Assembly (NCBI RefSeq): GCF_018137965.1
Contig: NZ_CP073100.1
Span: 3,917,754-3,981,753 of the forward strand
Length of the DNA stretch: 64,000 bases
Origin: Luteolibacter ambystomatis
GTDB taxonomy: Bacteria > Verrucomicrobiota > Verrucomicrobiia > Verrucomicrobiales > Akkermansiaceae
Direction of reading: 5' to 3'
Below are positions 1-64,000 of this stretch, piece by piece. The translations under genes were made by a program, and so were the position numbers. Each line of letters starts with the position of its first letter. Within the stretch, counting starts at the first letter, position 1. Below the pieces are notes generated by a model. That model saw nothing but the letters and a program-made list of their open reading frames with translations, ran no database searches and was not told the origin of the DNA.

Positions 1-97
1 CAACCTCGTTGAAATCAGCCTTTTGGGCACACGCGGTGCTCGACACTGCGGCGGCCATAACGGCCATAACCGACCTGCGGATGCGGATGATACTCAT
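1..97 (-). CDS. Secreted protein, N-terminal fragment (runs off window)
   Basis: Only the first 32 codons are inside the window, reading toward position 1. The protein starts MSIIRIRRSVMAVMAAAVSS and then TACAQKADFNEV. This is a signal peptide: a basic start, a hydrophobic stretch, and either an AQ cleavage site or a lipobox-like STAC. I chose the ATG at 97 because it directly precedes the basic, hydrophobic N-region. The rest of the gene, and so its function, is outside the window. It is downstream of the PDZ protein gene on the same strand. Confidence 0.5.
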   Translation of the reverse strand, partial: MSIIRIRRSVMAVMAAAVSSTACAQKADFNEV

Positions 98-186
98 GGG
101 TGACAGCACGACGTGCGGTATTTGCGGAGTCGCGTCACCTTGCCACAAGGGGGCAAGATGTCGATTTTTTAAAAGAGTGGAATCCC

Positions 187-906
187 CTATTTCCGGGCCT
201 TCCGCTTCTCCAGCCAATCCTGGAAATAAGCCTCCTCGGCCTCGCGCTGGAGCCGTCCGGCATCCGGCATGTCCCCGAATGGAAGCAGCCGCTCCACCTC
301 CGGCGGGCGGCGGTCCAGCGTGACCTCCACATCCGCCACCGCATTGCCACGGAGCACCTTCAAGGTGATCTTCGAGCCTGGTTTGCGCGCGCGAATCCAC
401 TTCTGCAAATCCTGCACCGCATCCGCATCCCGCCAAATCCGGTCCCCAGCCCCGACGATGAGGCCTCCAACCGGCAGGCCCGCTTTCGCCGCAGGTCCAC
501 CCGGCACCACAAAGGTGATGCGGACCCCGAACCGGTTCCCGGCATCCCCGGGCACGACCGCCGCCACCGCCTGCATCATGATGCCGATGTAGCCTTCCCC
601 CTCCCTCCGGTAAGTGTCCATGACCATCTCACGCAACGCGCCAAGGCAGCGCCGCCGGATTTCCGGGTCCGTCTCGGTCGTGGCATGGCGGTAGAGCCAT
701 TCCATCCCTTCCTTCGGCCTTCTCCGCCCCCACGCAAGGAGGGCATCCTGACCGCCCTGACGCTCCTTGAAGTCCTCAGCCGCCAGGCGTTTGAGGACAT
801 CCGCGGGAGGCCCCGCCTCGGGCGGTACGGCCCACCCCACCATGGGTCCGGCTCCCACCATCAGCAGGAGCCACAACCAGCTTCGGTGGCAGGACACGAT
901 GCGCAT
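187..906 (-). CDS. Secreted PDZ-domain protein
   Basis: A 239-residue protein with an N-terminal signal peptide (about residues 1-26, ending GWAVPPEAG). Residues about 35-95 are helical and HEAT-like (DVLKRLAAEDFKERQGG, then EIRRRCLGALREMV). A PDZ domain follows at about residues 105-200, with the hallmark stretch VPGGPAAKAGLPVGGLIVGAGD. The charged C-terminus (LEKRKARK) is probably disordered. PDZ domains bind C-termini or unfolded peptides, often in periplasmic quality control, but no protease domain is attached here, so it is more likely an adaptor or scaffold. It lies between a transcription terminator and another secreted-protein gene on the same strand. The PDZ assignment is firm; the role is unknown. 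Confidence 0.75.
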   Translation of the reverse strand: MRIVSCHRSWLWLLLMVGAGPMVGWAVPPEAGPPADVLKRLAAEDFKERQGGQDALLAWGRRRPKEGMEWLYRHATTETDPEIRRRCLGALREMVMDTYRREGEGYIGIMMQAVAAVVPGDAGNRFGVRITFVVPGGPAAKAGLPVGGLIVGAGDRIWRDADAVQDLQKWIRARKPGSKITLKVLRGNAVADVEVTLDRRPPEVERLLPFGDMPDAGRLQREAEEAYFQDWLEKRKARK

Positions 907-916
907 GGCCGTACAT

Positions 917-946
917 GAAAAAGCACCGATCCCGTGGGACCGGTGC
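917..946 (-). terminator. Rho-independent terminator of the OPX gene
   Basis: On the minus strand an 11-bp stem (GCACCGGTCCC pairing across a short loop with one imperfect pair) is followed at once by TTTTT. It lies 11 nt after the stop codon of the OPX gene and before the PDZ gene, so it should separate the two transcripts. Confidence 0.75.
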
Positions 947-957
947 CTTCGAGAAGC

Positions 958-1527
958 TCAATTTCCCCAGATGTTCTTCTCGGGAACTTCAATGGTGTCG
1001 CTCTGCTCAAGAACGAAGCTTTTGAACTGTTCCTGCTTCAGGTCGAGTTTCCTCACCTTGCCGCCACGGGTCAGGAGCACACGGTTGATGGCTCCGAACT
1101 CATCGGCACCTCCGGCCTGCTGGATCGCCTGGTAAATCGTGAGGCCCGCAACAAATTCAACCTGTCCGGAACGGCGCACGCGACCGCCCACATGGACGAC
1201 CTGCTTGGCAAGGGTCTGCTGCGAGGAGGCGATGACGTTGACACTGGGACTGGTGTAGATTTCAGCCGCCTTGTAGGCCGCCGCAATGCGGCCGCCCAGC
1301 GAAGCGGGACTGGTGCCCGCCGCCGAAACCGGGCCGATCATCGGCATGTCCACATTACCGCTGTCCGAAACGGTGTACTCCCCGCTCACGCGGGCGGCGT
1401 CCTCGGGCGGCACGCCACGAAGGTCGATCTTGATGGCCTGACCCGGTTGAATGGTGGTCTGCGCCGAGGCAGACGCCGCCAGGCCGGCGAACGCCAGCAA
1501 GGCAAAAAGGAAACTCTTCACGTTCAT
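958..1527 (-). CDS. Short outer-membrane polysaccharide export (OPX/Wza-like) protein
   Basis: A 189-residue secreted protein with a signal peptide MNVKSFLFALLAFAGLAASA and cleavage near ASAQ. It then has a Poly_export domain (about 25-100; GQAIKIDLRGVPPEDA, YTVSDSGNVDMPMIGPV) and one SLBB-like domain (about 110-180; VHVGGRVRRSGQVEF). Family knowledge: such proteins form the periplasmic or outer-membrane exit for capsule and exopolysaccharide. This one is about half the length of E. coli Wza, has no lipobox cysteine and no room for the C-terminal outer-membrane helix, so it should need a separate barrel; a beta-barrel gene is nearby. I rejected an upstream in-frame start because it runs into the preceding gene; the ATG at 1527 gives a clean signal peptide. 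It follows the tyrosine kinase gene by 31 nt. Confidence 0.85.
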   Translation of the reverse strand: MNVKSFLFALLAFAGLAASASAQTTIQPGQAIKIDLRGVPPEDAARVSGEYTVSDSGNVDMPMIGPVSAAGTSPASLGGRIAAAYKAAEIYTSPSVNVIASSQQTLAKQVVHVGGRVRRSGQVEFVAGLTIYQAIQQAGGADEFGAINRVLLTRGGKVRKLDLKQEQFKSFVLEQSDTIEVPEKNIWGN

Positions 1528-1558
1528 ATCCTTAAAGGTGGTGGAGGTTGGCGCCGTG

Positions 1559-3739
1559 TCAATACAGCTCGGAGTCCTTCTGCCCCTGGGCTTGCGCCTG
1601 CGGGCGGGCGGGCGGAGCCGACGAGGATTGAGCCGCGGCAGCAGGCTGGTGGGACACCGGCTGCGACTCCGCCGGAGCGTAGTAGGTGTAATAGCTGGTG
1701 TAATACTGGTACTGGCTGTCACTGCGGACATCCACGTTGTTGAGCACCACCCCGATGACGTGGCCGCCCACGTCCTCGACGGCCCGCTTCACACGCATCA
1801 GCATGTTGCGCGGCAGCTTGCGGTGCTGGACGACGATCATGGTGAGGTCCACTTCGCTGGCGAGCACCGAGGCATCGCTCACCCCGAGGATCGGCGGGCT
1901 GTCCACGAGCACGAGGTCGAAGCGCTGCTTCACATCCTGGATCAGTTCCGACATGCGCCGGGAGTTCAGGATGCCCGCGGCGTCCGCCGGCAGGATGCCG
2001 GAGGGCATGAAGTAGAGGTTGTCCACCGGAGTCTGGAGGATCACATCCTCAAGCATCAGCTCGGTCGTGAGGTAGTTGGTCAGACCCACCGAGTTGTTGA
2101 TGTCGAAGAAAGTGTGGAGACGCGGGCGGCGCAAGTCGGCGTCGATCATCAGAGTGGTGTAGCCGCCCTGCGCACAAATGTAGGCAAGGTTGACCAGCGT
2201 GGTCGATTTACCTTCACCCGCACCACCCGAAACGACGGTGATGGCGTTGTCCTCGGGGTTCTTGCGGTTGAACTCGATATTCGTGCGAAGAATTCGATAA
2301 GCCTCCGCATCGGGGCTCATGCCGCTCTGCTTGTGGAGCACGCCGACATCCTTCGGAACCACGGCGAGCACTGGCACCTGGAGATAGCGCTCCACGTCCT
2401 CAAGGGTCTTCACCGAGGTATCGAGATACTCCAGGAAGAAGGCGATGCCGACGCCGAAGACGAGGCCGACCACGGCGCCGAGGATGAGGTTCAGCGTCAC
2501 GTTCGGGCTGACCGGACCGGGAGCGATCACCGGGCTTTCATGGACCTTCACGAAATTGCTGGTCATGCGGACCTGGGCCTTCTCGGAGACATACTTGGTC
2601 TTCATGGCCTTCAGCATGTCCTGGGCACCCTCCAGATCGTTCTTGGCCTGGAGGTAGTCGGTGGAATCGATGGAGCGTTCGAGCGCTTCACCCGTCTTCT
2701 CGTCACTCAAGACCTTGAACTTGGCCAGGTTGCCTTCCGCGAGCGCCAACTGGGCGCGAAGCGTATCCTTGAGACTCGCGACGCCCTCATCGAGCTGGCG
2801 CTTCATGTTGCCTAGCTCCTGGTTCTTCGCGAGCACCAGCGGGTGGCGGGCGCCGAGCCCCTGCGTCTTCAAGGTGGAAATCGTGCGCTGGAGCTCCAGA
2901 TACTGGGGATACAGGGCTTTGATGATGTTCTCCGGCAGATTGAGACCTGCTGCATAGGTGAGGAGTTGGTCGCTGTCGTACTTCAGCAGCGTCTGGATCT
3001 GGCTCTCGATCTGGATCTTCTCCTGTTCCAGCTTGTTCGCCGTTTCACGGGCGCTGACCGCTCCGCGGTCATCCTCATTGATGGCGGCGCCATACAGGCT
3101 TTCCTGACCCGTAAGGATGATCCCCTTCGTGCGGACGATGTTCGTGAGAAGCTTGCGTTTCTCCTCGACCTTGTCCTCCTGGTCCTGAACCAAGCGGGAC
3201 AGTTCCTTCAACTGCGCGTCGGACTGGTTTTTTTCGTCCTCGGTACGGTAGGTATAGTAGGCCTTGGCCACCTCGTCGGCGATGTCGCGGGCATCCTCCT
3301 TGTTCGTGTGCCGCACCTTGATGTCGATCAGGTCGGTGCCACGGCGGTTCTGCGCATCAACGATCCCCTTCAGAATCATCAGGACGCTTTCCTTGTCGTA
3401 TCCCCAGCGGTTCGGCAGCTCAAGCTGGTCGGAGACCTTGGAAAGCACGTTGCGGGATTTGATCACTTCGAACTGGGTGGCGAAGAACTGGGCGGATACG
3501 GCGCCGGTGCTGAGTTCGGTGTTTTCACGCCCCAGAACGGTGAGTCCGGGAGACGGGGCTTTCACTTCGACGACCGCGGTACTTTCGTACTTCTTCGGCA
3601 TCACGTAGGTGATCACGGCGGCGGTCATGAACACCAGGAGCAGCGTGAGCAAAATGACGCCGTAGCGGTTCTTGATGACCTGCCAGTAGTCGACCGCGTG
3701 CAGGGTCGCCTCGGAGGGGATGGGAGTCTGCGGATTCAT
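1559..3739 (-). CDS. Wzc-type polysaccharide co-polymerase / bacterial tyrosine autokinase
   Basis: A 726-residue inner-membrane protein. An N-terminal Wzz-type chain-length domain sits between transmembrane segments at about 27-46 and 415-437, with long coiled coils in the periplasmic part (about 150-390). The cytoplasmic BY-kinase domain has Walker A GGAGEGKST (505-513), Walker A' MIDADLRRPR (531-540) and Walker B LVLVDSPP (609-616). The tail has a tyrosine cluster at 677-687 (YQYYTSYYTYY, seven Tyr) and ends in Tyr726. In this family, cycles of autophosphorylation of the tail control polymer length and export. It is transcribed just upstream of the OPX gene, so both act in the same trans-envelope complex. 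A Pro/Ala/Gln-rich stretch after the tyrosines is an unusual extension. Confidence 0.93.
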   Translation of the reverse strand: MNPQTPIPSEATLHAVDYWQVIKNRYGVILLTLLLVFMTAAVITYVMPKKYESTAVVEVKAPSPGLTVLGRENTELSTGAVSAQFFATQFEVIKSRNVLSKVSDQLELPNRWGYDKESVLMILKGIVDAQNRRGTDLIDIKVRHTNKEDARDIADEVAKAYYTYRTEDEKNQSDAQLKELSRLVQDQEDKVEEKRKLLTNIVRTKGIILTGQESLYGAAINEDDRGAVSARETANKLEQEKIQIESQIQTLLKYDSDQLLTYAAGLNLPENIIKALYPQYLELQRTISTLKTQGLGARHPLVLAKNQELGNMKRQLDEGVASLKDTLRAQLALAEGNLAKFKVLSDEKTGEALERSIDSTDYLQAKNDLEGAQDMLKAMKTKYVSEKAQVRMTSNFVKVHESPVIAPGPVSPNVTLNLILGAVVGLVFGVGIAFFLEYLDTSVKTLEDVERYLQVPVLAVVPKDVGVLHKQSGMSPDAEAYRILRTNIEFNRKNPEDNAITVVSGGAGEGKSTTLVNLAYICAQGGYTTLMIDADLRRPRLHTFFDINNSVGLTNYLTTELMLEDVILQTPVDNLYFMPSGILPADAAGILNSRRMSELIQDVKQRFDLVLVDSPPILGVSDASVLASEVDLTMIVVQHRKLPRNMLMRVKRAVEDVGGHVIGVVLNNVDVRSDSQYQYYTSYYTYYAPAESQPVSHQPAAAAQSSSAPPARPQAQAQGQKDSELY

Positions 3740-3783
3740 GGCATGGGACGGGAGAAAAAATGGAAGCAGTCCCCTGAAAAGAC

Positions 3784-3815
3784 GAACTCCCGCAATGAAA
3801 TCATTGCGGGAGTTC
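3784..3815 (-). terminator. Strong hairpin between barrel gene and Wzc gene
   Basis: A perfect 15-bp inverted repeat (GAACTCCCGCAATGA and its complement) with only two bases between the arms. On the minus strand it is followed by GTCTTTTC at 3783-3776. It lies 45 nt after the beta-barrel gene stop and 44 nt before the Wzc start, so it probably ends or attenuates the upstream transcript. Confidence 0.65.
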
Positions 3816-3860
3816 CGGGGAAGTCAAATGTCGTGACGTTTTGTAACGAGGCGGACCGGC

Positions 3861-5198
3861 TTAGAACTCGGCGCGGACGCCGACGTTGATGCGGTTGCGG
3901 TTGTAGCTGTTCGCATACAGATCCGAGCTGGAGTCCGTGTAGTTGTAGGACACATCGCCGGTGATGCGGTCGGTGAACTTGACGGACAGGCCGATGTAGG
4001 CGTTCACAAGATCTTCGCTGAGGCCGCTGACGCGGGCAGGAACGCCCGGCGGGAACGGACCGGAAACGGCGAGGTTATTGGCGAGAACACCATCATCGAA
4101 GCTGGCCGGGATGTAGTCCACTCCGGCAAACACCGAGAGACGGGACGATACCGTGTAGTCGGCGCTCACACCGAGACGGAGGGTCTCGCGGGAAGTGAAC
4201 TCATACTGGTCGAACTGCACCACCGGGCCGGCCGAGGTCGCGCCGAACACCGTGCGGACGGTGTCGTAGTTCTCATTGGAGTAGCGGGCGAACGCACGGA
4301 CCCGGAAGGCGGTGTTGATCTGGGAATTCAGAGCCGCTTCGAAATACGGGTTGGTGGTGCTGCCGTCGCCGATGGTGGAGTCCACGTCGTGGAGCTGGGC
4401 ACCGGCCTTGGCCACGAAGATCGTGTTCGGGCTGAGGCGGTGCTCGATACCGACGAGGATGAACTGGTCGGTGGCATCGGAGGCAAGCCCGTCACCTTCG
4501 GTCTGTGAGTAGCGATACTCGGCGGTGCCGACGGTCTGCGGGGTGAACTGGTAGCGGAACTGGTTGTAAACCGCCCAAGTGAAACGATCCGCATTCGGAA
4601 CGTTGTCATCGTAGGTCAGACCGCTGAGCGTGAGACCGGTGTAGGTCGCGAGGCGTTCGGTCCAGCGGTAGCCGAGGGAATTGTCGGTTTCCCAGTAGAA
4701 GTATTCGCCCACCTGGCGGGAACTGGCAAAGCCATAGGCATAGTCCGGCTCGAGCTCGTAAGCGACGAAGCTGCGGCTGCTGAGGCGGAGGCGCTCGTTG
4801 AAGCGGTGCGTCAGGTTCACACCGGCGCGGGCCTGGGTGTAAAGGTCTTCGGAACCGGAAGCACTGGGAGCATCCAAGTAGTAGATCAGACCGAGGCGGC
4901 CATAGACGTCCCAAGTGGTCTGCGGATTGGCGGACACGAAGGACACGCCGACATAGGGATTCAGGCTGTAGGCGCTTTCCTTGTAGCCCGGATTCGGTGT
5001 GACCGCGGAGGTGATGGGATTGATGAAGACGGCTGGCGACGTCGGGTTGACGTTGTCGTCATAGGTGGCGTTGATGCCAACGGTCCACTTGAGAGGAGAG
5101 TTCTCCTGGGATTCGCTGCCGGCGTAGTAGAGGCCTTGGCCGTAGGCGGAGCCCAAGGCGGACAAACCGGCAACGCCGGCAAGAAGGGTGCGTTTCAT
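3861..5198 (-). CDS. Outer-membrane beta-barrel protein, BBP2-like (polysaccharide locus)
   Basis: A 445-residue protein with a signal peptide (MKRTLLAGVAGLSALGSAYG, then QGLYY). The rest alternates polar and aromatic residues, typical of outer-membrane strands (for example WTVGINATYDDNVN near the start, ITGDVSYNYTDSSSD near the end), and it ends in Phe445 (VGVRAEF), the usual barrel-insertion signal. The TYDDNVN start resembles putative beta-barrel porin 2 proteins, which are often encoded in exopolysaccharide and exosortase loci. Its neighbours, a co-polymerase kinase and a short OPX protein, suggest it is the outer-membrane pore for the polymer. The barrel fold is well supported; the pore role is inference. 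Confidence 0.8.
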   Translation of the reverse strand: MKRTLLAGVAGLSALGSAYGQGLYYAGSESQENSPLKWTVGINATYDDNVNPTSPAVFINPITSAVTPNPGYKESAYSLNPYVGVSFVSANPQTTWDVYGRLGLIYYLDAPSASGSEDLYTQARAGVNLTHRFNERLRLSSRSFVAYELEPDYAYGFASSRQVGEYFYWETDNSLGYRWTERLATYTGLTLSGLTYDDNVPNADRFTWAVYNQFRYQFTPQTVGTAEYRYSQTEGDGLASDATDQFILVGIEHRLSPNTIFVAKAGAQLHDVDSTIGDGSTTNPYFEAALNSQINTAFRVRAFARYSNENYDTVRTVFGATSAGPVVQFDQYEFTSRETLRLGVSADYTVSSRLSVFAGVDYIPASFDDGVLANNLAVSGPFPPGVPARVSGLSEDLVNAYIGLSVKFTDRITGDVSYNYTDSSSDLYANSYNRNRINVGVRAEF

Positions 5199-5245
5199 CT
5201 AGAGAAATTGGATTTAAAGGTGAACAGACTGGGGGGTGGTTCCAT

Positions 5246-6091
5246 TCAAGTCGGGTTGGAGAAATTCGGATCGGTCGTCACCGGCGGCTCAAGGACCGGT
5301 GGGATCTCGGCACCCGGGCCGGGAGGCAGCAGGCCGCCATCCGGGGTCTTGGTGTCATTCGGGCTGAACTGGACCGGGCCTTTGCCGGGGAAGTTCAGCG
5401 GATTGAATTCCTCATCGCAGGGCTGGAGGTAGAAATCGAGATTGTCGGCGTTGCGGACGACGAGGTAGCCGCCGGGAGCCTGAACCCAGCACTCGTTCGG
5501 CACGGGAACCTTGGCGGTGTAAACCCAAGTGCTGCCGCCGCCGGTCGCGGTGGCGCGGACGCGGGTGTCAACACCGGCCTTGGCATTGAGATCACCGAGA
5601 TAGACTCCGTTGGTGTCAACCACCTTGTAGTGCTCGGGGTTCTGGGTCGCGACGGCCTTGCCGATGCGGATGTTCTTTCCCCAGAGGTAGCTGCCAGCTT
5701 CCTTTGAGCTGTAGGAGCCGCCACCGGTGCCCGGATCGAGCTTGGCCATCACGGCCTGCACGCTGCCGACCGCATCCGGAGCCGCGGCGAGCGAGCACTG
5801 GGCGATGAGGCGCATCTGGTCCGGAGCCGCGGTCGAGGCGGTCTGGACGATGGAGGCGACGGTGTCCGAGTTCGCCTTGGAGGCCTCAATGGCGGCCTTC
5901 ACGATCTCGCAGGCGCTGCCCGAATGAGCGGACACGTTACGCTCCACGATCGAGAGAAGATCGGAGGGCTTGGCGGCGATGGACTCCTTCACGGAGGCGG
6001 CGAGCTTCGCGCCGTCCTCAGCCGCGCTGGCGGAGAAAGCAAAAAAGCCCATGGCTGCACCAAAGAAGGCGCGCGTGGCGGTCTTGTTCAT
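5246..6091 (-). CDS. Unknown secreted protein of the polysaccharide-export group
   Basis: A 281-residue protein that I do not recognise. Signal peptide MNKTATRAFFGAAMGFFAFSASA. Residues about 24-120 are Ala-rich and helical, with paired cysteines (GSACEIVKAA, IAQCSLAAAP). The middle holds a basic and glycine-rich region (KAGVDTRVRATATGGGS). About 170-225 looks like a small beta domain with Cys residues (PNECWVQAPGGYLVVRN, FYLQPCDEEF). The tail is Pro/Gly-rich and probably disordered (GLLPPGPGAEIPP). An in-frame start at 6160 was rejected because it would overlap the tRNA. It precedes the beta-barrel gene by 47 nt on the same strand, so it may be cotranscribed with it. Confidence 0.6.
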   Translation of the reverse strand: MNKTATRAFFGAAMGFFAFSASAAEDGAKLAASVKESIAAKPSDLLSIVERNVSAHSGSACEIVKAAIEASKANSDTVASIVQTASTAAPDQMRLIAQCSLAAAPDAVGSVQAVMAKLDPGTGGGSYSSKEAGSYLWGKNIRIGKAVATQNPEHYKVVDTNGVYLGDLNAKAGVDTRVRATATGGGSTWVYTAKVPVPNECWVQAPGGYLVVRNADNLDFYLQPCDEEFNPLNFPGKGPVQFSPNDTKTPDGGLLPPGPGAEIPPVLEPPVTTDPNFSNPT

Positions 6092-6133
6092 GATGATCGA
6101 AATTCCTGATGTGAGGATTACCGGCAGAAAAAA

Positions 6134-6204
6134 AGCGGGCAGCGGGAATCGAACCCGCATGGCTAGCTTGGAAGGCTAGGGCTTTACCACTAAGCTATGC
6201 CCGC
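6134..6204 (-). tRNA. tRNA-Gly (anticodon TCC)
   Basis: A full cloverleaf can be folded on the minus strand: acceptor GCGGGCA/TGCCCGC, anticodon arm CTAGC-CTTCCAA-GCTAG, T arm GCGGG-TTCGATT-CCCGC. The loop gives anticodon TCC, which reads GGA/GGG. CCA is not encoded; the 3' end runs into a T tract (6134-6128) that can serve as terminator. A plausible promoter upstream on the minus strand is TTGCCG, 17 nt, TTAGCT. Confidence 0.93.
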
Positions 6205-6369
6205 GTTGACGCCTGCAAGCTAACAGGCACCCTAAAATGGCGGCAAGCGTTTTTTTGCGATTTTGGAGGCGCAATTTGCACGTCCAAAGCCCGATTTTAC
6301 GGCATTTTGCGACGTTTGAGGTTGCCTTCCCTGTCCCTTGGGATAGCCCTGTCGCGGTCCCCTTCCAAG

Positions 6370-6440
6370 GCGGGTGTAGTTCAATGGTAGAACGCGAGCT
6401 TCCCAAGCTCGATACGTGAGTTCGATTCTCATCACCCGTA
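6370..6440 (+). tRNA. tRNA-Gly (anticodon CCC)
   Basis: Acceptor GCGGGTG/CACCCGT (first pair G-U), D arm with TTCAATGGTA, anticodon arm CGAGC-TTCCCAA-GCTCG giving anticodon CCC, and T arm GTGAG-TTCGATT-CTCAT. The discriminator A is followed directly by an encoded CCA at 6441-6443, unlike the neighbouring tRNA-Gly. It is transcribed divergently from that gene, 165 nt away. Confidence 0.92.
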
Positions 6441-6469
6441 CCACCGCCTCCTGCCGGACCTTTGGAATT

Positions 6470-7033
6470 CTAAAATTTCCGGCTCAAGGAGGTCGAATTC
6501 GGGTCGCCAAACCGCCACGGCAGATCAATGGCAGCCGAGATCCCAATTCTCGGGCCTTCCACGCGATGTTTCACGGGACCCCTGAAAATCGAGCATTCCG
6601 GATCATCGAGAAATGTAGTGGCGTGATGGCTGCCGTCGATGCCGAGGGCCTTGGTCAGTTTGCCCGGCCCTGAGCAGAGCTCCCGATCCTTCACCCCGGG
6701 CCGGCGTTTCCGCATGCCCTCCAAGCCTCCGACCGGCTCCAGGGCCCGGAACAGGACGAACCCATCCATGCCGCCGCCTCTTGCGAGAATATTGAAGAGC
6801 CAATGGACCCCGTAGTTGAGATAAACATATGCATCCCCCGCCTCATGAGAGGCCACGAATCGGCGCGCGCCGGGTCGGAAAAAGGTGTGGCAGGCGGGAT
6901 CGCCCTCCGCCGCATAGGCTTCCGTTTCGACGATCCGCCCGACGCATCCATACCAGTGGAACGTGCAGCCGATCAGATCCCGGGCACAGTCCACAGGATG
7001 GCGGGTGAAGAATCCTGCGTCGATTTTCTCCAT
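6470..7033 (-). CDS. DNA-3-methyladenine glycosylase, AAG/MPG family
   Basis: A 187-residue base-excision repair enzyme that removes alkylated purines from DNA. The family motif GRIVETEAY is at residues 32-40, with Glu38 as the water-activating residue and Tyr40 as the intercalating-region neighbour, followed by the conserved ACH of the pocket. Also typical are YVYLNYGVHWLFN and GPGKLTKALGI. The length is normal for bacterial members. The ATG at 7033 lies 2 nt after the stop of the upstream Nif3-like gene; a longer start at 7069 would overlap that gene by 34 nt and adds non-conserved residues. The tight spacing implies cotranscription. Confidence 0.92.
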   Translation of the reverse strand: MEKIDAGFFTRHPVDCARDLIGCTFHWYGCVGRIVETEAYAAEGDPACHTFFRPGARRFVASHEAGDAYVYLNYGVHWLFNILARGGGMDGFVLFRALEPVGGLEGMRKRRPGVKDRELCSGPGKLTKALGIDGSHHATTFLDDPECSIFRGPVKHRVEGPRIGISAAIDLPWRFGDPNSTSLSRKF

Positions 7034-7035
7034 GC

Positions 7036-7788
7036 TCAAAGGCCGGTCGGGCGATCCACGAATTCCCAAGGCAATCCGAAGCGTTGTGACAACTCCTGCG
7101 CCAGTGCTTTGACCCCGAAGGTCTCGGTCGCATAGTGACCGGCATAGAGGACATTGAGCCCCAATTCTTCCGCCAAGGGATAACTCCAGTGAGGTCCTTC
7201 CCCGGTGATGAAGGCATCGATGCCGCTGGCCGCAGCCGCCGCGACCTCGCTACCCGCTCCACCCGTGACGAGGCCGACATTCGAAATGTGCTCCCTGCCG
7301 CCCGGGCAAAGGTGGACCGACCCTCCCACTGCGGCAGCGGTCGCCTCGACCAACTGCCCGCGTGTTCCCTCCCAGGCGCCCCGCAATCCCATGGGCCGCC
7401 CCTTCCAATCGAGGAATGGCTCGGGACTTTGCAACCCGATCGCGCGGGCGAGCAGGACGTTGTTCCCCCACTCTGGATGGACATCCAGCGGCAGGTGGGC
7501 CGAATAGATCGCCAGCCCGGCATCCATGGCGGTCTTGAGTTTCCGATAAAACGCACCGCGAACCGGCTGGGCTCCCTGCCAGAACATCCCGTGATGCACG
7601 AGCAGCAAGCCCGGACCGCCCGCCGCGGCAGCCTCGATCACGGGCAGGGAAGCATCCACCGCCGCAATGAGGCGCGGCACTTCGCCACTGTTCTCCAGTT
7701 GGAGACCGTTCACCGCCCCGGAATAGTCCGCGATCTCACCGATCCGCAGTTCGGAGTCGAGAAAGCCCGTCAAGGTCGCCAAATCCAT
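7036..7788 (-). CDS. Nif3-like dinuclear metal-binding protein
   Basis: A 250-residue member of the Nif3/YbgI family (sometimes named GTP cyclohydrolase 1 type 2). Metal ligands visible are the His pair in LLVHHGMFW (65-66), the SAHLPLDVH segment (about 95-103), and a C-terminal GHYATETFG with His and Glu. The fold is a hexameric toroid binding two metals per subunit; the physiological substrate is unsettled. It is the first gene of a two-gene unit with the alkyladenine glycosylase. The start at 7788 (MDLATLTGFL) fits the family N-terminus. Confidence 0.9.
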   Translation of the reverse strand: MDLATLTGFLDSELRIGEIADYSGAVNGLQLENSGEVPRLIAAVDASLPVIEAAAAGGPGLLLVHHGMFWQGAQPVRGAFYRKLKTAMDAGLAIYSAHLPLDVHPEWGNNVLLARAIGLQSPEPFLDWKGRPMGLRGAWEGTRGQLVEATAAAVGGSVHLCPGGREHISNVGLVTGGAGSEVAAAAASGIDAFITGEGPHWSYPLAEELGLNVLYAGHYATETFGVKALAQELSQRFGLPWEFVDRPTGL

Positions 7789-7877
7789 GCCCGCTATCTA
7801 GCCGATGGCAGAAGGATCGCCAGCACGGATCAGGCTCGGCTTGCCGCGACCGCGCGACCACCCTTTGATGAAACCGC

Positions 7878-8948
7878 ATGCCCGTCCTGCGTTTGCTATT
7901 GATAATGGCCCTCGTCACGCCCGCCCGGGCCGCGACACCGCAGGCGATCGTGGCCAAGGGGCAGGAGGTGCGGGTCCAGCCATTGGTGACTCTCCAATTG
8001 AACGGCAGGTCCACGCCGCTGCTGGTCGATACGGGTTCCGCCGCACCGCTGGTAATTTTTCCGGAAGCTCTTCCCAATGCCGCCGGCAAGATCGCGACGG
8101 TCGACCTCCGCGTTTCCAAAAACCAGCCTCCGCTTGCGGACCAAGCCACGGTCCTGCCCGCCGAGATTCCCGGCGCCAAGGGCATTCTCGGCTGGCCGCT
8201 GCTGAGGAACAGCATTTGGAAGCTCGATCTGCCATCGGGTCGCCATGAATTCCTCGCAGCTCTGCCGGATGTCCGCGGATGGATCTCCTTCCCGATCATC
8301 ACCAGCCGGGATAGCCTCGCGATCCGCCATCCGCAGCTTGGCGAAGTCTTTCTCGACAGTGGTGCTCGGCGTGGTGCCTGCCTCACCAAGGACAGATGGA
8401 ACACCTGGCGAAAAGCTCACCCCGAATCCGAGCTGACCCTGTCCGAGGGACTGAGCCCTGCCAGTCCCGGCGGTGCCTTCGCCAATCCCACCGCACATGA
8501 CGTTTCCTTCGCCTTCGCGCCTCTGGAGTTCCGGCACACCAATGTCGGCGAGGCGTTTTTCGATCCGGCGCATGACGGGGCCTCGATCTTGCTCGGCCTG
8601 GAAACCTTCACGCGCACCGCGATGATCGTCGATGGTCCGGGCAAGCGGGTCTATTTCCAGCCGGACGAACGCGAACCGGCCTACAAGCCGCTGCCGCCGA
8701 ACCGGCTCCAGACCGCCTTCCTCCCCGATCCGGATTTCACCAATGCCCTGTGCATCAAGCTGCTCCCCGGTGGGGCAGGCGAACGTGCAGGCCTGCAGGA
8801 TGGTGACCGCGTGCTGGAGCTCAATGGCAGCGGTGCCCCGCCATCCTTCACCACGATGTTCGACTTCGTCCGCAAGCCGGGAGCGAAGGCCACGCTGCGA
8901 ATCCGACGCAACCGCCAGCCGGTGATCATCAAGCTGACCGTTCCCTGA
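7878..8948 (+). CDS. Secreted aspartyl-protease-like protein with C-terminal PDZ domain
   Basis: A 356-residue protein with signal peptide MPVLRLLLIMALVTPARA. It has two clan-AA type motifs: LLVDTGSAAPLVIF (Asp51-Thr-Gly) in the first half and VFLDSGARRG (Asp160-Ser-Gly) in the second. This is the arrangement expected of a two-lobed aspartyl protease rather than a single retropepsin-like unit. A PDZ domain occupies about 285-352 (LLPGGAGERAGLQDGDRVLELNG). The domain order protease then PDZ resembles other bacterial secreted aspartyl-protease-like proteins. The caspase-like gene starts 69 nt downstream on the same strand, so two different protease folds may be co-expressed. Catalytic activity is inferred from motifs only. 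Confidence 0.8.
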   Translation: MPVLRLLLIMALVTPARAATPQAIVAKGQEVRVQPLVTLQLNGRSTPLLVDTGSAAPLVIFPEALPNAAGKIATVDLRVSKNQPPLADQATVLPAEIPGAKGILGWPLLRNSIWKLDLPSGRHEFLAALPDVRGWISFPIITSRDSLAIRHPQLGEVFLDSGARRGACLTKDRWNTWRKAHPESELTLSEGLSPASPGGAFANPTAHDVSFAFAPLEFRHTNVGEAFFDPAHDGASILLGLETFTRTAMIVDGPGKRVYFQPDEREPAYKPLPPNRLQTAFLPDPDFTNALCIKLLPGGAGERAGLQDGDRVLELNGSGAPPSFTTMFDFVRKPGAKATLRIRRNRQPVIIKLTVP

Positions 8949-9017
8949 TTCCGAGGCGAATCTTGATGATTCATGATCGACCGCCTATCGTCCGTGCCTA
9001 CCACTTCCCCCTCGTCC

Positions 9018-10355
9018 ATGCATCCGCCTTTCTTTTCCCATGTTTTCAGGAGTTTGATCGGCACAGTCCTGCTCATAGGAATGCCGGGCCATGCCAAGGC
9101 GGAATCCCGGCAGGCGTTGGTCATCGGCAACAGTGCCTACCAACACACCCGCATTCTCATCAATCCGCGGAGTGATGCCGCGGCCATGTCCGCGAAGCTC
9201 CGCACCCTTGGCTTTCAGGTGACCGAGCGGCTCGACACAAACCAGAAAACCCTCAGGGCCTCCCTTGAGGAATTCGCCGCCAAGGTGCCGAAGGACGGCG
9301 TTTGCCTCATCTACTATGCGGGCCACGGCTTGCAGATCAACGGTCGGAATTATCTGGTGCCCGTCGATGCGAATCTCGCCACGGAATACAAGGTGCAGGA
9401 TGAGACCCTGCCCATGGACGCCGTGATGAAGACCTTGGAAGGCACCGGTAGCTCCCTCAACATGCTGGTTCTGGACTGTTGCCGGGACGATCCCTTCTCC
9501 AAAGGAAAAAGCACGGGCACCACGAACGGCGGAAACTCCTCCCGCCTGAATGCCCTGCGGGCGAAAACCAGCAGCGCGGAAACGCAATCCACCGCCGGGG
9601 TTCCCGCTGAATCCGCCACCCGTTCGATCGGCTCCGGCGGCCTCACGGTTCCGAAGGACATCCCCCGCGGCATGTTCATCGCTTTCGCCACCAGCCCGGA
9701 CACCACCGCCGAGGACGGAAGCGGCGCCAATAGTCCCTATACCGCCGCACTCCTCGAGGAAATTGGCCAGCCCGGCGTCGATTTTGAAAAAGTCTTCAAG
9801 AACGTCGGCGCCCGCGTCTCCAAGGCCACCAATGGGAAACAGGAACCTTGGTCGAACAGCAAGTTCTACGGCACCTTCCATTTCGCCGCCGCATCCAACA
9901 ACACCGCCGCCACCCCGGCTCCCGCCCCGCCGCCGGATGCTTCTGCCGTTCCAACCATTCCCGCGAACGGGTTCTTCGCGGTGGACCAGCTTTTCGACGG
10001 CACCGCCTACAGCAGCTACAACGCTTCCTCGAAAAAGAAGATCCTCGGGAAGGCCCAGGAAAAACTGAAGCAACACCAGCTCTACGGTGGCTCTGCGGAC
10101 GGGAGCATGGGCCTCGGCACCCAGAAGGCGATCCTCGACTTTCAAGCCCAGAGCGGCCTGCCCCGTACCGGCAGGCTGGACGCCGCCACCCAAGCCGGAC
10201 TCCAGATTGCCGGGGTCAAGGAAACCTCCGCCGCGGTGGACGACGACACGCCGCGCACCCCCCAAAAGCCCCGCGCCAAGACGGAGGCACCCGCGCCACG
10301 CAAACCGGCCCCGGCTCCGAAGAAGCCCAAGGACGACTTCTTCATCGACACCTGA
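9018..10355 (+). CDS. Caspase-like (peptidase C14) protein with peptidoglycan-binding domain
   Basis: A 445-residue secreted protein. A signal peptide (MHPPFFSHVFRSLIGTVLLI, cleavage near HAKA) is followed by a caspase p20-type domain from ALVIGNSAY (about 33) to about 290. The His is in YYAGHG (His103) and the Cys in LDCCRDDPF (Cys155 aligns with the usual DACRNNPF). Residues about 340-395 form a PG_binding_1-like domain (LYGGSADGSMGLGTQKAILDFQ, TGRLDAATQAGL split around it), then a Pro/Lys-rich tail. An ATG at 8973 in frame would add 15 residues; I prefer 9018 because it gives a normal signal peptide and a possible promoter (TTGATG, 17 nt, TATCGT at 8963-8991) would start RNA after 8973. 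Three FGE-fold genes follow. Confidence 0.85.
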   Translation: MHPPFFSHVFRSLIGTVLLIGMPGHAKAESRQALVIGNSAYQHTRILINPRSDAAAMSAKLRTLGFQVTERLDTNQKTLRASLEEFAAKVPKDGVCLIYYAGHGLQINGRNYLVPVDANLATEYKVQDETLPMDAVMKTLEGTGSSLNMLVLDCCRDDPFSKGKSTGTTNGGNSSRLNALRAKTSSAETQSTAGVPAESATRSIGSGGLTVPKDIPRGMFIAFATSPDTTAEDGSGANSPYTAALLEEIGQPGVDFEKVFKNVGARVSKATNGKQEPWSNSKFYGTFHFAAASNNTAATPAPAPPPDASAVPTIPANGFFAVDQLFDGTAYSSYNASSKKKILGKAQEKLKQHQLYGGSADGSMGLGTQKAILDFQAQSGLPRTGRLDAATQAGLQIAGVKETSAAVDDDTPRTPQKPRAKTEAPAPRKPAPAPKKPKDDFFIDT

Positions 10356-10407
10356 CAAAACGGCGGACATCCCATCCCCGGACCTGCGGGCTGGAGCCAT
10401 TTCCAGA

Positions 10408-10437
10408 TTGAAGACAGGCGGATCGGCACGGTATGAA
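10408..10437 (+). promoter_or_regulatory. Sigma70-like promoter of first FGE-fold gene
   Basis: TTGAAG at 10408-10413, an 18-nt spacer, and TATGAA at 10432-10437, 35 nt before the start codon. The same arrangement, with the same CATTTCCAGA just before the -35 box and CTAACAG after the -10 box, occurs before the third paralogue at 12254-12283. Conservation of the boxes and spacing while the spacer sequence differs supports a real promoter. Confidence 0.65.
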
Positions 10438-10472
10438 GGAATCTAACAGGCCTTTGTCCTCGTCCTCCGTCC

Positions 10473-11246
10473 ATGAAATCCGCCCCCGTCCTTTCCCTCA
10501 TGGCACGCGTCGCCGCGTGTTCCGCGTTCTGCCTCCTCACCCACTGCTCGACCACTCCGGTCCCAGCGGGTGGCGGCGAGGCTCCCGCCGCCACCGCAGC
10601 CTCTCCGTTCGTGAACTCGCTAGGCATGAAGTTCGTGCCCGTCCCCGGCACCAACATTCTGATGTGCACGACGGAAACAACCGAACACCAATGGGTCACC
10701 GGAGGCGGCGCTCCACCTCTGGATTCCTGGGGAAACAGTGGGAATCAACCCCAATGGGACATCGGATGGAATGAAGCCAAAAAATGGTGCGAACAACTGT
10801 CCCTCAAGGAGGGCCGGCGCTACCGCCTGCCAACCAATGCGGAATGGAGTGCCGCCGCGGTCGGGGCCTCCACGCCCTATCCATGGGGTTCCGCCTGGCC
10901 GCCCCCCTCGAACTTCGCCAACTACTCCGGCGAAGAACGAAAAATCGATGGCATGAAAAATTATCTGAAGGGCAATGGCGTTCAAAAGCTCTCGGTTATC
11001 AAAGGGTTCCACGACGGAAACCCCACCCGTGCGGCGGTTGGGAGCTATCCAGCCAACGCCCTCGGCATCCATGATCTTTTCGGCAACGTCGATGAATGGG
11101 TCAGTGACGGCCCCATGACCCGCGGAGGCAGTAGCAACAGCGCGGGCGATGACGAGAACACCGGCAAAAAAAGGCGCGAGCTGGAGACCTACTATCCTAC
11201 CTCTGGACAATCCGAGGCAGGTCTCCGTCTGGTGGTGGAACGGTGA
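10473..11246 (+). CDS. FGE/sulfatase-modifying-fold secreted protein, paralogue 1
   Basis: A 257-residue protein with a hydrophobic N-terminus ending LLTHCSTTP, lipoprotein-like but with His before the Cys. The FGE-sulfatase (C-type-lectin-like) domain begins with FVNSLGMKFVPVPGTNILMC (about 49-68) and shows EAKKWCEQLS, YRLPTNAEWSAAA, PYPWG, ALGIHDLFGNVDEW and a closing GLRLVVER. The paired active-site cysteines of true formylglycine-generating enzymes are not seen in the RGGS region, so this is probably a binding fold rather than an enzyme. It differs from the two later paralogues in having VDEW and a short, Lys-rich end. The next paralogue begins 73 nt downstream, likely on the same transcript. 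Confidence 0.8.
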   Translation: MKSAPVLSLMARVAACSAFCLLTHCSTTPVPAGGGEAPAATAASPFVNSLGMKFVPVPGTNILMCTTETTEHQWVTGGGAPPLDSWGNSGNQPQWDIGWNEAKKWCEQLSLKEGRRYRLPTNAEWSAAAVGASTPYPWGSAWPPPSNFANYSGEERKIDGMKNYLKGNGVQKLSVIKGFHDGNPTRAAVGSYPANALGIHDLFGNVDEWVSDGPMTRGGSSNSAGDDENTGKKRRELETYYPTSGQSEAGLRLVVER

Positions 11247-11319
11247 GCTGTTTCCACGACCGCCCCGCACTCACCAACCGTTCCTTCTGTTAGACCATTT
11301 CCCCCCACAACTTTTCCCC

Positions 11320-12204
11320 ATGAAAGCCACCCCTCGCTTCATCCCTTCGCTGCTCGCGCGTGCCATCGCATGTTTCGCCGCCTGCTTCCTCACCCACTGT
11401 GCGACCACGCCGGTCTCAACCGGCGGTGGTGCCAGCAGCGCCAATCTCCAAACCACGACGAAAGAAAGCCCCTACGTCAACTCTCTCGGCATGAAGTTCG
11501 TCCCCATTCCCGGCACCAATATCCTGATGTGCACGACCGAGACAACCATCGCCCAGTATCAACAATCCGGGCTCCCCTTCCAAGGTTCCGAGTATCCTCA
11601 GAGCAGCAACCATCCGGTGGTCAACATGACCGGAGGCGATGCCGCCAAATTCTGCGAATGGCTGAGCCGACAGGACAAGCACACCTACCGCTTGCCCACC
11701 GAGGCGGAATGGCTGGCCGCCGCAGGCAAGTCCCCCGGTTCCTGGCCGCCACCCGGCAACGCCGGCAACCTGGCCGGACAAGAACTCAAGGGCAGTTCCG
11801 AATCCGAGCGCACACAACTGAAGACCGAGTTCAGCAAAAAGGTGCCGGACCAACACTACTTCTACGATCAGCAACAACTGGCCGTCATCCGGGACGCAAT
11901 GACTTCGAAAAACTTCCTGGCTATCGGTGGATACACGGATCGTCACCGCCACACCGCCCCTGTCGGAAGTTACGCTCCCAATTCCCTGGGCCTCTATGAC
12001 ATGGTCGGCAATGTCTCGGAAGTCTGTGACGGCTGGGTGGACAAGATGACCGGCCTGCGCGTGACCCGGGGCAGCAACTGGAAAAGCGCGGTCGCCTACG
12101 CAATCCGCAACCACGAACGGGGCACCCTCGGCAATTCCGATTGGCCGGTCAAGAGCCTCGCCCACAGCACCACCACCGGCTTCCGCTGCGTGTTGGTCCG
12201 TTGA
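11320..12204 (+). CDS. FGE/sulfatase-modifying-fold secreted protein, paralogue 2
   Basis: A 294-residue protein, the longest of the three. The N-terminus is hydrophobic and ends FLTHCATTP. The FGE domain shows YVNSLGMKFVPIPGTNILMC, GGDAAKFCEWLS, YRLPTEAEWLAAAG, SLGLYDMVGNVSEVCDGW, LRVTRGSNW and a closing GFRCVLVR. The segment around 150-200 is an insertion relative to the other two (SESERTQLKTEFSKKVPDQ). The redox Cys pair of catalytic FGE is absent. I placed the start at 11320 because the ATG there is followed by the signal sequence shared with the paralogues; a longer reading from 11149 lies inside paralogue 1. No promoter like that of paralogues 1 and 3 precedes it. Confidence 0.8.
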   Translation: MKATPRFIPSLLARAIACFAACFLTHCATTPVSTGGGASSANLQTTTKESPYVNSLGMKFVPIPGTNILMCTTETTIAQYQQSGLPFQGSEYPQSSNHPVVNMTGGDAAKFCEWLSRQDKHTYRLPTEAEWLAAAGKSPGSWPPPGNAGNLAGQELKGSSESERTQLKTEFSKKVPDQHYFYDQQQLAVIRDAMTSKNFLAIGGYTDRHRHTAPVGSYAPNSLGLYDMVGNVSEVCDGWVDKMTGLRVTRGSNWKSAVAYAIRNHERGTLGNSDWPVKSLAHSTTTGFRCVLVR

Positions 12205-12253
12205 ACTTTCCGGGGCCAGGGTCTCCGGCGACAAGACGGAGACCATTTCCAGA

Positions 12254-12283
12254 TTGAAGCCGACCGCCATGGCAGGATATGAG
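12254..12283 (+). promoter_or_regulatory. Sigma70-like promoter of third FGE-fold gene
   Basis: TTGAAG at 12254-12259, 18-nt spacer, TATGAG at 12278-12283, 41 nt before the start codon. It is flanked by CCATTTCCAGA upstream and CTAACAG downstream, as at 10408-10437. It lies between paralogues 2 and 3, so paralogue 3 can be transcribed independently. Confidence 0.65.
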
Positions 12284-12324
12284 AGAAGTCTAACAGTCTG
12301 CCATCCGCTCTCCTCCCTCCTCCT

Positions 12325-13098
12325 ATGAAAACCGCCTCCATTACTTCCCTTGTGGCACGTGCCGCCGCCTGTTCCGCCCTCAGCCTGCTCACCCACTGCG
12401 CGAACACTCCGGCCTCAGCGGCGAGCGGTGGCGGGACACCGGGGGTGGCCACTGTTTCGGCCCCGTTGGTGAACTCCCTCGGCATGAAGTTCGTGCCGAT
12501 CCCGGGAACGAAGGTTCTGATGTGTGCCACCGAGACTTCCGTCGCCCAATACAAGGCCGCGGGCCGGGGCTACAATGCACCGTGGTATCCACAGGGAGAA
12601 CACCACGCCGCCGCGAACATCACTTGGGCGGACGCGAAGGCCTGGTGCGACTGGATGTCCGCCAAGGAAGGCCGGAAATACCGCCTGCCAACCTCCGCCG
12701 AATGGTCCGCCGCGGCGGGCGGGAGCGGATTCCCATGGGGCACGTCCTGGCCTCCCTCCTCCGGGGCTGGAAACTATTGCGGCCAGGAATGGCGCACCGC
12801 TCCGGAAAAGGATCTCCAGCAACTCAAGGACCTCTGGAAATCCCGCTATGGCCAAACCAAAGGTCTCATCACCGGATACCAAGACGGCTACCTGTACACC
12901 GCCCCCGTGGAAAGCCAGACTCCGAACGCATTGGGACTCCGCCACATGAGCGGCAACGTCTGGGAATGGTGTGAATCGAAGGTGCTGCGCGGCGGCTCCT
13001 GGGCGGACAACGACCAGCGCTTCCTCACGCTCAACGCCACCGTGTCCAGTCCCCTCTACGATTTTGACAACGGCTTCCGCTGCGTGATCGAAAACTGA
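12325..13098 (+). CDS. FGE/sulfatase-modifying-fold secreted protein, paralogue 3
   Basis: A 257-residue protein closest to a canonical FGE-fold layout: hydrophobic N-terminus ending LLTHCANTP, then LVNSLGMKFVPIPGTKVLMC, WADAKAWCDWMSAKEGRKYR, LPTSAEWSAAAGG, FPWG, ALGLRHMSGNVWEWCES, LRGGSWAD and GFRCVIEN. The NVWEW and RGGSW signatures are intact, but the CxxxxC pair expected just after RGGSW for formylglycine-generating activity is missing (ADNDQRFLTLNAT instead). It has its own promoter and ends against the convergent pseudouridine synthase gene. Function unknown; a ligand-binding or substrate-recognition role alongside the caspase is a hypothesis. Confidence 0.8.
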   Translation: MKTASITSLVARAAACSALSLLTHCANTPASAASGGGTPGVATVSAPLVNSLGMKFVPIPGTKVLMCATETSVAQYKAAGRGYNAPWYPQGEHHAAANITWADAKAWCDWMSAKEGRKYRLPTSAEWSAAAGGSGFPWGTSWPPSSGAGNYCGQEWRTAPEKDLQQLKDLWKSRYGQTKGLITGYQDGYLYTAPVESQTPNALGLRHMSGNVWEWCESKVLRGGSWADNDQRFLTLNATVSSPLYDFDNGFRCVIEN

Positions 13099-13125
13099 CC
13101 GGACCCGCGGTCTCCCGCGGCCGGT
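13091..13125 (-). terminator. Terminator-like hairpin between convergent genes
   Basis: ACCGG-AC-CCGCGG, loop TCTC, CCGCGG-CCGGT, a stem with one 2-nt bulge at 13098-13125. On the minus strand it is followed by CAGTTTTC, fitting a terminator for the pseudouridine synthase gene. The plus-strand side has no T tract. Confidence 0.5.
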
Positions 13126-13129
13126 GAGG

Positions 13130-13879
13130 TCATCCGGCCATGAACTCCGCCAGATCCGCCGCCAACCCGGCTTCCCACGCCACCTCCCGACCTCCCCACG
13201 GAATCCCGAGCATGGCGGCATGCAGCGCATGACGGCGCAGCAGCAATCGCTCTTGGAGCGCCGGAGTCCAATCGTCCCGCATCCATTCCATATACTCGGC
13301 ACCGTCTCCGGAGTAGAGCTTGTCCCCGACGATGGGATACCCGGAATGAGCCAGATGCACGCGGATCTGGTGCATGCGCCCGGTCTTGGGGAAGCAGCGC
13401 ACCAGCGCGAATTCCCGGCCTTCCCGGAGGAAGCGCCGTTCCACCCAAAAGCCGGTTTCACATTCGCGGCCCTCCGGATGCACCATCTGCCGCAGCCAGA
13501 TCGGGGATGGCCCGACCTCGCCTGCGCGCAGGATAGGAGCATCGCTGGTCCAGGTGTCGAACTTCGGCCAACCGTGGACGATCGCGAGATACTCCTTCCG
13601 CGCCTCGCGCCGCTCGAAGATGCGCGAGAGATCGCGCGCCGCATCGCGATGCTTGGCAATCAGGACCACGCCGCTGGTTTCACGATCCAGGCGGGTGATG
13701 ATCGAAAGCGCGGCTCCGTTTTCCATCTCATACATCAGCAGGGTCTCCACCCCTCCGAGCAGGTTCGGCTCCACCTTGCCATTGGCCGGGTGGACGATCA
13801 GGGGCGCCGGCTTGTTCACGACGATCCAATCGTCACTCTCTCCGAGGACGTGGAAATCGGCGATCGCGTGCAGGATCAT
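13130..13879 (-). CDS. RluA-family 23S rRNA/tRNA pseudouridine synthase
   Basis: A 249-residue pseudouridine synthase. The catalytic motif is TRLDRETSGVVLIAK (Asp in RLD), preceded by DWIVVNKPAPLIVHP and followed by RKEYLAIVHG and the KTGRMHQIRVHL segment, all characteristic of the RluA branch. There is no S4 RNA-binding domain, as in RluA/RluC-short members, so the exact RNA target cannot be given. I chose the ATG at 13879: it has an AAGGG Shine-Dalgarno 7 nt upstream and starts just before the conserved core; earlier in-frame starts (13921, 14047) extend into the divergent lpxC-fabZ region and encode low-complexity sequence. Confidence 0.9.
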   Translation of the reverse strand: MILHAIADFHVLGESDDWIVVNKPAPLIVHPANGKVEPNLLGGVETLLMYEMENGAALSIITRLDRETSGVVLIAKHRDAARDLSRIFERREARKEYLAIVHGWPKFDTWTSDAPILRAGEVGPSPIWLRQMVHPEGRECETGFWVERRFLREGREFALVRCFPKTGRMHQIRVHLAHSGYPIVGDKLYSGDGAEYMEWMRDDWTPALQERLLLRRHALHAAMLGIPWGGREVAWEAGLAADLAEFMAG

Positions 13880-13994
13880 CGCCGCACCCTTGCCACGGTT
13901 CCCTGCAAAACCAAGCGCCATCGGCACAAAATCAAGATCTTGGCGCTGGTTTCCGCCTTGCCAGCGGGGCCTCCAGCCATTCCACTGCGCGCCC

Positions 13995-15308
13995 ATGCCC
14001 GCCGACGTCCAGCACACTCTCGCCGGTTCCGCCACCCTCGAAGGCACCTCCCTTCACACCGGTGAAAAGGTCACCCTGACCCTCAAGCCCGCTCCGGAAG
14101 GCCACGGTTTCAAGTTCCGCCGCATCGACCTGCCGGACCAGCCGTTCATTTCCGCGGATGTGGACAAGGTCCAGACCGTCGAGCGCGCCACCACCCTCGC
14201 CGAAGGTTCGGTGAAGGTGCACACCGTGGAGCACGTCCTGTCCGCCCTCACCGGCATGGGCATCGACAACGCGCTCATTGAAATGGACGCGAACGAGCCA
14301 CCGATCGGTGACGGCTCCGCCAAGCCATTCGTCGAGCTGATCAAGAAAGCGGGCATCGCCGCCCAGACCGCCCCGCGCAAGACCTGGGAAATCCGCGAGC
14401 CGATCCACATGGAAACCGGTGATGGCACGCTGATCACCATCGTCCCGGCCAAGTCCTTCCGTGTCTCCGTGACCAACGTCGGCCCGGACGGCCGCTTCAC
14501 CCAGTACTTCTCCAGCGAGGTGACTCCGGAGAAGTACGAGAAGGAAATCGCCCCGGCCCGCACCTTCGTTTACTACGAGGACGTCAAGCCGCTGCTCGAA
14601 AAGGGCCTGATCAAGGGCGGCTCGCTCGAAAGCGCCGTGGTCATCCGCGGCAACGAGGTGATGTCCAAGGAAGCCCTCCGCTACAACAACGAATTCGCCC
14701 GCCACAAGGCGCTCGATGTGATCGGCGACCTGATCCTTTCCGGCAAGCGTATCCTCGGCCATGTCATCGCGGTGAAGCCCGGCCACGGCCCGAACACCAA
14801 GATGGCCGCCACGCTCAAGAGCGAGTACTCGCGCCTGCGCTCGATGGTGCCGCCGTTCTCCATCCCGAAGGGTGAGACGGTCCTGGACATCAACGACGTG
14901 CTCAAGATCCTGCCGCACCGCTATCCCTTCCTGCTGGTGGACCGCGTGGTCGATTTCGAGGGCGACACCAAATGCACGGGCGTGAAGAACGTCACGATGA
15001 ACGAGCCGTTCTTCCCCGGTCACTTCCCGGAGCATCCGATCATGCCGGGCGTGCTCCAGCTCGAAGCGATGGCGCAGGTTTCCTCCGTGCTGATGCTCCG
15101 CAAGCCGGAGAACGCGGGCAAGATCGGCTACTTCATGAGCGCGGACGACGTGAAATGGCGCCGCCCCGTGCTGCCGGGCGACACGCTCTTCATCGAGGCC
15201 GAAGTCATCAAGATCCGCGGCTCCATCGGCCAGACCCGCTGCAAGTGCCTGGTCAATGGCGAGGTGGTATCCGAAGGCGAACTGAAGTTCGCGCTGATGG
15301 ACCGGTGA
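13995..15308 (+). CDS. lpxC: Fused UDP-3-O-acyl-GlcNAc deacetylase (LpxC) and 3-hydroxyacyl-ACP dehydratase (FabZ)
   Basis: A 437-residue bifunctional enzyme. LpxC part about 1-290: zinc ligands His76 (VHTVEH) and His80, then HKALD with His237 and Asp241 near the deacetylase active site; this is the committed step of lipid A synthesis in the cytoplasm. FabZ part about 295-437: ILPHRYPFLLVDRV, PFFPGHFPEHPIMPG (His343) and LQLEAMAQ (Glu357), dehydrating 3-hydroxyacyl-ACP in fatty acid elongation. The two activities draw on the same 3-hydroxyacyl-ACP pool, so fusion can balance lipid A against phospholipid. Such fusions are known in Bacteroidetes and related groups. The ATG at 13995 starts MPADVQHTLAGS, matching the LpxC N-terminus. 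Confidence 0.96.
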   Translation: MPADVQHTLAGSATLEGTSLHTGEKVTLTLKPAPEGHGFKFRRIDLPDQPFISADVDKVQTVERATTLAEGSVKVHTVEHVLSALTGMGIDNALIEMDANEPPIGDGSAKPFVELIKKAGIAAQTAPRKTWEIREPIHMETGDGTLITIVPAKSFRVSVTNVGPDGRFTQYFSSEVTPEKYEKEIAPARTFVYYEDVKPLLEKGLIKGGSLESAVVIRGNEVMSKEALRYNNEFARHKALDVIGDLILSGKRILGHVIAVKPGHGPNTKMAATLKSEYSRLRSMVPPFSIPKGETVLDINDVLKILPHRYPFLLVDRVVDFEGDTKCTGVKNVTMNEPFFPGHFPEHPIMPGVLQLEAMAQVSSVLMLRKPENAGKIGYFMSADDVKWRRPVLPGDTLFIEAEVIKIRGSIGQTRCKCLVNGEVVSEGELKFALMDR

Positions 15309-15330
15309 TTCCAACGCGATCGAACGGGTC

Positions 15331-15708
15331 ATGAAGATCGACCTGACGCATTCTCCCTACGGCGCTCTCCTGCTAGTGGGGATGATCGGATTCGGATTCG
15401 TCCTGTACATCTTGATTCGCAGGACTGAGGAGGCGACTGATCGATTCACCGCCTTGCTCTCCAAATTTCCCAGCCGGGGCGTGGACGCAAACCTGTCGTT
15501 CACGTCTCTGTCAGCCCCGGTCATGATCGGAGGCATCCGACAAGTGGACACCTCCTTCTCCCTGGCGGAAAACCCCTCGGGTGTCTACTTGCGGAAAGAC
15601 GTTTCGGTTTACGGCCGCCGGGGCACGATTTTCATTCCCGTCAAACGTGTCGCCGAACGTACCTCGCGAATGATCCGGACGACCTGCGGCATACGAATTG
15701 AGTTCTGA
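15331..15708 (+). CDS. Small single-pass membrane protein, unknown
   Basis: A 125-residue protein that I do not recognise. One transmembrane helix at about 10-30 (PYGALLLVGMIGFGFVLYIL) is followed by a charged stretch (RRTEEATDRF) and about 75 residues rich in beta-type sequence (VDANLSFTSLSAPVMIGG). It starts 22 nt after lpxC-fabZ on the same strand and could be cotranscribed. Base composition is slightly lower in GC than its neighbours. Existence is moderately supported by length and the membrane segment. Confidence 0.5.
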   Translation: MKIDLTHSPYGALLLVGMIGFGFVLYILIRRTEEATDRFTALLSKFPSRGVDANLSFTSLSAPVMIGGIRQVDTSFSLAENPSGVYLRKDVSVYGRRGTIFIPVKRVAERTSRMIRTTCGIRIEF

Positions 15709-15912
15709 GAGCCTCGAAAACATCCTCATCGCCACCGCTCTCCAGACCACGCCGTGTAACAGAGGACACACCGCACCAAAGAAAGATCGCACGGCTGAGT
15801 AGCATGACAACGCGGTGGTCTGGTGCTGCACCAGCAACCGACTTTCGGTAACCGGATCTTTCCCAACGAAACAATCCATGGATCTCAGACGATCCTCCGG
15901 TATGATCCCGGA

Positions 15913-16338
15913 ATGCATCGGATCGCATCCTGCCTGATGTTTCTTCTCCTGGCGTCCCCGCTCCTCCATGCGGAGCCCGAACCCACGAAAACCGAACTCG
16001 CAAAAAAGGCTCCCACCATCCTGAAGAGCGCGCAGCAATTCGCGATCGGCGGTGTGGGCATCGCCGGCACCACCTCTCCCGCGGAAAGCGCGCTCCGTGC
16101 CCTGCTCAACCGACCCGACGCGGTGGCCGAGTGCAAGAAGCTCGTCTCGGACGCCACTCCGGCAGGCAAGCTCTACGGCCTGCTGGGACTGAAACTGAAG
16201 GACGCCAAAGCCTTCGAAGAGGCCTTCCCTGCCTTCAAGGATTCGAAAACCGCCGTCTCCACCGCCTCCGGCTGCATCCCCTACGAAACCACCATCGGCA
16301 AGATCGCGTCCGACATCCGGGATGGGAAACTGAAGTGA
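15913..16338 (+). CDS. Small secreted protein, unknown
   Basis: A 141-residue protein with signal peptide MHRIASCLMFLLLASPLLHA. The mature part is helical and Lys/Ala-rich, with two cysteines (AVAECKKLVS and SGCIPYETT). The segment TPAGKLYGLLGLKLKDAKAF resembles the repeated helical pattern of HEAT-type or 'MxaH-like' small proteins seen in Verrucomicrobia, but I cannot name a family. The start at 15913 was preferred to 15823 because it begins the signal peptide. A poorly structured 200-nt gap precedes it. Confidence 0.6.
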   Translation: MHRIASCLMFLLLASPLLHAEPEPTKTELAKKAPTILKSAQQFAIGGVGIAGTTSPAESALRALLNRPDAVAECKKLVSDATPAGKLYGLLGLKLKDAKAFEEAFPAFKDSKTAVSTASGCIPYETTIGKIASDIRDGKLK

Positions 16339-16405
16339 CACGCATCTCGCGTTGTCGCTACACCGGTGCTAAAGAATCATCGGCCACGGAGTATTCTCCT
16401 CACGC

Positions 16406-17569
16406 ATGAAACTCTCATTGCTCCTGCTTTCCCTCGCCTTGCCGCTCCACGCGGAGGTTTCCTTCACGAAGAAAACGCTGACCACGGAGTTCCTCGCTGA
16501 AGGGGCCGCGGTCGCGGACTTCGATGGAGATGGCAAGATGGACATTTCCGCCGGAGCGTTCATCTGGTTCGGCCCGGATTTCCAACGGAAGACCCACTTC
16601 ACCACGCCGCCTCCGGCGCTCGATGGCTCGAAGGAATACTCGCAGTTCTTCATCGGCGGTGCGGCGGATGTGGATGGCGACGGCAAGCCGGACATCCTCA
16701 ACACCGGCTTTCCGGGCAAGGAAACCTATGTGTTCTTCAACCCCGGGAAGGATGGCGGCGAATGGAAACGCCAGGTGCTGCTCGATGTGACCGACGGCGA
16801 ATCCCCGATGTGGATCGATGTCACCGGCGATGGCAAACCCGAGCTGGTCTGCCACAGCCGCGGCTCGACAGGCTATCTGGAGCTGCCGTGGGGCAAGCGA
16901 GACACCCCCGGCACCTTCCACGCCATCGCCCCAGCGAATCCAAATCTCTACCAGCGCTACACCCACGGCCAGGGCGCAGGCGATCTCAATGGCGACGGCC
17001 GCCCCGCGATCCTCGATAAGACGGGCTGGTACGAGCAACCAACCGACCGCAACCAACCATGGCCGTTCCATGCGACCACCTTCGCCCAGAACGGCGGCGC
17101 GCAGATGCTGGTGTTCGATGTGAACGGCGATGGCGCGAACGACGTGGTGAGTTCCGCGAACGCGCATGGCTATGGCCTGAGCTGGTTTGAGAACAACAAG
17201 GACGGCACGTTCAAGGAGCACGTGATCATCGACAAGGATCCCGCCAAGGAAACCAACGGCGTGCAGTTCTCCCAACTCCACGCGCTGACCACCGCGGACA
17301 TCAATGGCGATGGCATTCCGGACCTCGTCACCGGCAAGCGCCGCTGGGCCCATGGCAGCAACGGCGATCCGGATCCGAATGGTGCCGCGGTTCTCTATTG
17401 GTTCGAAACCAAGCGGGACGGCAAGGGCGGAGCGGAATGCATCGCCCATGAGATCGACCGTGATTCCGGTGTCGGCACCCAGGTCACGGTCACGGATATG
17501 AACAGCGATAAGAAGCCCGACATCGTGGTGGCGAACAAGAAGGGCGTCTTCGTGTTCGAGCAGAAATAG
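16406..17569 (+). CDS. Secreted FG-GAP/VCBS-type repeat protein
   Basis: A 387-residue protein with signal peptide MKLSLLLLSLALPLHA. Seven calcium-loop motifs of FG-GAP/VCBS type recur along it: DFDGDGKMD, DVDGDGKPD, DVTGDGKPE, DLNGDGRPA, DVNGDGAND, DINGDGIPD and a degenerate DMNSDKKPD. This pattern builds an integrin-alpha-like beta-propeller that binds calcium. Such proteins are abundant in Verrucomicrobia and Planctomycetes and often act outside the cell in adhesion or polysaccharide binding. It stands alone, facing the small membrane protein gene. Confidence 0.88.
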   Translation: MKLSLLLLSLALPLHAEVSFTKKTLTTEFLAEGAAVADFDGDGKMDISAGAFIWFGPDFQRKTHFTTPPPALDGSKEYSQFFIGGAADVDGDGKPDILNTGFPGKETYVFFNPGKDGGEWKRQVLLDVTDGESPMWIDVTGDGKPELVCHSRGSTGYLELPWGKRDTPGTFHAIAPANPNLYQRYTHGQGAGDLNGDGRPAILDKTGWYEQPTDRNQPWPFHATTFAQNGGAQMLVFDVNGDGANDVVSSANAHGYGLSWFENNKDGTFKEHVIIDKDPAKETNGVQFSQLHALTTADINGDGIPDLVTGKRRWAHGSNGDPDPNGAAVLYWFETKRDGKGGAECIAHEIDRDSGVGTQVTVTDMNSDKKPDIVVANKKGVFVFEQK

Positions 17570-17606
17570 CCGTTGGCCAGGAGGGACGGACCTTGTGCCC
17601 CACATC

Positions 17607-18050
17607 TCATGGTCGTTCCTTGCCACACAGCAACGGCAGCCCTGTTAGAAGTGCCGTGAGATAACAGAACGTGATGTCCGGAATGAACATCGGATGTCTG
17701 GGGGGCGTCAGGTGGTTCTGGATCGCCGCGACCAGCAGGGTCGTGCCGACGAAGAGGTGGAACGGCGAAACCAGTTTCACCAACCCCTCGAATGCGTCCG
17801 GCTTCCAACAAGCGAGCGCCGACGCAAGGCCGATGCACCCGAACACGCTGGAGGCCATCTTCAGCCAATAGTCGAGCAGCGGGTCGTAGTGCAACGGCTT
17901 CGCCCCCATCGCCCGGAGCTGCTCGGCGGCGTTCTGCCACGGCACAAAAGTGAACCAGAAGGAGATGCCCCAGCCGCAGGCGCTGCACAGCAGGCCGAGC
18001 CGCAGAATTCTCAGCCAGCCGGGCGTTTCGGGAATCCTCGGGTCTTTCAT
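17607..18050 (-). CDS. Multi-pass membrane protein, unknown
   Basis: A 147-residue protein with about four hydrophobic helices (LRLGLLCSACGWGISFWFTF; MASSVFGCIGLASALACW; HLFVGTTLLVAAI; ITFCYLTALLTGLPLLC). It resembles small uncharacterised membrane proteins and I cannot assign a function. It is transcribed divergently from the large repeat adhesin, with 153 nt between the starts, and converges on the FG-GAP protein gene. Confidence 0.65.
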   Translation of the reverse strand: MKDPRIPETPGWLRILRLGLLCSACGWGISFWFTFVPWQNAAEQLRAMGAKPLHYDPLLDYWLKMASSVFGCIGLASALACWKPDAFEGLVKLVSPFHLFVGTTLLVAAIQNHLTPPRHPMFIPDITFCYLTALLTGLPLLCGKERP

Positions 18051-18203
18051 GATGGAGGTCCGGCGCGGCGGGTCGATGCGCCTTCCGGGAATAACTCCGC
18101 CAAGTGCGGAAATTTTCTCCGTCAGGTTTCCGGGGGTGCGGGAGATCTACGTCCATCCGGCCCCCGTTCGCGCCGGAGCCCAAACCCATACCCCCGCCAT
18201 CGC

Positions 18204-21200
18204 ATGCGACCTCTCCGAAAACTTCCGTTCCTCGCGACCGTCCTGGTCGCAACCTATACCGCCCACGCGGACACCCGTACCTGGCAGACCGCCGGCACCA
18301 CCGATACCTGGAGCACCGCCGCCGGGGATACCAACTGGTTCATCGATGCCGACACCACGCTCTCGCCGTGGGTGGATGCGAATGCCGCCGTTTTCGATGC
18401 CGCCACCGGGGAGACCGTCACCAAGACCGGCACGCTGCTCCCCACCAACGTCACCATCGGCGCGAACAACGGCAGTTGGGCCTTTTCCGGCGCAGGCACC
18501 ATCGGCGGCACCGCCTCCGTGTTGAAGACCGGCACCGGATCGCTTTCCCTCACCACGGACAATGCGTTCAGCGGCGGCCTCACGATCTCGCAGGGCACCG
18601 TCAACTTCTCCACCGCCAATGCGACCGGCACCGGCACGGTCACTCTGAACGACGCGAACACCGGCAGCACGAACACCTCGTTGCTCGGCAGCATCGGCAC
18701 CGCCCGTGCCATCACCGTGGCGAACGCTGGCACCGGTACCACCACCATCGGCACGACCTCCGGCGGAGCCGTCGCTTACAGCGGCGCGATCACGCTGAAC
18801 AAGGCCGTCACCTTCCAATCGTCCACCACCGACCGCACCGACTTCAGCGGCGCAATGAGCGGCGCGGGTGACATCACCATCACCGCGGGCGTCGCCAACG
18901 GCCGTACCATCTTCAACGGCACCGCGAAGACGGCGACCGGCAACGTCACCATCACCTCCGGAGCCAATCTCCAGCTCAGCGATGGCACCGCCACCGCCAA
19001 CAGCTTCATCGGAGATGCCTCGCTGGTCACGGTCAACACCGGCGGCTTGTTCCGCATCGCCAAGGGCGGCAACAACGAAACCATCGGCGGCCTCACGGGA
19101 GGCGGCAAGGTGCAGGCCTTTTTCAGCAACAACACGCTCACCATCGGCGGCACCGGCACCAATACCTTCACCGGCGAACTGGAAAACAACAGCGGCACCC
19201 TCTCGCTCACCAAGTCCGGCACCGGCACCCAGACGCTGGGCGGCACCGGCACCAGCAACTTCTCCGGCAACGTCGCGATCAACGGCGGCATCCTCAAGCT
19301 GGCGAAGTCCACCGCACTCGGCGCGACCAACACCGCCGTGACCAAGACCACCGTGGCCGCAGGCGCGACCCTCGATGTCAACGGCACCAACGACAGCAAC
19401 TACGGAGTGACCATCGCAGGCACCGGCACCAGCGGCCAGGGCGCGCTGGTCAATACCGGTGCCAACACCGGCGCGGGCAACATCCAGACGCCGAACATCG
19501 CGCTGTCCGCCCATGCGACCATCGGCGGCACCGGAAACTTCTACATGATCGCCTCCGGATACGGGGCGAATACGCTCACGCTGAACAACAACACGCTCAC
19601 CAAGGCGGGCACCAACACCTTCTTCCTCACCAACACCACCGTCACGGCGGGCACCATCGCCATCACCGGCGGCGGCATTTCCCAGAACCGTGCGTCGAAC
19701 GGCAGCGCCGCCGCCTTCACCCTGGACAACACGGCGGGCGTTTCGCTGGCCCTCGGCGGTTATGATCTTTCGGTGGGTTCGCTGGCAGGTGGCGGAGCCA
19801 CCGGTGGCAATGTGAATCTCGGCGGCAATACGCTGACGGCCGGCGCGCTTGGCACTTCGACGTCTTTCGCAGGCGCGATCAGCGGCACCGGTGGTCTCAC
19901 CAAGGCTGGCGCGGGCACGCTCACGCTGGCGGGCACGAATACCTGGAGCGGTGCCACCACCATCAATGCGGGCACGCTGCAAGCGGGCTCGACGGGCGCG
20001 GTCGGTTCAAGCTCCGCCGTCACCCTCGCGAACGTCGCGGGAGCCACGCTCGATCTCAATGGCTTCCCGCTGCAAGTCGGTTCGCTCGCCGGAGGCGGCG
20101 CAACCGGCGGCACGGTCACGAACAGCAGCGGCACGCCAGCCGTTCTCACCACCGGTGGCCTCAATGCCTCACCCACGTTTGCAGGCACGATCACCGGCGC
20201 GGCGCTCGGCCTCACCAAGACCGGCACCGGCACTCTCACTCTTTCCGGCACGAACACGTATGGCGGAGCCACCACGATCAACGGTGGCAAGCTGCTCGTC
20301 ACCGGCGCGCTGGCTTCCGGTGGAAACATCTCGGTGGGCAATGGCGCGATCTTCGCAGGCAGCGGTTCCGCAGGCGCAGTCACGGTGGCGGCTGGAGGCA
20401 CCCTTGAAGCCGGAGCTTCCGGCACGGGTTCGCTGTCACTCGCTTCGCTGTCGTTCAGTGATGCGGCCACCGTGAACGTCGGCACGCTCACCGGCTACAC
20501 CTCCACGGCCGCCATCAACGTGAGCGGCACGGCCACGACCTCCGTCACACCGGCTGCGGTGGTGCTCAATCTTCCCACCAGCGGCGTCGCTTCCGGCACC
20601 TACCATCTGATCTCTCATGCCAACGCGCTGGCGGACCTCTCCGCCTTCACGCTCGGCACCGTGCCCACCCTCAGCAACCGCCAGAGCGGCATGCTCGTGA
20701 ACAACACGGGCTCCATCGATTACGTGGTCGCCGGTGATACTCCGAAGTGGACCGGCCTGGATGGCCCGGACTGGGTCGTGGGCGGCACGGTTCCACTGCA
20801 CAACTGGAAACTCATCAGCGCGGGAACAGCCACTGACTATATCGAAGGCGACCTGGTGCTGTTCGATGACACCGCTTCCAACAAGAACGTGCGGATTTCG
20901 ATCGCAGACATCTCACCCGCCGCGGTGACGTTCAACAACTCCGCGGGCAACGACTACGTGCTCAGCGGCACGGACTACACCACCGGCATGGAGATGTGGG
21001 GCATCACCGGAGGCACCACGCTCACCAAGAGCGGCACCGGCGCGCTGACCCTCACCGGACGCAATACCTTCACCGGCGGCATCACCTTGTCGGGAGGCAC
21101 GATCAACGCGAACCATCCTTCCGCGCTGGGCGCCGGTCCGCTGAACTTCGCCGGTGGTGCGATCGACAACACCACCGGAGCTCCCCTAGCGCTCACCACC

Positions 21201-23057
21201 GGCAATGCCTTGCAAGGCGGTGACATCGTCTTCACCGGCAGCAATGATCTCACTCTGGATGGCCCGCTGGCGATGACCATCAACCGGCAGGCGGTGGTGA
21301 ATGGCGGCACGCTCACCTTGGGTGGCGTGGTCAGCGGCACCGGTTTCAGCCTGACCAAAGCGGGTGCGGGAACGCTGGTGCTCTCCGGCACGAACACCCA
21401 CACCGGCGGCACCATCGTGGCGGCGGGAACACTGCGCCCCACCGCGAATGCGGCGTTCGGCACGGGTGCTCTCACCCTGAACGGCGGCACCCTTGATCCG
21501 AATGCGCTTACCATCACCACCCCCATCACCATGGGTGCGGGTGGAGGCACGATCGCAGGCCATGGCACCTTGGGCAGCGTGATCTCCGGCAGCGGCGCGC
21601 TTTCGCTGGCGTCCGATGGCACGCTGGTTCTTAGCGCGATCAACACCTACTCCGGCGGCACGACTGTGACTTCCGGCACCGTGACGCTTTCTGGTTTCGC
21701 CGGATTCGGCAACGGCAATGCCTCCATTGGCTCGGGAAGCCTGACCATCCAGTCCGGAGCAACGGTGACCACCACCAGCTTCTTCACGATCGACGCCAAC
21801 AACACCGCCACCACCCGCACCGTGAACGTGGCCGGCACCCTGAATCTCGCGGGCAGCGAATACATCCGCACCTTCAACCTGACCGGCGGCACCCTCAACG
21901 CCCCGAACTCCGGCACGGAATACCTGCGCGCTCCGGCTACCGGCCTTGCGATCAACTCGCTGGCATCCGCCACCACCTCGACGCTCACCAACCGTCTCGA
22001 CCTGACCTTCAGCCCGCTGGTGGCGGATACCGCGAATGGAGCGGCGGCGGTGGATCTGGCCATCACCGGTCCGGTCACGGAAAACACCGGAGCTGGCAGC
22101 GGTGCGAAAACGATCACGAAAAACGGCACCGGCACACTGCTGCTCTCCGGAGCCAACGCCTACTCCGGCGGCACAACCGTCAATGCTGGCACCTTGCTGG
22201 TGAACAATGCCACCGGCTCGGGCACCGGCAGCGGTGCGGTGACGATCGCCAGCGGAGCCGCCCTCGGTGGCACCGGCACGCTTTCCGGTGCGGTCACCGT
22301 GAATGGCACGCTCGCGCCGGGCCAGGGCCTGGGTGGCATTTCCACCGGAGCACTCACGCTTGCGGCGGGTTCCAATACCTCCCTTGAAGTGGACACGACC
22401 GCGGTCACCTCGGACGTGGCCCATGTCACCGGCAATGTCACGCTCGGTGGCACGCTCAACCTGACCGACCTCGCACCGGGCACTCTGGCCAATACCGCGA
22501 AGCTCACGCTGTTCACCTACACCGGCACGCTCACCGGCACCTTCGCCGGACTGGCGGAGGGCGCGACGGTGAATGTCAGCGGCAATCCGCTCTTCATCCA
22601 CTATCACGATGGCAATGCCGTGACGCTGTCGATGGGCGATGCCTACACCAACTGGGCCTCCGCCCGCGGCCTGGCCGGCCCGGACGCCGCCCGCGATGCG
22701 GATCCGGATCATGATGGCGTGAAAAACGCGCTGGAGTTCCTCTTCGGCAGCGAACCGAATCCCGCGACTGCCGGAGCCGGCTCCCTCGCTTCACTGCCGG
22801 CCATCACCACGGATGCCACCATGCTGCACTTCACCTACCGCCGCACGGCTGCTTCGGTGGGCGTGGTTTCACCGGTGGTGCAATACGGTTCCAATCTCAT
22901 CGGCTGGACGAGTGCCGTAGACGGGTCCAATGGCGTGACGGTGCAGGTGGTCACCGATGGCTTCGGAACCGGCGTGGATCGGGTAACGGTGAACATCCCG
23001 CTCGCGCTCGCCAGCGGCGGCAAACTCTTCGCCCGCCTGACCGCACCGAATCCCTGA
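18204..23057 (+). CDS. Giant autotransporter-type beta-strand-repeat protein (PATR), putative adhesin
   Basis: A 1617-residue secreted protein with signal peptide MRPLRKLPFLATVLVATYTA. Almost the whole length is Gly/Thr/Ser-rich passenger sequence with passenger-associated transport repeats, for example LTKTGTGTLTLSGTNTYGG and close variants repeated more than a dozen times, predicting a long beta-helix. The C-terminal about 150 residues are different: WASARGLAGPDAARDADPDH is a thrombospondin-3/dockerin-like calcium motif followed by a beta-domain. There is no autotransporter barrel and no PEP-CTERM tail, so release or anchoring must use another route. The ATG at 18204 begins the signal peptide; longer in-frame sequence upstream overlaps the divergent gene. 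Long antisense readings across it are composition artefacts. Confidence 0.9.
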   Translation: MRPLRKLPFLATVLVATYTAHADTRTWQTAGTTDTWSTAAGDTNWFIDADTTLSPWVDANAAVFDAATGETVTKTGTLLPTNVTIGANNGSWAFSGAGTIGGTASVLKTGTGSLSLTTDNAFSGGLTISQGTVNFSTANATGTGTVTLNDANTGSTNTSLLGSIGTARAITVANAGTGTTTIGTTSGGAVAYSGAITLNKAVTFQSSTTDRTDFSGAMSGAGDITITAGVANGRTIFNGTAKTATGNVTITSGANLQLSDGTATANSFIGDASLVTVNTGGLFRIAKGGNNETIGGLTGGGKVQAFFSNNTLTIGGTGTNTFTGELENNSGTLSLTKSGTGTQTLGGTGTSNFSGNVAINGGILKLAKSTALGATNTAVTKTTVAAGATLDVNGTNDSNYGVTIAGTGTSGQGALVNTGANTGAGNIQTPNIALSAHATIGGTGNFYMIASGYGANTLTLNNNTLTKAGTNTFFLTNTTVTAGTIAITGGGISQNRASNGSAAAFTLDNTAGVSLALGGYDLSVGSLAGGGATGGNVNLGGNTLTAGALGTSTSFAGAISGTGGLTKAGAGTLTLAGTNTWSGATTINAGTLQAGSTGAVGSSSAVTLANVAGATLDLNGFPLQVGSLAGGGATGGTVTNSSGTPAVLTTGGLNASPTFAGTITGAALGLTKTGTGTLTLSGTNTYGGATTINGGKLLVTGALASGGNISVGNGAIFAGSGSAGAVTVAAGGTLEAGASGTGSLSLASLSFSDAATVNVGTLTGYTSTAAINVSGTATTSVTPAAVVLNLPTSGVASGTYHLISHANALADLSAFTLGTVPTLSNRQSGMLVNNTGSIDYVVAGDTPKWTGLDGPDWVVGGTVPLHNWKLISAGTATDYIEGDLVLFDDTASNKNVRISIADISPAAVTFNNSAGNDYVLSGTDYTTGMEMWGITGGTTLTKSGTGALTLTGRNTFTGGITLSGGTINANHPSALGAGPLNFAGGAIDNTTGAPLALTTGNALQGGDIVFTGSNDLTLDGPLAMTINRQAVVNGGTLTLGGVVSGTGFSLTKAGAGTLVLSGTNTHTGGTIVAAGTLRPTANAAFGTGALTLNGGTLDPNALTITTPITMGAGGGTIAGHGTLGSVISGSGALSLASDGTLVLSAINTYSGGTTVTSGTVTLSGFAGFGNGNASIGSGSLTIQSGATVTTTSFFTIDANNTATTRTVNVAGTLNLAGSEYIRTFNLTGGTLNAPNSGTEYLRAPATGLAINSLASATTSTLTNRLDLTFSPLVADTANGAAAVDLAITGPVTENTGAGSGAKTITKNGTGTLLLSGANAYSGGTTVNAGTLLVNNATGSGTGSGAVTIASGAALGGTGTLSGAVTVNGTLAPGQGLGGISTGALTLAAGSNTSLEVDTTAVTSDVAHVTGNVTLGGTLNLTDLAPGTLANTAKLTLFTYTGTLTGTFAGLAEGATVNVSGNPLFIHYHDGNAVTLSMGDAYTNWASARGLAGPDAARDADPDHDGVKNALEFLFGSEPNPATAGAGSLASLPAITTDATMLHFTYRRTAASVGVVSPVVQYGSNLIGWTSAVDGSNGVTVQVVTDGFGTGVDRVTVNIPLALASGGKLFARLTAPNP

Positions 23058-23085
23058 CTCCCTTTTCCTGGGTACATGCAATGCT

Positions 23086-23124
23086 AGCGCGGCCGGGTGG
23101 TTCTGCCATCCGGCCGTGCTATTT
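23086..23124 (+). terminator. Terminator of the repeat adhesin gene
   Basis: A 15-bp stem AGCGCGGCCGGGTGG with complement CCATCCGGCCGTGCT (two G-T pairs), loop TTCTG, then ATTTGGG. It begins 29 nt after the stop codon. The T tract is short, so termination may be partial. Confidence 0.55.
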
Positions 23125-23265
23125 GGGCATCCGGGAACTACAATCTGGAGGAATTCATCAATCTCCAGTCGCCTTGGTCCTCCGGGCAATCACCGGGGCC
23201 GTTCACCAACAACCAGCTCATCGAGCTGGTACACATCGGGTGCGGGTGAAGACGGCGGGGAATCC

Positions 23266-23369
23266 GTAGCAGCGCCAAGCTGAGCTTGGCGTGCTGCTGG
23301 CGGAGCTTTTCGAAAAAGAGGCTGCCGTGATCCTCTCCCCACACGCGAAGCCAAGCTTCGCGCTACCAC
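23266..23369 (+). repeat. Hairpin-rich dispersed repeat, copy A
   Basis: About 104 nt starting GTAGCAGCGCCAAGC and ending CTTCGCGCTACCAC. It contains the hairpins GCCAAGC-TGA-GCTTGGC and GCGAAG-CCAAG-CTTCGC around a shared core GCGGAGCTTTT. The reverse complement of 30724-30833 matches it along its length with scattered changes, so this is one copy of a REP/MITE-like element. No transposase gene is present. Confidence 0.75.
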
Positions 23370-23410
23370 CGCATCCCCGCTGACACGGGGATGCGGATGA
23401 AACACGTGCC

Positions 23411-23836
23411 TCAGGCCACGGTGAGCTTCACCGGGATATTGTTGCGCGTGGCATTCGAATATGGGCAGACGATGTGCGCCTTCTGGACGAGGTCTTCCAG
23501 CAAAGCGCGGTCGGTGCCTTCGGACTTGATCGTCAGTTCGACATCCAGGCCGAAGCCGCCGCCGTCGTCGCGCTTGCCGATGCCGACCTGCGCGGTGACG
23601 GTGGTTTCCGCCGGGAGGTGGATCTTCGCCTGACCCGCCACGAAGCGCAGCGCGCCGAGAAAGCAGGCCGAGTAGCCGGTGGCGAAAAGCTGCTCCGGAT
23701 TGGTGCCTTCGCCGCCGGGGCCGCCGAGTTCCTTCGGGATCGAAAGCTGCACGTCGACCTTGCCGTCGGAGGTGGAGGATGTTCCATCGCGACCGCCGCC
23801 GGTGGCGGTCGCCTGGGCTGTGTAGAGAACTTGCAT
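23411..23836 (-). CDS. ohr: Organic hydroperoxide resistance protein (Ohr/OsmC family)
   Basis: A 141-residue thiol peroxidase that reduces organic hydroperoxides in the cytoplasm. The two redox cysteines are in [11 protein letters not shown] (about Cys58) and [11 protein letters not shown] (about Cys124), the order and spacing of Ohr. The N-terminus [14 protein letters not shown] is typical of Ohr rather than OsmC. Length is normal. It stands alone; no OhrR regulator is adjacent in this window. Confidence 0.93.
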
Positions 23837-23973
23837 GGGATGACAGGGGTTGGATTGTTAGATAGAAGACATGGCAAGGTATCGTGACGAGTCCCCAGCC
23901 ATGCTCAGGGATCTAACTCCGGAGAGCGTCCAGTCAAGTCCGGGAGGCAACCTCACTCACCCGTCACCAACGC

Positions 23974-24003
23974 AAAAACGCGCCCCGGAGCTCCGGAGCG
24001 CGT
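23974..24003 (-). terminator. Terminator of the ssb gene
   Basis: On the minus strand ACGCGCTCCGGAG pairs with CTCCGGGGCGCGT (13-bp stem with one G-T pair), followed by TTTTTGCG. It lies 28 nt after the ssb stop and ends the pth-rpsF-ssb unit. Confidence 0.85.
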
Positions 24004-24031
24004 CTTGTGAAATCAATGGCTGGAAGACCGT

Positions 24032-24529
24032 TCAGAACGGGATGTCGTCCTCGTCGTGGTAGTCCTCTACCGGAGCGGCGGAGCCACCCTGCGGAGGGCC
24101 GGAGCGCTGCGGAGGGCCGCCTGCGGGGCGGGAGTAGCCGCCATTGCCCTGCGGGGCGTGGCTTGCGCCGGACGGCGGGCCACCGGGGCCACTCTTGCCA
24201 TCGGGAAGGAATTGCAGGTTCTCGGCGACGACCTTCAGCTTGCTGCGCTTCTGGCCGGTGGCCTTGTCCTCCCAGGTGTCCATCTGCAGGCGGCCTTCGA
24301 TGAAGCAGCCGCGGCCCTTGGTGAGGTACTGCTGGGCCAGCTCGGCCTGGCGTCCCCAGAGGGTGATGTCCACGTAGGTGGTTTCTTCCTGGCGCTGGTT
24401 CTGTTCGTTGGTCCAGACCCGGTTGATCGCCAGGGCGATGTCCGCCACGGCGGTGCCCTTCGGCGTGTAGCGGAGCTCCGGATCGCGGGTCAGATTCCCC
24501 AGCAGGAGAACTTTGTTCAAATTGGCCAT
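24032..24529 (-). CDS. ssb: Single-stranded DNA-binding protein
   Basis: A 165-residue SSB. OB-fold about 1-105 (NKVLLLGNLTRDPELRYTPKG, YVDITLWGRQAELAQQYL), then a Gly/Pro-rich linker, then the acidic tip DEDDIPF that recruits replication and repair partners. It binds single-stranded DNA as a tetramer. It follows rpsF on the same strand by 71 nt, the common rpsF-ssb order. Confidence 0.96.
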   Translation of the reverse strand: MANLNKVLLLGNLTRDPELRYTPKGTAVADIALAINRVWTNEQNQRQEETTYVDITLWGRQAELAQQYLTKGRGCFIEGRLQMDTWEDKATGQKRSKLKVVAENLQFLPDGKSGPGGPPSGASHAPQGNGGYSRPAGGPPQRSGPPQGGSAAPVEDYHDEDDIPF

Positions 24530-24600
24530 GTGAGCGTAAACCTACGGAGAAAATCCGGGTTGCAGCAAGACGGATCATCGCTCCGAAGAGCGAAGCCGGA

Positions 24601-24888
24601 TCAAGCGACGCGCTGGTAGTGCTGGACGTGCACCTTGGAGTTCAGCGTGAGGCGGGCCTGGATCTTGGAGATGGCGGCCGGCTCGGCGGTGAAGACGTAG
24701 GTCACGTAGTGGCCGGCATCGAGATGCTTGGACTCGTAGGCGAACTTGCGGCGGCCGATCTGCTTGATCTCGCCGACCTTGGCGCCTTCGGTTTCGAGTT
24801 CCTTGGCGACGCTGGCGACGGTTTCATCGACGCTGCCTTCGACACCCTTGGTGTTGAGGATGATCAGGCCTTCGTATTTGCGGCTCAT
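24601..24888 (-). CDS. rpsF: 30S ribosomal protein bS6
   Basis: A 95-residue bS6 with the usual ferredoxin-like pattern: YEGLIILNTKGVEG at the start, then IGRRKFAYESKHLDAGHYV and QHYQRVA at the end. It binds S18 on the small subunit platform. Its start codon overlaps the stop of pth by 4 nt, giving translational coupling, and ssb follows. Confidence 0.95.
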   Translation of the reverse strand: MSRKYEGLIILNTKGVEGSVDETVASVAKELETEGAKVGEIKQIGRRKFAYESKHLDAGHYVTYVFTAEPAAISKIQARLTLNSKVHVQHYQRVA

Positions 24889-25469
24889 GGTGATGGAGGT
24901 GTGTTGGAGCGGGTGTTGAAGCGGTTCGCCGCTGAGGCGACGCCTTGGGAGCGCGCAACCTGTACGGCCTCAACGGCGGAATCAAGCGTGTTTTCCAGAA
25001 GCGGCCGCTCTTCCAGCCGGAAATTCCCCAACACGTGTCCGACCATCTCCCCCTGCTCGCTGCCGCCGATGCCGAATTTCAGCCGCGGGAACGCGTCCGT
25101 GCCCAGTTGCTGGATCAGCGAGCGGATGCCGTTGTGGCCGCCGTGGGAGCCCTTTTCGCGAAAACGCAGGGTGCCCAGCGGGATCGCGGCATCGTCATAG
25201 ACCACCAGGATGCGATCCGGCGTCCACTTGTGGAAAGCCAGGATCTGTTGCACCGGCCGGCCGCTGAGGTTCATGAAGGACTGCGGCTTCAGCAGCAGGG
25301 TGCCGTCCGGGAGCTTTGCCAGATGGCTCTGCCACTTCGGCTTGCTTTCGAAGGCAACGCCGGATTTCGCCGCCAGGCGGTCCAATACCATGAAGCCGAC
25401 ATTGTGCCGGGTGCCTTCATACTGCCGCCCGGGGTTGCCGAGGCCTACGATGAGGGTGAAGGGGTCCAA
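24885..25469 (-). CDS. pth: Peptidyl-tRNA hydrolase
   Basis: A 194-residue enzyme that frees tRNA from stalled peptidyl-tRNA. The active-site residues are visible: Asn12 in LIVGLGNPG, His22 in GTRHNVGF and the acidic YDD at 91-93. FMNLSG and GSHGGHNGIRS are also typical. It is first in a pth-rpsF-ssb unit. The rplY gene lies upstream on the same strand but a terminator separates them. Confidence 0.95.
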   Translation of the reverse strand: MDPFTLIVGLGNPGRQYEGTRHNVGFMVLDRLAAKSGVAFESKPKWQSHLAKLPDGTLLLKPQSFMNLSGRPVQQILAFHKWTPDRILVVYDDAAIPLGTLRFREKGSHGGHNGIRSLIQQLGTDAFPRLKFGIGGSEQGEMVGHVLGNFRLEERPLLENTLDSAVEAVQVARSQGVASAANRFNTRSNTPPSP

Positions 25470-25550
25470 ATGGAGAAAAACGGGAATAGAGGTTCAGCCG
25501 CAAAAAGGCGCAAAGAGAACGCAAAAACAAGACCGGTCCCCCCGGTGCTG

Positions 25551-25592
25551 AAAACAAAAACGCCCGGACCGCGTGGGCGACCCGGGCGTTTT
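25551..25592 (-). terminator. Terminator after rplY
   Basis: On the minus strand AACGCCCGGG pairs with TCCGGGCGTT around a C/G-rich loop, then TTTTTGTTTT. It lies 17 nt after the rplY stop. The long T tract makes it a strong candidate terminator between rplY and pth. Confidence 0.85.
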
Positions 25593-25609
25593 CGGAAAGA
25601 TCAGTTGGC

Positions 25610-26197
25610 TCAGGCGGCCGGGGTCTCTTCGAGACCGGCACCCGGGACGCCCACGTGGGCGACGACCACATCACCACCGTGGGTGGCCTTCACGCCCTTC
25701 GGCAGGCCAAGCTCGGAGATGTGGAGGGAAGCGCCGACTCCGAGAGCGGTCACGTCCACCTCGATGGTGTCCGGGAGGTCGTTCGGCAGGCAGACGATTT
25801 CGAGGGTGTGGATGTACTGCTCCACCACGCCACCGGCCTTCACGCCAGCCGGCTCACCATTGAGGTGCACCGGGATGTGGGCGGTGATTTCGGTCTTCTC
25901 GTCGATGGCGAGGAAGTCAGCGTGCAGGGCGGCGCCGGAGATGGCGTCGTGCTGGATCGACTGGAGGAAAGCGAGGCGGACACCCTGACCCTCGACATCG
26001 AGGTTGATCAGGATGTTGTCCGAGGTGCTGTGGGCGAGAAGCTCGGCAAAGGTCTTTGCGTCGACCTTGAGGTTCACGTTCTCGGTGTTGCGTCCGTAGA
26101 TGACGGACGGCAGCCAGCCCTCTTTGCGCATCTGGTTGAGACGGCCGGAGCCGGTGCGCGCGCGCGGGGCGGCTTTGAGTGTCTGCTTGGTGGCCAT
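25610..26197 (-). CDS. rplY: 50S ribosomal protein bL25, CTC (long) form
   Basis: A 195-residue bL25 with the general stress protein Ctc architecture: an N-terminal 5S-rRNA-binding domain (about 1-95; PRARTGSGRLNQMRKEG, PSVIYGRN) and a C-terminal beta domain (about 100-185; VEVDV..LGVGASLHISEL). The long form is the usual one outside gamma-proteobacteria. It has its own promoter with a consensus -35 box. Confidence 0.93.
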   Translation of the reverse strand: MATKQTLKAAPRARTGSGRLNQMRKEGWLPSVIYGRNTENVNLKVDAKTFAELLAHSTSDNILINLDVEGQGVRLAFLQSIQHDAISGAALHADFLAIDEKTEITAHIPVHLNGEPAGVKAGGVVEQYIHTLEIVCLPNDLPDTIEVDVTALGVGASLHISELGLPKGVKATHGGDVVVAHVGVPGAGLEETPAA

Positions 26198-26259
26198 GAC
26201 AGGAAGTGGTGGATGTTGCGGGATGCGCCGGAGGTTCCAACCCCCGGACCGGGGGGCGG

Positions 26260-26288
26260 TCTGTATCCGGGGATCGCGGGTTTGTCAA
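26260..26288 (-). promoter_or_regulatory. Sigma70-like promoter of rplY
   Basis: On the minus strand a consensus TTGACA (26288-26283), 17-nt spacer, and TACAGA (26265-26260). An A/T-rich CAAAATT lies just upstream of the -35 box like an UP element. RNA would start near 26253 and have a leader of about 55 nt containing a GC hairpin (CCCCC/GGGGG around 26240-26256). Confidence 0.6.
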
Positions 26289-26334
26289 AATTTTGTTGCG
26301 CGAAGCAGCTTTTGATCTCTGGAGGATGGATTTT

Positions 26335-27738
26335 TTATTCCGGATCCGAACTGGCCGCCACCAACCGGAATTCGATCACGCCGTCCCCGGTCAACCGGGC
26401 CTCCAGCGTGCCACCGAGGAGGCCCGCCGTTTCCCGGGCCAGTGCCAGTCCCAGCCCGTGGCGGCGGCCATCGCTGCGGGCGGCATCCTTTTTCCAGAAT
26501 CGCTCGAAGAGATTCGGCAGATCCACCGCGGTCAGGCCGGGAGCGGCGTTTGCAAAGCGGATGGAGAGCGCATCCGCGGTGATCCGGACCATGGAATCCA
26601 CCAGGGCATGGTGGACGGCGTTTCCGATCAGGTTGGTGAAAATCAAATCCAGCAGCACGGGATCGCTTTCCCAAACCAAGCCCGCCGGAATCTCCCTTTG
26701 GCAGGTGATGCCGCGTCCTCCGGCAGCCGCGGCATGGCGCTGCCACACCACATCCACCAAAGCCGGAATCCCCACCGGCTCACGCCGCACCAGACGACCC
26801 GGCTCCTCGGAACGGGCCAATTCCAGCAACCGCAGGGCCAGTGATTCCATCCGACCGCTCACCGTCCGCACCTCCTGCCACCCGGCAGCCTGTTCGTCCG
26901 CGGTTTCCGGCGGAGCCATCAGATTCACCTCCGCCAGCGCCCGCAGTTCCGCCAGAGGGGTCCGTAATTCGTGGGCGACGTTCGCGGTGAAGCTCTTTTC
27001 CCGCTCGAACACGGCTGCGAGACGCTCCAGCAGCTCGTTCAACCGACCCGCGATCGGTTGCAGCTCGGCAGGCAGCGGCTCCACCGGGAATCGTGTGGCC
27101 AGCGAACTGGCGGTGACACCGGAAATCTCCGTCACCAGCTCATCCAGCGGCCGCAGGCCGCGCCGCACGCCCCATATCAGAAGCCCCGCCATGCCCGCAA
27201 GGGTCACTCCTCCGGCGATCCACAGCGAATTCCTTAGCTCACGCAGCGTGTGCTCCAGTGGCGTGCGCACCCGCCCCACCACCAGCAAGGCCTCCCGGCC
27301 CGGATGCCCGGACTCCTCCTCATGCTCATGCCCGGCCTCAAGACGGTAGCCGATGCAGCGCAGCTTCCGTCCATCGCCCAGCTTGGTTTCGAAATAGACC
27401 GGCTCCTTCGTGGTTCCTCCCGCCATGGGCAGGGTCTCCTTCCCCAGCGAGAGGGAGCGCCGGATCTCCTGCCCGTCCGCACGGCGCAACAGGAATACCG
27501 TATTGCCGCGGCGGACATTGAACTGCGGCATCTCATCCACGTCCGAGTCCATCTTCAGCGTCTCGCCCTTCTCCTCCACGAAGGCCTGGAGCGATTGGGC
27601 GGTGAGTCGCAGCGCCGCATCGAATTCTTCCGTCAATGCCCGCCGCATCTGCCAGTGGAAGGCGACTCCCGCCAACCCGAGAAGGACGATGCCGCCGAGC
27701 AGCAACCGCAGCGTGAGGGTTCCCTTCAGAGAGTTCAT
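26335..27738 (-). CDS. Membrane sensor histidine kinase
   Basis: A 467-residue sensor kinase. TM1 about 10-28, a periplasmic sensor to about 170, TM2 about 172-190, HAMP, then a dimerisation domain with His256 in FTANVAHELRTPLAEL, N-box LIGNAVHHA, and G-box HGLGLALARE. The sensor loop contains an unusual His/Glu-rich segment AGHEHEEESGHPG (136-148) that could bind metal ions. It resembles the CusS/QseC branch. Start overlaps the response regulator stop by 4 nt, so the two are translationally coupled. Confidence 0.92.
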   Translation of the reverse strand: MNSLKGTLTLRLLLGGIVLLGLAGVAFHWQMRRALTEEFDAALRLTAQSLQAFVEEKGETLKMDSDVDEMPQFNVRRGNTVFLLRRADGQEIRRSLSLGKETLPMAGGTTKEPVYFETKLGDGRKLRCIGYRLEAGHEHEEESGHPGREALLVVGRVRTPLEHTLRELRNSLWIAGGVTLAGMAGLLIWGVRRGLRPLDELVTEISGVTASSLATRFPVEPLPAELQPIAGRLNELLERLAAVFEREKSFTANVAHELRTPLAELRALAEVNLMAPPETADEQAAGWQEVRTVSGRMESLALRLLELARSEEPGRLVRREPVGIPALVDVVWQRHAAAAGGRGITCQREIPAGLVWESDPVLLDLIFTNLIGNAVHHALVDSMVRITADALSIRFANAAPGLTAVDLPNLFERFWKKDAARSDGRRHGLGLALARETAGLLGGTLEARLTGDGVIEFRLVAASSDPE

Positions 27739-28394
27739 GGCGCGCTCAACACGTAGCCCAAGCCGCGGCGGGTGTGGATGAAGCCGCTGCCGATTTTACG
27801 ACGCAAACCGTAGATGGCGGTGTCCACCACATTGCTCATCGGCTCCACCTTGTCATCGTAGATCTGCTCCTCGATCTCGGAACGCGGCACCACCTGGTCG
27901 CGGCGGCGCGCGAGGCACTCGAGGAGTTTCCACTCGCGGGCGGTCAACTCCACCGCAGCGCCATGAAGCGTCACGCGCCGGGCGGCGAAATCCAGCTCCA
28001 GCGGCCCCAGTGCGAGCACCGGCTGGGTCATGCCGTGGCGGCGGCGGCCGAGCGCCTCGACCCGCGCGAGCAATTCCTGCAACGCAAACGGCTTCACCAG
28101 ATAATCATCCGCCCCCTCGCGCAATCCGCGCACGCGATCCTCGATCGTATCCCGGGCGGTCAACAACAGCACATGAGCCTGACCGCCGTCCTTCCGGAGA
28201 TGCCGCAACAGCGAAAGGCCGTCCATTTCCGGCATCATCACGTCCAGCACGATCACGTCGTAATCGTGCGTCAGCGAGGCCTCCAGCCCCTCCCGGCCGT
28301 TCGCCGCCACATCCACCGTGTGGCCGTGGTGCTCCAGCGCCCGGCGCACGGACCGGCGCAGGCTTTCGGAATCTTCGGCGTAGAGAACTCTCAC
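27735..28394 (-). CDS. OmpR-family response regulator
   Basis: A 219-residue regulator. The receiver domain has acidic residues Glu7-Asp8, the phosphorylation site Asp51 (VIVLDVMMPEMDG), Thr79 and Lys101 (LVKPF). The C-terminal winged-helix DNA-binding domain (about 125-217) shows LTAREWKLLECLARR and GLRRKIGSGFIHTRRGLGY. It is first in the regulator-kinase pair and lies 77 nt downstream of the PepSY-like gene. A hairpin in that gap (CCCATCC/GGATGGG, about 28418-28444) may modulate read-through. Confidence 0.95.
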   Translation of the reverse strand: MRVLYAEDSESLRRSVRRALEHHGHTVDVAANGREGLEASLTHDYDVIVLDVMMPEMDGLSLLRHLRKDGGQAHVLLLTARDTIEDRVRGLREGADDYLVKPFALQELLARVEALGRRRHGMTQPVLALGPLELDFAARRVTLHGAAVELTAREWKLLECLARRRDQVVPRSEIEEQIYDDKVEPMSNVVDTAIYGLRRKIGSGFIHTRRGLGYVLSAP

Positions 28395-28471
28395 GATGCG
28401 GAAATACAGGGCGCGAGCCCATCCTGCCGGAAAGCGGGATGGGGCCGCAATATCATCAAGCGATGCGGGGC

Positions 28472-29002
28472 TTACTTCCCACCTTGCTCCTCGTGATCGT
28501 CGTCGTCCTTCTCTTCGTTTTCCTCCTTCTCCTTGCCCTTGGTTTCGCGGGCGATCTCCTTGCCGGAGGCGTCGAACTTCACCTCGACCTCACCGGCCGC
28601 GGTTTCGATCTCGGCTTCATAGACGGTGGTTCCCTTCTCGGTGACCTTTTCCACCTTCTCGACCTTGCCTCCGGCGGCGACGGTCTTGATGGCGGCCTGT
28701 ACTGGTGCGGGAGCGGCATCGGCGGCGATCACCTCCTCCTGGGAAAGGACAGTGCCATCGGCTCCGACGGTGATCTCGTGTTTGTGGCCGGCAGCGGACC
28801 ACTTCGCCTCAAAGGCGTCGACGCCGTCTTCCTTCTCGGCCTTGATCTGGACCGGCTCGTTGCCAGCGGCGGCGCGGATCGCGGCGGCGACCTTGGCGGG
28901 CACCTGATCGAGTGCGAGGCCCTTCTTCTCTTCCTTGGCGGAAAGGATCACCGGCAGGGCGAGACCGGCGAGGATCAGGATGGTTGCGGATTTCTTCATC
29001 AT
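28472..29002 (-). CDS. Secreted PepSY-like protein
   Basis: A 176-residue secreted protein with signal peptide MMKKSATILILAGLALPVIL. It has two PepSY-like repeats: DQVPAKVAAAIRAAAG with YEAEIETAAGEVEVKFDASG and an intermediate AFEAKWSAAGHKHEITVGAD. The tail is extremely acidic (KEENEEKDDDDHEEQ). PepSY-like periplasmic proteins are often coupled to CusS-type kinases; here the kinase and regulator are directly downstream. Start at 29002 (or the adjacent Met at 28999) gives the signal peptide. The acidic tail plus His could bind metal; this is inference. Confidence 0.78.
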   Translation of the reverse strand: MMKKSATILILAGLALPVILSAKEEKKGLALDQVPAKVAAAIRAAAGNEPVQIKAEKEDGVDAFEAKWSAAGHKHEITVGADGTVLSQEEVIAADAAPAPVQAAIKTVAAGGKVEKVEKVTEKGTTVYEAEIETAAGEVEVKFDASGKEIARETKGKEKEENEEKDDDDHEEQGGK

Positions 29003-29121
29003 GGCGATGTGGATGCGTTTGTGATTTGGCGCGATCCGGATCACTCCGGACCGCACGCACACCCTGCCACCGCCCGCATGATGGAATCATGACGCGGGAG
29101 AAATAATTCTCCGGCGCGGCA

Positions 29122-30675
29122 TCAAACCGCCGCCGCCAGCACTTCCTTCGCAGCGCGTTCGCCGGATTCGACGCCGCCGTTCATGAAACCACCGAAATCC
29201 GGACTGGTATGCTCGCCAGCGAAGACCAGCGCGCCGCCCAGTTCCTGCGTGGCGGAGGCCGCATAGGCCCAGGTGTATTGACCCACCAGTGTGGCGCTGT
29301 AGCTACCTCGGTTCCATTTCACTTTCGGCCAGTTCATCACCGCGCGGTTGCCGTCCCATTGACCCGCGAGGGCCGGGAACACTTTCTCCGCCTCGCCGGG
29401 GAAGGCCTTGAGGCGCTCGGCGGTCCAATTCGCCGCCGGAGTGCCGCCGATGAAGTTCGTGAGGATACCGGAGCGGCCTTTCTGACCGCGGCTGGTTTCC
29501 CAAAACTGCTGGAACGGCAGGTCGGACACCACCGAGCCGTTGCAATAAAAGTCCCGGCCGCCGCTTTCCTGACGCCAGACGCGCTCCTTCACGCCCCACA
29601 TCACCTTCACGTTCGCGCCATAGCCGAAGGTGTGAATCGCGCGTTTCTTCTCCGCGCTCAGGCCGAGCGAATCAATGCCCTCCACGTGCCTCAGCACCGT
29701 GAACGGGATCGCGCAGATCACATGAGCCGCGTCTTTCACCACGCGCTGGCTGCCGTGGCGGAAGGTGAGGCGCAGCCCGGTCTTCGTGCGCGCAACGGCG
29801 GAGAGCTCATGCTCGGAGAACGTCCGCACCTTGCGCTGGATCCTGCCATACACGGCGGTCGGCACGCGGTCGTTGCCGCCTTCGATGCGCATCGATTCAT
29901 CGCTGGTGCCGAACATCTCGAAACCCTCCTTGGTATCGGTGCCGATGAAGTTCACCAGGTTCAGCGCGCTCTGATGGACGGTGTCCACGCCGTATTCGCA
30001 GCAGTAGGCCACATCCAGCATCTCGATGAGCCAGGCCGGGGTATCGTGTCGGGAACCCGCGAGATAGCTCTTCAGGTTGATGCCATCGAGCCGCTTCGCC
30101 TTCGCAGTGTATTCCTCCTGCGCATCGGTGAGGCCTTCCGCATCCGCGGCGATGCGCTTCGCCATCGGCTGGAAAGCCGGGATCAGGTCGCGGTCGGTGA
30201 AAATTTTCCCGCCGATGTGGTAGAAATCGAGGCCCTTCTCGCCCTTCTTGAGCGGCTGGGTGGAAATGCCGCACTCCTTGGCCAGCTTGATCAACGCCTC
30301 ATGGTTGGTGTCCACCAGTTCGCCGCCGAGCTCGCAGAACATCCCATCGCGGTTGAAATCGCGCTTGGTGAACATCCGGCCGCCGAAACGCGGCGAGGCC
30401 TCGTAGAGTTCGCAATCAACGCCCTGCTGCATCAATCGCAGCGCCGCCGTCAGCCCCGCGATCCCGCCGCCTACGATCACCACCGGTCCACGCAGATTCT
30501 TCCCGGCGGGCGGAACGGTGACGCAGCCGGAAAGGGCACCGGCCATCCCCGCCGCACCGAGGGTCTGGAGAAACCCACGGCGGGACCAGTTGCCCTCCCC
30601 GGTCGCATTGGCCACATGGGCCTCGCGGAGACAATCGATCAGGGAACGGAAAAGCGGGACACGACCACGGTTCAT
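29122..30675 (-). CDS. Tat-exported FAD-dependent amine oxidase-like protein
   Basis: A 517-residue flavoprotein of the amine oxidase/phytoene desaturase superfamily. It begins with an unusual leader, then a twin-arginine motif SRRGFLQTLG at 31-40, a hydrophobic stretch and ALSGC, a lipobox-like Cys51. The FAD-binding motif VVIVGGGIAGLTAALR is at about 65-80, followed by YEASPRFGGRM. A C-terminal FAD contact LVFAGEHTSPDFGGFMNGG closes it. Export with bound FAD by Tat and lipid anchoring are likely. Its substrate (a polyamine, amino acid or other amine) cannot be told. Confidence 0.88.
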   Translation of the reverse strand: MNRGRVPLFRSLIDCLREAHVANATGEGNWSRRGFLQTLGAAGMAGALSGCVTVPPAGKNLRGPVVIVGGGIAGLTAALRLMQQGVDCELYEASPRFGGRMFTKRDFNRDGMFCELGGELVDTNHEALIKLAKECGISTQPLKKGEKGLDFYHIGGKIFTDRDLIPAFQPMAKRIAADAEGLTDAQEEYTAKAKRLDGINLKSYLAGSRHDTPAWLIEMLDVAYCCEYGVDTVHQSALNLVNFIGTDTKEGFEMFGTSDESMRIEGGNDRVPTAVYGRIQRKVRTFSEHELSAVARTKTGLRLTFRHGSQRVVKDAAHVICAIPFTVLRHVEGIDSLGLSAEKKRAIHTFGYGANVKVMWGVKERVWRQESGGRDFYCNGSVVSDLPFQQFWETSRGQKGRSGILTNFIGGTPAANWTAERLKAFPGEAEKVFPALAGQWDGNRAVMNWPKVKWNRGSYSATLVGQYTWAYAASATQELGGALVFAGEHTSPDFGGFMNGGVESGERAAKEVLAAAV

Positions 30676-30723
30676 GATGGTGCGGACTCCATCACATATC
30701 TCATTTCCCTAACAGGAAATTCC

Positions 30724-30833
30724 GTAGTAGCGCGAAGGTCCTCCTTCGCGTGCTGGAAGAGCGCATTCCAGATGATGGGCACCCTCTTCTCAAAAGCTCC
30801 GCAAGAAGCACGCCAAGCAGAGCTTGGCTCTAC
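30724..30833 (-). repeat. Hairpin-rich dispersed repeat, copy B (inverted)
   Basis: About 110 nt between the amine oxidase start and the prs stop. Read as reverse complement it matches copy A (23266-23369): GCCAAGC..GCTTGGC hairpin, core GCGGAGCTTTT, GAAGAGG, and a closing CGCGAAGG-AGGA-CCTTCGCG hairpin with GCTAC. Copy B has a few extra bases and a further hairpin CTGGAA/TTCCAG in its centre. Confidence 0.75.
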
Positions 30834-30869
30834 TCGGCGCGACAACTCCGCGATCGTATGGCAAGTGAC

Positions 30870-31796
30870 TCAGATCTCGAACAACGAGGTCACCGACTGC
30901 CCGCCGCTGATGCGGCGGATTGCCTCACCCAGCAGCGGGGCAATGCCGACGGCCTTCACCTTCGGCCCTTCGGCCTGCGGCACGGAGTCGGTGGTGATCA
31001 CTTCCTCGATCACGGAATCGCGGATGCGGTCGTGGCCCAGTTCGCCAAGGACGGCGTGGGAAACGCCGGCGAACACGCGCTTGGCCCCGTTCTTCTGGAG
31101 AATCTCGGCGGCGGCGGTAAGCGTGCCGGCGGTTTCCGTCATGTCATCCACCAGCAGCACGTCTCGCCCCTCCACCTCGCCGATCACATTCATCGCCTCC
31201 ACGCGGGTGGCGGAGATGCGGTGCTTCGCCACGATCGCGAGATCGGCACCGAGGGCGTCCGCATAGGCGCGGGCCATCTTCACGCCGCCCACGTCCGGGG
31301 ACACGACGGTGAGATTGGAAGTGTCCGGATGACGCTCGCGGAGGTAGCCGATGAGCGCGGACTTCGCGTACAGATGATCCACCGGAATGTCGAAGAAGCC
31401 CTGGATCTGCGGCGCATGGAGATCCATGGTCAGCACCCGGTTCACGCCGGCGGAGGTGAGCAGGTTCGCCACCAACTTCGCGGTGATCGGCACGCGCGGC
31501 TGGTCCTTCCGGTCCTGGCGGGCGTAGCCGAAAAAGGGCATCACGGCGGTGATCCGCTCCGCGCTGGCGCGGCGGGCGGCGTCCACCATGATCAGCAGTT
31601 CCATGATGTTGTGGTTCGTCGGCGGGCAGGACGGCTGGATGATGAAGACGTCCTCTCCACGGATGTTCTCGTTGATTTTGACGAAAGTTTCACCGTCCGG
31701 AAAGGCGGTAACATGAACATCGGCAAGAGGTTGTCCGAGGACGTCTGCGATGCGTTCTGCAAGGGCCCGGTGGGCGGTTCCACTGATGATTTTCAT
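30870..31796 (-). CDS. prs: Ribose-phosphate pyrophosphokinase
   Basis: A 308-residue PRPP synthase, converting ribose 5-phosphate and ATP to PRPP for nucleotide, His and Trp synthesis. The class I features are visible: FPDGETFVKINENIRGEDVF, the ATP flexible loop YARQDRKDQPR, DLHAPQIQGFFD (about 130), and the PRPP-binding loop VLLVDDMTETAGTL (about 215-228). The ATG at 31796 starts MKIISGTAH, matching the family; an earlier start would run into the divergent exosortase promoter region. Confidence 0.96.
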   Translation of the reverse strand: MKIISGTAHRALAERIADVLGQPLADVHVTAFPDGETFVKINENIRGEDVFIIQPSCPPTNHNIMELLIMVDAARRASAERITAVMPFFGYARQDRKDQPRVPITAKLVANLLTSAGVNRVLTMDLHAPQIQGFFDIPVDHLYAKSALIGYLRERHPDTSNLTVVSPDVGGVKMARAYADALGADLAIVAKHRISATRVEAMNVIGEVEGRDVLLVDDMTETAGTLTAAAEILQKNGAKRVFAGVSHAVLGELGHDRIRDSVIEEVITTDSVPQAEGPKVKAVGIAPLLGEAIRRISGGQSVTSLFEI

Positions 31797-31890
31797 GGGA
31801 CGGAGCTGCGGCGGCGATTGTTGACAGCGGGGGGCGGGTCGGCAACTCTTTGCAACGCCACGGCGAAAATGAGTTCGCCGACCTCCGACC

Positions 31891-32865
31891 ATGAACCCGA
31901 GCGAAGAAGGTTCCCTCACGCCCGCGACACAGCCCGAAAGCCGGGACAACGTGATCGCCTGGGTGGGTTTGGCCTTGGTGATCGGGTTCTTTTACTTCGG
32001 CCTCCATCACTACGGGCCGGGCCGGGCGGAGTTCGTGGTGCAGACATGGACTCGTGCTTGGAACAAAGAGAGCGATTTCGAACACGGTGTCATCTTCCCC
32101 TTCCTCCTGGCCGGACTGCTGTTCTGGCGGCGGAAGGAAATCCTCGCTGCCCGCGGACCGGGTGAATGGCTCGGTTTGATCCCGGCGGTTTTCGGCGCGC
32201 TGCTGTTCCTGCTTTCCTACCGCACCATCCAGTGGCGCGTGGCCATCATCGGCCTGCCCTTCCTGCTCACCGGCTCCGTGTGGTACCTGTGGGGTCGCCG
32301 TGCCGCCTGGCTGCTGGCGTTTCCGCTGTTCCTGATCTGGCTGGCCATTCCGGTGGGATTCCTGCAGCAGGCCACCGGCGGTCTCCAGCTCATCGCCACC
32401 CGGCTCGCCCATGTGGGAGCCTCGCTGTTCGGCGTGCCCACCACGATCATGGGCAACAAACTGATCATGGCGGATGGCGCGGGCTTCGATGTCGATGAAG
32501 GTTGCTCCGGCATCCGTTCGCTGTGGGCGCTGATGCTCATCGCCGCCGCCTGGACCTACGTCGCCCGCATTCCGCTGTGGAAGCGGGTGCTGTTGTTCCT
32601 CAGCGCCTTCCCCATCGCCATCATCGGCAATGCCCTGCGGCTCATTTCGATTTTCATCATCGCCAAATTCAGCGGCACCCATTTCGCCGGAGGCACGTGG
32701 CATGATTGGTCGCCGCTGGTGTTCTTCTATCCCTTCTCCCTGTTCCTGCTGCTGACCGTCCACTCGATTCTCGAAGGCGGTCTGCCATGGAGGAAGCATA
32801 ACCGCCGCGAGGTCCGCCGTACCGTGGTGACCCGCAATACCGTCGCGAGAACCCAGACGCCATGA
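31891..32865 (+). CDS. Exosortase (PEP-CTERM-type transpeptidase)
   Basis: A 324-residue multi-pass membrane protein with about eight helices. The three exosortase signature residues are present: Cys205 in EGCSGIRSLWAL, Arg250 in PIAIIGNALRLISIF and His271 in HDWSPLVFFYP. Exosortases recognise a C-terminal PEP-type tail on secreted proteins, cut it and sort the protein to the surface, usually with an exopolysaccharide. A consensus TTGACA at 31821-31826, with only a weak -10, lies upstream. It overlaps epsI by 4 nt. The tail after residue 300 is basic and cytoplasmic. No protein ending in a PEP-CTERM tail was found in this window. Confidence 0.94.
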   Translation: MNPSEEGSLTPATQPESRDNVIAWVGLALVIGFFYFGLHHYGPGRAEFVVQTWTRAWNKESDFEHGVIFPFLLAGLLFWRRKEILAARGPGEWLGLIPAVFGALLFLLSYRTIQWRVAIIGLPFLLTGSVWYLWGRRAAWLLAFPLFLIWLAIPVGFLQQATGGLQLIATRLAHVGASLFGVPTTIMGNKLIMADGAGFDVDEGCSGIRSLWALMLIAAAWTYVARIPLWKRVLLFLSAFPIAIIGNALRLISIFIIAKFSGTHFAGGTWHDWSPLVFFYPFSLFLLLTVHSILEGGLPWRKHNRREVRRTVVTRNTVARTQTP

Positions 32866-33620
32866 TCCGCCCTCTGATTCTCCCGGTCGTGCTCGCCGCT
32901 TTGATGAGCGGAATCTTCTTCCTGCCCACCTCGGGCACGGTGGCGGAGTCTGCGATTTCCTTGAAGCTGCCCGCCGGCATGGACGACTGGGACTTCAACA
33001 TCATCCAGGCCAGCCAGAAGGAAGTGGATATTCTCGCGAAGGATACCGACTTCAGCAAAGCCGTCTGTGTCGCCCCCGTTCCGAACGCCTACACCAATCA
33101 GGGCGATCCGATCGACCAGCGCGTCGATCTCTCCATCGTGCTTTCGGGTTCCGACATCAACAACTCGATCCACCGCCCGGAACGCTGCATGCCCGCCCAG
33201 GGCCACCAGATCTACGAGGCGAAGTCCGACGTGCTCACGACTCCGGGCGGCCGCACCCTGCCGGTGCGTGAACTGGCCTCGGTGCAGAATCTTCCGCTGG
33301 ATGAAAAGGGGGAGAAGAGCGTCTCCTTCCACTGCGTCACCTACTACTTCTTCGTCGGTCAGAATGAGATCACCGAAGACCACCTGAAGCGCACGCTCAT
33401 CGACATGCGTGATCGCGTCCTCCATGGCCAGGACCAGCGCTGGGCCTACGTTTCGGTATCGATGTGGTTCAGCGAGGAAGGGAAGTCCAACGGCTTCCGC
33501 GATCCGAGCGGACGGGCGGTCGTGTTTCCTTCACGGGAAGACGCGGAAAAGAAAATCCGCCAGTTCCTGGGGAAGCTGGCGGATCGCAACATCAACTGGC
33601 AACAGATCGCCAGCCGCTGA
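32862..33620 (+). CDS. EpsI-like exosortase-associated protein
   Basis: A 252-residue protein beginning with a hydrophobic helix (LILPVVLAALMSGIFFLP) and an EpsI/DUF3485-type domain (about 40-240). Cys34-free; conserved features include HRPERCMPAQGH (about 105-116) and VSFHCVTYYFFVGQNE (about 152-167). In other bacteria EpsI is fused to the exosortase or encoded after it. Here the ATG overlaps the exosortase stop by 4 nt. It is thought to act in the membrane or periplasm beside exosortase. It converges on the polysaccharide operon with only 15 nt between stops. Confidence 0.88.
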   Translation: MIRPLILPVVLAALMSGIFFLPTSGTVAESAISLKLPAGMDDWDFNIIQASQKEVDILAKDTDFSKAVCVAPVPNAYTNQGDPIDQRVDLSIVLSGSDINNSIHRPERCMPAQGHQIYEAKSDVLTTPGGRTLPVRELASVQNLPLDEKGEKSVSFHCVTYYFFVGQNEITEDHLKRTLIDMRDRVLHGQDQRWAYVSVSMWFSEEGKSNGFRDPSGRAVVFPSREDAEKKIRQFLGKLADRNINWQQIASR

Positions 33621-33635
33621 ATTCAGCGGAAATGT

Positions 33636-35576
33636 TCAGGGAGACGGCGGCACCGCATCCGGGGCCGGAGTGTAGCGGGCGTCCTCCAGCCACTTGATGA
33701 AGTTCCTCACGCGCGCGAGTTCGATTCCTTCCGGCGACTGCTCGGGGAACCAGCAATGCTTCAGGCTGACCTCCATCTGGTTCCTGGCTTCGATCGCCCA
33801 CGCCAGTGCCTCAGCCGTCCGGCGGGCGTGAAACAAGGCATTGGCCTGCCGGAATGAATGGCTGCCGTAGGCAAAACGGGCACGATAATAGATCTCCCGG
33901 AGATCCAACAGCGGCAGCAGCACCCGGTATTGCTCCTCGGCGGCGGGAAACTGGCCGAACTCATCCAGCACGCGGGCCATGCTGAGACGGGCCGCGTAAT
34001 CGTGGGGATTCCGGCTGACCGCGATCTGCAAGTGCCGGTAGGCCTTGTCCGCCCACTCGCCGGAAGCGGGTGGAGCTTCCGATTCCGACATCCTGGCCGC
34101 CATCCCCGCCGCATCACGATCCAAGCGGGAGTCCGGTCGGATTTCCGCCGCCCGTGACAGCGCGGCGTAACGGACGGGCACGATATTCACCAGCCCATCG
34201 GAGCCCGGCCGGGCCGAGATCCACCAAGCCGCGGCATCCCGCCAGCCCAAAGTCACCAGGCCCACAGCCAGACCACAGGCCACCCATGGAGCCGGGCGCA
34301 TCCACGGAGAGGGCCGGGTGCCGGGTTTGGAAAAGGGCCAGGGCTGGGCCACCACGATGCCAATCAAAAGCCCCAGCACGATCACATCGGGAGCCATGTG
34401 GAACACGAAGCTGAACATGCTCTGCCCGAGCACCGCCACGATCGCCGCCATTGCCCCGATCGTCAGCCCGGCATCCGGCCCCGGGCTATCCTTCTCCGGT
34501 TCCACGGCCAACACCAGCAGACCACGGAGGCCCACCAGCACCAGCATTGCCACGACCACCGCCAATCCGATCCAGCCGTAGTCCGTAGCCGTTTGCAGCA
34601 ACTCGTTGTGGACGAAATCAATGTCTCCGGACCCCACCCATAGTTGCTGCGGATCCCAGTGCTTGAAAACCTCATAGGAGAACGACCGGCTGCCGCCCCC
34701 GGTGGAAGGCTGGTTGGAGGCGATGTCGATCGCCATGGAGGCGAAATTCAACCGGCCGCTGTCATCCAGCATCCTCGCGCTGTTCGCCGCGACCCCGCGG
34801 TGAGCGAGCATCTGTCTGGCCAGATGCCACCCGCCGAAACCCAGCAAGGGCAACGCCACCACGACACCCACCACCGCCAGACCGAAGGATTTCGCCCGGC
34901 GGCGCTTCAAATCCAGCAACCAGCCGATCAGCAGGACCAGCAGCCCGGCCGCCGAGGCGATCCAAGCTCCACGGCTGTTGCTGAGGGCGATTCCGCCTGC
35001 ACAGGCAAGGGCAACCACCGCCCAAGCGATGCGAATCCGCCGACCGCTTCCGCCAACCAGTGCGCGACCGCACGCCACGAATCCGGCAGCGAGCAGGAAG
35101 TTCGCGAAGTGGTTGTAATGAGCATAAAAGCCCGAGGGATAGGAAGCGGTCTTCCGGCCTGCGAAAAACGGTGTGAATCCCGGATCGTGCCACTGGACCA
35201 GCGCCACCACGAGATTCGCCATGGCGAGCACGGCCAGGCCTACCACCATCACCCCATGGCTCCGGCGGTTTGCCAGCCATCCCGCCCAAAAGCATCCCGC
35301 CACACCGCAACCGATCAGCAGCAGATCGCTGCGACCGAAGTCGATCACCGGGGAAGTCGCCGCGCGCCACGCCGCGTATCCCACGGCTCCAAACACCAGG
35401 AGTGCCAGGAACACCGGCCGCTTGGAGGAAGGCAGGGCAAAGGCACCGGTCACCAACGCCGGAGCCAGCATCAGCAGAACCATCCCCGGAGCCGTGGGCT
35501 CCAGTGAAGGAGCGAACGCCAATGCCACGGCCAGCGCCAGGGACAGCAAAATGGCTGAGATCACACCGGATTTCAT
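33636..35576 (-). CDS. O-antigen ligase/Wzy-like polymerase with C-terminal TPR-like region
   Basis: A 646-residue membrane protein. About twelve helices occupy residues 1-460 (for example SGVISAILLSLALAVALAF at the start), with a family-typical loop in the middle (ALSNSRGAWIASAAGLLVLL, and DIDFVHNELLQTATDYGW). The last about 170 residues are soluble and helical with TPR-like pairs (YRHLQIAVSRNPHDYAARLS, AEEQYRVLLPLL). Such proteins polymerise or ligate undecaprenyl-linked glycans on the periplasmic face. The start at 35576 overlaps the preceding stop by 4 nt; an upstream in-frame Met lies inside that gene. It is the last gene of the operon. Confidence 0.8.
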   Translation of the reverse strand: MKSGVISAILLSLALAVALAFAPSLEPTAPGMVLLMLAPALVTGAFALPSSKRPVFLALLVFGAVGYAAWRAATSPVIDFGRSDLLLIGCGVAGCFWAGWLANRRSHGVMVVGLAVLAMANLVVALVQWHDPGFTPFFAGRKTASYPSGFYAHYNHFANFLLAAGFVACGRALVGGSGRRIRIAWAVVALACAGGIALSNSRGAWIASAAGLLVLLIGWLLDLKRRRAKSFGLAVVGVVVALPLLGFGGWHLARQMLAHRGVAANSARMLDDSGRLNFASMAIDIASNQPSTGGGSRSFSYEVFKHWDPQQLWVGSGDIDFVHNELLQTATDYGWIGLAVVVAMLVLVGLRGLLVLAVEPEKDSPGPDAGLTIGAMAAIVAVLGQSMFSFVFHMAPDVIVLGLLIGIVVAQPWPFSKPGTRPSPWMRPAPWVACGLAVGLVTLGWRDAAAWWISARPGSDGLVNIVPVRYAALSRAAEIRPDSRLDRDAAGMAARMSESEAPPASGEWADKAYRHLQIAVSRNPHDYAARLSMARVLDEFGQFPAAEEQYRVLLPLLDLREIYYRARFAYGSHSFRQANALFHARRTAEALAWAIEARNQMEVSLKHCWFPEQSPEGIELARVRNFIKWLEDARYTPAPDAVPPSP

Positions 35577-36337
35577 GCGTCTTGCACGGTTTCCGACCAA
35601 TATCCTTTCACCGGATGAATCCGCCACGCGCCTTCCTGACGGTAGGACTCGAAATCAGCGGGCGTCTTGAGAATCTCCGGAGCCATGAAGCGGTCGCGGC
35701 CATCCATCGGCCGCACCCGGAAACCCAGATGATGCGCGGCGGTCGGCAGCATCAGTTCCAGATAAATCCGCAACGGAGGATTCAAGGCCGCCACGGCCTC
35801 GAACGCCGCCCGCGTCCAGAAGGAGCCGCACCCCAGCATGGACAGCACCACCGCGGAGTACTCCCGGCAGGAAATGTCCTGCCAATAGCTCAGGAATGCC
35901 GGATCGTGGGCATGGAAGGTATAGTGGGGATGGCCGGTGCCATCCACGCGGTTCAGCCGATGGCCGGCGACATCCGCATTTTCCCGGACAAGCAGGTCCA
36001 ACAGCCGGGCATTGAGGCCCGGGTGAAGGGGGATCTCGTCATACTCCGCCACATGCACGTGACTGGCGCCCAGCTCACGGATCACGGGCAGGACCGCTTG
36101 GAACACCCCCAGATAACTCTGGCGCTCGCGGGGGTGGTCCTTCGTCCGCAGCCAGGGGTCATCGACGAAAACCGCATGATCCACTCCCAGCTTGGAATAG
36201 TTCTCGGGAGTGCCCCCATATGCCACCACGATGGCGTGATCGGGATCTCCATTCTTCCAGTACGCGCACATGCGCCGCACGGCCTCGGGAGACTCGTGGG
36301 TCAGCAACACGGTCGCAACAAGCGGGGCTCGGTCCAT
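35573..36337 (-). CDS. Unknown protein of the polysaccharide operon, possibly glycosyltransferase-like
   Basis: A 254-residue soluble protein that I do not recognise as a named family. It begins MDRAPLVATVLLTHESPEAV, a Rossmann-like start, and has an acidic HVAEYDEIPLHPG (about 100-112) that could be a GT-A type DxD-like site, and VDGTGHPHYTFHAHDPAF. Tightly packed: 1-nt overlap with the preceding small gene and 4-nt overlap with the polymerase gene. A role in transferring or capping a sugar is only an inference from position. The start at 36337 was chosen for the coupling and because upstream residues are Pro-rich shadow sequence. Confidence 0.65.
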   Translation of the reverse strand: MDRAPLVATVLLTHESPEAVRRMCAYWKNGDPDHAIVVAYGGTPENYSKLGVDHAVFVDDPWLRTKDHPRERQSYLGVFQAVLPVIRELGASHVHVAEYDEIPLHPGLNARLLDLLVRENADVAGHRLNRVDGTGHPHYTFHAHDPAFLSYWQDISCREYSAVVLSMLGCGSFWTRAAFEAVAALNPPLRIYLELMLPTAAHHLGFRVRPMDGRDRFMAPEILKTPADFESYRQEGAWRIHPVKGYWSETVQDA

Positions 36338-36594
36338 CAATCGGGAAGTTTGCGGGGAAAGTCCGGCTGCTCCGGGCGGGTGAATCCAAGGCTCTGGCGC
36401 CAATAACGGACCCGGTCCTGGGTGCGGAACACCGGCTTCAGGGGCATGCCGCCGGTGAAGCCGATCACATGGATCCGGCCTCGCCACACGAGGATGATCG
36501 CCCGGCCGAGCAATTCGCCCGTGACTTCGTCACGAACCGGAGATCCGAACCGGCTGATCCAGAAGCTTCCGATATGACGGAGGAGGTTTCGCAT
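36337..36594 (-). CDS. Small basic protein of the polysaccharide operon, unknown
   Basis: An 85-residue basic protein (MRNLLRHIGSFWISRFGSPV start, ends PEQPDFPRKLPD). The middle GELLGRAIILVWRGRIHVIG is moderately hydrophobic. I do not know a family. It lies between the initiating sugar transferase (19 nt upstream) and the 254-residue gene (1-nt overlap), which supports it being a real translated gene. It may be an auxiliary to one of those proteins. Confidence 0.55.
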   Translation of the reverse strand: MRNLLRHIGSFWISRFGSPVRDEVTGELLGRAIILVWRGRIHVIGFTGGMPLKPVFRTQDRVRYWRQSLGFTRPEQPDFPRKLPD

Positions 36595-36613
36595 GTTGGA
36601 TGACGGTACGGCG

Positions 36614-38032
36614 TTACTTGGCTCCCTTCGCCAGCAGCACCGCGGGGATCGTCTGGGCGAGGATCTTGATGTCCAACCATAACGACCAGTTGTCAATGTA
36701 CTGAAGATCAAGTTTCACCCATTCATCAAAGCTGGTGATCTCATTGCGGCCGCTCACCTGCCAGATGCAGGTGAGGCCGGGCTTCACGCTCAGCTTCCGG
36801 CGGTGGGCGGAGTTTTCGATCTTGGGCAGCTCGTACATGGCCATCGGCCGCGGCCCCACCAGGCTCATTTCCCCGCGCGCGACGTTGATGAACTGCGGCA
36901 GCTCATCGATGGAGTACTTCCGGAGCAAACGTCCGACCGGGAAAATCCGCGGATCGTTCTCAAGCTTGAAGACCGGGCCGGACATCTGGTTGCCGGACTG
37001 CTGCTTGAGCTCTTCCAGCTTGCGATCCGCATCCGGAATCATCGTGCGAAACTTCCACATCCGGAACGGCTTGCCATAACGGCCCGCGCGCTCCTGGAAA
37101 TAGAACACGGGGCCCGGACTCTGGATCTTGATCGCGATCGCGACCACCAGCCAGAGCGGCGCGGTCAGGATCAGGAGAAACACGGCACCCAGCCAATCCA
37201 GAACGCCCTTTGCCAGCAGTTCCCACGACAGATCGGGAGTGGAACGCAACACCAGCAGCGGACGGCCGCCGATCATGTCGAAGGTCGGCCGGGCCACCTG
37301 GGTCTGGATGAAACTCGCCGCCACCCAGGCCTCGATGCCCCGCGATTCGCAAATCTCGATGGCGGTGCCCAGTTTGTCGAAAGCGGTGCTCTTGGCCGCA
37401 AACACCACGCGCTCCACCGCCTCATCCTCCAGCAGGCGCTGGAAACCTTTCCAGTCGTCGGTCGTCAGGTCATGGCGGCCGACGATGCGCCATAGCACCG
37501 ACTCATCCTCCGGCACCTCGCGCAACCACTGGTCGATGTCGGCGGGCGAGCCGGCGAGCACGATCGATTCCTTCCGATCCTCCGCCACACTCGCATGGCG
37601 CGCATGGTTGGACACCAGCCACGCGCGCGTCATGAGGAACAGTACCGCCAGCGGAATCGCCATCGCGAGGACCGCACGGCTGGAAGCATTGAAGCGGAAG
37701 AACACCACCATCACCGAGATCGCGATGGCGAGGATGGTAAAGGCCTTGATGACCTGCCACAGCGCGGGACCGAAGCGCTGGCGCACCGGACTGCGGTAGA
37801 ACCCGAACAACTCCAAGGCCAGAGGCGCGAACGGCACGACGATGAAGAGCAGCCAGGTAATTTCCTTCAGTCCCGAGACATCGTTCTTGGAAACATGCAC
37901 GCCGATTCGGTCCAGCCAGTCGATCAGCGGCTCGCGCAGGAGCGCGCCGACCGCGAATGCCGCCCAGATCAGCATCGCATCGACGAGCTGCAGCACCTGG
38001 ATTGAAAAAGACTGACGGCGGTTGGCTGGCAT
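36614..38032 (-). CDS. Initiating polyprenyl-phosphate sugar-1-phosphate transferase
   Basis: A 472-residue PHPT-family enzyme (WcaJ/WbaP type) that starts polymer synthesis by moving a sugar-1-phosphate from a nucleotide sugar to undecaprenyl phosphate at the inner membrane. N-terminal four-helix membrane region about 1-135, a central Rossmann-like domain (IVLAGSPADIDQWL) and a C-terminal catalytic domain from about 270 with FRMWKFRTM, IDELPQFINVARGEMSLVGPRP split around it, and KPGLTCIWQVSGRNE. The ATG at 38032 opens the first helix. Which sugar is used cannot be told from sequence. Confidence 0.93.
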   Translation of the reverse strand: MPANRRQSFSIQVLQLVDAMLIWAAFAVGALLREPLIDWLDRIGVHVSKNDVSGLKEITWLLFIVVPFAPLALELFGFYRSPVRQRFGPALWQVIKAFTILAIAISVMVVFFRFNASSRAVLAMAIPLAVLFLMTRAWLVSNHARHASVAEDRKESIVLAGSPADIDQWLREVPEDESVLWRIVGRHDLTTDDWKGFQRLLEDEAVERVVFAAKSTAFDKLGTAIEICESRGIEAWVAASFIQTQVARPTFDMIGGRPLLVLRSTPDLSWELLAKGVLDWLGAVFLLILTAPLWLVVAIAIKIQSPGPVFYFQERAGRYGKPFRMWKFRTMIPDADRKLEELKQQSGNQMSGPVFKLENDPRIFPVGRLLRKYSIDELPQFINVARGEMSLVGPRPMAMYELPKIENSAHRRKLSVKPGLTCIWQVSGRNEITSFDEWVKLDLQYIDNWSLWLDIKILAQTIPAVLLAKGAK

Positions 38033-38082
38033 GTCTGAAAAGGAATCGGACCGGCTGGTTGTTCCACATCGGCTCTCCGGGA

Positions 38083-39273
38083 TCAATCCCGGGGGCGTGC
38101 CAAGGCGGCTTTGATGGAAGCCGCAGCCCTTTGGCCTTGGGAAGCGGCACTATAGTGGATGGAGAATTGCAGGATGCGCTCCTCCGGGACCCGTTCGAGG
38201 GGAGATCGCAAGGCAGCGGACAGGATCGCGCGGAAATTCTCCGGGTCCAGAGGATCGAAAAGCAAGCCGGTGTCCGGCAGGCACAGGTCCGCGGAGGCCC
38301 CGTTGTACATCGAGAACAACTGGGGCAAACCCGCCACCAGCGTTTCGAGCGTGGCCAAGGGCCAGTTGTCATCGAGGGTAGGCAGCATCGCCCAATCGGC
38401 GGCGGCAAAGTAGCGCGGCAACTCGTGGTGCTGGACGAATCCCGGCATCACCACACGGATGCCCGGGTTTTTGGCCGCCCATTCCTCCAGTTTGGCCCGA
38501 TGCTCGCCATCTCCCAGCGCCAGAATGGAAAATTCCGGGCAATCCGGCTCACGTGCCACCGCCTCCACCGCCTCCGCCATCTGCAAGACCCCCTTGCGCG
38601 CCGAAAGGCTGCCGGAAAACAGGAATACCCTCCCCTTCAGACCCAGCTCCATCCGCGTTTCATCCCGGCGCTCGCGCCAGTGGGTCACATCCGCCTGCCA
38701 TTCGAGGGTGTCGATGCCGGTCATCCCCTCATCGATTTCCGAAGATGCCGCTCCATAGGACTCCAGCAAGCGGCTGGACTCGGGGCCGTTCGACCAAAAA
38801 CGGGCGGTCCGGCTCACGATCAACTGGCGGACCAGTCTCTTGAAAAGGCCCACATGCCCTTCGGTGTGGCAGGTACCCTCGGAATACACCAGCACGGGAA
38901 CCCGGTGGAGCCAGCCATACAACAGCGACCACAAGGTGCGGAAACCGTACTCCGCGGTCACCACCACCTGCGGATCCGCAGCGGACAGGACACCGTAGGT
39001 CTTCTCGGAGAAATGGAACTGCCGGGGTTCCGTGTAGTGGACATCCTCCCGGTGCCGCTTGTAGATGAACGAACGGCAGTTCTGGATGACCGTGCGGAAG
39101 CGGTGTCCGTCCGCACTGGCCTGCCAGCCGCGGTTGAACTCGGAAAGCGTGTCCAGCACCACGGTCAGATCCACGTGGCGCGCGATCTCATTGTAGAATC
39201 CGATCCGGTACGGCGGCAGCATATTGGTAACCAATGCGACACGCGTCCGGTCAGTAAGGGATGACGGATTCAT
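38083..39273 (-). CDS. GT4-family glycosyltransferase
   Basis: A 396-residue cytoplasmic GT-B glycosyltransferase. The N-domain begins VALVTNMLPPYRIGFYNEI; the C-domain has the donor-binding region FLFSGSLSARKGVLQMAEAV (about 225-245) and a DDNWPLATLETLVAGLP segment replacing the classical EGFGLxxxEA site. It would add one sugar to the lipid-linked unit. It follows GtrA by 6 nt. Confidence 0.88.
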   Translation of the reverse strand: MNPSSLTDRTRVALVTNMLPPYRIGFYNEIARHVDLTVVLDTLSEFNRGWQASADGHRFRTVIQNCRSFIYKRHREDVHYTEPRQFHFSEKTYGVLSAADPQVVVTAEYGFRTLWSLLYGWLHRVPVLVYSEGTCHTEGHVGLFKRLVRQLIVSRTARFWSNGPESSRLLESYGAASSEIDEGMTGIDTLEWQADVTHWRERRDETRMELGLKGRVFLFSGSLSARKGVLQMAEAVEAVAREPDCPEFSILALGDGEHRAKLEEWAAKNPGIRVVMPGFVQHHELPRYFAAADWAMLPTLDDNWPLATLETLVAGLPQLFSMYNGASADLCLPDTGLLFDPLDPENFRAILSAALRSPLERVPEERILQFSIHYSAASQGQRAAASIKAALARPRD

Positions 39274-39279
39274 GGGGGA

Positions 39280-39807
39280 TCAGGAATGGAAGACGACGAG
39301 CTTCCGGAAGACGAAATTGGCAAGGGTCGACACCGCGATCACACCCAGTTTGACCCAAAAATCGTTGGCGTGGGAGTACGTGATCAGGTACCACGCCGCC
39401 GATTGTCCCGCCACGAAGCTGGCGGCGGCAGCGGCGGTGAACAGGGCGAATTCCTTCCGTGGAGCATGCCTGCCCGCCACGAAGACCCAGCGCCGGTTGG
39501 TCTCGTAAGTGAAGGCATTGGTCGGGATGAAGCCGACGGCGATTTCCACCAGATTCCAGAGCAACCGGTGCTCGTCGTAGGACGCGCCCAGCTTCATGGC
39601 GATCCAGCGGAACAAGGCGCACGCCGCGAAGAACACGAAAACCGAGGTTCCGCCGATGGCGAGGTACTTGGTGAACTGCCAGCTACCCCGCGCCTCCGGC
39701 TTCATCACGGTGGCGAGGGCGGTCCGCCAGCCACGCTCCCGCGCATCCGAAATCAGCGCCGCGGTGTCCCGCAGCGCATCGAAGGGATAGCGGGCGAGAC
39801 TTTTCAT
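39280..39807 (-). CDS. GtrA-like membrane protein
   Basis: A 175-residue membrane protein with about four helices (YLAIGGTSVFVFFAACALF, LVEIAVGFIPTNAFTYETNR, ALFTAAAAASFVAG, VIAVSTLANFVFRKLVVF). The NRRWVF and the NFVFRKLVVF ending are the GtrA family pattern. GtrA proteins are proposed flippases of undecaprenyl-phosphate-linked single sugars. Its start overlaps the stop of the GT2 gene by 4 nt. Confidence 0.85.
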   Translation of the reverse strand: MKSLARYPFDALRDTAALISDARERGWRTALATVMKPEARGSWQFTKYLAIGGTSVFVFFAACALFRWIAMKLGASYDEHRLLWNLVEIAVGFIPTNAFTYETNRRWVFVAGRHAPRKEFALFTAAAAASFVAGQSAAWYLITYSHANDFWVKLGVIAVSTLANFVFRKLVVFHS

Positions 39808-40610
39808 GCGTCCGTATCGTATTTGCCGGTGCAGGTTTCCACGAGCTGCCGCATCACGGCGAACAGCCCGCCGAAGCCTTTGATCTTGGTCGGCGTCTTG
39901 CCGGTGGCCGGATAGACGCGCGACACCGGAGTCTCGATCACCCGATAGCCGAACGCCGCCGCCTTGATCGCCAGGTGATAGTGCAACTGGTAGCGGTCGA
40001 AGCATGGCCGGAACACGCCGATCTCCGGGTCTGTTAGAAGACGGCGGCTGTAGGCGCGGAAGCCATTGGTCGTATCCGTATAGCGGAAGCCCGCGGCCAG
40101 TGAAATGAGCGGCGCATGGAGAACGTTCACCGCGAGATAGCGGCTGAGAGGCGTGTTCTCATGATGGCCGCCCGGGATGAAGCGGCTGCCCTGGACATGG
40201 TCGAAACCGTTCTCCAACAGCTCCACCATGCTCGGAATCGCATCGAGCCCGTCCTTGCCATTGCCATCGATGACGATCACGCCGTCGTAGCCCTCGGCGA
40301 GGCAGTAGTCGAAGGCCATCCTCATCTGCGCGCTGAGCTTGCCCGGGCCGCGCTTCACCAGCAGTGCCTTCGCACCCGCTTCCTGCATCAAGGCCCCATC
40401 GAGCGAACCATCGGTGCTGCCGCCATCGGCGACGATCACATCCACCAGTGGCGCGTGCTCCGCCATCGCGCGCACCTGCTTGCGGATCTTTTCGCCCTCG
40501 TTGATCACGAACACGCAGATCGCCCATTGCTTCGCACGCGGTCTTTCCCACGCCACTTCATAACGCGGGCTGCGGACATCGTCTCCTCTCAGGATGGTTT
40601 CCACGTTCAC
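39804..40610 (-). CDS. GT2-family glycosyltransferase
   Basis: A 268-residue GT-A glycosyltransferase without membrane helices. The nucleotide-binding region has CVFVINEGEKIRKQV, DVIVADGGSTDGSLD (about 57-71), and a GVIVIDGNGKDGLDAIPSM acidic motif (about 110-128), followed by GSRFIPGG and the HYHLAIKAAAFGYRVIE helix. This resembles dolichol- or undecaprenyl-phosphate sugar synthases. Overlaps 4 nt with both neighbours. Confidence 0.88.
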   Translation of the reverse strand: MNVETILRGDDVRSPRYEVAWERPRAKQWAICVFVINEGEKIRKQVRAMAEHAPLVDVIVADGGSTDGSLDGALMQEAGAKALLVKRGPGKLSAQMRMAFDYCLAEGYDGVIVIDGNGKDGLDAIPSMVELLENGFDHVQGSRFIPGGHHENTPLSRYLAVNVLHAPLISLAAGFRYTDTTNGFRAYSRRLLTDPEIGVFRPCFDRYQLHYHLAIKAAAFGYRVIETPVSRVYPATGKTPTKIKGFGGLFAVMRQLVETCTGKYDTDA

Positions 40611-41605
40611 GATGCCACCTCCTCCTTCGATTCCTTCACGATGCTGCTCTGCACGGTGTCCTCCAAAAGGACCGAGCTGTTCGCCTCATGGCCGATGAAG
40701 TAGAGCGGGCGGCTGCGCACCTCGCCGAGGATCGTTCCCACGTATTCACTGAGCACGGCGAGGATCAGGCAGATGAAAAAGAACATGCCGCTCTGCTGGA
40801 GGGACAGGGTCGTCCAGCCGGCCGCAACGTTCTGCTTCACCAGGTAGATCCCGACCACATAGCAGGCATAGATGAGGTTGAGTCCCGCACCGGCCAGCCC
40901 CGCCAGCGTCACCACCCGCAGCGGATGCCGGGTATTGGCCGCCAGCAGATCGATGGCGGTGGCGGTCTCGGTGGCGAACGATCCGGCTTTCGGCTGATCG
41001 AGCCGCTCGACGCGGCGATATGGAAAGAACTCGTGATGGTAACCCAGCGTGAGCGTCAGCACGCGCAGGTAACGGCTCTGGACGCGCACCTGCAACAGTG
41101 CGTTCACCGCCTGGCGGCTCATCGCACGGAAATCCTCGGCACCGCGCTTCAATTCGACGCCGAGACGCCGGTTGCAGTAGCGCCGGAACAAATTGCCGAG
41201 AAACTCACGCACACCGGAGCGCAGCCGCGGATTCAATGCCACGCCGTGGACGATCCCTCCGTTGGTACGACAGACGGTCACCAGTTCGGGAATCGCTTCC
41301 ACGGGATCTCCCGTGGGATCGAGCGTCACCACATAGTCACCGATGGCCGACTCGATGCCGGCGGACAGGGCCACCTCCCGGCCGAAGGAGCGGGAGAGAC
41401 GCAGGTAACGCACCCGCGGAATGTCCCTGAGCAGACGCTCCGCGGTCTGCCGCGTGTCATCGGAGGAACCGTCATCCACGAGGATGATTTCGAAAAAACG
41501 GTAGTGTCCCTCCATCACGCGGGAGAGATCGGTTAGAAAAGGCGCGAGGATGGCCCCGTCGTTGTCGAGGGGCGCCACCACGCTGATGACGGTATGCGGG
41601 TCCAT
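40607..41605 (-). CDS. GtrB/ArnC-like undecaprenyl-phosphate sugar transferase
   Basis: A 332-residue GT2 with two C-terminal transmembrane helices (about 230-252, LAGLAGAGLNLIYACYVVGI; about 265-290, GMFFFICLILAVLSEYVG), the architecture of GtrB/DPM1 type enzymes that load a single sugar onto undecaprenyl phosphate. The catalytic region has LVDDGSSDDT (42-51) and LDPTGDPVEAIPEL (95-108) where many homologues have DADLQDPPE, a variant acidic site. I chose the ATG at 41605; an earlier TTG at 41635 adds a poorly conserved Cys-rich stretch. Downstream partner genes are the other GT2 and GtrA. Confidence 0.87.
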   Translation of the reverse strand: MDPHTVISVVAPLDNDGAILAPFLTDLSRVMEGHYRFFEIILVDDGSSDDTRQTAERLLRDIPRVRYLRLSRSFGREVALSAGIESAIGDYVVTLDPTGDPVEAIPELVTVCRTNGGIVHGVALNPRLRSGVREFLGNLFRRYCNRRLGVELKRGAEDFRAMSRQAVNALLQVRVQSRYLRVLTLTLGYHHEFFPYRRVERLDQPKAGSFATETATAIDLLAANTRHPLRVVTLAGLAGAGLNLIYACYVVGIYLVKQNVAAGWTTLSLQQSGMFFFICLILAVLSEYVGTILGEVRSRPLYFIGHEANSSVLLEDTVQSSIVKESKEEVAS

Positions 41606-41631
41606 GTGGGGAGACGGAGTGCAGGAGCACG

Positions 41632-42750
41632 TCAAGGAGCGCCGGACAATACGGAGTCCAGTTCGTCCTCGACGTCGAAAATGTTGTCAATTTTGCCACC
41701 CATCACATGGATCAACGCGGGCAGCCCGGGATCCCGCCGGAACAGGATCGGGCGGCCGTCATCGACCTCGGTCTGGGGCAGCAGTGTTTTCACCTCCCAC
41801 AACGAATCACGGTGGACCGCGCCGCGCAGGACCGGCAGGTAGCGGGAGGCATCCCCGACCATGTATTCGAAATGGCTGCGCTTGGAAAGCTGTTCGAAGC
41901 GCTGATAAGGATCGATCGGCTTTTCCCCCGGTTTCTCGAACCACTGGAGATGCGGCGTGTAGCGGACGTGGCTCAGGGTGGTGAGCCCGCGCGAGGGATA
42001 GGGCATGAAGGAGAAGAACGGCCCGCACATCATGGTCACGGACAAGCCGTCCAGATCGGGGGGCAATTCCACCAAGGCCATCTCCGCGAGCTCGTGCTTG
42101 AGGGGGATCGGCGGCAGACCGCTGCCGGATGTGAGCAGATTCAAGCCGCTGTAGGTCGCGTTCACCACCAGCTTCACCCGGTATTCCGACCCATCGTCCA
42201 GACGGACCTCCGCCAAGCCATCGGTCGCCGGTTGGGCGGAAACCACCCGGGTGCCGAGCTTCACCGGAATACCGGCTTCCTCCAAATCGCGGTGGCAGCG
42301 CTGGCGCAGGATCGCGCAATCGAACGCGCACTCCTCGGCGATCCACGAGGCCTCGGTGAGCACGGGGTTGAACAACCGCGCGATCTTGTCAGGCGCTGGT
42401 TTCAACGGCGCGCCGATCCGTTTCATGAACAACTCGAACTGCCCGGCGGACACCTTTGAAAACAACCGCCCCACCGCATAGACCTTCGTGAAGGTGTCCA
42501 CGATGGCCTCGCGGTAGGTATCGCGGAAGCGCTCGTAATTGTGACGCGACCGGTAGGCCGTCATCAGGCTGCGCGGATAGTGGTAGCCGCCGTGGACCCG
42601 CGCCTGGTTCACACGCGAGGCCCTGCCTAACAGCTCCGGCCCGGCCTCCACCACCAGCGGCTTCAGACCGCGGCGATGCAGCATCAGCGCGATCGAGCAG
42701 CCGAAGAAGCCTCCGCCCGCGATCACCACATCCGGTTCCCTGCCGTTCAT
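41632..42750 (-). CDS. FAD-dependent oxidoreductase (DAO-type)
   Basis: A 372-residue flavoprotein. N-terminal FAD motif DVVIAGGGFFGCSIALMLHR (about 7-26), acidic end of beta-2 (LVVEAGP), and the C-terminal domain with GRPILFRRDPGLPALIHVMGGK. It resembles the D-amino-acid oxidase/glycine oxidase fold (DAO). In a polysaccharide operon such proteins may oxidise a sugar or amino-sugar intermediate, but the substrate is unknown. Overlaps the upstream isomerase-like gene by 4 nt. Confidence 0.85.
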   Translation of the reverse strand: MNGREPDVVIAGGGFFGCSIALMLHRRGLKPLVVEAGPELLGRASRVNQARVHGGYHYPRSLMTAYRSRHNYERFRDTYREAIVDTFTKVYAVGRLFSKVSAGQFELFMKRIGAPLKPAPDKIARLFNPVLTEASWIAEECAFDCAILRQRCHRDLEEAGIPVKLGTRVVSAQPATDGLAEVRLDDGSEYRVKLVVNATYSGLNLLTSGSGLPPIPLKHELAEMALVELPPDLDGLSVTMMCGPFFSFMPYPSRGLTTLSHVRYTPHLQWFEKPGEKPIDPYQRFEQLSKRSHFEYMVGDASRYLPVLRGAVHRDSLWEVKTLLPQTEVDDGRPILFRRDPGLPALIHVMGGKIDNIFDVEDELDSVLSGAP

Positions 42751-43574
42751 TCCGGAATACGATAGCATTCCCGCGTCTTGCGGATCGCCAGTCCCACCGA
42801 AGGCACGATGTCCTCCTGGGCTTTCATTTCAATGGCCACGTCTCCACGGTAGCCGGCCTTGTCCAACGCGTCCGCCACCCGCTGATGCACGGGATCGGGT
42901 TCGTCCCATGGGCCGAGGTTCGGCTGGCTGGCATGGGCGTGGGCGATCAGATGCGAGGCCTGTGCAATCACCGGCTCGAAGTTCTCTCCGCTCAAGGCCA
43001 GTCCGCCCGCATCCACATGCAGGCGGAAGCCCGGTGAGGAAACCGCCGTCACCAGATCGGCCGCCTGATCCATGCGGGTGCAGAAGTCCGCGCCGTAGGC
43101 TTCGGGATTCGCCTCCATCACCAGACACGAACCGGCCTGATGGCAGGCATCACCAACTTCACGGAAAAACTCCGTCGCGATCTTCATCGCCTCCGCGTGG
43201 GACCGCGATCCCTTCAGGCGGTTCTTCGGCGAGCCGAATACCATCGGTCCGGCCCCGCACCATCCCGCCACCTGCCCGACCGCGATCAACCATTCCTTCA
43301 TCCGCAGGCGGGAGGCCTGGTCATCGAAAAGGAACACTCCATCGGCACCAAACAAGAGTGCCTGGAACGAGCCGATGCGGAAACCTCGTCCGGCATACCA
43401 CTCCGCCTTTGCGCGCACGGCTTTTTCATCCGCACACAGGGGATCGCCGAAGGCCCGCAACGGTGCGAGTTCGACCGTCTTGACGCCGAGCTCGAGCGCC
43501 TTGTCCAACAACTCTTCCTCCCGGTCGGGAGGCCAGGCGATGTGCGAGATCGAAAGGTGGGAAGAAACAATCAT
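42747..43574 (-). CDS. TIM-barrel sugar phosphate isomerase/epimerase-like protein
   Basis: A 275-residue AP-endonuclease-2-like TIM barrel. Recognisable features are the N-terminal strand SSHLSISHIAWP, CLVMEANPEAYG (Glu at about 151, metal ligand), FRLHVDAGGLALSG (Asp at about 188), and HLIAHAHASQPN (His). These acid/His positions fit metal-binding isomerases such as xylose isomerase-like proteins. Cotranslated (4-nt overlap on each side) with the FAD oxidoreductase and a GT-C-like protein, so it may supply or modify a precursor. Confidence 0.82.
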   Translation of the reverse strand: MIVSSHLSISHIAWPPDREEELLDKALELGVKTVELAPLRAFGDPLCADEKAVRAKAEWYAGRGFRIGSFQALLFGADGVFLFDDQASRLRMKEWLIAVGQVAGWCGAGPMVFGSPKNRLKGSRSHAEAMKIATEFFREVGDACHQAGSCLVMEANPEAYGADFCTRMDQAADLVTAVSSPGFRLHVDAGGLALSGENFEPVIAQASHLIAHAHASQPNLGPWDEPDPVHQRVADALDKAGYRGDVAIEMKAQEDIVPSVGLAIRKTRECYRIPE

Positions 43575-45154
43575 CGGATGGAGGTGGCGGGACCGGCCGG
43601 TTCGTAGCGCAGGAGTGTGAGGCTGCCGAGCATCGTTTCCCTTTTGCCCCATGGCCCGAGGGCCGCGGTCGTGTTCACGATGGGCTCGAAAGCGGTGAGC
43701 CGGTGCCAAGGACCGGCTTTCCCTTGAAGAACGGGAACCAAGGGCCAGGGCAGAATGCCGGAGGGATCGGAGTCCGCATCGCCGTCCACGATCAGGATGT
43801 CTCCATTCGAAAGCGCGGAAAGCGATTGCTTCTCATACACCAGCCGCCGCTCGGCCGGAATCAGATTGGGGAAAGTCGTGAAGCGGATGCGGGCCCATTC
43901 CTCCGGCGGTCGTTCGGCCGCCGCTTCCCATAGGGAAAGCGGAATGAAAACCGTGCCGGTGCTGGTAGCCAAAGCTTCCGCCAAGACCTGGCGCGCGCGA
44001 TCCCGCGGTGATGTGGGTTTGGAAGTCGCCACCGCAACCGTCGCCAATACCAGAGGCAGCACGCAGGCCACCGCCTGCCCACCAAGGCCCAACCTCACAA
44101 GACCGCGCCAGGCTCGTGGAAATCCGGACACAAGATGGAATGCCGCACCCGCCGCAAATCCGATGAACGGCGCAACCACCGCACCATGCCCGATGTTCGG
44201 ATGACCCGTCGCGATCAGATACAGCGGTGCGAGCAAAACCAGCGCAATGGTAAGGGTGAGAGCCGGAGTCGTTTCCGCACGGGCCGCCTTGCCCCCTTTC
44301 CACCACGCCAGGACGCTGCAAGCGGTAATGAACAGAAGCGGAGCGGAGAAGAATACATTCCTGGGATCGAGGAACAGGCGGGTGAATGTCTGGACGATCC
44401 CCGACTTCAGCCCGCGCATCGCGGAAAGCGTGTCCTTCAACTGTTGCAGGCGGGCGGGATCGGACTGGTAGTAAAAGGCGAACCACGCCACCCCGACGAG
44501 CAAGGGCAGCCACCATTTCCACAGCGCCGTGCGGCCATCCCGGAAAGTTCCCGCCAGCACAATGAGGCCCGCTCCGGCCAGGGTCAGAGGATGAACCGAA
44601 GGAGCGAGAACCAGACAGATCGGGGCCACCCACAGGTGCCATTTCCGCGATTGGGAGGAAAGCAATGGTACCGCCGCGAACCACAGCAACACCGACGCCC
44701 ATGTTTCCGGCCGATCGAGGAATGCCATGCTCGCAAACCACCCGCGATGGAACAGCACGGTCAGAAAGCCGATCGACGCCCCGGCGCTTGAACGGAATTT
44801 CCCATGCAGCAGCAGACCGACATGCACGGCGACTCCAAAGCGCAGCAAATGCAACAGCGACGCATCTCCCAGGCATGACCATGGCAGCAGGGTGCCGAAC
44901 CAGGAACGCGCCAGCGGCCAGCCGAACCAGTGATAGCCCCACGTGTGATCGAAGCCTTCAAAGGTTCCCACAAACGGCCAGGCCAAATGCCCGGGATGTT
45001 TGCCCAGCGCAGCACCGACACTCTGGAATCCATCCGGAAAGCCGGGTTTGATGACGTACCACCCCGTCCACATCGACAAGGCGGCCCATGCCAGCCCGAC
45101 GATCAGGAAGCCCACCATCAAGGGCAGACGCTTGATAACTTTCTCCACCGTCAT
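43571..45154 (-). CDS. GT-C-like membrane protein, paralogue 1 of 3
   Basis: A 527-residue membrane protein with about ten helices, which I do not recognise as a named family. It shares conserved motifs with two others in this operon: DGFQSVG (41-47), FDHTWGYHWFGW (68-79), DRPETW (about 147), HPNIGHGA (about 312), and a soluble C-terminal end with VFIPLSLWEAA (402-412), RFTTFPN, and NGDILIVD. The large first periplasmic loop with Asp, His and Trp residues is where GT-C glycosyltransferases bind their substrates. A polyprenyl-phosphate-sugar-dependent glycosyltransferase is my best guess. Overlaps its two neighbours by 4 nt each. Confidence 0.7.
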   Translation of the reverse strand: MTVEKVIKRLPLMVGFLIVGLAWAALSMWTGWYVIKPGFPDGFQSVGAALGKHPGHLAWPFVGTFEGFDHTWGYHWFGWPLARSWFGTLLPWSCLGDASLLHLLRFGVAVHVGLLLHGKFRSSAGASIGFLTVLFHRGWFASMAFLDRPETWASVLLWFAAVPLLSSQSRKWHLWVAPICLVLAPSVHPLTLAGAGLIVLAGTFRDGRTALWKWWLPLLVGVAWFAFYYQSDPARLQQLKDTLSAMRGLKSGIVQTFTRLFLDPRNVFFSAPLLFITACSVLAWWKGGKAARAETTPALTLTIALVLLAPLYLIATGHPNIGHGAVVAPFIGFAAGAAFHLVSGFPRAWRGLVRLGLGGQAVACVLPLVLATVAVATSKPTSPRDRARQVLAEALATSTGTVFIPLSLWEAAAERPPEEWARIRFTTFPNLIPAERRLVYEKQSLSALSNGDILIVDGDADSDPSGILPWPLVPVLQGKAGPWHRLTAFEPIVNTTAALGPWGKRETMLGSLTLLRYEPAGPATSIR

Positions 45155-46665
45155 TCGATCACGGGAGGATGGTCGATGCGGATCACCCGATAGGTCCGGG
45201 TCCCATCGAGTCCTTGGATGGTGACTTCATCCAGCACCGGCCCCAGGGAAAGCGGGTCGACGAAGGTGAGCCGCATCAGCGCCTCCGGGCGGAAGTAGGC
45301 GCTGCCCACCTGACGTTGGGACCATTCATACAAGAGAATGTCGCCGTTGGCGCAGGAAGCGAACAGAGATCTCTCCGCATCTCTGCGGCAGTCGGGAGTC
45401 GCCACGTTCGGGAAGGTATAGAACCGCGCGTTCTCCACTCCCGCCGCTGCAGCCGCTTCCCACAGACTGCATGGAATGAACACTCTTCCTTGCGAAGCCC
45501 ATCGCTCCACCAGCGCCTGGGATGCCGGGCGCGCTGAAACTCCACGCGTCCGCCAGGCATCGATCATGCGGTTCCCTTGGAAAGCCGCTCCGTATACGAA
45601 ACATCCACCCACTACCGCCCGGAATGCCGGTTTGCCGAATCGGGATGTATTCCACGGCGACCGGCAACAAGCGCAGACCATGCACGGCACGAGCGCCGCC
45701 ACATGCAGGCGGTTCGGATTGTGTGCGAGCAGGGAGAACAAGGCGGCTCCCACCGGCATGGCCGCCCACAGGGCAAACTTCAACGCCCCACTCTCCCGCC
45801 TGCCAAACCAAAGGGACACGAGAGGATACATCCACAGAGCCAGCATCAACATGCCGAACGGGTTTCCATAGCAAAGGCGGAAACCCGTCAGCAAAGAGTG
45901 ATAGGACAAGCGCTGCGCCGCGAGATTTTGAGTGAACTGGTGGAAACGTGTCGCATCTCCGAGAAACCAGACGGCGAGTCCCGTCACTCCGCAGAACCAT
46001 CCGGCCATCAGCCACACGATCCGGACAAACATCCCGTCCGCCCGCATCCGCTGCCATCGCAGGCGGTGCCACAACATCCACACGCCGATCAAAAACGGTG
46101 GCGCCACCACACCGACCACGTGGACGAAAGGCAGGCAGAAAGCCAGGAGGGCGATCAGGAGATTGCCTCCTTTGGCGCTCTCCCGATCCGTCACCAGCCA
46201 TGCAAGGCCGAGGAACAACACTCCGGCGAAAGGCTCCGGCCTCATCATCCCCACCGCAACGTGCAGGTCCGGCCACGCCAGCACGACCGCGGCTGCGATC
46301 CACGGCCAAATCCCACCGACGTGATGGCTGAGACGGCCCACGGCTGCCGCCCCGCCCACCAGCATCGCGGACCCCAAGGCGAATTCAAACAGCGGATGAA
46401 AGCCGATCCACGGCTGGAGAAAGCTGCGGAACATCGCCCATCCCGGCCAGTGATGGCCCCATGTTTGGTCGAAGCCGTCGAAGCTTCCCAGAAATGATCC
46501 GCGCAAGTCGAAGGGATGCTTCGCAAAAGCCACAGGACCGAGGCTCTGCCACGAGTCCGTGATCACGGAGCCGGAGAGCCAGGCATACCAAGCCGCCCAG
46601 ACGAATGCAGCGGCCAGCAGGAGGCCTCCTCCTGCTTTCACCCGCCAATCGATCACCCGGTCCAT
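45151..46665 (-). CDS. GT-C-like membrane protein, paralogue 2 of 3
   Basis: A 504-residue multi-pass membrane protein, paralogous to the preceding one. Motifs: DSWQSLG (37-43), FDQTWGHHWPGW (65-76), RPEPFA, NPNRLHVA, then VFIPCSLWEAAA (395-406), RFYTFPN and NGDILLYE. It has the same helix layout. The start at 46665 follows a GGGAGG Shine-Dalgarno by 9 nt; longer in-frame starts overlap the epimerase gene. See paralogue 1 for the possible role. Confidence 0.7.
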   Translation of the reverse strand: MDRVIDWRVKAGGGLLLAAAFVWAAWYAWLSGSVITDSWQSLGPVAFAKHPFDLRGSFLGSFDGFDQTWGHHWPGWAMFRSFLQPWIGFHPLFEFALGSAMLVGGAAAVGRLSHHVGGIWPWIAAAVVLAWPDLHVAVGMMRPEPFAGVLFLGLAWLVTDRESAKGGNLLIALLAFCLPFVHVVGVVAPPFLIGVWMLWHRLRWQRMRADGMFVRIVWLMAGWFCGVTGLAVWFLGDATRFHQFTQNLAAQRLSYHSLLTGFRLCYGNPFGMLMLALWMYPLVSLWFGRRESGALKFALWAAMPVGAALFSLLAHNPNRLHVAALVPCMVCACCRSPWNTSRFGKPAFRAVVGGCFVYGAAFQGNRMIDAWRTRGVSARPASQALVERWASQGRVFIPCSLWEAAAAAGVENARFYTFPNVATPDCRRDAERSLFASCANGDILLYEWSQRQVGSAYFRPEALMRLTFVDPLSLGPVLDEVTIQGLDGTRTYRVIRIDHPPVIE

Positions 46666-46684
46666 GCGGCAGTCCCTCCCACCC

Positions 46685-47431
46685 TCAAAGCCAGTCTCCG
46701 AGATCATCCAGCACTTGCTCCTTCGAATAAAGGTAGCCGTTCGATCCGCCCCATTCGGCCGCGTGCTTCGAACGCATGTCGTAGCCCGCGGGAGGAGGAC
46801 CTTCACCACCGAGGAGACGCTCCGGGAAGAAGCGGTCGCGGATTTCCGAAGTGGCGACCGGCTCGGAAGAAACGTTCAGCAGGTCGATGCCGCGCTCCCA
46901 CACATGACCGATGTCCGCCGCCAATCTACGGGTATCGTAGTATTGGAACACGCCGCCGGGATGAACCTTGTGGAGCTCGTTGTCGTGCATCATGTCATAG
47001 ATCACGTTTTTCTTCAGCCCCGGACCGAACAAGCCGGGCAGCCGCAGGATGGAAACCCGCGGGAACAACCCGCGGATGCGCTCCTCGGCGTCCAGACGAT
47101 TCAGGCCATAGGCGTGATGCCCCTCGACCGGGATGGGAGAGTCCTCGTCCACGTCACGCGGGGCGGGATAGACATCGATGGTGGAGATGAGGGTGAAACG
47201 ATCCGCGCGGACTTCCGCCAGGGCCTCCAGCAACCGCGCGATCCCGGCCTTGTCTTCTTCCGGATGCAGGTTCGCCCACCACTTCTTCGCCTGCACGCCC
47301 GCACAGATGACATGCCCGAAGGATTGCCCGCGGATGTTGTCGATGTCCGTCGAACGATAGCGATGGGAAGGAGACAAGGCGTCGGCAAGGGTGGATCCGA
47401 CGAAGCCGGTGTGGCCGATGAGGGCGGTCAT
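46685..47431 (-). CDS. NAD-dependent epimerase/dehydratase (SDR-type)
   Basis: A 248-residue extended-SDR-like protein, shorter than the usual 300-plus. Rossmann GXXGXXG as ALIGHTGFVGSTLAD (3-17), a STIDVYP segment with HHAYGLNRLDAE giving the catalytic YxxxK-like Tyr (but Asn-Arg in place of Lys), and a C-terminal YLYSKEQVLDDLGDWL. The atypical YGLNR suggests altered or lost dehydrogenase chemistry. Likely acts on a nucleotide sugar or nucleotide-linked precursor. Overlaps its upstream SGNH partner by 4 nt. Confidence 0.8.
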   Translation of the reverse strand: MTALIGHTGFVGSTLADALSPSHRYRSTDIDNIRGQSFGHVICAGVQAKKWWANLHPEEDKAGIARLLEALAEVRADRFTLISTIDVYPAPRDVDEDSPIPVEGHHAYGLNRLDAEERIRGLFPRVSILRLPGLFGPGLKKNVIYDMMHDNELHKVHPGGVFQYYDTRRLAADIGHVWERGIDLLNVSSEPVATSEIRDRFFPERLLGGEGPPPAGYDMRSKHAAEWGGSNGYLYSKEQVLDDLGDWL

Positions 47432-48300
47432 GGTTGCGATGAGGGAAGGGTCGTGATGAATTCCTGCAGGCTGTCCAACACGGCCCGCGCGGAGCCGGGT
47501 GCGAGATGGACGCCATCGGTGAACTGGAGGTTTTCGTGCGGAATCTGCTGCTCCAGATTGACGAAAGGCACGTCCGCCATTTCCGCCACATACGCGGTGG
47601 CTCGATCAGTGACCTCCCGCCCTTCCGGACGCATGGGAGCGGAGGGGTATTCCACCAGGATGATCCGGCTGCCGGACTCGCGCAGCATCGCGATCATGCG
47701 AATCAATTCATCGAGAGTTTTTTTCTCCAAGGCATCCCTGGGCTGGATTCCCTTCGGGAGCGTGGTCCGCGCCAATGGAAAGCGCCGTGTGGTGGTGTCT
47801 CCCGCCGGTCGCTTCAACAATCTGTCATAGAGCATGCCGCTGGGGCGCGCCTGATAGGAAAACACCGGCAGGTGGGTTCCCGCCCGGAACACCGGACCTC
47901 CCACCGCTTTCAAAATCGGAGAAGCCTCGTACTTCACCGCACGCTCGATGGTATTGGACTCGAGCACGATCCACTTGCCGGCTTTGACGCGGCCTTCCAC
48001 CAGCATCCGCATGCCATCGGTGAGACAGCCGCCGTCGGTTCCAAGGTTCGCCACCTTGGAATTGCCCACCTCCTTGCCGGGCAACCGCCCGCTGATGGAG
48101 GACCCTACCAGGGTGAACTCCGCCGGAGCTCCGGATGCCGCGGCCTGGAAGCGTGACAGCGAGGTGAAATAGTTCGACTCCGTCTTGCTGCTCTTCCACC
48201 CGAGGCCATAGGCTCCGGACCACTGCAGAATCGCGCAGACGAGGAAGCCCGCCAACGTCCCGGCCAGGAACTTCCGCAGATGGGTAGGTGGGGATTCCAT
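47428..48300 (-). CDS. Membrane-anchored SGNH-like protein (acetylation partner)
   Basis: A 290-residue protein with one N-terminal helix (FLAGTLAGFLVCAILQW) and an exported domain. SGNH-like features: FTLVGSSISGRLPGK (Ser in GSS), LGTDGG, LESNTIE, and TDGVHLAPGS (Asp-x-x-His) near the C-terminus. Such AlgJ/AlgX-type proteins work with MBOAT proteins to transfer acetyl groups to exported polysaccharide. The MBOAT gene is directly upstream, 12 nt away. Confidence 0.82.
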   Translation of the reverse strand: MESPPTHLRKFLAGTLAGFLVCAILQWSGAYGLGWKSSKTESNYFTSLSRFQAAASGAPAEFTLVGSSISGRLPGKEVGNSKVANLGTDGGCLTDGMRMLVEGRVKAGKWIVLESNTIERAVKYEASPILKAVGGPVFRAGTHLPVFSYQARPSGMLYDRLLKRPAGDTTTRRFPLARTTLPKGIQPRDALEKKTLDELIRMIAMLRESGSRIILVEYPSAPMRPEGREVTDRATAYVAEMADVPFVNLEQQIPHENLQFTDGVHLAPGSARAVLDSLQEFITTLPSSQP

Positions 48301-48312
48301 GAAGGAAACGGC

Positions 48313-49839
48313 TTAGAACTGGAAATAGATGAAGCCTTGCGGCGCACCCGAATTGGTGAAGATCAGGAACAGCAGGCCGCCGTAGATCAAAGCCTCGCAC
48401 CAACTTCCGCGGAAGTCCGCGAACCAATCGCGGCGGTGTTCACGGACCCAACCGGCCACGTGATACAGCACCACGGCCGAGCCGAAGACCGCAGCCACGA
48501 ACACCGGCGGCCCTGCCATGTGGAGTGGTCCCGCGAGTTGCTTGAAGAAAAGGCCGATCTGCCGCATGTCCGGCATCAGGAAGGTCAGCCACAGCAGGGT
48601 GACGGCGTGAAAGGTGTAGAACCATCCGAGCACCGCCCGCATCGGACGCGGCCTCTCATCCTTGCCACGGCGCCGGAAGAAAAATCTCTCCGCCGCCAGC
48701 AGCAATCCGTGCAAGGACCCCCATAACGCGAACTTCCACTCGGCTCCGTGCCACAAGCCGCCGAGGAACATGACAAGGAAGAGATTCACATATGTTCTCG
48801 CTTCCCCCTTCCGGTTTCCACCCAGTGGGATGTAAAGATAGTCCCGGAGCCACGCGGACAGGGACATGTGCCAGCGCCGCCAGAATTCCGTCACGCTGGT
48901 GGAGAGGTAGGGGAAATCGAAGTTCTCCGGGAAACGATAGCCGAACAAGGCCGCGAGGCCGATGGCGATGAGGGAGTAGCCCGCGAAGTCCGCGAAGATC
49001 TGGAGCGAGTAGCCATAGAGCAGCATCACCAGATCCACCGGTCCGGCGAAAACCAACCAGGGTTTCGTCAGCGTGACGGTTTGCTCCGCGAGGTTGTCCG
49101 CCACCACCATCTTCAGGAAATATCCGAGAATCAGCGAACGCAGGGCCGCACCCCACGCGATGTCCGCGAAACGCTTGGACGCGATCTGCGGCCAGAACTG
49201 CTTCGCCTTCACAATCGGTCCCGCAACCAACTGGGGGAAGAACAACAGGTAGAAGCCGATGTCGCGGACGCCCTTCGCAAACCGCAGGCCGTAGCCCCAG
49301 AGGATGCCGAGCCGGCTCTTCCCCGCGGTGTTCCGCCCCTGTTCGTCCGCTGCACCCTCGCCACCGGACATGAGGGCATCGCTTTCCCGGATCACCTCCC
49401 CGCGGGCGACATCAATGATCATGCTGATGCCATGGAAGGTGTAGAACGAAATGCCGATCGGCAGCGGGATGCCGCGCAGCGCCTCCACCCATTGCGTGGG
49501 CAGGAATGGCAGCATTCCCGCGAAGAACGGCGCATACTTGAATACGCCGAGCAGGGCCAGGTTCAGGATGACGGCGGTCCGAACCCAGCGTTTTACCTTC
49601 GCGTCATCTCCGGACAGCTTGTGCAGGATGATCCTGCCGGTGGCGATGCTGTTGCCCACACAAGACACCGCGAGCAACAACAGCAGCCGCGGATCCTCCC
49701 AACCGTAGAAGATCACACTGGCCAGCAGGGCGATCGACACCTGCCACGCCTTGCCATGGCGACCGCCGGACCAAGGCGCGTAATACGCGGCGAAGGTGAC
49801 CACCAGCAGGACGAGAAACTCCCAGGAATTAAAAAGCAT
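48313..49839 (-). CDS. MBOAT-family O-acyltransferase (AlgI/DltB-like)
   Basis: A 508-residue multi-pass membrane protein. The two MBOAT histidines are His324 (FWRRWHMSLSAWLRDYLYIP split at that point) and His364 (GGLWHGAEWKF). The family moves acyl groups across the membrane to a periplasmic acceptor. With its SGNH-like partner it should O-acetylate the exopolysaccharide. The fragment ADEQGRNTAGKS around 163-175 is an insertion in a loop. Starts at 49839 with MLFNSWEFLVLL, the usual MBOAT beginning. Confidence 0.93.
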   Translation of the reverse strand: MLFNSWEFLVLLVVTFAAYYAPWSGGRHGKAWQVSIALLASVIFYGWEDPRLLLLLAVSCVGNSIATGRIILHKLSGDDAKVKRWVRTAVILNLALLGVFKYAPFFAGMLPFLPTQWVEALRGIPLPIGISFYTFHGISMIIDVARGEVIRESDALMSGGEGAADEQGRNTAGKSRLGILWGYGLRFAKGVRDIGFYLLFFPQLVAGPIVKAKQFWPQIASKRFADIAWGAALRSLILGYFLKMVVADNLAEQTVTLTKPWLVFAGPVDLVMLLYGYSLQIFADFAGYSLIAIGLAALFGYRFPENFDFPYLSTSVTEFWRRWHMSLSAWLRDYLYIPLGGNRKGEARTYVNLFLVMFLGGLWHGAEWKFALWGSLHGLLLAAERFFFRRRGKDERPRPMRAVLGWFYTFHAVTLLWLTFLMPDMRQIGLFFKQLAGPLHMAGPPVFVAAVFGSAVVLYHVAGWVREHRRDWFADFRGSWCEALIYGGLLFLIFTNSGAPQGFIYFQF

Positions 49840-49863
49840 GCCGTAAACTGGGGAGTCCCCCCG

Positions 49864-50847
49864 TCAAATCAGTCTTTCACGGAACAGCCTGCGCAGCAGC
49901 TCCGACGCGGTGGCCATGGCGAAAAGGGTCACGGGCAGGGCCACCACCGCCGCCCATCGCATGTCCAGCTTGGTCACCACGGCCGTCAATTCCACAATCC
50001 GCTTCAGGCAGAAGCAGTGCAGGCAGAAGATTCCGAGGGAATTGCGGGATAGGAACGTCAGCCAGGCCGGAGGAGCCGAAGTCACGCCAAGGGCCGCCGT
50101 GATCGCCAAGGCTCCTCCGAGAATCGGCGACGGCCGCAAATACTCCGGCAGGAAATGGCGGTCCGGCCCCACCATCCAGCCCGGTGCCTTGGCCAGCCAT
50201 TCGAGGGAGGCGGAAACTACAAAGGCCACGAACAGCCCCCTGAGCATCCATTTCCGATCCACGGATGGCTCCGCCAGCACCCTGGCAATGAATGGTGCGG
50301 CTAGGAAATTCAACGGCCACCAATACGTCGCCACATGGGTCCAGATCCAACCGGTGGAGGCCATGGCGACGAGCAGCACGCCATTCAGCCCTATCAGCGC
50401 TGCCGCCCAAAGACATGCCGTACGCACGTTCATCGCTCCCGCCAACCGCGCGATCGGACACAGCAACAAAAGCACCGTGAAGAAATAAAACGTCCAGCCG
50501 CCGCCGCGCAGCAGGAATTCCACGGGACCCAGCGTCATGGAGTCCCGCCCCCGCCACGTCCACACAAACCAAAGGCCGACCCAGAACACATACAGCGCGC
50601 CAAATCTCTTGAGACGGCGCGCATAAGCCCTGGCATCCTCCCGCGCTTCCACCTGGAGGAAATACGACATGATCAGAAAACCGGGAACAGCCACGCCCAG
50701 CACATCCGCGATCACGACATCCCACCAGGACGGATCGGCACCGGCATTCTCTCCGGCGAGGTTCAGATGCATCGCGATCACGAACGCGATGAACGTCACT
50801 CTCAGCCAGTCGAAGCCATACCAGTGCTTTTCTTTCTCTTCACCCAT
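49864..50847 (-). CDS. Acyltransferase family 3 membrane protein, paralogue 1
   Basis: A 327-residue acyltransferase-3 protein with about ten helices. It begins WYGFDWLRVTFIAFVIAMHL; the His of MHL is the catalytic-type residue of the family. The end LSRNSLGIFCLHCFCLKRIV and ELLRRLFRERLI match the second acyltransferase of this operon. Such enzymes O-acetylate sugars from a cytoplasmic acetyl donor. ATG at 50847 is followed by the charged MGEEKEKHWYGFDWL; upstream in-frame sequence was rejected as overlapping the SGNH hydrolase end region. Confidence 0.87.
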   Translation of the reverse strand: MGEEKEKHWYGFDWLRVTFIAFVIAMHLNLAGENAGADPSWWDVVIADVLGVAVPGFLIMSYFLQVEAREDARAYARRLKRFGALYVFWVGLWFVWTWRGRDSMTLGPVEFLLRGGGWTFYFFTVLLLLCPIARLAGAMNVRTACLWAAALIGLNGVLLVAMASTGWIWTHVATYWWPLNFLAAPFIARVLAEPSVDRKWMLRGLFVAFVVSASLEWLAKAPGWMVGPDRHFLPEYLRPSPILGGALAITAALGVTSAPPAWLTFLSRNSLGIFCLHCFCLKRIVELTAVVTKLDMRWAAVVALPVTLFAMATASELLRRLFRERLI

Positions 50848-50881
50848 GCTCGTCTGGGAAAAACCTGGTCGCCGGAACCCC

Positions 50882-52984
50882 TCAGCTGTCCGCAAGCTGG
50901 ACGTAAACCCGCAGGAACCGCCTCGTGGCCCAACCGGAGGCCGGCATCGTGACACGCCACTTCTGGCCGGTGCGTTCCACTACGGTTCCCGTAGGAAGCT
51001 GGTTGGTCCAGTTGACCAGATCGGTGGACCATTCGACCGCGTAGGTCACTCCCTGGGCCTCGGCATCCGCGTTCAAGGTGCACTCCAGCACCTGGGTGCC
51101 GCCCGCCCCCCGGGTGCAGCGGGGCAGGTTGGCCACAGGCGCATTGCCGTCCGCGCCCGCCGGCCCGAAGGCGTAGGCCACCAGCGCCGGGTCGGTCGAT
51201 GCGGGATCATGATGCACATAGACAGGCGGGCTCGGAGGCGTCACCGGAGTCAGCGGGGCGGTCACACCGGAATTCGGATAAGTGGTGACCACGGACCAGA
51301 CGATCTGCTGGAGCTTGGTGGCGACTTCCGGAGGGAAGTTCACCGGCACATCCGTGGGGAAATCCGCGCTGATTCCCTTGGCTGGCAGGCCCACGGGGGA
51401 TTTCTTGAAGAGGGTGGCGTAGTGGGTGAGCGCGGAGATGTAGGCTCCCATGTCGCTGGGGTGGCGCTCATCCAGATAGAGCGAATCGCGGTTGTAGCCG
51501 CTCAATACCCCGGTGCCCAGTTGGGAAGCGACGGCACGCAACGCCTCACCCGCGGGAATGATCAGCGCGGGCTTGCGTCCACCGCGGCTGATGTTGGTCC
51601 GGATCTGTTCGAACGAGGCGTTGATCGCGTTCTGGGTGGAAACCGATTCACTGGAATAGGGCCAGTAGGCGTAGAGGTAAACCTGCGTGCCTGCCGCATC
51701 CGCGATGTCGTAGAACCGCTGGGCGTACGTTTGGAAATCGCCCATGGCGTAGGATTGCCATTCGCGGCTGTGGGGCTGGATCACCAGGGCATCCCAGGTG
51801 CCGGTCGGCAGGTCGGCGCGGGAAGGCGTGCCGGTGTAGAAACCGCCAAGACCGGTATCCCAGTGGAAATGCAGGGTCTGGGCATCGGTCATCTGGTAGC
51901 CGGCCGCGAGATCACCACCGGTGGCCTGGACCAGATTGGTGAGTTCCTGCGGAATATTGCTCCAGCGGGTGAAGCTGTTTCCGATATGGAAGGTGGACAT
52001 GGATTCCGCCGTGTGGATCGTCCCCACCCAGCCGGAATAGGTGACGGTTCCCTGGGTCCGGCCGGTCGCCGCCCGTGGCACCACGCCCACCCGCAGATAA
52101 GCGCCCTGATCCGCCGCAGTCAGCGTGTGCGCCCGCTCCGAAGCCGAAGGCCCGCTCAAACGAACCACCGTTCCACCCGAGGGGTTGGTGGTTCTCTCCC
52201 AGATGAACTGGGTATCGCCCTCGGCATCCCCGTCCTGATCGGCGTAGGTGTAAACGGGCGTCACCGCGCCGCCCACCCGGAGCGCTCCCACCACCCCCGC
52301 ATTGCTGGCGGCGGGCGGGAAGTTGACCACGTTCATGGTCTCCAGGCGCAACGCATTCAGATACCCGTAGCTGCCGGTATCCCTGCGGACGGAAATGGTG
52401 ATCACGCCGTCCGTGGTCGGCCGCACGTTCTCAAACACCGCGAGCCCCGAACGGTTGGCATTCGGCTGGCTGGAGGTGTTGATCGCTTGACCGCTGGCTT
52501 TCAGTGTCTGGGAGGAGCTGGTTTGCAATCCCGAGATATCATAACGCGTGATCCGGGTTTCGGTGGTGTCCCGCGATCCGAAGAGGGAGATGCGGAAGAT
52601 GCCGTCCGTCGGAAGATTCGACAGCGTGACCGTCAGGACATCACTCCCCGCCACGTAAAAGCTGTCCATGGTGGCGGAGGGCACCGCCAACCCACCGAGG
52701 GCGCTTGCATCCGGCACGGTGGTTCCGGAGGTATTCGCTCCCGAAAGAAATCCGGCGACCGAGAGGCCGATGCCGGTGGAATCGCCCGTATCGGTCAGCA
52801 GATTGCCCAGCGCGGCAACCGGCTGGGTATCGATGACGTTGTTCCAACGGCGTCCGTTGGCATCGGGACTCGCCGTCTGCTGGCCGCCCGCTCCGAAGTC
52901 CACGTAGGCCGTGGAAACCTGTGACCATGCAAGGATCGGGCACCAAAAGAGTACGCCCGTGCAACGGAGAAGCAGTCGATTCAT
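50882..52984 (-). CDS. Large secreted SGNH-type hydrolase
   Basis: A 700-residue secreted protein with signal peptide MNRLLLRCTGVLFWCPILAW. N-terminal about 25-220 has a beta-sandwich-like region (YVDFGAGGQQTASPDANGRRW without a gap exceeds a motif; key residues Tyr, Asp, Gly). The SGNH-type catalytic domain is about 335-560: STFHIGNSFTRW (Ser in GNS, block I) and YLDERHPSDMGAY (Asp/His, block V). The end holds a short beta domain with paired Cys (LPRCTRGAGG, QVLECTLNAD). Probably a carbohydrate esterase acting on the polymer made by this operon. Its 176-nt upstream gap contains a doubled AGGTTCT and possibly a promoter. Confidence 0.8.
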   Translation of the reverse strand: MNRLLLRCTGVLFWCPILAWSQVSTAYVDFGAGGQQTASPDANGRRWNNVIDTQPVAALGNLLTDTGDSTGIGLSVAGFLSGANTSGTTVPDASALGGLAVPSATMDSFYVAGSDVLTVTLSNLPTDGIFRISLFGSRDTTETRITRYDISGLQTSSSQTLKASGQAINTSSQPNANRSGLAVFENVRPTTDGVITISVRRDTGSYGYLNALRLETMNVVNFPPAASNAGVVGALRVGGAVTPVYTYADQDGDAEGDTQFIWERTTNPSGGTVVRLSGPSASERAHTLTAADQGAYLRVGVVPRAATGRTQGTVTYSGWVGTIHTAESMSTFHIGNSFTRWSNIPQELTNLVQATGGDLAAGYQMTDAQTLHFHWDTGLGGFYTGTPSRADLPTGTWDALVIQPHSREWQSYAMGDFQTYAQRFYDIADAAGTQVYLYAYWPYSSESVSTQNAINASFEQIRTNISRGGRKPALIIPAGEALRAVASQLGTGVLSGYNRDSLYLDERHPSDMGAYISALTHYATLFKKSPVGLPAKGISADFPTDVPVNFPPEVATKLQQIVWSVVTTYPNSGVTAPLTPVTPPSPPVYVHHDPASTDPALVAYAFGPAGADGNAPVANLPRCTRGAGGTQVLECTLNADAEAQGVTYAVEWSTDLVNWTNQLPTGTVVERTGQKWRVTMPASGWATRRFLRVYVQLADS

Positions 52985-53160
52985 GGGTTTGACAGGGGAG
53001 CAATGAATGCCGCGGCACCCGGGGGGATGCGGACGGCTCAAACCCGGAATTCAAAATCCTTCGGCAACGTTCCAGGTTCTAGGTTCTTTCAAAAAAGCAT
53101 CCCGCCTGAAATTATGCAAACGTTCCCCTGCCTCCCTACGCGATTTTTCGGCTTATGCCC

Positions 53161-54249
53161 TCATACCAGCCGGTGCCTGAATGCCCGGCGCAGGAACTCC
53201 GTTGCAAATGAGCAACAGACGATCAGCACGGCGCAGCCGAGAACAACCGAAGCTCCCTGCCATTGAGGCGCATATTTCCCCAGCACGGCCGCCGTGGCTT
53301 TCACGAATCCACCGAGCACAAATGGATGCAGGCAGTAGGTTCCCAGGGCATTCCTCGAAAAGAAGGAGAACACCCGCCCCGGCTTTGCTTTCACTCCGAT
53401 GGCCAGCAGCACGATCACCATCGCCCCGAACTGGATCGAGAACCGCGCGTGCTTCGGAATCCAGCGGCGTTCTTCATCCAGGGAATCCAGCGGCAGCGCG
53501 TGGCTCCATTCCCATACGGCGGCCAGGATCGCCAGAACGAGGAAGGCACCGATCCATTTCCATCGCGCGGCCCGGGAGTGCCGCAGCATCTCCACATGCG
53601 GCACCATCAGGGCGGCCACAAAGGGCATCATGGTGAAACAGGTGGGCAGCCAATAGTAGTGCGAGTGCGTCCAACGGTTGTCCAGAAGCAGCCACTGGTA
53701 AGTCCCCGCCAGAACAGCCGCCGACAGCAGCAACCCCACCCATTGCCCGCGGCGTGACAACCGGCCCGCCACCCAACCCAGCCAGGTGCAGATGATCAGC
53801 ACCGCGATGAAGTAGAACACCCAGTTCCCGCCCCTCAGCAGGAACTCGATGACCCCAAGGACTCCCGGGTGCTCCGGTTTCGATTTGGTATAGAGCACCC
53901 AAGCCCCCACCCAGAAACCGTAGAGGTATCCGAGGTTCGTCAATCTCGCCCAAGTGCGTTCCCAAGTGGGGGTCTTGAGCAGGAACAGGATCATCGATAC
54001 CAGAACGAACGCCGGGACGGCGCAGGACTGCAGGTGGAAATAGAAATAGTCCCAGACATTCGGCCCCTGTCCGACCACGGCGGCGCGGTCTTCCGCCCAG
54101 CCCTTGATCAGATTGGCATGGCCGACGATGACGGAGACCATGAAAAACACCCGCAGGTAGTCGAATCCCCATATACGGGGGGAGTCGGCCTCGGGTGAAG
54201 GACGTTGGATCGCTACCGGCTTGGTTTCGGGCTGGAGGACGAGAGACAT
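53161..54249 (-). CDS. Acyltransferase family 3 membrane protein, paralogue 2
   Basis: A 362-residue acyltransferase-3 protein. It begins with a cytoplasmic 26-residue leader and IWGFDYLRVFFMVSVIVGHA (family His in GHA). The C-terminus FFSRNALGTYCLHPFVLGGF and EFLRRAFRHRLV matches paralogue 1, showing a duplication within the operon. Likely adds acetyl or another acyl group to a lipid-linked or nascent sugar. The ATG at 54249 was chosen because earlier in-frame residues are basic shadow sequence from the upstream gene. Confidence 0.86.
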   Translation of the reverse strand: MSLVLQPETKPVAIQRPSPEADSPRIWGFDYLRVFFMVSVIVGHANLIKGWAEDRAAVVGQGPNVWDYFYFHLQSCAVPAFVLVSMILFLLKTPTWERTWARLTNLGYLYGFWVGAWVLYTKSKPEHPGVLGVIEFLLRGGNWVFYFIAVLIICTWLGWVAGRLSRRGQWVGLLLSAAVLAGTYQWLLLDNRWTHSHYYWLPTCFTMMPFVAALMVPHVEMLRHSRAARWKWIGAFLVLAILAAVWEWSHALPLDSLDEERRWIPKHARFSIQFGAMVIVLLAIGVKAKPGRVFSFFSRNALGTYCLHPFVLGGFVKATAAVLGKYAPQWQGASVVLGCAVLIVCCSFATEFLRRAFRHRLV

Positions 54250-54271
54250 GCGAATGAAACCGGGATTGCAG

Positions 54272-55828
54272 CTACTTCCGGCGGAAAACCTGGAACACGG
54301 TGGCCTGGCTGTCCGAGTAGCGGACCGGTGCGGAGATTTCACCCATGGGCTCCCATAGATCCTCAACCCCGATGGGCTGGATAAGTTGGTGTTTCAATGC
54401 CGTTGCAGTCACAAAGTTGAAGACCCCGCCCTGTTCCTGCAGCGGGTCCCAGACCAGCAGGTCGCCCGGAGCCGTATCAGCCATCACCATTTGCTCGTAT
54501 TCGGACCGTTCGCGCCGTGGCAGGATGTTAGGAAATGTCGAAAAGCGGAAGTCCCTCCCCTGTCCGGGTCGCAAGGCGGCTTCCCATAAACAGACCGGAA
54601 TCAGAACCCGCCGGGAGGGAGGCAGACGGTCCAACGTCTTCGCCAATCCGTTCCGGTAGCTTTCTCCTCCTGATCGCAGCAGCAACCATGCCTGTTTGGC
54701 GGGGTAAACGGCCATCAGGCCACATGCCACAGCCATCACCGGTATCAGGAGTTTCCCGGAACGGAGCATGGTGATTTTCCGGCCACCCGCGCACACGAGC
54801 CAGACGGCGAACGGGAGCACCCCGACGAAGTGGAGGGGATTGGGATTCCGGCCCACCACATTCAGCGCGAACGAAATCACGATCGCCAATGCGGGCAGCA
54901 GAAGTATGTCGTTGCTGGTGTCCTTCGGGTTCCGCACCGCCCGTAGCAGCAGGCAAATCCCATAGGCGAATGCAGGGACAAGCAGAACCAGCAAGGGGAT
55001 CGCGCCCCGGCCGCTCAAGCCCCAGCGGAACAAGGTGAGATAGCCGGCCCCCATTCCATCCACCAGCATCCGCTGGCTGGCGAGGTTCAGCTTGAACTGC
55101 GCCCACGCGTCCGGTTGCAAGCCATACCAAGCCACGAACAACAGCACGCCTCCCGCCAGTGCCAGCACGGGCGGAAGCGTCCTCCGGACCGCAGCCATCA
55201 AACCATTCCGGCACCACTCCAGTACTGCCACCCCGGCACACCACGCTCCCGGCACCACCAGTCCGAGCGGATGCAAGGTCGGCAGGATCAACAGCAGCAA
55301 ACTCCGGCAAACCAGCGTCCGTTTGGTATCCTGCCACCAGCATCCCGCCAGTAGCACCAAGGCGCAGGCAGTGGGGATCTCCGGCCGGTAGCTCTGAAGC
55401 GCCGTCAGTATCCCCGGCGCGGCGAGTGTGAAAAACCCGGCCGCCATCCCGGTCACCTTCCCCTCCGCCTTTCCGACCAATACCGCCACCCGCGTGGCCG
55501 TCAGAATCCACAGTCCCCACAGCAAGGAAACATCCGCTCCGGGACTCCAGGACACCACCGGGATCAACCATGATCTCAGCCACGGCCAGCCGAACCAATG
55601 GAATCCCCACGTCCGGTCGTAGCCCATGAAGGATCCCACCAGAGGCCACCGCAGGCTCCCGGGGCCATGCGATCCTGCGGCGGCGCCGATGCTTTGGAAA
55701 CCATCCACGATCACGCTGCCCGTGCACAGGGCCAGCACGGGCGCGAGGATGATCCACCCGCCCGCTAACAAAATGGCCGCGGCTGCCAAAGCCCGCGACC
55801 ATGTCCTGCCTGACCGCATTTGAATCAT
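54272..55828 (-). CDS. GT-C-like membrane protein, paralogue 3 of 3
   Basis: A 518-residue multi-pass membrane protein. Shared motifs: DGFQSIG (42-48), YDRTWGFHWFGW (70-81), RPEIPTA, NPNPLHFV, VLIPVCLWEAA (408-418), RFSTFPN and GDLLVWD. It sits about 8 kb upstream of the other two, between an acyltransferase and a GT4 gene, and overlaps the GT4 stop by 4 nt. Predicted GT-C-type glycosyltransferase or similar; no direct evidence of activity. Confidence 0.7.
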   Translation of the reverse strand: MIQMRSGRTWSRALAAAAILLAGGWIILAPVLALCTGSVIVDGFQSIGAAAGSHGPGSLRWPLVGSFMGYDRTWGFHWFGWPWLRSWLIPVVSWSPGADVSLLWGLWILTATRVAVLVGKAEGKVTGMAAGFFTLAAPGILTALQSYRPEIPTACALVLLAGCWWQDTKRTLVCRSLLLLILPTLHPLGLVVPGAWCAGVAVLEWCRNGLMAAVRRTLPPVLALAGGVLLFVAWYGLQPDAWAQFKLNLASQRMLVDGMGAGYLTLFRWGLSGRGAIPLLVLLVPAFAYGICLLLRAVRNPKDTSNDILLLPALAIVISFALNVVGRNPNPLHFVGVLPFAVWLVCAGGRKITMLRSGKLLIPVMAVACGLMAVYPAKQAWLLLRSGGESYRNGLAKTLDRLPPSRRVLIPVCLWEAALRPGQGRDFRFSTFPNILPRRERSEYEQMVMADTAPGDLLVWDPLQEQGGVFNFVTATALKHQLIQPIGVEDLWEPMGEISAPVRYSDSQATVFQVFRRK

Positions 55829-56880
55829 GTGCGGGAGCGTTCCAGCACCTCCTGGTAGTGCCGCAGATGCTGGCGGGTCACTGCCTCCGTCGTGAAGGTC
55901 TGGCACCGCTCGAGCCCCGCCAGCTCCAATCCACGGCGCGCATCCGCATCCTGCAACAGCCGCAGGATCTCCTTGGAAAAATCCGCGTCCTCCACCACCG
56001 CCCCGTACCGGCCGTGCTCCAGCACATAGTCGGCGCCCGGATTCTGGCTGGTCACGATCGCGGTACCCGCGGCCATGGCCTCCATGTAGGCCATGCCGAA
56101 TCCTTCATAGATGCTCGGATAGCAGAACAGCCATGAGGAGGCATACCAGTCCGCCAGCTCTTGATCCGAGATACCCCGCAGCGCCCGCACCCGCGGATGA
56201 TCCGGCACCTTGTCGCACAGCATCACCAGCTCCGCCCCCGGCATCCGGGGAAGAATGTCCTCCACGAAACGCTCATACATGAACTTGCCGCGTTTCCTGC
56301 CCGTCCAGTAGCCGTTGTAGAAGATACGAGGATGCTCTGCCTTCGCACCGGGCCGGAACAAGGTGGGATCGAAAGGATTGTCCACCACGTGCTGCAAGCC
56401 GTACATCTCCGCGGTTTCCGCACCGATGCAGAGCGTGCGGTCGGCGCGGGCGACGGAAACCCACTCGCACAGGTAGTTGAACCCCATCAGGAGCTTGCGG
56501 AGGACATTGTCCGTCGCCTGCATTTCCCGCAGGCTGGATCCGTGCAAGGTGCGCAGCCGCGGTCTCAGCGGTCTCAGCACGAAGTGGTCGTAGCCGTGGA
56601 AATGCCAGACATCCACATCGCCCGGCAGTGCTCCGAAATTCAAGGCCAGCGGATACACGACCTGACCAAGTTTCGAGCCCAGCCAGCGGTTGAGGCGATC
56701 GGAGCGGAACGGCTTCACGATCTCATAGCTGGCATCGGAAGGATTGCCCGACAAGGCGACCACGGAGACCTCATGCCCGGCCTCCACCAGACCATTGGCC
56801 AGCCGGTGGACGGCCACCGTCACCCCTCCCAGTTTCCCGCCCGCTTCCGGGAGAAATTCAATGACCAATGCGATCTTCAT
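55825..56880 (-). CDS. GT4-family glycosyltransferase
   Basis: A 351-residue GT-B glycosyltransferase. N-domain: MKIALVIEFLPEAGGKLGGV, with GGKLGGVTVAVHRLANGL as the glycine-rich acceptor loop. C-domain: YEGFGMAYMEAMAAGTAIVT (about 262-281) carries the EGFGxxxxEAMA donor site. Length normal for GT4. The ATG at 56880 fits the MKIALVIEF start; it follows the next GT4 gene by 5 nt. Confidence 0.92.
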   Translation of the reverse strand: MKIALVIEFLPEAGGKLGGVTVAVHRLANGLVEAGHEVSVVALSGNPSDASYEIVKPFRSDRLNRWLGSKLGQVVYPLALNFGALPGDVDVWHFHGYDHFVLRPLRPRLRTLHGSSLREMQATDNVLRKLLMGFNYLCEWVSVARADRTLCIGAETAEMYGLQHVVDNPFDPTLFRPGAKAEHPRIFYNGYWTGRKRGKFMYERFVEDILPRMPGAELVMLCDKVPDHPRVRALRGISDQELADWYASSWLFCYPSIYEGFGMAYMEAMAAGTAIVTSQNPGADYVLEHGRYGAVVEDADFSKEILRLLQDADARRGLELAGLERCQTFTTEAVTRQHLRHYQEVLERSRT

Positions 56881-56885
56881 CGGAA

Positions 56886-57980
56886 TCAAGCCGGGCAGCC
56901 ATGCAGGAGCCGGACGGGCAATTCCAGGGTCCTGCGATACATCGGACCGTAGGCCGCTCCTACGGTGGCCCAGTTGAAGCGCCCGATGGCCCTCTGGCGT
57001 GCCACCGCCAAGGCCTCCATCTGGGCGGCGGACCGTTCTCCCAGCCACTTGTGAAGGGCATCGTTCCAACCCGCCTCATCCTCCTGAGCGACGAGCTCGC
57101 CGTTTTGTCCGGCCTCGACGAGTTCCGGCATGGAGCTTTTCGGCTGGGCCAGAATCGGAACCCCCATCGCCACCGCCTCGATCATCGCCAGCGAAAGTCC
57201 TTCACGCTCCGATGGGAACACCAGCACTCCCGCCCGGCCCAGCACCGCGCGTCCGGCCTTGCGGTCCACATTTCCGAGCCAATGGATGTTCGGAGTATTT
57301 CGAAAATCTTCCTCGAAGGACTTGCCCAGATCCCCGACCCCGCCACCCAGGGCGACGAACGGAATATCGGGGTTTTTGCGGGCAAGGTTCACAAACACTT
57401 CCGGATGCTTGCGGGGCTCGATCGCCGCGACCCACAACGGAAATCCACGGGGCAGGGCGCACACCTCCGCCGGCAGATCCGCGTCACAGTCGATGGCAGG
57501 ATCATACAACGCGGGATCGAATCCATTCGGGATCACTCCCAGGAACCGTTCCGGCACCCGGTTGCGGATGTCCACCGCGACAGCTTCGCTGACCGCGACG
57601 AATGCGTCCACCCACCGCAGCACCCGGCGGTACCGGGCCCAGCACACCGGATGATCCGGATGCTGCTCCAGGTTCATGGTGTCCAGGTAGCGGGTATGTC
57701 CGACACCACGGAGCTTGGCCGCCACCGACGCAACGTAGTTCCCATGGCTGTAGGAAGCGGTATGGACGATGTCGAAACGATCCCTCGCGATGTCCACCGG
57801 CTCGCGGAGCACAAGATTGGGCAGTTTCCAAAACTCCTCGCCCTCCCGGCGGTCTTCATCCGAAACCGGATTCGAAAAGGAATGGAACTCGATCTCCGGA
57901 TTGTACCGCACACAGGCACGCTGCAAGGTGCTGATGGGATTGCGCCAGCGGTCGAGGCTGATCGGCAACAGGACTTTCAT
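56886..57980 (-). CDS. GT4-family glycosyltransferase, tandem duplicate A
   Basis: A 364-residue GT-B glycosyltransferase starting MKVLLPISLDRWRNPISTLQ. The donor site is FPSEREGLSLAMIEAVAMGV (about 265-284), with VAAIEPRKHPEVFVNLARK just before. It is clearly paralogous to the next gene (LPI.LDRWRNPI.TL.RAC, FPSEREGL, QPKSSMPEL shared), so a tandem duplication made the pair. The start is the ATG at 57980 which aligns with that of its duplicate. Confidence 0.92.
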   Translation of the reverse strand: MKVLLPISLDRWRNPISTLQRACVRYNPEIEFHSFSNPVSDEDRREGEEFWKLPNLVLREPVDIARDRFDIVHTASYSHGNYVASVAAKLRGVGHTRYLDTMNLEQHPDHPVCWARYRRVLRWVDAFVAVSEAVAVDIRNRVPERFLGVIPNGFDPALYDPAIDCDADLPAEVCALPRGFPLWVAAIEPRKHPEVFVNLARKNPDIPFVALGGGVGDLGKSFEEDFRNTPNIHWLGNVDRKAGRAVLGRAGVLVFPSEREGLSLAMIEAVAMGVPILAQPKSSMPELVEAGQNGELVAQEDEAGWNDALHKWLGERSAAQMEALAVARQRAIGRFNWATVGAAYGPMYRRTLELPVRLLHGCPA

Positions 57981-58021
57981 GTTAAACTGGATGACGGCGG
58001 TTCGCCCGCGGGGAATTCCCC

Positions 58022-59077
58022 TCAGCGGAACAACCGGCGGTAAAGATCGCCATACTGGCGTCCGATCGATTCCCAGGAATAGCACTCCAGCGCATCCGCC
58101 CGGATGGCGGCGGCTGTCGTGGCGCGGGATGCACCGGAAGACCGGATGAAGGATTGCAGCGCGTCCGACCATGCGGCCGGCTCGCGGATATCGATGAGCC
58201 TTCCGTTCACCCCATCCCGGATCAACTCCGGCATGGAACTTTTCGGCTGGGCGATGACGGGTACGCCCATGCCCAACGCCTCGATCACCGAGAGCGCGAG
58301 GCCCTCCCGCTCCGAAGGAAACAGGAACACTGCGGCACGACGCAGAAGCGCCCGGATCATCCGGCGGTCCACGTGGCCCAGCCAACGCAGGTTGGGAACA
58401 GACTTCACCATCGGCTCGAAATGTCGTCCCAGCGGATGAACGTAGCCGGCTCCCACGAAGGGTATTCCGGGATGAGCCCTGGCCAGTTCCACGACGAACT
58501 CCGGATGCTTCCGCGGCTCCAAGGCGCCGACATACAAGGCGAACGGTCCGAGGTCCCGGACTTCCGCAGACAAAATCGCGTCGTCTTCAATCGCAGGATC
58601 GAAATAAGCGGCATCGAAACCGTTCGGGATCACTCCATGATAACGGCCCGCGCAACGCTCCGCGACTCCCTGGCCTGCCGCCCGGCTGACCGAGACGAAT
58701 GCGTCGGCCAATCGTTCCGCGACTTGCAACAGTGTCCAGTCCTTTCCGTCACCGGGTCCGACTTCCAGATTGATCGTGGTGAGAAACCGGCACGCTCCAA
58801 CCGAACGGACCTTCGACGCCACGGCGGCGGCGAGATTGTGCGGAGTGATCGACGCGGTGTGGACTCCATCGAAGCGGGTGGCCGTCAATTTCATCTGACC
58901 GGCCGCACGGACGTTCGGCAGCGCCCAGAATGCCTTTGCCAGCCGGGCGTCTTCCTCGCTGAACGGGGAAGACACCGAATGGAATTCGATGTCGGGATTG
59001 GCTTCGACGCATGCCCGCAACAGGGTTGCGATCGGATTGCGCCAGCGGTCCAGGCAGATCGGCAGGAGGACGCGCAT
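58022..59077 (-). CDS. GT4-family glycosyltransferase, tandem duplicate B
   Basis: A 351-residue GT-B glycosyltransferase starting MRVLLPICLDRWRNPIATLL. Donor site FPSEREGLALSVIEALGMGV (about 255-274) and VGALEPRKHPEFVVELARAH correspond to duplicate A. It may use a different acceptor or donor, because the N-terminal halves differ most. Follows the polymerase-like gene by 8 nt. Confidence 0.92.
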   Translation of the reverse strand: MRVLLPICLDRWRNPIATLLRACVEANPDIEFHSVSSPFSEEDARLAKAFWALPNVRAAGQMKLTATRFDGVHTASITPHNLAAAVASKVRSVGACRFLTTINLEVGPGDGKDWTLLQVAERLADAFVSVSRAAGQGVAERCAGRYHGVIPNGFDAAYFDPAIEDDAILSAEVRDLGPFALYVGALEPRKHPEFVVELARAHPGIPFVGAGYVHPLGRHFEPMVKSVPNLRWLGHVDRRMIRALLRRAAVFLFPSEREGLALSVIEALGMGVPVIAQPKSSMPELIRDGVNGRLIDIREPAAWSDALQSFIRSSGASRATTAAAIRADALECYSWESIGRQYGDLYRRLFR

Positions 59078-59085
59078 CTCTGGAA

Positions 59086-60705
59086 CTAGAGCGCGGGCGT
59101 TGGACGCTCGAACTCACGGAGAGGACGGCGGCCGCGGGCCGGAGGAGGCTCGGGATCAGGGCCCGCGGACGGATCGGCCGGCGCGGCGGCCAGACGGGCC
59201 GCCTCACGCTTCGCGCGCATGGCTTCCTGATACGTGGAGAAGGGAATGGCGAGCCAGAGCGCGAAGAACAGATTCTGCGGGAAGTTGCGGAACTGCGCGC
59301 CGTTGCCCATCGCGCCCACCAGGATCCCGAAGGTCAGTGCCAGGCAAAGCCGGGTGGTTTTGAAGGCGAGCGCGTTTCTCGGCAGGCTGAACATGTAGCG
59401 CATCAGCCGGTTCAACAGGAACATCGCGAAGAGCCCGCCAAGGATCAGGGGGACGTAACCGAACTTGATCAAGCTGTCGATCAGGGCGTCATGCCCCCAA
59501 TGGAACTGGTCGTTCGTCGTATCCTTCGCGCTCATGCCGGCGGCGGAGAAACCGAACGGCTGCCAGAGACGCGGCTCCTGCGTGAGGTTCGCCCAACCGT
59601 GGATACGGTCCATCGCCGTGCCAAGCACCACCGCGCGTTTTACAGTTGGATCGTTCGTGGCGGAAAGCGCGATGTCCTGGAGGATCGTTTCCGCCTTGGG
59701 GACCATGTTGTACTTGAGAATCCACGGGGCGCTCAGCACCAGCGTGGCGAAGCACCCGACCGCCAGCAACAGGCCGAGACGGGCACGGAACTTGGTGGCC
59801 AGCATGAAATACGCGGCAAGCCCCCCGAGTCCGCAGGCCCAGCCGGTGCGGACGATGGTGAAGTAGGAAGCGATGAAAAACAACGGCGCGAGAGCCCACT
59901 TGCCAAGGCGCTGGAACGTGGTCGGCCTGGCATTGCCCGGCCGGAGAGGCACGAAGCAGTAGAGGACGTACAGGGAGAGAAGCGTGGAGGCCGTGCCCGC
60001 GCCATTGAAGGTGGAGAAGCATCGCACCTGTCCCATCGTTTCCCACAGGTTCTTCACCTCGATGGTCAGGCCGCTCATCAGATACCGGTACTCGAAATCC
60101 GAGTAGCCGAACTTGCGCTGCCAGAACATGTAGAACACCGCGGGGATGAAGGCGACGAAGGAGAACTGGAGCAGTTTCCGCTTCGACTCGTCCCCCGGGA
60201 ACAACACTGGAATGGTGAAGAAGAGGAAGGCATAGAAGCCCTGGTTGACGATGGCGCTCATCTTGCCAAGGCCCGCCGAGTCCGACTCGCCGAAAATGGT
60301 CCCCACCACCGTGATCCCCACCACCAGCAGGGAGACGACCAACGAGATGATCTTGTCACGGGTGATCGCATCCCGCCCGAGCACCATCCCGAGGAACACC
60401 GATATGATCGATCCGGCGACCAACAGCGGCGGAATGGCCAGCACGTACGCCACGTCCGTCATGGTCGGGAATCCGCCCAGCACCATCAGGCGCTTCAGGA
60501 GGTCGATGTATCCGGTGCAGATGATCATCACGTACATCGCCGGACGGGGACTCACCGCACCGAACAGGAAAGCGGCGATCGCGAGATACAAATAGAGCTG
60601 TCCGAGCGAACTGCTGCGGGCCAGCAGGATCTCCACCATGATGTACAACCCCAAGGCCAGCCCGCAAAGGCCGACGAAAATGGCTTTGACGTTGATTCCG
60701 TTCAT
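59086..60705 (-). CDS. Wzy-like multi-pass membrane protein (putative polymerase)
   Basis: A 539-residue membrane protein with about twelve helices (start AIFVGLCGLALGLYIMVEIL). A large periplasmic loop around 330-420 (ATNDPTVKRAVVLGTAMDRI, FHWGHDALIDSLIKFGYVPL) and a short Pro-rich cytoplasmic tail (DPEPPPARGRRP). The layout and the HDALIDSLIKFG motif resemble O-antigen ligase/Wzy-type proteins (H-N/D-x-x-L pattern). It is a second candidate polymerase, besides the one at the operon end; which makes the polymer and which ligates is not decidable. Confidence 0.75.
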   Translation of the reverse strand: MNGINVKAIFVGLCGLALGLYIMVEILLARSSSLGQLYLYLAIAAFLFGAVSPRPAMYVMIICTGYIDLLKRLMVLGGFPTMTDVAYVLAIPPLLVAGSIISVFLGMVLGRDAITRDKIISLVVSLLVVGITVVGTIFGESDSAGLGKMSAIVNQGFYAFLFFTIPVLFPGDESKRKLLQFSFVAFIPAVFYMFWQRKFGYSDFEYRYLMSGLTIEVKNLWETMGQVRCFSTFNGAGTASTLLSLYVLYCFVPLRPGNARPTTFQRLGKWALAPLFFIASYFTIVRTGWACGLGGLAAYFMLATKFRARLGLLLAVGCFATLVLSAPWILKYNMVPKAETILQDIALSATNDPTVKRAVVLGTAMDRIHGWANLTQEPRLWQPFGFSAAGMSAKDTTNDQFHWGHDALIDSLIKFGYVPLILGGLFAMFLLNRLMRYMFSLPRNALAFKTTRLCLALTFGILVGAMGNGAQFRNFPQNLFFALWLAIPFSTYQEAMRAKREAARLAAAPADPSAGPDPEPPPARGRRPLREFERPTPAL

Positions 60706-60794
60706 CGGCGCTCGCGCGGAGGGTCGGCGATGGGAGAGTGGGTTTCAAGAAGGGAATTCCCCGCCAACCGACCTACCGGGTGGATCAGGCGGCC

Positions 60795-62720
60795 TCAGGC
60801 ACCGCGCAGCAATGCGGCCAGCCGCATCAGCCAGCCGCCGATGAAAGACGAATTCCGCAGGGATGCCGCTGGCCACAACCACGCCCAAGGTTCACCTTGG
60901 AACAGGCAGGTCCTGATACGAGCCACATCATAGCCCTTGGCGAGAGCCACGCTGTCCGCATGTGCCTCGTCCGTCGTAACCGTCCAGTCTGCGAAATGCA
61001 GTGCATCCGTGGCATCGGGATGCTCGAAGAGCCGGAGAAGGTTCCGAGTGGTGATGCCATGAAGATCTTCCAGAGTCCACCAGCTGCGGTAGAGGGGATC
61101 CGCCGCAAGGCGGACAAAAGCCAGGGCGGCCTTCTGGGCCCGCTCGCGGCCGGGGGCATGTTCGCCTGCTTCCGCCATCGCAAACACCGGTTCCCATTTG
61201 CCGGAGTTTCGCTCGTATCCCTGCAATGGCCCGGCCGCTCCACCGAGCAACACCTCGAACAACCGCTGATGGCGGTCCAGGGCAAGATCCCCTTCGCCCT
61301 CCGGGCGGTTGTAGAGCCACGCGGCCTTGTGTTCCGGAGTCGGGCCAGAGCCAGTCAAACCCAGATAGTATCCCCACAACGGAGCGTTCGCAGGCAGCAG
61401 ACGGTTCAAAAGATCCTGGGAACTCCCACGCCAGCCAACATCGGCGACCGCCACTCGGCCAGCAGCCTGGTCGGCCATTTGTCCCAAGTATTGCCGGACG
61501 GGCTCGCCCGCCTGATGCCGGGCCGCGGCGATCCGGGCCTGCCATGCCGGGCCCGCGAGGATTTCCGTGATCCGGCTGCGGGCTGCGGCATTGAGCCGTT
61601 CGAGCAGGCCGGTGGCTGGCAAGCCGGCTTCTTCCCGGAGATCGTGAAGCGCCCTCTCATCCAAGGCGAACCGGGAACCCAGCAGTTGCAACGAGGCCAG
61701 ACGGCTGCCTTCGAATAAATCGCCGGTTGCCGTTTCCGCGGAAAGAGCTAGCTGCAGCTGCCTGCGGCCAGCACAGAGATATTCAAGCTTGGGTGAATCA
61801 GCGTCCGCGAATATCCGGGCGGCTTCCAGCGGCAGCAGGCCATCCCGGGAAAGGAACCAGATCGTGCGAACGGCATCCCGGCGAGCTTGTTCCAGAATCC
61901 AGAAAGCAAAACCCGCGAGCAAGGGGCCAAGCACTCCAGCACCCAGCGAGGTCCAGAATTCATCCGGCTCCTCCATTCCGGCGCGGGCAGTCCGGCACAA
62001 TGCCGCAATGCCGCCGAACCGACGAATGTCTTCCGGACCATGATAACGGGACCAGTCCTCCCAACGGCTGGCTTCCGCAGTGCCCAGCCGCTCGGCCTTC
62101 AATCCGGCGCGGCCTGGAGAAACCACGTCTCCATGACGGTTGTCCCCGCGATGCAAGATCTCGTGAGGCGCGGCTTCCAGTTCAGCCAGCAGACGCGGCC
62201 ACATGTCGCCACGACCCTTGGTCACCTTCCATTCCCCCGATACCGCGAGAAGATCGCCCGGAAGAATCAGGTTTTCCCGCTCCAATATCCGACGGATGAA
62301 GGACGGAGCGAGATACATGTCGCTGACAAACGCCACCCTCCGCCCCTCGTTCCGCGCGGCATTCACAGCGGCACGGCCATGAGGAGTGGCGGTCAGGAAT
62401 TCCTCCTCGAGGGAGAGCTCCAGCGACACGGAACGTCTCCGGTCCTCTTCCGACCAACCAAGCAGACGGCCCAGCATCCGGTGGATGTCCTCCAGCGTCA
62501 CTTCCCCGCCGGGCTCCATGCGGCGGGACCAGCGTTCGGCTCGGACCCGCAGCGCCCGGAACATTCCCGCGGAGGGAACGCGAACGCCTTCTTCCCTCAG
62601 CTTCGCACCGAGCAGCATGAAGATATCCACCGGCAGCGCCGTCCGCCGCGTCAGAACCGTGTCAAAGACATCGAAAGTGGAAACGGGTCCTCTCAAATCA
62701 CAACCGGTCGAGACCTTCAT
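60795..62720 (-). CDS. HAD-superfamily protein with long C-terminal region (COG5610-like)
   Basis: A 641-residue soluble protein. The N-terminal about 220 residues are a HAD-type domain: motif I STFDVFDTVLTRR (Asp17 nucleophile), motif II-like VAFVSDMYLAP (Ser), and EILHRGDNRHGDVVSPGRAG (Asp, motif IV-like). The remaining 420 residues (from GVLGPLLAGFAFWILEQARR) are a second domain with FLSRDGLLPLEAARIF and VAVADVGWRGSSQDLLNRLL. It resembles predicted HAD hydrolases often found in polysaccharide loci. I chose the ATG at 62720, which overlaps the upstream GT2 gene by 23 nt. The target may be a phosphorylated sugar or lipid carrier; unknown. Confidence 0.78.
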   Translation of the reverse strand: MKVSTGCDLRGPVSTFDVFDTVLTRRTALPVDIFMLLGAKLREEGVRVPSAGMFRALRVRAERWSRRMEPGGEVTLEDIHRMLGRLLGWSEEDRRRSVSLELSLEEEFLTATPHGRAAVNAARNEGRRVAFVSDMYLAPSFIRRILERENLILPGDLLAVSGEWKVTKGRGDMWPRLLAELEAAPHEILHRGDNRHGDVVSPGRAGLKAERLGTAEASRWEDWSRYHGPEDIRRFGGIAALCRTARAGMEEPDEFWTSLGAGVLGPLLAGFAFWILEQARRDAVRTIWFLSRDGLLPLEAARIFADADSPKLEYLCAGRRQLQLALSAETATGDLFEGSRLASLQLLGSRFALDERALHDLREEAGLPATGLLERLNAAARSRITEILAGPAWQARIAAARHQAGEPVRQYLGQMADQAAGRVAVADVGWRGSSQDLLNRLLPANAPLWGYYLGLTGSGPTPEHKAAWLYNRPEGEGDLALDRHQRLFEVLLGGAAGPLQGYERNSGKWEPVFAMAEAGEHAPGRERAQKAALAFVRLAADPLYRSWWTLEDLHGITTRNLLRLFEHPDATDALHFADWTVTTDEAHADSVALAKGYDVARIRTCLFQGEPWAWLWPAASLRNSSFIGGWLMRLAALLRGA

Positions 62721-63711
62721 TCGCATCCGCACTGATGCGGCGGTTGATCACCGTCCGCACCGCCTGCCTCGTCACCTTGAACGAGGCCAGCGGCAGCACA
62801 GACATCAGGAGTGCCGAGCGTATTTTCATCTCCGCGTTTCCGCAGATGAAAATCCTCGCCAGCAACAACCACCAGAAGCGGATGGGCCGGCTCTCCTCAT
62901 TGAAAATATAATGCAGGCCCGCACCGAGGAACGGACGCCAACGGGCATCATGGACGATTTGCCGCACCACCACCGCGATCGAACCATCGACACCCTCGAG
63001 GTCGATCAGCGCGGGCAATCCAGAAAGCACTTTCAAGTGGCTCCATGCCTGGTTCGCCGCCTGCGGAGACCGCTCGACCAGGCGTTCCGGGCACATCACG
63101 GCCAGGACATTCAAGTCCGCCATCATGGTCGCCAGCATCGCCACGTGCGGCACATGGGAATAAACCATCAGGTATCCCGCTCGCAGGTGCGGCAAGATCT
63201 TCCGCACGCGATAGCAGCCGGCGGAGATGAAAAGCAAATTGGAAAGCCGCCCCGCAATCCCCGGCCCCTCCACCAAACCGCGGAATCCACCAATCGTTCT
63301 CTCACCGTTATGGGTATGGAGAGAGGTGGAGAAACTCATGTAGCCCACTGCGGCATCCGCCGAAGCAATCCTCGCCAGGACATGCCCGACCGCATCCGGT
63401 AGCACGGAATCATCGTCACCCAACACCCACAGCCACTCACCATCGGCATGCTCGAAACATTTGCAGAGATTCGCGGCCAAACCGACATTGGCAGCATTCC
63501 GGTGGAAGTTGATCTTCGAGCCGATCCCTTCTCCGAACCGCTGCCGGACGACTGTCTCGACCACCTCGTCCGAGGCGTTATCGATGATCCGAACGCTCAC
63601 TCCGGATGCGAGCTGAGGCAGCAATTCCGCAATCCGGTCGCAGACTTTCGCCGCACGGTTGTAAGTCGGGATTACGATCGACAGCACGGGGAATTCAGCC
63701 GACAGGATCAT
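62698..63711 (-). CDS. GT2-family glycosyltransferase
   Basis: A 337-residue GT-A glycosyltransferase. N-terminus EFPVLSIVIPTYNRAAKVCD (about 5-24) and the DxD-type motif WVLGDDDSVLPDAVG (about 95-109). A hydrophobic C-terminal stretch (FWWLLLARIFICG) may touch the membrane. Starts 4 nt inside the stop of the flippase gene, so it is translationally coupled to it. Earlier in-frame starts lie inside that gene. Confidence 0.88.
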   Translation of the reverse strand: MILSAEFPVLSIVIPTYNRAAKVCDRIAELLPQLASGVSVRIIDNASDEVVETVVRQRFGEGIGSKINFHRNAANVGLAANLCKCFEHADGEWLWVLGDDDSVLPDAVGHVLARIASADAAVGYMSFSTSLHTHNGERTIGGFRGLVEGPGIAGRLSNLLFISAGCYRVRKILPHLRAGYLMVYSHVPHVAMLATMMADLNVLAVMCPERLVERSPQAANQAWSHLKVLSGLPALIDLEGVDGSIAVVVRQIVHDARWRPFLGAGLHYIFNEESRPIRFWWLLLARIFICGNAEMKIRSALLMSVLPLASFKVTRQAVRTVINRRISADANEGLDRL

Positions 63712-64000
63712 TCCGCGGGTTGAGGGGCTTGGTTCTGACGGTTCGCGAGCATCGTGCCAGTCTTCCAATACGGGCGCACGGTCAGTGCGATACCGATGCC
63801 GCCGATGATCCAGGTGCCTAGAATCGCGAGAGATCCCCCGCGCAGCCCCCAAGTCGAAAGGAATCCCCACAGCATCAGTGGCGTCGCGATCATCTGCACG
63901 TAGGCGATGATCACAAACGGTTCGACCTTGAAGGCGCGGGGCCAGTAAGTGAGACCGAGCGCGCAGGTCTGCACAAACTGCGCACCGAAAAGGATCAGCA
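63708..64000 (-). CDS. Multi-pass membrane protein, C-terminal fragment (flippase-like, partial)
   Basis: The last 96 codons of a membrane protein that continues beyond the window. Three hydrophobic helices are visible (LILFGAQFVQTCALGLTYW; FVIIAYVQMIATPLMLWGFL; SLAILGTWIIGGIGIALTV), then a short polar tail (YWKTGTMLANRQNQAPQPAE). Position at the head of the polysaccharide genes and the helix pattern suggest a Wzx-type flippase, but only this end is available, so the call is tentative. Confidence 0.45.
   Translation of the reverse strand, partial: LILFGAQFVQTCALGLTYWPRAFKVEPFVIIAYVQMIATPLMLWGFLSTWGLRGGSLAILGTWIIGGIGIALTVRPYWKTGTMLANRQNQAPQPAE

Follow-up and report, generated by a model that had tools for sequence, protein, structure and literature searches.

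Here we describe three paralogous membrane proteins, P1, P2 and P3, encoded in an exopolysaccharide operon of Luteolibacter ambystomatis, which probably serve as extracytoplasmic GT-C glycosyltransferases of a GtrA/GtrB-type system that decorates the exopolysaccharide, with a different side sugar contributed by each protein. Their assignment to the GT-C enzymes is strongly supported by predicted fold, remote profile homology, and the positions of acidic residues.

The genes occupy the minus strand of the window (the whole 64,000-nucleotide stretch of DNA analysed) and encode proteins of 527 (P1; 43571-45154), 504 (P2; 45151-46665), and 518 amino acids (P3; 54272-55828). A previous sequence-only reading had placed them at exactly these coordinates; the strand, however, is minus, and a plus-strand reading of the same intervals contains stops. 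The start codon of P3 overlaps the stop of an upstream GT4 gene, and P1 overlaps both P2 (upstream) and a TIM-barrel gene (downstream); all of these overlaps are of the ATGA type and fit a single translationally coupled operon. A genome search recovered exactly three copies. The seven motifs reported as common to the three proteins are all found in each of them in the same order. Pairwise BLASTP comparisons (E 6e-38, 4e-33, and 3e-23; identity 31, 29, and 28%) establish P1, P2, and P3 as true paralogues and span 448-480 columns, so that the homology is near full-length and chance sharing of motifs is excluded.

P1-P3 constitute a new, unnamed sequence family of an already known enzyme type. 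As the sequence-only reading had stated, no recognised family name applies: a Pfam profile search returned nothing past the cut-off (the best match, at E 0.016, being to an unrelated model), and searches of NCBIfam and of PDB sequences returned nothing. None of 18 aligned family members matched PMT or PMT_2 (PF13231) in Pfam, and a single sub-threshold match to STT3 (E 0.033) was observed. Searched with a profile of P1-P3, the phylum yielded strong matches in 3 of 388 genomes; further relatives turned up at the level of the family and the genus, and a scan of species genomes added two further pond Verrucomicrobiaceae and recovered one genome already found (G269). Extending the search across the wider phylum with the 18-row profile gave extra matches that were weak and partial, and nothing more. 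Our literature search found no report on such genes in Verrucomicrobiota, and none giving a sugar, a linkage, or a polymer structure for these bacteria.

Twelve residues are invariant across the 18 members (P3 numbering): D42, W74, G75, W78, G80, R148, E150, G227, N330, P339, W415, and E445. LWEAA and TFPN, which are characteristic of the three main clades, weaken in distant members. Residues beside the shared motifs differ by subfamily, with HPN in P1 and NPN in P2 and P3, and with F, Y, or H at position 76; such subfamily-specific residues fit differing specificities of the three proteins, as far as can be read from an alignment.

AlphaFold models, which cover P3 (pLDDT 89.1, pTM 0.91) and P1 (pLDDT 88.9, pTM 0.90), contain a GT-C (GT-CA) core of transmembrane helices, whose first outer loop carries a juxtamembrane helix following TM1; the fold of P2 is deduced from homology. 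When either model was compared with the PDB using Foldseek, matches at E ≤ 0.001 were exclusively GT-C enzymes, including OST/AglB/PglB, ALG9, and ALG12 for P3, and OST/AglB/PglB, ALG9, ArnT, and DPY19 for P1. Upon structural re-alignment, 50 of 50 rows had a GT-C fold, a few of them being PIGU, a non-catalytic subunit of the GPI transamidase. The top match of P3 was ArnT (Z 19.0, rmsd 5.0, 438 aligned), while P1 aligned with Pmt4 (Z 20.5, rmsd 4.5, 362 aligned), EmbB (Z 20.1), and ArnT (Z 18.4, rmsd 4.6, 437 aligned). Sequence identity to solved GT-Cs is approximately 8-14%, which counts against our interpretation. A transporter or other non-transferase identity was rejected, given that transporters appeared in Foldseek at E > 0.1 only, with TM-scores of approximately 0.1, and that PDB matches at E < 0.001 were all GT-C. 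The GT-C identity proposed from sequence is strongly supported by structure prediction, both models matching GT-C folds alone at significance, and the remote homology and acid positions given below agree with it.

When the 18 family sequences were aligned, profile against profile, to 22 proteins of PMT_2 type from the same class, the result was E 4.9e-9 (probability 95.5, 429 columns), whereas control profiles of other multi-spanning proteins from the same clusters (MBOAT, Wzy-like, acyltransferase-3, and ligase) yielded E 0.04-0.6; pairwise profile E-values are rough, and it is the contrast between the PMT_2-type profile and the four controls that counts. The alignment connects the family with PMT_2/ArnT-like enzymes as remote homologues. 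An aspartate at the catalytic position after TM1 (D41 in P1, D37 in P2, and D42 in P3) is invariant in 18 of 18 members, and in the P3 model D42 starts a helix (41-51) that follows TM1. Its column holds D in 12 of 18 ungapped PMT_2 rows, corresponding to the D of the D[DE] motif, while the column of E150, the invariant Glu of RPE and an acid of the second outer loop, holds D or E in 16 of 17 ungapped rows. By alignment, D42 and E150 correspond to D55 and D158 of ArnT, of which the former lies in the active site and the latter contacts substrate (PMC7801869); the catalytic D58 of PimE likewise opens the helix after TM1 and occupies the same place in the fold as D42 of P3 (PMC12041525). The second acid of D[DE] (E56 of ArnT; E in 15 of 22 PMT_2 rows) is replaced in the family, mostly by Gly or Ser, giving D[GS], and this too counts against our interpretation. 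An equivalent of ArnT K203 was not found at the aligned column, which adjoins a conserved His. Because of these two differences, we file the family under the GT-CA fold and not under PMT_2.

The genes of the operon listed here are all on the minus strand. Downstream of P1 are found, in order, a xylose-isomerase-like TIM barrel (PF01261; 42747-43574), an FAD-dependent oxidoreductase (DAO, PF01266; 41632-42768), two GT2 glycosyltransferases, and a GtrA-family small membrane protein (PF04138; 39280-39807). The TIM barrel and the oxidoreductase form a conserved sugar cassette with an NAD-dependent epimerase/dehydratase-like protein (PF01370; 46685-47431). The first GT2 (40607-41635) resembles PgfS/ArnC polyprenyl-phosphate sugar synthases over their full length, covering the PgfS (1e-38) and ArnC (1e-25) models at scores short of the equivalog cut-off of each, and is the proposed GtrB-type donor synthase; the second (39804-40610) resembles AglJ and dolichyl-phosphate hexose synthases (DPM-like) and is proposed as a second donor synthase. 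The GtrA protein, a putative flippase of the lipid-linked sugar, scores above the Pfam cut-off, its start having been set by homologue length. The operon carries GT4 as well as GT2 transferases, and encodes a polyprenyl glycosylphosphotransferase (TIGR03025, PF02397; 36614-38086) predicted to initiate the repeat unit, a Wzy_C/O-antigen-ligase-type membrane protein that is a candidate polymerase or ligase (33636-35627), an MBOAT protein, and two acyltransferase-3 proteins. An exosortase and an EpsI-like gene occupy 31891-33620, and another part of the window holds a Wza/Wzc-type pair.

The AglJ-like GT2 has the same distribution as the GT-C family across 59 relatives, both occurring in the same six. 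If the two were independent, the chance of such a match would be approximately 2e-8 (1 in C(59,6)), a figure that is too small given shared ancestry and linkage; as the genes share one cluster, the co-occurrence is in part co-inheritance. The FAD oxidoreductase is present in five of the six GT-C-bearing relatives and in two others; in the sixth (G765), the GT-C and GT2 genes lie at a contig end. The GT-C gene adjoins the AglJ-like GT2 in three divergent clusters, and one cluster (L102) carries a contiguous run of epimerase, TIM barrel, oxidoreductase, GT2, GT2, and GT-C.

The P1, P2, and P3 types form separate, supported clades (100/100, 100/100, and 97/96), each holding several genomes of at least two genera, and are old orthologous subfamilies that have been gained and lost singly between otherwise syntenic clusters. 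All three copies are present in the window and in G269, P3 and P1 in L015 and L017, P1 and P2 without P3 in L039, and P3 alone in L040, L041, and L042. Duplication and divergence had been suggested from the three copies, two of them adjacent; the paralogy stands, but a recent local duplication does not, each copy belonging to an orthologous subfamily that predates the split of genera. As the clades span several genomes of at least two genera, the duplications are old, and the adjacency of P1 and P2 is therefore no sign of a recent event. Recent tandem duplication was rejected on these grounds and because P1 and P2 are not sisters (the deep order being weakly supported, 81/74). Phage-borne seroconversion was likewise rejected, as viral contigs yielded no relative and viral structures no match at E < 0.001, and a search for plasmid-borne copies of the family found none.

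Taking together the paralogy, the fold of two of the three copies, the acid positions, the operon context, the co-occurrence, and the one-by-one gain and loss, all computed here, we propose the following route, of which catalysis, donor sharing, the acceptor, and the assignment of one linkage to each copy are what we infer. The two GT2s would load sugars onto polyprenyl phosphate on the cytoplasmic side, and GtrA would flip the lipid-linked sugars. Each GT-C would then bind a lipid-linked sugar beneath its own first periplasmic loop, with the invariant Asp after TM1 acting as a putative general base, and would transfer the sugar to a different site on the polymer or on its lipid-linked repeat unit. 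That two candidate donor synthases would have to serve three transferases counts against this scheme. The sequence-only reading had envisaged periplasmic transferases that branch or extend the polymer; branching is favoured by context, namely the donor-synthase and flippase genes in the operon and the matching distribution of the DPM-like synthase, while extension is less likely. Decoration is preferred over extension because some clusters lack one or another of the copies yet retain the remaining machinery.

The same data bear on other roles for a GT-C fold. P1-P3 might glycosylate proteins in the manner of PMT or OST enzymes, such as PEP-CTERM substrates of the nearby exosortase, in place of polysaccharide. 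The nearest folds do include Pmt4 and OST/AglB/PglB, and the exosortase and EpsI-like gene are close by; we nonetheless regard this role as improbable, given that the neighbours of P1-P3 are polymer genes (an initiating phosphotransferase, GT4s, a ligase, an MBOAT, and acyltransferases), that their gain and loss tracks the make-up of the polymer cluster, and that the top structural match of P3, ArnT, modifies a glycolipid. Slightly less probable still is that P1-P3 build the backbone, each transferring a main-chain sugar outside the cell. Three copies could add residues in succession, and the chain-building GT-C arabinosyltransferases EmbB and AftA/B/D are among the structural matches, but each copy is missing from some clusters in which the phosphotransferase, GT4s, MBOAT, and ligase are kept. 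If a backbone enzyme were lost, the other machinery should not stay intact, whereas side-sugar transferases could be dispensed with in this way. It is very improbable that the proteins retain a GT-C fold without catalysis as PIGU-like scaffolds or polymer-binding proteins since, despite the missing second D[DE] acid and the presence of PIGU among structural matches, 18 of 18 members retain both the Asp at the catalytic position and the acid of the second loop unchanged, as a decayed active site would not.

With P1-P3 read as side-sugar transferases, a protein family that was previously unannotated gains a name and a testable mechanism, and the logic of surface-sugar decoration by GtrA, GtrB, and a GT-C is extended to the exopolysaccharide clusters of Verrucomicrobiota. 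A glycan-diversifying system would be expected to show such independent gain and loss of three ancient subfamilies among syntenic clusters, and the pattern lets one predict the side sugars carried by each relative. More speculatively, and with considerable doubt on our part, the cassette of epimerase, TIM-barrel isomerase, FAD oxidoreductase, two GT2s, and GT-C may make and transfer a lipid-linked sugar that is remodelled during or after loading onto its carrier, in which case the GT-Cs would found a new CAZy family, distinguished by its D[GS] active site and by the unusual sugar it handles. Such remodelling would bear a functional likeness to DprE1/DprE2, to which the enzyme families of the cassette are unrelated.

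Of the known systems, the ArnT/PMT_2-type (PF13231) GT-CA enzymes resemble P1 and P3 in overall fold, including the C-terminal soluble domain, and resemble the family as a whole in the Asp after TM1, in a second-outer-loop acid at matching columns, and in a full-length profile alignment. The family differs from them in having no Pfam match, D[GS] in place of D[DE], no K203 equivalent found, and only approximately 10% identity, and in carrying motifs of its own (WGxHWxGW, PNxxH, and LWEAA). Three-component GtrA/GtrB/Gtr (multi-component transmembrane) glycosylation systems act on O antigens and cell wall polymers (PMC11127046, PMC8035078), and are alike in combining polyprenyl-phosphate-sugar synthase-like GT2s, GtrA, and a GT-C in one operon. 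Unlike these, the operon described here has three paralogous GT-Cs and at most two synthases, and is an exopolysaccharide operon with an oxidoreductase/isomerase/epimerase cassette. GT136 (Citrobacter ORF12) and the mycobacterial EmbB and AftA are GT-Cs that use lipid-linked donors to act on a polymer outside the cytoplasm, as proposed for P1-P3; the structural matches of P1/P3 include both EmbB and AftA. The donors of these enzymes carry a pentofuranose derived from PRPP, whereas the synthases of the present operon resemble ArnC/PgfS and AglJ.

The genes for an epimerase, a TIM barrel protein, an FAD oxidoreductase and two GT2 glycosyltransferases are kept together as a cassette (42747-47431), and the same cassette occurs in the divergent cluster of a relative (L102, 6203-12764), where the remaining cluster genes differ. 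In G269, a related genome carrying all three GT-C types, the orthologue of P1, the GT-C-like membrane protein encoded at 43571-45154, contains an in-frame TAG after residue 458 (locus L010, 1438-3042), past which the frame stays open; a pseudogene, a recent mutation or an assembly error could each account for this codon.

Two further proteins are conserved in the syntenic clusters of relatives. The first (59086-60705; 539 aa), which adjoins the GT4 genes, had no Pfam or NCBIfam match and is called Wzy-like from its position and apparent hydrophobicity only, and the second (60795-62732; 645 aa) had no match in Pfam and a weak HAD-hydrolase match as its sole hit in NCBIfam. An exosortase gene (PF09721) and an EpsI-like gene, the latter named from a weak match, lie at 31891-33620 on the strand opposite to the adjoining exopolysaccharide operon.

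Elsewhere in the window, a caspase-domain protein (8973-10355) is followed by three successive, similar-looking open reading frames (10473-13098), two of which were tested and both found to contain an FGE-sulfatase domain. The large protein encoded by a 1787 aa frame at 17694-23057 carries passenger-associated transport repeats (PATR) and is autotransporter-like.
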